Shown here one piece after another: positions 1-20,535 of a DNA stretch of 20,535 bases. The notes beneath the pieces are model-generated. The model was not told the origin of the DNA, ran no database searches, and saw nothing but the letters and a program-made list of their open reading frames with translations. The stretch lies in IMG/VR virus record IMGVR_UViG_3300023119_001193, positions 1 to 20,535 of that record; one strand, written 5' to 3'. The position numbers were made by a program, and so were the translations under genes. Source of the DNA: a virus. Position 1 is the first letter of the stretch, and each line of letters begins with the position of its first letter.

Positions 1-3000
1 GAGGTGTTTCACGTAATGAATCAAAACTATCGTTTGCAAGTAATTGTGTATCTACATACGACTTTGTTGCAGCGTCTGTATTACTAGTCGGTGTCGCTAA
101 TTGCTTGATTTGGAAGCCGCCCATATCTAGATCGTTTTCCATTGCTGCGGAACCGCTTAGTGGTAAAAACCCTGGTCCTAGTCTATCACCTGGAGGAACT
201 AGTTGATCAGTTTTAGTTCTACCTAAGCGTTTGTTAATGTATTTGACAATAGCACTTTCAACTGGTACTGCACTATCAGACTCGTCAACCATTTCGTCAT
301 CAATTGAAAATTCATCAACGGTAACACCTTTTCTAAATCCAAGTTCAGTAGCACCAGTAATACCAATTTCACCACTAAATGTAATTTTACCTTGTGCTTG
401 GTCAACTGCAAAGAATTGTCCAACACGGAAGAAACCATATTGGTCAGTTGACATCCAGAACACACGCCCTTTACGTCTTTCCCAAACTTGTGCTGATGTA
501 GCATTTGGAGTATCCGAGTAGAACGGTGCTAAGTCGTTAACCGGATCACCTAAAATAACATTTGGATAGTTTGAATCGTTAAATGATCCTGTACCAATTT
601 GTGTAAAGTCATGTCCAGTTGCACGACATAATGAAATTTTAACAGTAATTTCTGCTGTGCTATCGATAGGTAAGCCTGCATATAAGATTTTATCGTTCGT
701 TAAGATTCCTGTGCTTAACCCTGTACCACCTGCTGTAAGATCAGCTACGGGCATAGGGTCAATACTAAGAAGTCCTTGTCCATTGCCGCTAGGATCTGTA
801 CTACCTAAATCGGTATATCCTACAATCTGGTGTGTTCGACCTTCGTATGTAAAAATCATACCCCCTGCATAACCTGTTGTGTTTGCTAGGGTTGGAATAG
901 TTGTTACGTCACCAATGCCGTCACTTACAATATCAAACAATGTAGCTGCACTAGTTGCTGCTCCTGCTTCTGCTGCACTACCAGTTGTGTCTTGTGTGTA
1001 ACCATTAGCATTTGCTGTACTCCATGCTACTCTTGGTAAGATATAACTTTCGATAATTTCTTTTGCTTTATCGATTGCAGCGATTGTTTCGGCTGTTTGT
1101 GATCCGTCGTCGGGTAGTTGTAATACTGTTCCTACATAGTACTTGTTAGCATTTTGTACAGTATTTGCATTACCACCATAAAGCAAGTCCATTGCTACAC
1201 CACGTACGATAAGTCCAGTATCTCTATAACATTTTCTTTCGTCATATGTTCCAGCAAATCCTGGAAGAGTGTTTACAAATGCAACTACTTCTTCTTGTAC
1301 ATAACGCAAGTTACGTGCAATCAAGTCGTGTGCATTAGGATACAGTGTAACACCCGGAGGTTGGTTTCCATAAATGTCGCGAGTTATACGTTCTTCAATA
1401 ACTGCATTAAAGTCAGGAACATCGTCGCCATTGATTAGAATAGCTATCGAAGTATCGCCTTGCGCACCGCCTTGTCCGCCACCTAGGTTTGTTGAATCTG
1501 TATAAAGTTCAATAAAGTCATAAGGTTGATTGAATGTAGTTTGTACACTTGTAGTACCTAAGTCGTCACCGAAGTTGTTTGTACCTGAGAATGAAACTGA
1601 TCTGTAAGTAATATCGTCTGTTTCATCAAAGTTAACCGCAGTACTTGGACGTTCAACAATATTTCCTTTATCTCTAACTTTATCAAAAATGTGTGTTTCG
1701 GATGATCTAAATTCTACATATGTTCCGTCTGCTAGTGTATCTTGTAGTGTATTAAAGAATTCTCCGTTTTCACCATTTGTTGTACCAGTCAACTGTAATA
1801 GATAAACATCATCGTTATATACTCCGCCTGTTGCTACTTGACTTGTTCTAGCAACAGCACCGATAGAATATCTTAATACACCTATTGCACCACCATGATC
1901 AATTTGTATAATTGCGTTAGGTAATGGAGGAAACTTACAATCTGTAAGAGCAATTTGTATTGCACCTTGTAAGTTAGTATTGGTTCCTGAATTATTATAT
2001 GTAATTGCTTTACCTGGGAATACCATATCATAGCCGTATGAAACCTGATCTGGAATTTCGTTTGGATCAGCACCTTCAGCAACAAGACCAAAGTTACCAT
2101 AACCGTTAGAACCGTTTAGTGAACGAATCTCTGAACCGTTTTTCGCATAGTACGCTGCTTGACAGTAGTATGTGAACATAGACACCATCTCAGAGAACGC
2201 ACCATTGTTAGTAACAAGTCCATATCCTAAGTCGTTAATTTGTGTAAAGTCGTTACCAAGCATAGAACGGTTACCAGCTGTTTGCAAGTAAATTGTTCTA
2301 CCAATATTACCTCTATTTTCTTCAAACTGTGTTTCGTCATAGCCGGCGCCGCTATTTGATGTTACATCTAAGTAAAGTTTACACCAGCCATTTGCTTGGC
2401 TATAATCTGATATAGCGTTAACTTGGAAACGTCTACCTTCTACATAAAACGGACATGGTAACTGTGGTTGTCTAATAAACAATCCTTGCCCTTCTTCAGA
2501 ACGTACCCAAATTTCAAAGTTATTTGTTTTACCACTTTCAGGGCTTCCTTCGCCTGTTGGGTCGATTGTTTCTGGAACGTATACTGGTAAGTTTCCTGCA
2601 TACGCATCAACAAACATACCACCACCAAATATTTTTTGGTTTCCTTTTGATTTACTAAAACTAGATCCAGTTTGGATATATGGAGATTTAGTTAGAATTT
2701 GTCCATCAGGGTCAAGTACAAGCAAGAATCCGCCGTGTCCTTGAACTGTTAAGTTACGTAGGATAGTTGCATCGTTCATCAAGAACGCATCCATTTCGTC
2801 GTTGCGCTTAGGTGGATTGTAGTTAACATCAAATGCAAACACAATTTTATCAAGTAGAGTGTTAACAATGTTATTTGAGTTTACTTCACCTGTGCCATAT
2901 TGAAAGTCTGGTGCTTCGTAATCAGAATCTAATGGATCTTGTAATATATCATTAGCATCATATGCACCGGCTAATAACCTTTCAGCAACATAACCTATTC

Positions 3001-6000
3001 TTAAAATTGCTGCTTTTGTTGCGTTTTCTTGTCCGCCAAATCCTCCATTGTTATATTGTAAAATATAACTATCATAGTATTCGCCTTGAACTTCTGTCGA
3101 AAACTCAGCTCCTCCACGTACAAGATCGTCACAGATTGCATCAATAACTAAACCTACATCTCTTCTACATTTCGAAGCATTGTAATTTAAAACAGTATTA
3201 GCACCGTTGTCGTTAAACACTAATATAGTAGAAAGCAGTCCAGCAAGATTACCATCTATACTTGATTTTGCTGCAAGCAATGCAGAATCACCTGGTGATA
3301 ATAACGGATAATTTTGTGAAGGAATATTTAGTAAGTTGTCATTTTCTATTTGTGTGTATAAAATATTAATATACGCATTTAAAAGTCCCACTTCTGTTGA
3401 TGTAGCAGGGCTATTTGATGTGTTTTGACTTTCGCTATTACCTGTTGTCGGAGTAACACTATTTTCTAAAACAATATCTTCAATTACAGTTTTTAAGTGA
3501 GTTAATGTTTCAAGCGTTTCTTCTCGAGTTGTTATTTCTAATCTAATAACATCAGATATAAAGTAATCTTTTGCAAGTTCGACAATAGCATAATTTCCGC
3601 CATATAGTATATCATGAGTTAATGCGTCAACTATATTTCTATAGTCTCTCAATCTTATATCTTCGTCAATATATTTTCTAGGTGCAATTGATTTTAAATA
3701 CGCTAGTGCTTCTTGTGCAATAAATTCTTTGTTTGCTTGAAGTTGATCTCTAGCATTTTCACTATTTACTGAGCTACCTTCGAAGGTAGTAAATGTGATA
3801 GGATATGTTGCGCCAGTGTCAGTATCCATAACGCCGTTATTAATAATATTAATAATTTCGTCAAACTTAGCATCTGCTAAGTTACCAACATTTGCATATC
3901 CTGAAACAATTGATTTTGCTTCAGTTAATGCTGCTACCCAAATATCTTTCAATTTTTGATCTTTATAGATAGATTTGTCTCTTTGGAATTTTAATCCTAA
4001 TGACGTTGAATGGTATGATGATCTTAAAACAATGTCATATGTAATACCATTTAAAATATTTTCTAAATCTGCACTAAATTGATCTTTATCATAAAGTATG
4101 TCGTTTACATTTTGATTGATGTAATTAATAATTTCTTCTTGGATAAATGCTTTGTTTTCATTAAGAATAGCTGCTGCATTAACATATTCGCCAGCATTTG
4201 TTACTGGAAGTCCAACGTTTAAAGGCTTTTCTGGATTTGACAAATAGTGGAAGCCAAAAAATCCTTGTAACTCGTCTGTTTGGTTATAGAATCTAGCACC
4301 TTTATCTGCAACAGTGATCCCGTCAAAATCTGCATCACGATACATATATGTGTTTGCCCACGGAGATTGTGACACACGTCTCTTAGGTCTTACAATCACA
4401 CGTCTAAATTCGTCACCCTTAATAGACACATTTGCCGAAACTTTAATTGGATAGTCTTCTTCGTACTGTCCTGATTCAACAAAAATTGTAATTTGTTTCT
4501 TATTAACAAAGTTACCGTATTCTAGATCTTCATTAGCGATAAAGTCTTTAGCTTTAAGCAAGTGTACTTCGATAACATCAAAGGTACCTGTGCCGTCTGG
4601 ATTTCCTGGTGCAGCTTTTGCATAATAGTTTACAATTCTACCTTGTGCTTCTGATATTTTACCAACTACTACTTTACCTGGAATAATATCTCTATTTGTA
4701 TCAGTCGCTTGGTCAGTTGATGCATTAGCAGCACCTGGATCAATATAAATGTAATATGTTTTACCAAAGTTCTCAACCTGACCAGCATCAAGTCCTTCAG
4801 TCATAATTTCGATTAATAAGTCAAATTTATCACCAACACCTGTTCTTGCTGGCGCTGTTGCATCTGATACTCCGATAAACTGTTGCTCGTCTGTTTGATA
4901 GAATTGTCCGACAATGCCACCGGAATCATAATCATCTAATACAATAGTATCTACTGGGAATTCTAAATCTTTATCTGTAAAAATCTCAAATTCTGTAGTT
5001 GAAAGTACCTTTACATAATAAAAATTGTCATTAAGTTCAGTTGGACCTACAATACCTTCTGGTTTTATAATGTTACCTGTAATTAATCCATGTGGTGCAG
5101 TTGTAGTAATCTTAGCAATCTGCGCTGACGAAATGTCATCAATTGGTGTTTGGTTAAACGGTCTGTTTAATAGTATTGCTGCAACAACATCTTTAGCATG
5201 TTCAATAGCATCTACAGTTTCAACTACCTGTCTAGTAATAGCAATACGTCCGCTTGCATTTGCATAATAACGTTCGCCTGCTTTCCTTGTTAAGGAGTTA
5301 GCATTGTTTAGTGTATCACTAAAACTTTTAGCTATATCAAACGAAATAGCATCTAATATTAAACCTGTGTCTCTATCACAAGTTTCTATATCGTAATCAA
5401 AATCAGGATATTTAAATGCTAAGTAAGCCCTAACTTCTGCAATAATAAAGTCTCTGTTTGCTTGTATTAAATCTTTTGCAAGTGTAAATTGTGGCAGCGG
5501 ATTGTTAAAGTTTGCTGTGTCAACAACAGCATTATCAACACCGTCATTAATTGTAATTGTTTGGAAGTAAGGACCAGGCTCTGCTTCTGATGCACGTATC
5601 ATTTCTTCAGCTCGTCGAGCTGCGGCATTAATACTTCCGTATGCATAGTTAAATGATGTACCTTCTTTACCTGAAGGCACACCTTTCATAGTATCATCAC
5701 CTTTTGTACTTACAAATAAATTATCTTGTGCTGAATAAGAAGTGTTGTCTACATAATATTTTGTAGCTGCTTGTAATTCTTCTGGAACGTTTGTAAGTCC
5801 TGCAAGTTCACCTGGGCTATCATGTAAAATTAATGGCCCTGACATTTTATCGCCTTGTCTACGAACTGCACTCTTACGTGGTATTGCTTCGTTTGCTAGG
5901 AAAAATCCTTCTAGTGTAGGATCATAACCGGTGTCAACAAATGAGTGTTCATCATCACTAGCAATAATACCTGTAACAAAAATTTTGTTTAATTCTGCAT

Positions 6001-6796
6001 CATTTTGACTTTGTACTTTTGCGTCTTCTCTAGTTTCATGTACACTTAATTGATCTGCTGTAGCATAACGTAAGTAATATACTGTGTTAGTAATAAGTCC
6101 TGTTGGATCATTATCTTCAGCATTAAATCTATATTCAGCGCCATTAATAGTTCTATCAAATCCGTGACTATTAATTACAAGATTACCATTAGCATAAGAA
6201 TCAACAATTAGTGTATACTCTGAAGCATCTGCAGGTTCGTCTTGTAAACGTACTGGCAAATCACCTGCAATATATCTTCCGTCTGCATAGCCTTTTGTAA
6301 TTACAAGATCGTCAATAGTAACACCAGGTAAACCGTGTGCAGAGTTAAATGCATTTACTGCTTCTTGTGATATAGATTGTGAACTTAATGCGATTGGTGT
6401 AATATTAGCATCGCCTTGTCCTCTAGCATCAAGTGGACCGCCAAGTGTCGGAGTCAAGTCTTGGCTTACTTGTCTAAAGTTAGTTCTTAAAATTATCTTA
6501 TCTCTAGAAGGTGTAACGGATATTAAAACACTATCTACATCACTTGGATTTAATGCTGAGTCACTAGCAAATTCTGCTAAATCAAATGCAGTTGCTCCGT
6601 CGTTCACTAACGGAACTGTAGTTGGTATTAAGTTGTCTGGTGTGTCGCCAAGTGTGGTAAAACTAATTTGGCCACCTTCTCCAAATACAGCATAAATCTC
6701 ATTAAAGTTTTCGTTTACTTTACGAAACGATTCACGTATGCTATCACCAGTGCCGTCATTACCCTCAACACCAATATCAATTTCTTGTTTAGCCAT
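1..6796 (-). CDS. Giant virion structural protein (tail fibre/baseplate-like), C-terminus outside window
   Basis: One uninterrupted minus-strand frame runs from an ATG at 6796 to the window edge, at least 2265 residues. I spot-checked the frame at both ends and near residue 1000. A GGAG sits 9 nt before the ATG. The N-terminus has the GNDGTGDSIRESFRKVNENF signature that I associate with structural proteins of marine T4-like phages. Several TK-x-Y-x-D motifs typical of tail-fibre modules occur (ATKYYVD about residue 360, ATKSYVD near the window edge). A segment around residues 765-815 (FVESGQYEEDYPI then VSIKGDEFRRVIVRP) resembles a parallel beta-helix or pectin-lyase rung. Five degenerate copies of a helical motif are spread through the protein. 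It lies 20 nt after the IscA-like gene and probably shares its late promoter. Whether it belongs to tail fibre, baseplate or whisker cannot be decided. Confidence 0.85.
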   Translation of the reverse strand, partial: MAKQEIDIGVEGNDGTGDSIRESFRKVNENFNEIYAVFGEGGQISFTTLGDTPDNLIPTTVPLVNDGATAFDLAEFASDSALNPSDVDSVLISVTPSRDKIILRTNFRQVSQDLTPTLGGPLDARGQGDANITPIALSSQSISQEAVNAFNSAHGLPGVTIDDLVITKGYADGRYIAGDLPVRLQDEPADASEYTLIVDSYANGNLVINSHGFDRTINGAEYRFNAEDNDPTGLITNTVYYLRYATADQLSVHETREDAKVQSQNDAELNKIFVTGIIASDDEHSFVDTGYDPTLEGFFLANEAIPRKSAVRRQGDKMSGPLILHDSPGELAGLTNVPEELQAATKYYVDNTSYSAQDNLFVSTKGDDTMKGVPSGKEGTSFNYAYGSINAAARRAEEMIRASEAEPGPYFQTITINDGVDNAVVDTANFNNPLPQFTLAKDLIQANRDFIIAEVRAYLAFKYPDFDYDIETCDRDTGLILDAISFDIAKSFSDTLNNANSLTRKAGERYYANASGRIAITRQVVETVDAIEHAKDVVAAILLNRPFNQTPIDDISSAQIAKITTTAPHGLITGNIIKPEGIVGPTELNDNFYYVKVLSTTEFEIFTDKDLEFPVDTIVLDDYDSGGIVGQFYQTDEQQFIGVSDATAPARTGVGDKFDLLIEIMTEGLDAGQVENFGKTYYIYIDPGAANASTDQATDTNRDIIPGKVVVGKISEAQGRIVNYYAKAAPGNPDGTGTFDVIEVHLLKAKDFIANEDLEYGNFVNKKQITIFVESGQYEEDYPIKVSANVSIKGDEFRRVIVRPKRRVSQSPWANTYMYRDADFDGITVADKGARFYNQTDELQGFFGFHYLSNPEKPLNVGLPVTNAGEYVNAAAILNENKAFIQEEIINYINQNVNDILYDKDQFSADLENILNGITYDIVLRSSYHSTSLGLKFQRDKSIYKDQKLKDIWVAALTEAKSIVSGYANVGNLADAKFDEIINIINNGVMDTDTGATYPITFTTFEGSSVNSENARDQLQANKEFIAQEALAYLKSIAPRKYIDEDIRLRDYRNIVDALTHDILYGGNYAIVELAKDYFISDVIRLEITTREETLETLTHLKTVIEDIVLENSVTPTTGNSESQNTSNSPATSTEVGLLNAYINILYTQIENDNLLNIPSQNYPLLSPGDSALLAAKSSIDGNLAGLLSTILVFNDNGANTVLNYNASKCRRDVGLVIDAICDDLVRGGAEFSTEVQGEYYDSYILQYNNGGFGGQENATKAAILRIGYVAERLLAGAYDANDILQDPLDSDYEAPDFQYGTGEVNSNNIVNTLLDKIVFAFDVNYNPPKRNDEMDAFLMNDATILRNLTVQGHGGFLLVLDPDGQILTKSPYIQTGSSFSKSKGNQKIFGGGMFVDAYAGNLPVYVPETIDPTGEGSPESGKTNNFEIWVRSEEGQGLFIRQPQLPCPFYVEGRRFQVNAISDYSQANGWCKLYLDVTSNSGAGYDETQFEENRGNIGRTIYLQTAGNRSMLGNDFTQINDLGYGLVTNNGAFSEMVSMFTYYCQAAYYAKNGSEIRSLNGSNGYGNFGLVAEGADPNEIPDQVSYGYDMVFPGKAITYNNSGTNTNLQGAIQIALTDCKFPPLPNAIIQIDHGGAIGVLRYSIGAVARTSQVATGGVYNDDVYLLQLTGTTNGENGEFFNTLQDTLADGTYVEFRSSETHIFDKVRDKGNIVERPSTAVNFDETDDITYRSVSFSGTNNFGDDLGTTSVQTTFNQPYDFIELYTDSTNLGGGQGGAQGDTSIAILINGDDVPDFNAVIEERITRDIYGNQPPGVTLYPNAHDLIARNLRYVQEEVVAFVNTLPGFAGTYDERKCYRDTGLIVRGVAMDLLYGGNANTVQNANKYYVGTVLQLPDDGSQTAETIAAIDKAKEIIESYILPRVAWSTANANGYTQDTTGSAAEAGAATSAATLFDIVSDGIGDVTTIPTLANTTGYAGGMIFTYEGRTHQIVGYTDLGSTDPSGNGQGLLSIDPMPVADLTAGGTGLSTGILTNDKILYAGLPIDSTAEITVKISLCRATGHDFTQIGTGSFNDSNYPNVILGDPVNDLAPFYSDTPNATSAQVWERRKGRVFWMSTDQYGFFRVGQFFAVDQAQGKITFSGEIGITGATELGFRKGVTVDEFSIDDEMVDESDSAVPVESAIVKYINKRLGRTKTDQLVPPGDRLGPGFLPLSGSAAMENDLDMGGFQIKQLATPTSNTDAATKSYVDTQLLANDSFDSLRETP
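1140..5430 (-). repeat. Five degenerate protein-level repeats inside the giant structural protein
   Basis: A motif of about 40-50 residues recurs in the translated structural protein. Its core is (K/T)C-x-RD-x-GLI-x-DAI-x-x-D(I/L), often followed by YGGN and a polar helix ending in a Tyr pair. Approximate places are 5270-5430 (ETCDRDTGLILDAISFDI), 3990-4100 (weak, ENILNGITYDIV), 3570-3680 (RLRDYRNIVDALTHDILYGG), 3075-3195 (SKCRRDVGLVIDAICDDL) and 1140-1265 (RKCYRDTGLIVRGVAMDLL). Each copy is usually preceded by a helix reading like 'N(K/R)-x-F-I-x-x-E'. The repeat is visible in protein, not as identical DNA. Its function is unknown; a repeated helical structural module is the simplest reading. 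Confidence 0.65.
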
Positions 6797-6816
6797 TTAA
6801 ATTTGCTCCAGTTATA

Positions 6817-7173
6817 TTATAATGGAATAGTATCCATATTAAAGTTTACGCTAACACCACATCCACATGCAGATTGCGCATTAGGATTTCTAATTTCAAA
6901 AGTAGATCCTATTATGCTTTTTGTGTAATCTATTTCAGTTCCGATTAAGAACATAATTGAATGCTTTCCTATTACAAAATAAGAATCATTGTCAGTTTTT
7001 AATATTTCGTCACCTTCTTCTATTTCTTCAGGAGACATTATCATGCCCCAATCATATTCGAATCCGGCACATCCTCCGCCTTTAATGTTTAAAGTAATTG
7101 CATGGCACGAATGTTCTGTGCAAAGTGCGTCAATTTGTGTTTTTGCAGCGTTAGTTAGTGTACAAATATCCAT
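6817..7173 (-). CDS. IscA/HesB-like A-type iron-sulfur carrier
   Basis: A 118-residue protein with the full A-type carrier pattern: a conserved Cys in GGGCAGFEY (Cys35) and the C-terminal pair in SACGCGVS (Cys103, Cys105). In this family the three cysteines bind a [2Fe-2S] or [4Fe-4S] cluster, or iron, for delivery to apoproteins. The length matches the family (about 105-120). The start at 7173 is supported by AAGGA about 10 nt upstream and a late promoter box GATAAATA at 7194-7201. The gene ends 20 nt before the giant structural gene, so the two are probably one late transcript. Clients in the window could be the radical SAM protein, or the carrier may serve host enzymes. Subfamily (IscA, SufA, ErpA) is not resolved. 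Confidence 0.9.
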   Translation of the reverse strand: MDICTLTNAAKTQIDALCTEHSCHAITLNIKGGGCAGFEYDWGMIMSPEEIEEGDEILKTDNDSYFVIGKHSIMFLIGTEIDYTKSIIGSTFEIRNPNAQSACGCGVSVNFNMDTIPL

Positions 7174-7193
7174 ATTTTGTCATTCCTTACAGT

Positions 7194-7201
7194 TATTTAT
7201 C
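7194..7201 (-). promoter_or_regulatory. Late promoter box GATAAATA for the IscA-like and giant structural genes
   Basis: GATAAATA on the minus strand matches the T4 late consensus TATAAATA at seven of eight positions. With T4 spacing the transcript would start near 7188, leaving a leader of about 15 nt that contains AAGGA before the IscA ATG. No other obvious promoter precedes the structural gene, so both genes probably depend on it. Confidence 0.6.
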
Positions 7202-7221
7202 GTATGATTTTATAATCTTAA

Positions 7222-7229
7222 TGTAAATA
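7222..7229 (+). promoter_or_regulatory. Late-like box TGTAAATA directly before the zinc-ribbon gene
   Basis: TGTAAATA resembles the T4 late box TATAAATA (one mismatch). If the box spans -13 to -6 as in T4, the start of transcription falls at 7235, exactly the A of the ATG. The same ten-base string ATGTAAATAT stands at the same distance before the plus-strand gene at 7956. No ribosome binding site is present. Confidence 0.45.
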
Positions 7230-7234
7230 TAGTT

Positions 7235-7522
7235 ATGTATATAAAAGAATATAAGGTTAAAACCAGGCATACAAGGGTTAGTAAAACCGGCAAGGAACAC
7301 CTCTACAAGCGTGAATTAACTATGTGTGTGTTTAGATGTGATAATTGTGATATAGAATTCGAACGTCCTAGAGGAAATATAGACCCTAAACGTCTATCAA
7401 ACTCTTATTTTCATGTTTGTAGTAACTGTGATAGCAAGAAATTTGCACAAAAAAAGGGAGTAGAACAAAAGCAAAAATGGAAATTATCTGCTAGTTCTGA
7501 TCTCCCAATTAGTAAACTTTAA
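7235..7522 (+). CDS. Small zinc-ribbon protein of unknown role
   Basis: A basic 95-residue protein with two CxxC knuckles (Cys35-Cys38 in FRCDNCDIEF and Cys62-Cys65 in HVCSNCDSKK), spaced as in a zinc ribbon. The N-terminal 28 residues are rich in Lys and Arg, and the C-terminal tail is polar. This suggests a nucleic-acid or protein binding adaptor, but no family name can be given. It is one of only three plus-strand genes in the window. The ATG has no Shine-Dalgarno sequence and is preceded by a TGTAAATA box. An internal Met at residue 30 is a possible alternative start that would keep the zinc site. Its stop codon overlaps the stop of the convergent gene. Confidence 0.75.
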   Translation: MYIKEYKVKTRHTRVSKTGKEHLYKRELTMCVFRCDNCDIEFERPRGNIDPKRLSNSYFHVCSNCDSKKFAQKKGVEQKQKWKLSASSDLPISKL

Positions 7523-7755
7523 ATACTAAGTTCTTTTAACAAACGATCTTTCATATTTTCGTCAATACAAACTACACCCTTAACTGGCATAGGTCTACCA
7601 TAAACTTCAAGAAGTTTTTTAACATAACCCTGTACATCTTCCGGGTTTCTTGAGCTTATAATACACTCTTCGTAACTTGAAAATTGCGGTTCGGTAAACA
7701 AGTAAACTGGGTATTGTTCCCATTCCATAAAAAGAATGACTAAAAACCAGCTCAT
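7519..7755 (-). CDS. Small hypothetical protein with hydrophobic N-terminus
   Basis: A 78-residue protein beginning MSWFLVILFMEW, a short hydrophobic stretch, followed by an acidic domain with one Cys (YEECIISSRN) and ending in VVCIDENMKDRLLKEL. I do not recognise a named family; short proteins with this layout occur in marine T4-like phages and may be membrane-anchored. The ATG at 7755 is chosen because it overlaps the TGA of the upstream gene (ATGA), which suggests translational coupling. A longer form from a TTG at 7776 is possible. The gene shares the late promoter at 7937-7944 with its upstream neighbour. Confidence 0.7.
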   Translation of the reverse strand: MSWFLVILFMEWEQYPVYLFTEPQFSSYEECIISSRNPEDVQGYVKKLLEVYGRPMPVKGVVCIDENMKDRLLKELSI

Positions 7756-7916
7756 TCCTTTTTCCAAATAGTCCAAGCACCGTAAGCAATCGCGCCATAC
7801 GCTGCTAGAGCTGCAATAGGTTTAAAAATTAAGAATGAAACGCCTGCTGCAACTAGAATAACACCATCTAGTGTAGTACGCTCTTTCAAACGAGAATTAA
7901 TCCATTTCTGTATCAT
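7752..7916 (-). CDS. Small membrane protein (54 aa)
   Basis: Translation of the minus strand gives a 54-residue protein with a basic N-terminus (MIQKWINSRLKERTTLDG), a long hydrophobic and alanine-rich stretch at about residues 18-48, and a basic end (WKKE). It therefore looks like a small inner-membrane protein, possibly a tight hairpin. The start is well supported: AAGGAG lies 7 nt before the ATG and a late box CATAAATA lies about 20 nt upstream. The stop overlaps the start of the next gene. Function unknown; late expression makes a role in virion release or membrane remodelling possible, but nothing in the sequence proves it. Confidence 0.8.
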   Translation of the reverse strand: MIQKWINSRLKERTTLDGVILVAAGVSFLIFKPIAALAAYGAIAYGAWTIWKKE

Positions 7917-7936
7917 AATGTTTCTCCTTGTAAAAT

Positions 7937-7944
7937 TATTTATG
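7937..7944 (-). promoter_or_regulatory. Late promoter box CATAAATA for the small membrane protein pair
   Basis: CATAAATA on the minus strand differs from TATAAATA only at the first base. The predicted start near 7931 gives a leader of about 15 nt carrying AAGGAG. The box overlaps a plus-strand TGTAAATA by two bases, forming the inverted repeat TATTTA-TG-TAAATA. Confidence 0.6.
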
Positions 7945-7950
7945 TAAATA
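7943..7950 (+). promoter_or_regulatory. Late-like box TGTAAATA directly before the oxygenase-like gene
   Basis: TGTAAATA with T4 late geometry predicts transcription starting at 7956, exactly the A of the downstream ATG. This is the same arrangement as before the gene at 7235. There is no Shine-Dalgarno sequence. Confidence 0.45.
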
Positions 7951-7955
7951 TCTGT

Positions 7956-8540
7956 ATGTCAAAACTAGTAGCTTATCCGATGTTTGTTTCTCCTTTATGG
8001 ATTATGACATATGACTCGCATAAAGACGAACAACAGTCATATATAGATTACATTGAAGAAACAGATAGAGAAACATATAACAAAGGCTTTCTCACTGAAG
8101 GAGAATTGCATAATAAAACACTATTCCAACCTTTAGTAGAAACTATATCTTTAATATCAAACACACTAATAGAAACCTGGGAACTAGAACCGCATATGAC
8201 GCAACTAGGAATACAACAAATGTGGGGTAGTTGTACAATGCCCGGCGGATTGCTAATGCCTGTAGAAGTTCCTAATTCTTTTGCAACAGGCATGTATTTT
8301 GTTAAAACACCGCCCAATAGTGGTAATCTTTTAATAGATAATCCTAATAACAATATAAGTTATTATTCAAAAATGCACAGAAAAGAAGCAAACGAATTTA
8401 ATGTTGAAAAGTTTGAAACTGTAACCCCTGAAGGAGATATTATTGTATATCCTGGAAATTTGAAGTCTATGCAAACTACTAATGAAAATATTAACGAAAA
8501 TAGATATGTAATTTATTTTAGTTTAGCCTTTGTTAATTGA
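7956..8540 (+). CDS. 2OG-Fe(II) oxygenase-like protein lacking the metal ligands (probable pseudoenzyme)
   Basis: A 194-residue protein whose overall pattern recalls the phage 2OG-Fe(II) oxygenase family (TIGR02466 type): an early SPLW, a mid-protein PNSFATGMYFVKTP followed by NSGNLLIDNP, then GDIIVYPGNL and a closing RYVIYFSLAFVN. In active members the text before PNS contains HxH or HxD and a further His follows the 'FPs.L' strand. Here those positions read V103-E104-V105 and S171, so all the expected iron ligands appear absent, while the late Arg (R183) that binds 2-oxoglutarate is kept. The alignment is from memory. A binding or scaffold role is more likely than catalysis. The last 28 nt overlap the convergent glycosyltransferase-like gene. 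Confidence 0.7.
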   Translation: MSKLVAYPMFVSPLWIMTYDSHKDEQQSYIDYIEETDRETYNKGFLTEGELHNKTLFQPLVETISLISNTLIETWELEPHMTQLGIQQMWGSCTMPGGLLMPVEVPNSFATGMYFVKTPPNSGNLLIDNPNNNISYYSKMHRKEANEFNVEKFETVTPEGDIIVYPGNLKSMQTTNENINENRYVIYFSLAFVN

Positions 8541-9592
8541 TCCATTAATTCTGTTGGTCCATAACGTAAATTTATATCTTTGTATAAATTGTGGTTATAT
8601 TCTAATAATGGCAGCATGTCTTGATATATTTTGTGATGTTCGTCAATAGTTTTTTCTGCTAATCTATCAATTTGTTCTTTAATAGAATTAAAACGTTTGT
8701 GGTGATCAGTAATAGTATCATAAGATTCGTCTATATAATTATCAAATGTTTTAAACCCAAAACTTTTTAAAGATTCAAGAGTAAACGGTAGTCCTACAAC
8801 TATAAATGGATGATAAAATAAAAACGATTTTAAAACTTTTTCAGTCCAGCCAACATAAACGTCAGAATAAAAATCACGTTCGCCGATTAAACTCCAATAG
8901 CTGTTTTGATAGAATGTGCTAGGGTCGGGTAGATGCTTTACATTATTTGTATCATCTAGTCTTAAAGGTAAAATTTCTGTTAGGGTATTAATTTCTTTAG
9001 GAGTTAGCAACTCTAAATTATCTTCTAATATGTCATTATTTTCTATATTGTGTAATTCTATATAATCGCAACTAACTATAGATTTTTCTAATAAATCTTT
9101 TTCAGCTAGATAACTTACTAATTTTAATCTGTGTGTCCTTGTCTGTCTGTTTAACGATAAAAATATATTTTCTCTTTTTTCTAGATTAACACTAAACGGG
9201 TTTTGTACTTTAATATTGTCGTAATCTTTATAGAGTAAATGAAAACTAAAGAAGTAAACATTATTACCAAATAAATTTTCATTGCTAGAACAAATAGCGT
9301 AATCTATACCTAGAGATATTATATAATCTACTTGTTCTTGTGTTAGCAATCCTTCATATGTGTCGTCTACCACTAAAAAGTCGTTAGGCTTAAACTCGAT
9401 ACTTTTTAGTCTATCAAAATTTAATCCTACATTTTCAAAAAACAAAATACTGTTATCGCTTATGTTGTCTTCATACAAAAAGTTTATAGTCTTTAAGAAA
9501 CTCCAGAGGCGAGATGATGTTATACCTTTTGACGGTATTAGTCCTTTTCGCAATACTTTAATCGGTGCCGGCGGCTTATAAATGTTCTTCAT
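8513..9592 (-). CDS. Glycosyltransferase-like protein (GT10/GT47-type C-terminal domain)
   Basis: A 359-residue protein. The middle carries a basic FLSLNRQTRTHR (about 144-155). The C-terminal half has WTEKVLKSFLFYHPFIVVG (about 249-267) followed by LESLKSFGFKTF and IDESYD (to about 292). The 'TEK...PfIv.G...lk..GF.TF...iDESYD' series is what I associate with GT-B-fold fucosyltransferase or exostosin-like domains in phages, where the Glu of TEK contacts the sugar nucleotide. The donor cannot be predicted. The start is firm: AAAGG lies 8 nt before the ATG. It overlaps the radical SAM gene by 17 nt and is the last gene of the six-gene operon, so it may attach or use the product of that pathway. 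Confidence 0.7.
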   Translation of the reverse strand: MKNIYKPPAPIKVLRKGLIPSKGITSSRLWSFLKTINFLYEDNISDNSILFFENVGLNFDRLKSIEFKPNDFLVVDDTYEGLLTQEQVDYIISLGIDYAICSSNENLFGNNVYFFSFHLLYKDYDNIKVQNPFSVNLEKRENIFLSLNRQTRTHRLKLVSYLAEKDLLEKSIVSCDYIELHNIENNDILEDNLELLTPKEINTLTEILPLRLDDTNNVKHLPDPSTFYQNSYWSLIGERDFYSDVYVGWTEKVLKSFLFYHPFIVVGLPFTLESLKSFGFKTFDNYIDESYDTITDHHKRFNSIKEQIDRLAEKTIDEHHKIYQDMLPLLEYNHNLYKDINLRYGPTELMDQLTKAKLK

Positions 9593-10451
9593 GAATTTTA
9601 CCTTTCAACAATGCTTCTTGCTGAGGTTTTAATTTTGGATTTGCAGGACACATTGCACAAATAGGATGTGGTTCAAAAATATTTGTTACAAACCCTTGCA
9701 GTTCGTATTCACTGCAATCTATAGCTAGTCCTTTATATTTTAAATATTCTGTCCAATCATCGTCTGCATCTAACCCGTATTTTTTAGCATGTGTTTCTAG
9801 CATACTAATAGGAGGACATTTGTATAAACGATTTTTATAAATTATAGGATAGATATTTGCACTACATTTTGAATAACTGCTCTGTGGATCATTATCATTC
9901 CACGGTTTTAACACACCATTAATGTTGCGTCTATAATCATACCATCCACCTTGTGTAGGATCTGTTACTTCGAGTTCAACATCTTGATATCGCCATATAT
10001 TATTAGGTTCTAGTTTCCACTCTAAATCTCTAATAATATGTGTCCTAATATTATCTTCAATTTTTTGTCTTATAGTAGGATTGGTATTATGAAATGTAAT
10101 ACTAAGTTTTGCAGGTTGTATATCTAATAGTACTTCTAACAGATTATTTCTTTTTGGTAAGAAAAATCCATTTGAATATACTTCTATTCTAGCATGATCA
10201 AAACATGTTCTGCTGTGTTTTAATATGTCATATATTTTAGGATGGATTAAAGGTTCTCCACCTATAATAGTAAAATTATCAGGATCAAGACGCTTACTCC
10301 AAGAAAACATATTTTCTTTAAGTTCTTCAAACTCTTCATGCCATGGATGGTCGTAATCAATAAAACGATCACAACCAGGACAAGCTAAATCGCAACTGGT
10401 TGTGATCATCCATTCTAGAAACGGTAAATGAAATCCTCTTTCATCAATCAA
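9576..10451 (-). CDS. Radical SAM protein with C-terminal cysteine cluster
   Basis: A 291-residue radical SAM enzyme. The [4Fe-4S] signature CxxxCxxC is present in SCDLACPGCDRF (Cys20, Cys24, Cys27), followed by the SAM-binding GGEP motif at residues 64-67. The C-terminal part has further cysteines (SKCSANIYP, YKCPPISM, CSEYEL, PICAMCPANP) that could hold an auxiliary cluster like a SPASM or twitch domain. Such enzymes perform radical chemistry on peptides, sugars or small molecules; the substrate is not visible. The start is TTG at 10451, overlapping the amidinotransferase stop by 8 nt; starting at the later Met15 would cut the first beta strand. Its clusters could be supplied by the phage IscA-like carrier. 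Confidence 0.88.
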   Translation of the reverse strand: MIDERGFHLPFLEWMITTSCDLACPGCDRFIDYDHPWHEEFEELKENMFSWSKRLDPDNFTIIGGEPLIHPKIYDILKHSRTCFDHARIEVYSNGFFLPKRNNLLEVLLDIQPAKLSITFHNTNPTIRQKIEDNIRTHIIRDLEWKLEPNNIWRYQDVELEVTDPTQGGWYDYRRNINGVLKPWNDNDPQSSYSKCSANIYPIIYKNRLYKCPPISMLETHAKKYGLDADDDWTEYLKYKGLAIDCSEYELQGFVTNIFEPHPICAMCPANPKLKPQQEALLKGKIHEEHL

Positions 10452-11508
10452 AATAGTTTTCCAAAGAGCCTTTGCGCTTTGTATCTAGTGTTACACAATG
10501 GAACCCTCCGCTTAGTGTACGTGCTTGGCGCATCGGTAAGCCGATAGTTTCAATGCCATGTTTATTAAGTTCGCGACGAACATAGTCTTGATTTTCATCA
10601 ATAATAACTAGTTCTTCGTTAACACTTAGCATGTTCAACCCAATATACTTAGAGCAAGGACTTACGTTACCTTCTAAATTAGATCCAATATCTACAACTT
10701 CGTCTCCTGGGATATAAATTTTATCCCAGTCTTTAAAGATTGGAGGATACCAGTCTGGCGTACAACGATCGCCATTAAACAAAACTAGTCCAGGACGAAG
10801 TGGAATAACAGTTGAGTCAAAGTGAGAATAACTGTAAAACTTTTCAGCTAGATGTATACGATAGCCTCTTGGTTCTAGTATGCTTTTAAGCCATTTATAT
10901 CCCCACATATTTCCTGAGTTAGAAACTTGATAAAGTAAATCTTTTCCAAGTCTTACTACGTTTGGAGCATCAAATACTACTTCTTCATTTGTAAGTGTAG
11001 GAATGCTTAGATCGTCTAATTGATAACTGTCATCTAACAATCTCGGGCGCGGCGCTGCAATCCATTCTGTTCCCATTTCCATTACTTCATACATAAAATA
11101 ACGATATGCTAATGTTTCATACTGCCTTGCTCTCATTGCACCGGGACAATCGATAATTAAATTATCTAAAGGTAACAACAAATCACGTGGACAATATGTG
11201 TACCATCCTGTTGTTTTCCAATCAGGAGACGAAAATTCTTTAGAATGATCAATCGCATGTGGACGTCTTACTTTAACTCCTAGCCCTTCTAGTGTTTTTG
11301 AAAGTCCGTCTAAATCTTCATTAGCTTCGTCAACTACCCATTGGGGCGATGGTCCTTCTAAATCTTTAATTTGCTCGTAGGTACAGTCTGCAAAACCAAA
11401 ACTGTGAGTTGATTTATCAACTGTTGGAATACGTGCATGATCTGCAATACCTACAAAAATTTCTTCTAGTGGATCCCAGTCATTATGACTGCTTACTATA
11501 GATGCCAT
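10444..11508 (-). CDS. Amidinotransferase (arginine:glycine / inosamine amidinotransferase family)
   Basis: A 354-residue protein, near full length for the family. It has the family landmarks in order: WDPLEEIFVG at the N-terminus, a substrate-loop region IIDCPGAMRARQYE (about 118-131), FDAPNVVRLG (Asp180), SHFDST with the catalytic His229, and the nucleophilic Cys338 in SGGFHCVTLD. Enzymes of this family move the amidino group of L-arginine to an amine acceptor through a covalent Cys intermediate, releasing ornithine and a guanidino product (for example guanidinoacetate, or guanidino-inositols in streptomycin biosynthesis). All catalytic residues appear intact. A strong AGGAGAG lies 7 nt before the ATG. 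It follows the PLP enzyme with a 26-nt overlap, which suggests that the acceptor amine may be made by that neighbour. Confidence 0.88.
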   Translation of the reverse strand: MASIVSSHNDWDPLEEIFVGIADHARIPTVDKSTHSFGFADCTYEQIKDLEGPSPQWVVDEANEDLDGLSKTLEGLGVKVRRPHAIDHSKEFSSPDWKTTGWYTYCPRDLLLPLDNLIIDCPGAMRARQYETLAYRYFMYEVMEMGTEWIAAPRPRLLDDSYQLDDLSIPTLTNEEVVFDAPNVVRLGKDLLYQVSNSGNMWGYKWLKSILEPRGYRIHLAEKFYSYSHFDSTVIPLRPGLVLFNGDRCTPDWYPPIFKDWDKIYIPGDEVVDIGSNLEGNVSPCSKYIGLNMLSVNEELVIIDENQDYVRRELNKHGIETIGLPMRQARTLSGGFHCVTLDTKRKGSLENYFD

Positions 11509-12364
11509 TTAATTTCTCTCCTATTAATTCTGACACACATACTCTATTAACTTCTGTGCCTCTGTTCATCATTTCCCATTCATCACCGCCTAATCCAAAC
11601 ATAATACAATCAGTACTGTTTAAATCATTTTCTACACAAACATCTAGGTAAGTCCGCTCATGTGTATTCCAATTATAATCTATACTAAATTTGTTAATTA
11701 AGCTATTAGCAATACTTAACGAAACACGGTTATGCATATCTACAGAATTGAATACATCTACTCCGTCATCGGTGTCTGTGCGTTCTAAACGCATACCTAC
11801 TCGTAAAAATTCTGCACCATAAAATGCTTTTGAAATACTAAATGTTACAGTTTCTACACACTTGTATTTTGTTAAGTCTAAGTTAATGTTTTTAGTACAA
11901 GGATAATACGCAAAATCTAATAATACAGGTATACCTAAAACATCACAGTTAACTAATACATTCTCTAAATCTTCGTGTTGTCTGCCATAGTCCGAAAAGG
12001 GAACACTAATAATTACAGCATCGTTAGTCTGCAATTTTCTATCGTTAATGTAAGCCCATAAGCCTCCATGTTTTAATACTGCACTATGATACATAAATTC
12101 GCCACGGAAAAATCTAAATGTTCTGTTCTTGTGACGCCAATACCAATGATCAAATGCTTGTGCTGATCCTGCAACTAGTTTACGATTTGTAAAAAGTTCT
12201 AACCCTTTTAAATCATTTAGTTTACTAGAGTTAATCCAATTAAAATAATTTTCTGTAAATTCAGCTGGTATATTACTGTTGTATAAATCGCTAGTAGGAT
12301 CCAGATTTTGTATAAAATCTTTTATGTTAGGATCTACTAAAGGTTTAGCTCCTCTTAAATTCAT
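11483..12364 (-). CDS. PLP-dependent aminotransferase-fold protein, short form
   Basis: A 293-residue protein with the core of a fold-type I PLP enzyme: a strand-turn VIISVPFSDYG (about 117-127), IPVLLDFAYYP with the Asp (D150) that would pair with the pyridine nitrogen and a nearby Tyr, and FSISKAFYGAEFLRVGM with the presumed Schiff-base lysine K179 and phosphate-binding Ser and Arg around it. Class I/II aminotransferases are usually about 380-420 residues, so this protein is short, mainly in the N-terminal segment and C-terminal small domain. It may be a minimal aminotransferase, a related lyase or decarboxylase, or a weakly active form. GGAG lies 6 nt before the ATG. It overlaps both neighbours in the operon by 20-26 nt. 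Confidence 0.68.
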   Translation of the reverse strand: MNLRGAKPLVDPNIKDFIQNLDPTSDLYNSNIPAEFTENYFNWINSSKLNDLKGLELFTNRKLVAGSAQAFDHWYWRHKNRTFRFFRGEFMYHSAVLKHGGLWAYINDRKLQTNDAVIISVPFSDYGRQHEDLENVLVNCDVLGIPVLLDFAYYPCTKNINLDLTKYKCVETVTFSISKAFYGAEFLRVGMRLERTDTDDGVDVFNSVDMHNRVSLSIANSLINKFSIDYNWNTHERTYLDVCVENDLNSTDCIMFGLGGDEWEMMNRGTEVNRVCVSELIGEKLNGIYSKQS

Positions 12365-12863
12365 CTATTACTCCGGTTACTTGCATGGTATATTTGTTCG
12401 TCATGCCCATATTGCCGCTGAGATGCGGTTCATTACATTTTATTATTATAGCATCACCTTGCTTCCAATGCAAGACCGAATTTTCATTTATTTCAAAATA
12501 ATGACCACTTTGCCAGTCTTCTAAAAAAATGTTTACCCTACAACAACTACTTGGTTCTACATTATTATTTTTTGCAAATTGAAAAAATGTATCAGTGTGT
12601 ACTGGAAGTGTTTGTCCAGGGGGCTGTTTCATAATGCCAACGCTGTATCTTGGAAATAGTGTACGACAAAAATCATGCACAGCGCCATCTACTTCAAAAT
12701 TTCTATAATACATAGAATTTTGAGATGTGTATCCTGCTTCTACATTTTTAACATTTTGATCTTCGAAACTATTTGAACGTCCAAGAATAGTTACGTTGTC
12801 TTCTATAATCCATTTATAGTTTTTATAGTTAAAATCTGGTAAGTCGAAATTTATTTTTCCCAT
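12345..12863 (-). CDS. Fe(II)/2OG oxygenase- or aspartyl hydroxylase-like protein
   Basis: A 172-residue double-stranded beta-helix protein. The iron-binding triad is visible as HTD (His89, Asp91) in LPVHTDTFFQF and His147 in NEPHLSGNMG, preceded by NIFLEDWQSGHYFEI and the strand HWKQGDAIII. This order fits a small Fe(II)/2-oxoglutarate hydroxylase. The substrate is unknown. The ATG has no clear Shine-Dalgarno sequence and lies inside the last codons of the upstream oxygenase gene (13-nt overlap), so it is probably translationally coupled. It overlaps the aminotransferase-like gene by 20 nt. Confidence 0.78.
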   Translation of the reverse strand: MGKINFDLPDFNYKNYKWIIEDNVTILGRSNSFEDQNVKNVEAGYTSQNSMYYRNFEVDGAVHDFCRTLFPRYSVGIMKQPPGQTLPVHTDTFFQFAKNNNVEPSSCCRVNIFLEDWQSGHYFEINENSVLHWKQGDAIIIKCNEPHLSGNMGMTNKYTMQVTGVIDEFKRS

Positions 12864-13606
12864 GGCTTGTCGTACGGGACGCCTTCTTCGTTATCAAACC
12901 AGTATAAACTACGATGTGGAGGAAATTTATCATCGTGTTGTGCGTTGCTTACATAATAAAATAATCTTAAATTTTTACGAGAAACACCTGCAGGAGTTTT
13001 CATAGGCTCTGGATATCCGTGAAATGCTAGATTATCGTAACTCCACACCACAAGATTACCGGCACCTGGAACTACGCTACTAATAATATTTTTTCTGTCT
13101 GTATCATAAAAATCTAAACTACCACCCCAAGCCTTTTTCCAATTTTCGTTTAAATAGATTATAACACTTAGCCGACGATGTAATCTTAATTGTTCATTCC
13201 AATTAAAGTCAGTATGCACTTTTAGACTGTCACCGTTAAACGCTTTAGCATATCCTGCACCGACTAAGTGCGGATCAGGTATTAGGTCAACAGTATCGGT
13301 TACTGCTTGTAACCATTTTAAAAAAGTAGAACTGTGTAATGTGTGTACTACTTCGTCTTGTACAGGAGTTACATCTAAATCGTTGTACTCATACATACAA
13401 CTACCTTTTCGAGTAAACTTTTTACCTTGTTCTAAAGGAAGTTTTTCTAGTTCTTCTGCCATTTGATGTACAACATTAATTGGCAAAAAGTTTTTAATTT
13501 CTAATTTACTATATCCGGGATGACTTCTATATTCACGTTGTAGTTCGTATGTATTTGAAAACTGTTTGTGAATATGATTCAAAATTTGGTTTTTAATACG
13601 TGTCAA
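12851..13606 (-). CDS. 2OG-Fe(II) oxygenase (prolyl 4-hydroxylase-like)
   Basis: A 251-residue protein with a complete prolyl-4-hydroxylase-type core: KVHTDFNW (His131, Asp133), RLSVIIYLNENWKKAWGG, a second-strand GAGNLVVWSY, the distal His196 in AFHGYPEP, and an Arg (R210) 14 residues later that fits 2-oxoglutarate binding. Phage members of this family hydroxylate proteins or small molecules; the target here is unknown. It is the first gene of the six-gene minus-strand operon. The start is TTG at 13606: AAGGA lies 7 nt upstream and an in-frame TAA stands just before it, so a longer form is impossible. No consensus sigma70 or clear late promoter precedes it on this strand. Confidence 0.88.
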   Translation of the reverse strand: MTRIKNQILNHIHKQFSNTYELQREYRSHPGYSKLEIKNFLPINVVHQMAEELEKLPLEQGKKFTRKGSCMYEYNDLDVTPVQDEVVHTLHSSTFLKWLQAVTDTVDLIPDPHLVGAGYAKAFNGDSLKVHTDFNWNEQLRLHRRLSVIIYLNENWKKAWGGSLDFYDTDRKNIISSVVPGAGNLVVWSYDNLAFHGYPEPMKTPAGVSRKNLRLFYYVSNAQHDDKFPPHRSLYWFDNEEGVPYDKPWEK

Positions 13607-13632
13607 ATTTTAATCCTTTGTATTATTACTCG

Positions 13633-13640
13633 TATAAATA
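13633..13640 (+). promoter_or_regulatory. Late promoter box TATAAATA for the HeH-like gene
   Basis: A perfect T4 late consensus TATAAATA. The predicted start of transcription is near 13646, followed by a strong ribosome site AAGGAGGA and the ATG at 13665. It is the clearest late promoter of the window and supports reading the weaker boxes the same way. Confidence 0.75.
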
Positions 13641-13664
13641 ATTATTCCTTAAGGAGGATATATT

Positions 13665-13913
13665 ATGTTAAATTGGTTAAAACGTATTTTAGGAATTGGA
13701 CCTTCATTGCCAGCGGCTGTAGAAGCTGCTATTCCGGCACCAGAAGAGAAGCCAAAACCTAAAGCCAAGAAAACTACAACAAAAAAGTCACAAGCGGTAG
13801 ATTTAAAAGGTATGTCAAAGAATGACTTGTTAGCTCATGCTAAAAAGAATGGAATTAAAGCCAACGCTAGTATGAAGAAAGCAGATATCTTAGCCGCGAT
13901 TAACAACAGCTGA
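13665..13913 (+). CDS. Small basic protein with HeH/SAP-like C-terminal domain
   Basis: An 82-residue protein in three parts: an amphipathic start (MLNWLKRILGIGP), a Pro/Ala/Lys-rich linker (about 20-45), and a C-terminal helix-extended loop-helix motif (GMSKNDLLAHAKKNGIKANA, then KKADILAAIN) like SAP, HeH or Rho N-terminal domains that bind nucleic acid. It is therefore probably a small DNA- or RNA-binding protein, perhaps packaged or associated with late functions. It has the best translation signal of the window (AAGGAGGA, about 7 nt spacing) and a perfect late promoter, so high late expression is expected. Its last 24 nt overlap the convergent coiled-coil gene. Confidence 0.85.
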   Translation: MLNWLKRILGIGPSLPAAVEAAIPAPEEKPKPKAKKTTTKKSQAVDLKGMSKNDLLAHAKKNGIKANASMKKADILAAINNS

Positions 13914-14180
13914 TTGTAATTGTTGTAATGCAGTATCTAAGCGAGTTAGCTTTCGCTCTAAAACAGTGATAGCGGCTCGCTGTTTTCTTGACTGCTCTTC
14001 CAAACTACGCACATACTCTAATGTCGGAAGTTCACGGCTTGTCCCATCTTCGCTTACCATAGTAAGCGTATCTACACCTTGTGCCTTTAAGCCACCAGTT
14101 ACACGATTAGGATTTTTATCAGATAATGATTGGGTCTGGGCCGGCTTGTTTCTGCCGTACATCTTGTTTAGATAGCTCAT
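13890..14180 (-). CDS. Small coiled-coil protein, probably late
   Basis: A 96-residue protein. The N-terminal part (MSYLNKMYGRNKP, then VTGGLKAQGVDTLTMVSEDG) looks like the start of a small structural protein and the C-terminal half is a predicted coiled coil with heptads (EEQSRKQRAAITVLERKLTR and following). I do not know a named function. The ATG at 14180 is chosen over an upstream start at 14216 because the upstream start would lie before the late box at 14201-14208, and GGAGAG lies 7-8 nt before 14180. The start lies inside the end of the uvdE gene (62-nt overlap), so this gene has its own promoter within uvdE. Confidence 0.78.
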   Translation of the reverse strand: MSYLNKMYGRNKPAQTQSLSDKNPNRVTGGLKAQGVDTLTMVSEDGTSRELPTLEYVRSLEEQSRKQRAAITVLERKLTRLDTALQQLQSAVVNRG

Positions 14181-15246
14181 AGTGTTTTCTCTCCATATTG
14201 TATTTATGTAGTGCAATACTTGCTAAATTCTTGCACTTTGACTCTACCATAATATCTGCATAGTCTAAAAACTCTAATGCCCAGTCGTTAACAGCCCGGT
14301 TCCACATGTAATCACTGTGAGCTCGTAGTTTTGCTTTTTTGTATCCTTGCTCTAGTAAATTTGCCATGTTAGGCTTATGTCCTTTTGCAAAGTTAACCAG
14401 CACATCTTCTCTGCTGACACTGTAGTGAATAACAGGACGCACACCACGCCAACTGTCAATCACGCGAGCAAATCTATCGTCGGTGGGCTGAATGTATTCT
14501 CCTTCACGGCACCAGTGATGGTGTATGTCAAGAACGAGTGCGCAGTGGTCGACAAGTTCGAGGCTGTGTTCGAGCCCCCATTTGTTTTCGTCGTTCTCGA
14601 TCGTGATGGTGTTTCGTGCTTCGGGCGAGAGTCTCTTGAGGGCGTCTTTGATGCCTTGTGGACCTCTTCGACCCGATATGTGTACATTGCATTTAAAGTC
14701 TTGATATGTGCGGCCGTATCCCATCCAGCGCAAGACATCGGTGTGATATTCAAATTCTTCTATGCTCCTATCAACTATTTCCTCATTATCCGAAGCAAGG
14801 ACTGTAAATTGTCCTGGGTGCATGGAGAGTCTAACATCCAAGCGTCTGGCTGTGTCTCCGACTTTGGCAAACTCTCTTTCCGCATAATCACGTACATCTT
14901 GACGGCGCCAAAAATAGCACCAAGTAGGCTCGGTATAAACAGGAAGAACATCAGAGCCCAATCGTACCATACGTAACTCTTGAGGAAGGCTTCCAACATA
15001 CTCAATCAATCTCCCATAGCTTGCAATATTATGTACCATAATATCCCACAAGCGTTCTTCAGCAACATCACGTGTCTGTCTGTTCAGCCACTGTACTGTT
15101 GTGCTACGAGTATTTAGCGGTCGCTGTATTTCCTCTAGTAACTTTTTCTTCTGTGTTTGATCAGGATGCATATACTTACATGCAAAGCCAATGCGTTGTT
15201 GTTGTGCCTTCAAGAAATCACCTGCTGTTGTAAATTTTAAGTCCAT
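14119..15246 (-). CDS. uvdE: UV damage endonuclease UvdE
   Basis: A 375-residue TIM-barrel endonuclease that nicks DNA 5' to pyrimidine dimers and other lesions. Visible family features are RIGFACKYM near the N-terminus, RLGSDVLPVY, the metal-site strand LSMHPGQFTVLAS, EEFEYHTDVLRWMG, CNVHISGRRG, ITIENDENKWG, LVLDIHHHWC and PVIHYSVSR, which supply the His, Glu and Asp ligands for the metal cluster. Length fits (about 300-400). The ATG lies 5 nt after the -10 element of a perfect sigma70 promoter, so the mRNA may be leaderless, and I see no Shine-Dalgarno. The middle of the gene is clearly GC-richer than its neighbours. Early expression fits a repair role in sunlit water. Confidence 0.92.
   Translation of the reverse strand: MDLKFTTAGDFLKAQQQRIGFACKYMHPDQTQKKKLLEEIQRPLNTRSTTVQWLNRQTRDVAEERLWDIMVHNIASYGRLIEYVGSLPQELRMVRLGSDVLPVYTEPTWCYFWRRQDVRDYAEREFAKVGDTARRLDVRLSMHPGQFTVLASDNEEIVDRSIEEFEYHTDVLRWMGYGRTYQDFKCNVHISGRRGPQGIKDALKRLSPEARNTITIENDENKWGLEHSLELVDHCALVLDIHHHWCREGEYIQPTDDRFARVIDSWRGVRPVIHYSVSREDVLVNFAKGHKPNMANLLEQGYKKAKLRAHSDYMWNRAVNDWALEFLDYADIMVESKCKNLASIALHKYNMERKHYELSKQDVRQKQAGPDPIII
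14201..14208 (-). promoter_or_regulatory. Late promoter box CATAAATA inside uvdE
   Basis: CATAAATA on the minus strand, with predicted transcription start near 14195 and GGAGAG before the ATG at 14180. It lies within the uvdE coding region and would express the coiled-coil gene separately late in infection. Confidence 0.55.
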
Positions 15247-15251
15247 AGTTT

Positions 15252-15280
15252 ATTATACTGCCTTTTTTGTATTGTGTCAA
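15252..15280 (-). promoter_or_regulatory. Consensus sigma70 promoter for uvdE
   Basis: Minus strand: TTGACA at 15275-15280, exactly 17 bp, then TATAAT at 15252-15257. All twelve consensus bases match. The usual start position falls at 15245-15246, which is the uvdE ATG, so the transcript is predicted to be leaderless or nearly so. It would be read by unmodified host RNA polymerase, indicating early expression. Confidence 0.85.
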
Positions 15281-16105
15281 TCATTTCCAATTATCTCTAA
15301 CCCAAGGATCATCACAGTTTTCAGGATTAGGATCTCCGTGAAATACACATATACAGCAATCATTAGGAGGAACTACATTCTCAACAATTCTCAGTTTACG
15401 AGTTCCCCTTGGCATGCTATATCTTAAATCTTTATTTTTTCGTATTTCCCATTTCCAACTTTTAATCCATTCATCTGGAAACAAACAAGCAGGCATACTT
15501 TTATGTGTAGCATCATATAGCCAGTCTTGATCTCCGTGAAACTTGCGTTCTATTAACAATCTATTTTGTTTGAATCCTTCCCAAAAATGATTCATTGTTC
15601 CGTATTTAAATCTGACTACACTGCTGTTATACTTTTCCCATTGCGGACGCATCTTTCGAGTAAAGTCTCTTATTGTACACCATCTGTCTGTGTTGTAAAG
15701 AAATAACTTGTCTATGCTACCTGATATAACTACATCTAAGTCGATATATAGTATTGTTCCTTTGAGCCCAAGCTCATTTGAAAATATGTAAGGTTTGCAC
15801 CACCAACCGTTTAATTCTTCAGGTAATGGTATTGTTGTAATATTGTCGTTAAGGTTAGAAGGATCTTCGGTTAAACAAACAAACTCTATATCAAGTGAAC
15901 AATATCTGTTTACCATACTATAGAGCTTGTTTACGTAATCTGCAGAATATTTTGTGCCGTGTTTTAGACATAACACATAGTATTTTTCATCCACACTTTC
16001 TTGCGGCAAATTTTCGTGAGTTTCCGCACTTTTCTGCGCTTTCTCTAGAGCTTTACGTGCTTTACGTTGTTCTTTTGTTTCGCCGTCAACATACTTCTTA
16101 ACCAA
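15281..16105 (-). CDS. GT-A glycosyltransferase-like protein (GT8-like)
   Basis: A protein of about 274 residues. After a basic, probably helical N-terminus (about 40 residues) it has YYVLCLKHGTKYSADYV, IEFVCLTEDP, WWCKPYIFS and then the metal/sugar-nucleotide DxD in ILYIDLDVVISG (about residues 122 and 124), later NSSVVRF, FHGDQDW and VFHGDPNPENC near the C-terminus. The order fits a GT8-like retaining glycosyltransferase and its closing HG-x-P. The acceptor is unknown. The chosen start is a TTG 2 nt after the queD stop with GAGG 6 nt upstream; a GTG at 16147 would extend it by 14 residues inside queD. Confidence 0.78.
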   Translation of the reverse strand: MVKKYVDGETKEQRKARKALEKAQKSAETHENLPQESVDEKYYVLCLKHGTKYSADYVNKLYSMVNRYCSLDIEFVCLTEDPSNLNDNITTIPLPEELNGWWCKPYIFSNELGLKGTILYIDLDVVISGSIDKLFLYNTDRWCTIRDFTRKMRPQWEKYNSSVVRFKYGTMNHFWEGFKQNRLLIERKFHGDQDWLYDATHKSMPACLFPDEWIKSWKWEIRKNKDLRYSMPRGTRKLRIVENVVPPNDCCICVFHGDPNPENCDDPWVRDNWK

Positions 16106-16106
16106 A

Positions 16107-16556
16107 TCATGCCTCGTATATTGCTGAGTTTGCTCCGTGTTCTGCACACTCTACTCGTACACAATAACAACGATTGTCTGTTGCTTCACGTATTAGTTTG
16201 TCTGCAAAGTTAAATGCATGTTCTGCAAACTTCTCTGCACCGACACCTTCAAACACTCTAATCTCTGCTAGACCTTTTGCTTCTAGTTCGCGTAGTGTCT
16301 CTAAGTGCGGGTCTGCAATATCTACTGCAACTTTATGATCAAAATGATCTTCGAGCCAAGCCTTCAAAGGTTTAAGTCCTCCAAAGTCTACAGCCCAGTT
16401 TTTATTATCTAAATGATCACAACCAAATGTAAATGTAAATGCTAGACTGTAACCGTGTAGTAAGTGACAGTGTGAATGATCTGCGTTAGGTTGACGGAAT
16501 ACTGCCGATAAGCCAATGTTATGTCCGTAATGTTTTGTGCTATAATGTTTTGCCAT
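16107..16556 (-). CDS. queD: QueD / 6-pyruvoyl-tetrahydropterin synthase-like protein
   Basis: A 149-residue T-fold protein related to 6-carboxy-tetrahydropterin synthase, which acts after GTP cyclohydrolase in 7-deazaguanine (queuosine) synthesis. Seen: SAVFRQPNADHSHCHLLHGY with the presumed catalytic Cys30, WAVDFGGLKPLKAWLEDHFD and a terminal VECAEHGANSAIY carrying the Glu-His pair. The classical zinc ligands differ: the usual A-x-H reads AVF and HGH reads HGY, so the metal site would have to use other His such as 27, 29 or 31; this looks like a divergent PTPS-like subfamily. TAGGAGAT before the ATG is a good ribosome site. No other queuosine gene is in the window. Confidence 0.85.
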   Translation of the reverse strand: MAKHYSTKHYGHNIGLSAVFRQPNADHSHCHLLHGYSLAFTFTFGCDHLDNKNWAVDFGGLKPLKAWLEDHFDHKVAVDIADPHLETLRELEAKGLAEIRVFEGVGAEKFAEHAFNFADKLIREATDNRCYCVRVECAEHGANSAIYEA

Positions 16557-16620
16557 AATTATCTCCTATAAGTATGGCGGCAGAATTAGAAGGGATGACG
16601 CCAAGACCTGTTGTATTCAT
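16540..16620 (-). CDS. Possible 26-aa leader peptide overlapping the queD start
   Basis: An ATG at 16620, 7 nt after the -10 of a perfect sigma70 promoter, opens a 26-codon frame (MNTTGLGVIPSNSAAILIGD and six more residues) that ends inside queD at 16540-16542. It would be translated from an almost leaderless mRNA and runs over the queD ribosome site, so it could couple or regulate queD translation. The composition looks protein-like, but the frame is short and could be chance. Confidence 0.35.
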   Translation of the reverse strand: MNTTGLGVIPSNSAAILIGDNYGKTL

Positions 16621-16621
16621 A

Positions 16622-17218
16622 CTATGTATTATAATATATGTTACTTATCTTGTCAACCGTTACATTAGGATATTTCCAGGCTTTTGGAAATTCCCAGTTA
16701 TCGTTTTGATGGATTATAAATTTGATTTTAGGAAAACATTCAAATACCATTCCTATTTGATGTATCCAATATCGAGGATCAACAGCTCTTTTATCTGATT
16801 GATCGTAATTTGGTGTATCTTTGTATATATTGTTAACTGTCTTTGTTTTACTATATAAATCAAAACCGATTAAACTAACTTGCTTTTCTTTAGTATACTT
16901 TGCAGCAATTAAAACAGCATAAGGACCACTACCCCATTGAAAGGGTTCGTCCCATCGTTGATCACCCTTGTATGGCAAGTCTGGAACTTGTCTAACTCTA
17001 ATTGATTTGAAGTTGTTAACCCAGTCTGGTCTTGTATAAACTAAACTACCTTTTATATTAGCTTTTGCGTTTAGTGCTTCGTTCATCATACGTCTATCAA
17101 CGCACACAAGATAGTCTGTATAATAATCTCTATAGATAGCATTACACCCTACTTTAGGACAGGTAATTTTATCTATATCAACTTTCTGTCGGCTCTCGCC
17201 ATTGCCTATCACTAACAT
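16622..17218 (-). CDS. DUF115 / GT42-like Rossmann-fold protein
   Basis: A 198-residue protein. It starts directly with a nucleotide-binding-like loop (LVIGNGESR, residues 2-10), then VGCNAIYRDY and YLVCVDRRMMNE, and in the centre WGSGPYAVLIAAKY followed by VSLIGFDLYS. This order matches DUF115 and GT42 (sialyltransferase-like) proteins, where G-N-G-x-S/R and S-G-x-Y...G-x-D-x-Y bind a nucleotide sugar. The likely role is glycosylation of a surface or virion component, or a related nucleotide-dependent activity; the precise reaction is not visible. The start at 17218 is fixed by the immediate GNGESR. It overlaps the upstream membrane gene by 41 nt, and its last 11 codons contain a consensus sigma70 promoter for the next unit. 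Confidence 0.68.
   Translation of the reverse strand: MLVIGNGESRQKVDIDKITCPKVGCNAIYRDYYTDYLVCVDRRMMNEALNAKANIKGSLVYTRPDWVNNFKSIRVRQVPDLPYKGDQRWDEPFQWGSGPYAVLIAAKYTKEKQVSLIGFDLYSKTKTVNNIYKDTPNYDQSDKRAVDPRYWIHQIGMVFECFPKIKFIIHQNDNWEFPKAWKYPNVTVDKISNIYYNT
16628..16656 (-). promoter_or_regulatory. Consensus sigma70 promoter inside the end of the DUF115-like gene
   Basis: Minus strand: TTGACA at 16651-16656, 17-bp spacer, TATAAT at 16628-16633. All twelve bases match. Expected start near 16621, giving a leader of about 65 nt before queD, or a 1-nt leader before the 26-codon frame. The promoter also encodes the last residues (VDKISNIYYN) of the upstream protein. Confidence 0.82.
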
Positions 17219-17486
17219 CTTTTTTTAGTTCTACAATATCTTCTTTTAAATGGAAAAAGCGTTCTTCCATTTTCTCAGCACACTTTACCATATACACAAT
17301 CTTACTTACCGCCCACCACCACCAGAACACACTGGTTGTGATAAAGATAGTTGTTATGGCTATAGATGTGATGTTTACTATTGAGTCAAAGCCTAAGAAT
17401 ATTTCGCCTAGAAGAATGGCTAATGCCGCAAATGGTGAGGTCCACGCCGCATAACGCCAGTATTTTGCCTGTTGTTCAGTTGTCAT
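17178..17486 (-). CDS. Small membrane protein with cytoplasmic coiled coil
   Basis: A 102-residue protein with two predicted membrane helices (about 11-33 and 36-60; the second contains FWWWWAV) and a charged C-terminal helix (about 68-92, EKMEERFFHLKEDIVELKKD) likely to form a coiled coil in the cytoplasm. Topology recalls holins or small phage membrane proteins, but no family is recognised. The start at 17486 is preferred over an upstream frame opening at 17519 because GAGGGAG stands 6 nt before it and a perfect late box lies at 17523-17530. It overlaps the next gene by 41 nt. Confidence 0.75.
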   Translation of the reverse strand: MTTEQQAKYWRYAAWTSPFAALAILLGEIFLGFDSIVNITSIAITTIFITTSVFWWWWAVSKIVYMVKCAEKMEERFFHLKEDIVELKKDVSDRQWREPTES

Positions 17487-17522
17487 AATTGCTCCCTCTC
17501 TGAAAAGTTTGTTCAGCACAAT

Positions 17523-17530
17523 TATTTATA
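17523..17530 (-). promoter_or_regulatory. Late promoter box TATAAATA for the membrane protein and DUF115-like genes
   Basis: A perfect TATAAATA on the minus strand. The predicted start near 17517 leaves a leader of about 31 nt with GAGGGAG before the ATG at 17486. Late expression of this pair is inferred. Confidence 0.7.
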
Positions 17531-17559
17531 GGCTATAATGGAAATATTAAATATCAGTA

Positions 17560-18642
17560 TTATGATACGATTTGACCGAACGGTTTCCAGTCACCCGGAG
17601 TTCCTGTTTTGATGCATATCCATCCAACATAGCCTGTGGGTCTAGGATTAGTATTCCATACAATATCTCCTAGTGCATAATTTCCGCTTGTTGGTGCTTC
17701 ATCTGCTGTTTCAAACTTTTTACCTTGAAATCGTACAGGTCCTGCTGTAGTAATATCAGCATCTGGGTTAAAGTTCTTTACACCTACACCTATTTTATCT
17801 TTGAATGTTGTTTTACCGTGTATAACGACAGAACCTGATTCAGTGATAGTAAGTCTTTCGGTGTCATCTGTAATAAGATTAATTGCAACATTTGTATATG
17901 AACCTATTACAAACTCGTTTTCATCGTTGCTGTCAACTACAAACTCGTGATCCCAGTTAGCAATGCTAAGTGTACCATTAGGTGCATCTGTGCCTAATGC
18001 TAGTCTTTCGTTATTAGCATCATAGATAACAAAGTTGTCGATATTAAGTGGACCGTCAACGTCTAAACGTGATAATCTACCTAATGTTTTTAAGTTGCTG
18101 TTAACTACTGATGTGCCTAGTGTGTCTTGTGATAGTACTTCTTGTCCAGATATCATATACTTTTTGTCTTTTAATAATTCAAAAGATTCAGTTGAAAAGA
18201 ATCTATCCGGACGTTGTTGTAATATTAATTGTTTTGTATAATCGCCACCGGGCCAAACAAGTCCTTTACCATAAGCAACACCATTATCTGCGGTAAAAGA
18301 TAAAGGATCAGAACGCTCGTTTCTAACATCAGCTGTTAGTTCTTCTACATGCATACTAGTTGCACGTATTGTACCTTCAACGGTTAGATTACCTTCAACT
18401 TCTACAGAACTTTTAATAACAGGAGTGTACAGTGCGTCTAAATGAACACCGTCATCATTTACAGTAAGGACTACATGGTTTGCATTATCCTTAATACCTT
18501 GACTTGCGAAGTGTGTTATTACTCCGCCGTGTATTTTATTACCACTTAACTCTCTATCTAAGATATTATTCTTAGGAGCAGGTGCGCTTTGTAAGTCTTC
18601 TATTGCTGATGCAAGATCATTTAAACTGTTACGTATAGTCAT
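17560..18642 (-). CDS. Fibre-like virion structural protein
   Basis: A 360-residue beta-rich protein. The N-terminus is helical (MTIRNSLNDLASAIEDL), followed by GGVITHFASQGIKD, a repeated-looking VEVEGNLTVEGTIRA, GPLNIDNFVIYD and further short Gly/Asp/Asn-rich strands, then a compact C-terminal module (ALGDIVWNTNPRPTGYVGW, ending in GDWKPFGQIVS). This layout is typical of phage fibre, whisker or tail appendage proteins of marine T4-like phages. The exact virion position is not known. It has its own late box at 18667-18674 and no neighbour on the same transcript immediately upstream. Confidence 0.78.
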   Translation of the reverse strand: MTIRNSLNDLASAIEDLQSAPAPKNNILDRELSGNKIHGGVITHFASQGIKDNANHVVLTVNDDGVHLDALYTPVIKSSVEVEGNLTVEGTIRATSMHVEELTADVRNERSDPLSFTADNGVAYGKGLVWPGGDYTKQLILQQRPDRFFSTESFELLKDKKYMISGQEVLSQDTLGTSVVNSNLKTLGRLSRLDVDGPLNIDNFVIYDANNERLALGTDAPNGTLSIANWDHEFVVDSNDENEFVIGSYTNVAINLITDDTERLTITESGSVVIHGKTTFKDKIGVGVKNFNPDADITTAGPVRFQGKKFETADEAPTSGNYALGDIVWNTNPRPTGYVGWICIKTGTPGDWKPFGQIVS

Positions 18643-18651
18643 CTGAGGTTC

Positions 18652-18666
18652 CTGTATATTATACAG
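18652..18666. repeat. Perfect inverted repeat in the fibre-like gene leader
   Basis: CTGTATA-T-TATACAG is a perfect palindrome with a one-base centre. It lies between the late box and the ATG of the fibre-like gene and spans the predicted transcription start near 18661. It could be an operator-like site for a dimeric protein; the loop is too small for a normal RNA hairpin unless the stem opens. Confidence 0.5.
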
Positions 18667-18674
18667 TATTTATC
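18667..18674 (-). promoter_or_regulatory. Late promoter box GATAAATA for the fibre-like gene
   Basis: GATAAATA on the minus strand, with predicted start near 18661 and a leader of about 19 nt. The box overlaps the last two bases of the upstream gene, so late transcription of the fibre-like gene is separate from the early-type gene before it. Confidence 0.6.
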
Positions 18675-19974
18675 AGACTACCTTCAGAAGAACTGTATCA
18701 GGATTGCAACGTCCATTTAGTTTAGTATCAGTTGTAGCAATTTCGTCTAAAAACTTACGTAGAGCTACTTTACCTGCGGTTTTAAACTGTTTAAGTTGTT
18801 CCGGCGGTTTACGTAATGTCTTTTGAATGCTTGCATTTTCGTCATAACCTATAATAGTTGTACCTTTTACACTTAAACCTGTTCCTTCACGTTGCATACC
18901 TTTAGGATCTATGTTAGACGCAACATATTTGCCTATTTTGCGAGTTTTTACATTAAACACCCAAAGCTCATTTGCACCAACAATCGTTGTAGGATCAATT
19001 GATGCAATGCTGTATTTGTCGTCTGCCTTACAGAACTTCAACTTCTCTACTACTTTACTTGCTGAACGTGCCTTAGGTTTACGTGGCTTACGTGTTGCTT
19101 TTGCTTGTTCAATAATAAAGTCTAGTTCTGCATTTACAGTTTCGATTGCAGATCGATATTTTTTAACTTCGCCTTTTTTAAGATGACTATAGCCTTCTTT
19201 AAGTTGTGCCCATTGATCTGCATCGTGTTCACTCATTTTCTTCAATTGTCCGGCAGTTGGCATACGCTCTAGTTCGTCAAAGTCTACAAGTTCCATTTCC
19301 CAGAACTGTTTCATTTTACGAGCATGTGCTTGACTAGGTTGAATTTTTTTAAAGTATGCTTTAAAGTCAAATCCTTTAGGATCAAATGATTCTTTATCTT
19401 CGATCCAACCTTCTAGCCATTCGTCAATCGGCTCGGCCATTTCAAATGCTTGATCTCGAATACGCTCTTGGATAGTAGGAACATATACATTTGCTTTTTC
19501 TTTTTCTTCTGCTTTCTTTTCAACTACTACTTTAGAACCACGTTCTATGTAACTTTCAATACGCTTCTTAAGAAACTCACTTGGACCTTTTTTCTCACCC
19601 ATTGTACCAGGCAAACTTTGCCAGTATTCATCTTCTACTTTTACGTAATCAGGAGCACCGTCTAAGAAACATTGTGCTACAATAGCACTTGTAATGCTAG
19701 TGAATGCACTAGGAACAGCTTTGGCATGTTTGAGTTGTTCTTTGGTATACTCGCCGCTTTTTTCCATCCATTTATAAATTGCAGGATACAAATCTGCGGG
19801 TTTATAATTTTCATAATAAAATGATCTACAATATTCTCTATGACGATGGACCTGCTCGCCTGTCCAAGTTTCCCAACCTTCCCAACTAGGTGCAGTAAGT
19901 TTCGCTCCACGTTTTACACGAGGTGCTGCTCTGGGTGCTTTTTTCTTTACTTTGATGCCAGCTACTGTAGCCAT
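18673..19974 (-). CDS. Basic hypothetical protein of marine T4-like phage type
   Basis: A 433-residue protein. The first 30 residues are very basic (KVKKKAPRAAPRVKRG), followed by WEGWETWTGEQVHRHREYCR and FYYENYKPADLYPAIYKWME, a charged helical middle (about 150-310) with KKAEEKEK and KATRKPRKPKARSASKVVEK, and a beta-rich C-terminal domain (ELWVFNVKTRKIGKYVAS, then NGRCNPDTVLLKVV). The layout suggests a nucleic-acid binding or structural protein; it resembles conserved hypothetical proteins next to replication genes in cyanophages, but I cannot name it. TAGGAGA lies 7 nt before the ATG, and a near-consensus sigma70 promoter lies just upstream, so it is probably early. Confidence 0.8.
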   Translation of the reverse strand: MATVAGIKVKKKAPRAAPRVKRGAKLTAPSWEGWETWTGEQVHRHREYCRSFYYENYKPADLYPAIYKWMEKSGEYTKEQLKHAKAVPSAFTSITSAIVAQCFLDGAPDYVKVEDEYWQSLPGTMGEKKGPSEFLKKRIESYIERGSKVVVEKKAEEKEKANVYVPTIQERIRDQAFEMAEPIDEWLEGWIEDKESFDPKGFDFKAYFKKIQPSQAHARKMKQFWEMELVDFDELERMPTAGQLKKMSEHDADQWAQLKEGYSHLKKGEVKKYRSAIETVNAELDFIIEQAKATRKPRKPKARSASKVVEKLKFCKADDKYSIASIDPTTIVGANELWVFNVKTRKIGKYVASNIDPKGMQREGTGLSVKGTTIIGYDENASIQKTLRKPPEQLKQFKTAGKVALRKFLDEIATTDTKLNGRCNPDTVLLKVV

Positions 19975-20003
19975 TTAAATGTCTCCTAACAGTGTATTTT
20001 GTT

Positions 20004-20032
20004 AGTATATATGTTCTTGATTAAAAAGTCAA
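20004..20032 (-). promoter_or_regulatory. Near-consensus sigma70 promoter for the 433-aa gene
   Basis: Minus strand: TTGACT at 20027-20032, 17-bp spacer, TATACT at 20004-20009 (ten of twelve consensus bases). The expected start is near 19997, leaving a 23-nt leader with TAGGAGA before the ATG at 19974. The -35 lies in the stop region of the upstream gene. Confidence 0.7.
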
Positions 20033-20046
20033 GCTCTTTTGAGAGC
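20022..20046 (-). terminator. Possible weak terminator overlapping the next promoter
   Basis: On the minus strand GCTCT-CAAA-AGAGC can form a 5-bp hairpin over the last codons of the small gene, followed by TTGACTTTTT. A short stem and an interrupted T-run make it weak. The T-run region is also the -35 of the next promoter. Confidence 0.35.
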
Positions 20047-20274
20047 CCAGAATATGGCATGTTTGCCACTTAAATATCCTGTAATTGTAACACGATAACC
20101 AAATGTTGCAGGATCGGCCATAATATTGTAGGTTGGATCTGTGGCTTTTTCCATACACCATTTGCCCGCAGGTGTTTGCTGCCATTGATAAATTGGCTCT
20201 GCACAGTAGATTTCAGGATCTTCTACATCGCCCATTGTAAACTCGTGCAGTATATACTTACAACTTTTCTCCAA
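20029..20274 (-). CDS. Small hypothetical protein next to DNA ligase
   Basis: About 81 residues: MEKSCKYILHEFTMGDVEDP, then EPIYQWQQTPAGKWCMEKA, ADPATFGYRVTITGYL and a short end AIFWALKRA. It looks like a small alpha/beta protein and I recognise only a general resemblance to small conserved marine-phage proteins. The chosen start is a TTG inside the last codons of the ligase gene with AGAGG 8 nt upstream, which keeps the strand KYILHEFTM; an ATG at 20235 would give 68 residues and has no ribosome site. It follows the ligase gene on the same transcript and may belong to the replication group. Confidence 0.7.
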   Translation of the reverse strand: MEKSCKYILHEFTMGDVEDPEIYCAEPIYQWQQTPAGKWCMEKATDPTYNIMADPATFGYRVTITGYLSGKHAIFWALKRA

Positions 20275-20535
20275 CCTCAAAACCTCTAAATGTTTTAAAC
20301 CGTGGGAAACGCAAACTGTAGGTGCCATCTTGATTTTGCGTAATAGCGTCTGCTCTTACTTCTACAAGTTGCCCAATAAGTGAGCTACGACTATTCCAAA
20401 AACTATCACGATCGCTGTCACTAAACCCGCTACCGCAATTGACTTCAACCATTCGTCCGTCATCTTCTCCAGCGCATACCAATGCGCCAAGGCGTCCTTC
20501 GTTTCGTCCTGTTCCTTCTTCGACATCCTTAACCT
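20258..20535 (-). CDS. ATP-dependent DNA ligase, C-terminal fragment (T4 gp30-like)
   Basis: Only the last 91 residues are in the window; the rest lies beyond the right edge. The segment has the OB-fold end of T4-type ATP-dependent DNA ligases: GRLGALVCAG, NCGSGFSDSDRDSFW, GQLVEVRADAIT and the terminal SLRFPRFKTFRG, a hallmark of the ligase C-terminus. The enzyme joins Okazaki fragments and repairs nicks during phage replication. The open frame continues to the window edge without a stop. The catalytic lysine motif is outside the window and cannot be checked. Confidence 0.85.
   Translation of the reverse strand, partial: VKDVEEGTGRNEGRLGALVCAGEDDGRMVEVNCGSGFSDSDRDSFWNSRSSLIGQLVEVRADAITQNQDGTYSLRFPRFKTFRGFEVGEKL

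Follow-up and report, generated by a model that had tools for sequence, protein, structure and literature searches.

What would a marine phage make with two oxygenases, an aminotransferase-like protein, an amidinotransferase, a radical SAM protein and a glycosyltransferase-like protein, all encoded in one run of overlapping genes? The question is raised by a window of 20,535 bp, the whole stretch of DNA analysed here, which is the entire IMG/VR fragment IMGVR_UViG_3300023119_001193. Its source is an uncultivated marine T4-like virus infecting bacteria. A gp23-type capsid is found in 5 of the 18 contigs that carry the cassette, the window itself being without a capsid region. In the single carrier with a capsid that was compared, gp23 is closest to those of jumbo phages of the PA5oct/Phosso type. 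Comparison by tail DNA gave no nearest cultured phage.

Six open reading frames lie on the minus strand between positions 8513 and 13606, and successive genes overlap by 17, 8, 26, 20 and 13 nt from the glycosyltransferase-like gene GTx to the oxygenase gene OGa. This agrees with the preliminary description, in which six minus-strand genes overlapping their neighbours by 8-26 nt were taken as one unit. Overlaps alone do not rule out chance, as they are common in phages. Chance is excluded because the gene order is conserved in deeply diverged phages, and the cassette is thus a conserved unit. A promoter scan stayed overall at chance level. Neither a kinase nor a sugar-nucleotide synthase was identified within the window.

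Predicted enzymes of the operon

Family and structure searches bear out five of the six enzyme classes given in the preliminary description, and the glycosyltransferase call is a moderate fold match. The amidinotransferase AGAT (10444..11508, minus strand) aligns over its full length with StrB1 (PDB entry 1bwd), its best solved relative, with an E value of 3.7e-94 across 350 residues. His229 and Cys338 of the catalytic triad are present in 23/23 sequences, and Asp180 in 22/23 with Glu in the remaining one. By this homology and its Asp/His/Cys triad, AGAT is predicted to be an arginine amidinotransferase of the AGAT/StrB1 superfamily. It scores below the Pfam cut-off for the ADI family (PF02274; 12.3 versus 22.8 bits), a result far weaker than its StrB1 match, and matches PHROG_25854, a family of unknown function, with an E value of 2.7e-33. 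AGAT shares a short flap with StrB1, while three other cyanobacterial amidinotransferases (L184-L186) are without it. In the tree, phage AGATs form a separate clade (support 100/100) and StrB1 groups with a cyanobacterial protein (99/96). The phage copies fall outside the StrB1 clade, so that AGAT is rejected as a StrB1 orthologue. Around the StrB1-like cyanobacterial gene of L196, no glycan setting is evident.

An amidinotransferase might also serve host arginine/ornithine or creatine-type metabolism, its neighbours being unrelated to it, and an ocean survey reports the creatine-pathway gene GAMT in viruses (PMC11360552). However, AGAT nearly always stands in the same ordered set with the PLP enzyme and the oxygenase OGb, its flap is short and StrB1-like, and no GAMT-like gene is found among the Pfam-scanned genes of the window. 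We consider this auxiliary role very improbable. Creatine or glycine metabolism as such was rejected, with GAMT not identified in the window and AGAT without the longer flap.

The PLP enzyme (11483..12364, minus strand) is a compact protein of 293 residues. Its AlphaFold model has a pLDDT of 92.3, and in the structure search its best PDB matches are HisC proteins with a TM-score of about 0.6. No Pfam family matches it, including the curated PF00155, and profiles of the PLP enzyme, GTx and OGb against PDB sequences gave nothing usable. Lys179, Asp150, Tyr153, Ser176/Ser178, Arg188 and Arg274 do not vary among 36 sequences whose identity falls as low as 28%. These active-site residues and the modelled fold point to a fold-type-I aminotransferase of class I/II. 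To be noted, Arg274 is an arginine at the site where amino-acid aminotransferases bind the carboxylate, and an amino-acid substrate would fit as well.

OGa (12851..13606, minus strand) is the first gene of the operon and starts with TTG, with a Shine-Dalgarno-like AAAGGA 7 nt ahead. It is a prolyl-4-hydroxylase-like Fe(II)/2OG oxygenase (PF13640, E 4.4e-15) resembling peptide/prolyl hydroxylases, and His131, Asp133, His196 and Arg210/Arg214 are invariant in 19 relatives. The small OGb (172 residues; 12345..12863, minus strand) gives only a weak PhyH match (E 0.04), yet its triad His89-x-Asp91...His147 is invariant in 29 relatives. The HxD...H iron triad of Fe(II)/2OG oxygenases is therefore present in both proteins. 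A third, TIGR02466-like 2OG oxygenase, OGc (7956..8540, plus strand; PF13759, E 1.4e-6; PHROG_81, E 3.5e-13), converges on the GTx end of the operon. Diverged copies of OGc are found near the cassette in many relatives, and it is uncertain whether OGc is a member of the unit.

The radical SAM protein rSAM (9576..10451, minus strand) matches PF04055 with an E value of 1.2e-9. All seven of its cysteines, Cys20/Cys24/Cys27 and Cys196/Cys212/Cys265/Cys268, are invariant in 23 sequences. They fit CX3CX2C followed by the four-Cys auxiliary-cluster motif CX9-15GX4C-gap-CX2C of twitch radical SAM enzymes (PMC6231123), with the motif glycine replaced by Asn in the window copy. By this motif rSAM is assigned as a BtrN-type twitch radical SAM enzyme with putative dehydrogenase activity. 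A second radical SAM gene, of the N-terminal-twitch type, is found near many copies of the cassette.

GTx (8513..9592, minus strand) has no Pfam match and a model with a pLDDT of 81. Foldseek places it among GT-B glycosyltransferases, with SdgB first (E 2e-4, TM-score about 0.4, a moderate match). Other GT-B matches in the PDB are SenB and MurG, more weakly GtfC, and T4 beta-glucosyltransferase at rank 14. GTx also matches a viral family (E 1e-16) whose members include a UDP-glucose dehydrogenase fusion and a protein with a fucosyltransferase C-domain, and glycosyl- and fucosyltransferase names appear lower in the list. Glu251-Lys252 is invariant. GTx is therefore a candidate glycosyltransferase of GT-B type.

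Recurrence in diverged phages and the glycan-gene setting

The PLP gene lies no more than 2.6 kb upstream of AGAT on the same strand in 36 of 38 dereplicated AGAT lineages, and OGb is present in 34 of the 38. AGAT homologues are thus almost always found with these two partners and not singly. In the reverse search, started from the PLP enzyme, AGAT is present in 28/37 lineages; OGb adjoins the PLP gene in 30/37 and lies immediately upstream in 27/37. OGb is the core partner of the PLP enzyme, and the pair is often kept where AGAT is absent. Catalytic residues of the PLP enzyme and AGAT are retained down to about 28% identity, and loss of activity in these two enzymes is not borne out by their active sites. 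The dN/dS values relative to L002 (0.03-0.26) indicate purifying selection on the cassette. In some copies rSAM is replaced or absent. We propose that OGb, the PLP enzyme and AGAT form the core and that rSAM and GTx are a swappable delivery part. A bacterial origin was also considered and rejected: the genome-contig scan gave only one 3.7-kb contig of Synechococcus lacustris, and among 386 cyanobacterial genomes the PLP family is confined to that same genome, so that these searches revealed no recent cellular donor.

The OGb-PLP pair, the most constant one in the cassette, raises the question whether the product is a free or amino-acid-type guanidino compound, hydroxylated or cyclic, acting as an effector or a peptide/protein modifier. 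There are precedents in VioC/VioD and OrfP/OrfR, where hydroxylation of arginine by a 2OG oxygenase is followed by cyclisation through a PLP enzyme of class I/II. Retention of the pair without AGAT would be expected if host arginine is the substrate, and the HisC-like class I/II fold with its invariant C-terminal arginine, together with the likeness of OGa to peptide/prolyl hydroxylases, suits such a product. But AGAT would be needless with arginine as the substrate, OGb does not match a VioC-type structure in sequence, and the gene setting is one of glycosyltransferases and sugar-nucleotide enzymes. We regard this reading as unlikely.

The setting is best seen in the PLP relatives without AGAT. 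Their neighbours include Epimerase/GDP_Man_Dehyd, UDPG_MGDP_dh, DegT, CTP_transf plus MannoseP_isomer, a carbamoyltransferase and copies of GTx. Because these relatives mostly keep OGb and adjoin sugar-nucleotide enzymes and glycosyltransferases, the setting is one of glycan chemistry. Sugar-epimerase-type SDRs account for 7 of 140 neighbour proteins versus 1 of 140 controls from distant parts of the carrier contigs, the counts being small.

A long tail-fibre-like protein is predicted from sequence in the window (2..6796, minus strand; a 2265-residue reading frame open at the contig end). Tail-fibre homologues lie beside the cassette also in L002-L005, L008, L009 and L016. Judged by this neighbourhood, the cassette probably belongs to a host-recognition region, and a virion target would be compatible with it. 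The pelagimyophage/cyanomyophage cluster is similar, a hypervariable host-recognition island adjoining the tail fibres that carries glycosyltransferases and radical SAM cassettes, whereas amidinotransferases and aminotransferases are not mentioned in that report (PMC7029224).

Would the cassette then decorate the fibre directly, with radical SAM and 2OG enzymes modifying side chains, AGAT guanidinylating a protein amine and GTx glycosylating? The nearby fibre genes are consistent with this, as are the matches of GTx to SdgB (first) and GtfC (weaker), which glycosylate adhesin proteins, and the second radical SAM gene near many copies. On the other hand, known amidinotransferases use small amines, the relatives lie amid sugar-nucleotide enzymes, and the structural matches are moderate. 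Direct decoration therefore seems quite unlikely to us.

DNA was a further target raised in the preliminary description. Known routes to hypermodified thymidine include radical SAM and PLP enzymes, and the GT-B matches of GTx include T4 beta-glucosyltransferase. One carrier contig, G013, has a protein of the thymidylate-synthase/hydroxymethylase family (PF00303), but a search for this family was negative in 17 of 18 carriers, including contigs of 343 kb and 110 kb, many of the carriers being fragments. The cassette also sits amid tail genes and sugar enzymes. The DNA option is weakened by these results, and hypermodification with a guanidino group is highly unlikely.

Comparison with known systems and the proposed pathway

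Guanidinylation of a sugar-type molecule is most familiar from the antibiotic streptomycin, in whose biosynthesis the aminotransferase StsC makes the amine on which the inosamine-phosphate amidinotransferase StrB1 acts. The analogy drawn earlier with this route holds in part. A PLP-made amine as acceptor for an arginine amidinotransferase is matched by the PLP gene upstream of AGAT, and AGAT resembles StrB1 in its full-length alignment, triad and short flap. The part that does not hold is orthology: the window PLP enzyme is HisC-like class I/II and not DegT/StrS, and AGAT belongs to its own clade. Unlike the streptomycin set, the phage cassette includes 2OG and radical SAM enzymes, and a kinase was not recognised anywhere in the window. 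A DegT-type aminotransferase beside AGAT is absent in the window and present only in the cousin from the cultured cyanophage S-SCSM2R.

In the butirosin enzyme BtrN the four-Cys twitch motif goes with alcohol-to-ketone oxidation. The motif and a nearby aminotransferase are shared with rSAM, and the match to BtrN is distant (E 0.0014), whereas the best PDB match of rSAM is another radical SAM protein (7wzv, E 1.4e-12).

The preliminary description knew of no phage pathway of this composition. This is only partly right because an interchangeable radical SAM and amidinotransferase module was described in 2010 in the Campylobacter phages CP220/CPt10 (PMC2853527). There, too, the genes form a swappable block near baseplate genes, in CP220 also with nucleotide-diphospho-sugar-transferase domains. 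In contrast to our cassette, each module has five radical SAM genes and no OGb-PLP core was recognised; the AGATs are merely 26-27% identical, and the function of that module is putative as well. S-SCSM2R carries DegT, rSAM, GT, OGb, AGAT and GT2/GT7C in one run, including relatives of the window AGAT (39%), rSAM (27%), OGb and glycosyltransferases. However, a mini-DegT aminotransferase replaces the HisC-like PLP enzyme, and in the tree the S-SCSM2R AGAT falls into a different phage clade together with the second AGAT of L078. Neither this mini-DegT nor the small CPt10 aminotransferase could be shown to be homologous to the window PLP enzyme.

Conserved as a unit under purifying selection, with catalytic residues kept and relatives set among glycan genes, the cassette may oxidise, aminate and guanidinylate a sugar-like unit and attach it to the phage tail or to a host-surface glycan. 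To this reading we give an even chance. In the order that we suggest, OGb and/or the BtrN-like rSAM would oxidise a hydroxyl or carbon of a sugar-, cyclitol- or amino-acid-like precursor, and the PLP enzyme would convert the resulting carbonyl to an amine with a glutamate-type donor. AGAT would then transfer the amidino group of L-arginine to this amine, with a guanidine and ornithine as the products. OGa would contribute a hydroxylation, and GTx would finally place the unit on a glycan or a virion tail protein. Substrates, step order, product and the choice between virion fibre and host surface are all conjectural in this scheme.

More specifically, and only tentatively, marine T4-like jumbo phages may make an undescribed guanidino sugar or cyclitol by this oxidise-aminate-guanidinylate route and mount it on tail fibres or the host surface. 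If so, it would be the first case of a virus making a guanidinylated glycan. The charged group added to viral or host glycans would give a cationic surface for receptor binding or for exclusion of superinfection. The crowding of radical SAM and 2OG enzymes in phage tail regions would have a suggested reason, and compact amidinotransferases and aminotransferases would become available from these phages. Antibiotic-style guanidinylation chemistry would then be a recurring, swappable part of the phage host-recognition region.

Layout and conservation of the cassette

The six minus-strand ORFs at 8513-13606 of the complete IMG/VR virus fragment (20,535 bp) lie where the preliminary description placed them and overlap by 17, 8, 26, 20 and 13 nt. 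In transcription order they encode two putative Fe(II)/2OG oxygenases (OGa, OGb), an aminotransferase-like enzyme (PLP), an amidinotransferase (AGAT), a radical SAM protein (rSAM) and a glycosyltransferase-like protein (GTx). OGa has a TTG start with AAAGGA seven bases ahead. An AGAT-seeded scan of viral contigs gave 215 relatives, 80 of which were fetched and dereplicated to 38 lineages. PLP is found within 2.6 kb upstream of AGAT on the same strand in 36 of the 38 lineages and OGb near AGAT in 34, and OGa, rSAM and GTx are each nearby in 18-19. A second scan, seeded with PLP to lessen the bias of starting from AGAT (345 relatives, 80 fetched, 37 lineages), recovered AGAT in 28 lineages and OGb in 30, directly upstream of PLP in 27. 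The counts from both scans therefore define the core as OGb-PLP-AGAT. The operon observation is confirmed, and is firmer than originally put. The 3' part of the cassette is variable: the window has rSAM and GTx, locus L003 adds a radical SAM protein of the N-terminal-twitch type, and in L008, L009 and L016 AGAT is followed by that second type only.

The preliminary description knew of no phage pathway of this composition. No account of the OGb-PLP-AGAT core or of a guanidinylated phage glycan was found in the open-access literature. Radical SAM/amidinotransferase modules, however, were described in 2010 as interchangeable blocks in Campylobacter phages CP220 and CPt10 (PMC2853527). Adjoining this block in CPt10 is a 230-aa class I/II aminotransferase-like protein (L083, 14818-15510, minus strand; PF00155, E 3.7e-5). 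The cultured cyanophage S-SCSM2R carries a cousin of the window cassette.

Predicted enzymes and their active sites

Pfam searches made no assignment above cut-off for PLP, AGAT or GTx. AGAT belongs to phage family PHROG_25854, annotated as of unknown function. Streptomycin StrB1 matches it over 350 residues (E 3.7e-94), outranking HsvA, SxtG and human AGAT. His229 and Cys338 are invariant in 23 AGAT sequences and residue 180 is Asp in 22 of them. The flap reads FYSYSH in the window and FYSFAH in other copies, equal in length to LYASTH of StrB1, whereas it is longer in three other cyanobacterial amidinotransferases. The flap influences substrate binding in AGAT, CyrA and AmtA, and its length is weakly consistent with an acceptor larger than glycine. 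In the tree, the phage AGATs are a distinct clade (100/100) apart from StrB1, whose partner is a cyanobacterial protein. The S-SCSM2R AGAT groups with the second AGAT of locus L078, so that at least two amidinotransferase lineages occur in phages. Within about 13 kb, L078 (2316-15650) combines two GTx copies and several radical SAM genes with two amidinotransferases that belong to different clades.

Across 36 PLP sequences with identities as low as 28%, Lys179, Asp150, Tyr153, Ser176, Ser178, Arg188 and Arg274 are invariant. By analogy with fold-type-I enzymes we take these to be the PLP lysine, the N1 aspartate, the O3 tyrosine, three phosphate ligands (Ser176, Ser178, Arg188) and the carboxylate-binding arginine. 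In the PDB, the top match to the AlphaFold model of PLP (pLDDT 92) is HisC (E 1e-12, TM about 0.6). Among 386 cyanobacterial genomes the family is present in one, on the 3.7-kb Synechococcus lacustris contig NZ_PXVC01000123.1 (L085; PLP-AGAT-OGb-OGb-epimerase), possibly phage DNA inside a bacterial assembly.

OGa matches PF13640 (E 4e-15) and OGb is weakly PhyH-like; both keep the HxD...H iron triad. rSAM (PF04055, E 1.2e-9) retains CX3CX2C and four C-terminal cysteines ordered C-X15-C-gap-C-X2-C, the twitch pattern reported where an auxiliary cluster is fully ligated, as in the butirosin dehydrogenase BtrN. An IscA-like iron-sulphur protein (PF01521; 6817-7173, minus strand), encoded between tail fibre and cassette, could supply clusters to rSAM. 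The GTx model (pLDDT 81) matches GT-B glycosyltransferases (best E 2e-4, TM about 0.4), SdgB first, followed by SenB, MurG, T4 beta-glucosyltransferase and GtfC. An uncultured-phage family also matches GTx (E down to 1e-16); one member bears a UDP-glucose/GDP-mannose dehydrogenase domain, and a fucosyltransferase-C-domain protein ranks lower. From the model matches and this family, GTx is probably a glycosyltransferase. The dN/dS values against the nearest relative L002 range from 0.035 (AGAT) to 0.26 (OGb). Together with the kept catalytic residues they indicate that the cassette genes are under purifying selection, with enzyme activity predicted.

Genomic setting and carriers

Near PLP relatives without AGAT (L144-L150, L152-L157) are genes for sugar-nucleotide epimerases/dehydratases and a UDP-sugar dehydrogenase, together with a DegT aminotransferase, a thiamine-diphosphate enzyme, a fusion of a cytidylyltransferase with a mannose-phosphate-isomerase domain, GTx copies and carbamoyltransferases. 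OGa is closely preceded by a carbamoyltransferase in copies of the L017 type. The epimerase family accounts for 7 of 140 dereplicated neighbour proteins versus 1 of 140 controls taken from remote regions of eight carrier contigs, small numbers that point in the same direction. A FAD-dependent tryptophan-halogenase-like gene lies near the L017 cassette (15108-16592); the neighbour-protein sample also contains a PF04820 match, and an S-SCSM2R gene near its AGAT is named PrnA.

The carriers include T4-like phages, with gp23 in 5 of 18 contigs; gp23 of contig G005 shares 72-77% identity with jumbo phages Phosso, Vibrio 2.275 and PA5oct, and PA5oct-type phages are the best matches of the window gene at 18673-19974. 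In the window, a long tail-fibre-like gene is found close to the cassette. This position resembles the pelagimyophage host-recognition cluster, where glycosyltransferases and radical SAM cassettes are located (PMC7029224).

Perfect TTGACA-17-TATAAT sites are found at 15280-15252, just upstream of the UV-damage endonuclease UvdE gene (14119-15246, minus strand; PF03851, E 1.6e-37), and at 16656-16628, ahead of a PTPS/QueD-like gene (16107-16556). Minus-strand genes for a PHROG_1962 glycosyltransferase-like protein (15281-16147) and a PHROG_30607 protein annotated as of unknown function (16622-17218) are also present; diverged PHROG_30607 copies occur near AGAT in L051 and L074. The T4-type late-promoter consensus TATAAATA is located at 13633-13640 (plus strand), inside the short gap that precedes the operon and ahead of a Rho_N-domain gene (13665-13913, plus strand); across the window the number of such sites is not above chance.

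Proposed pathway

Oxidation would come first, by OGb or by rSAM in the manner of BtrN. PLP would then transaminate the product, AGAT would move an amidino group onto it from arginine, OGa would hydroxylate it and GTx would perform the final transfer. The preliminary description had proposed a guanidino-bearing unit attached to a glycan, protein or DNA; this guanidinylation reading is plausible and partly supported, with a putative product and target. At the place of the HisC-like enzyme of the window, the S-SCSM2R cassette instead encodes a mini-DegT (SFQYKK...GRGG motif). Since unrelated PLP enzymes thus stand beside related AGATs, the conserved need of these phage cassettes is suggested to be the supply of an amine to AGAT.
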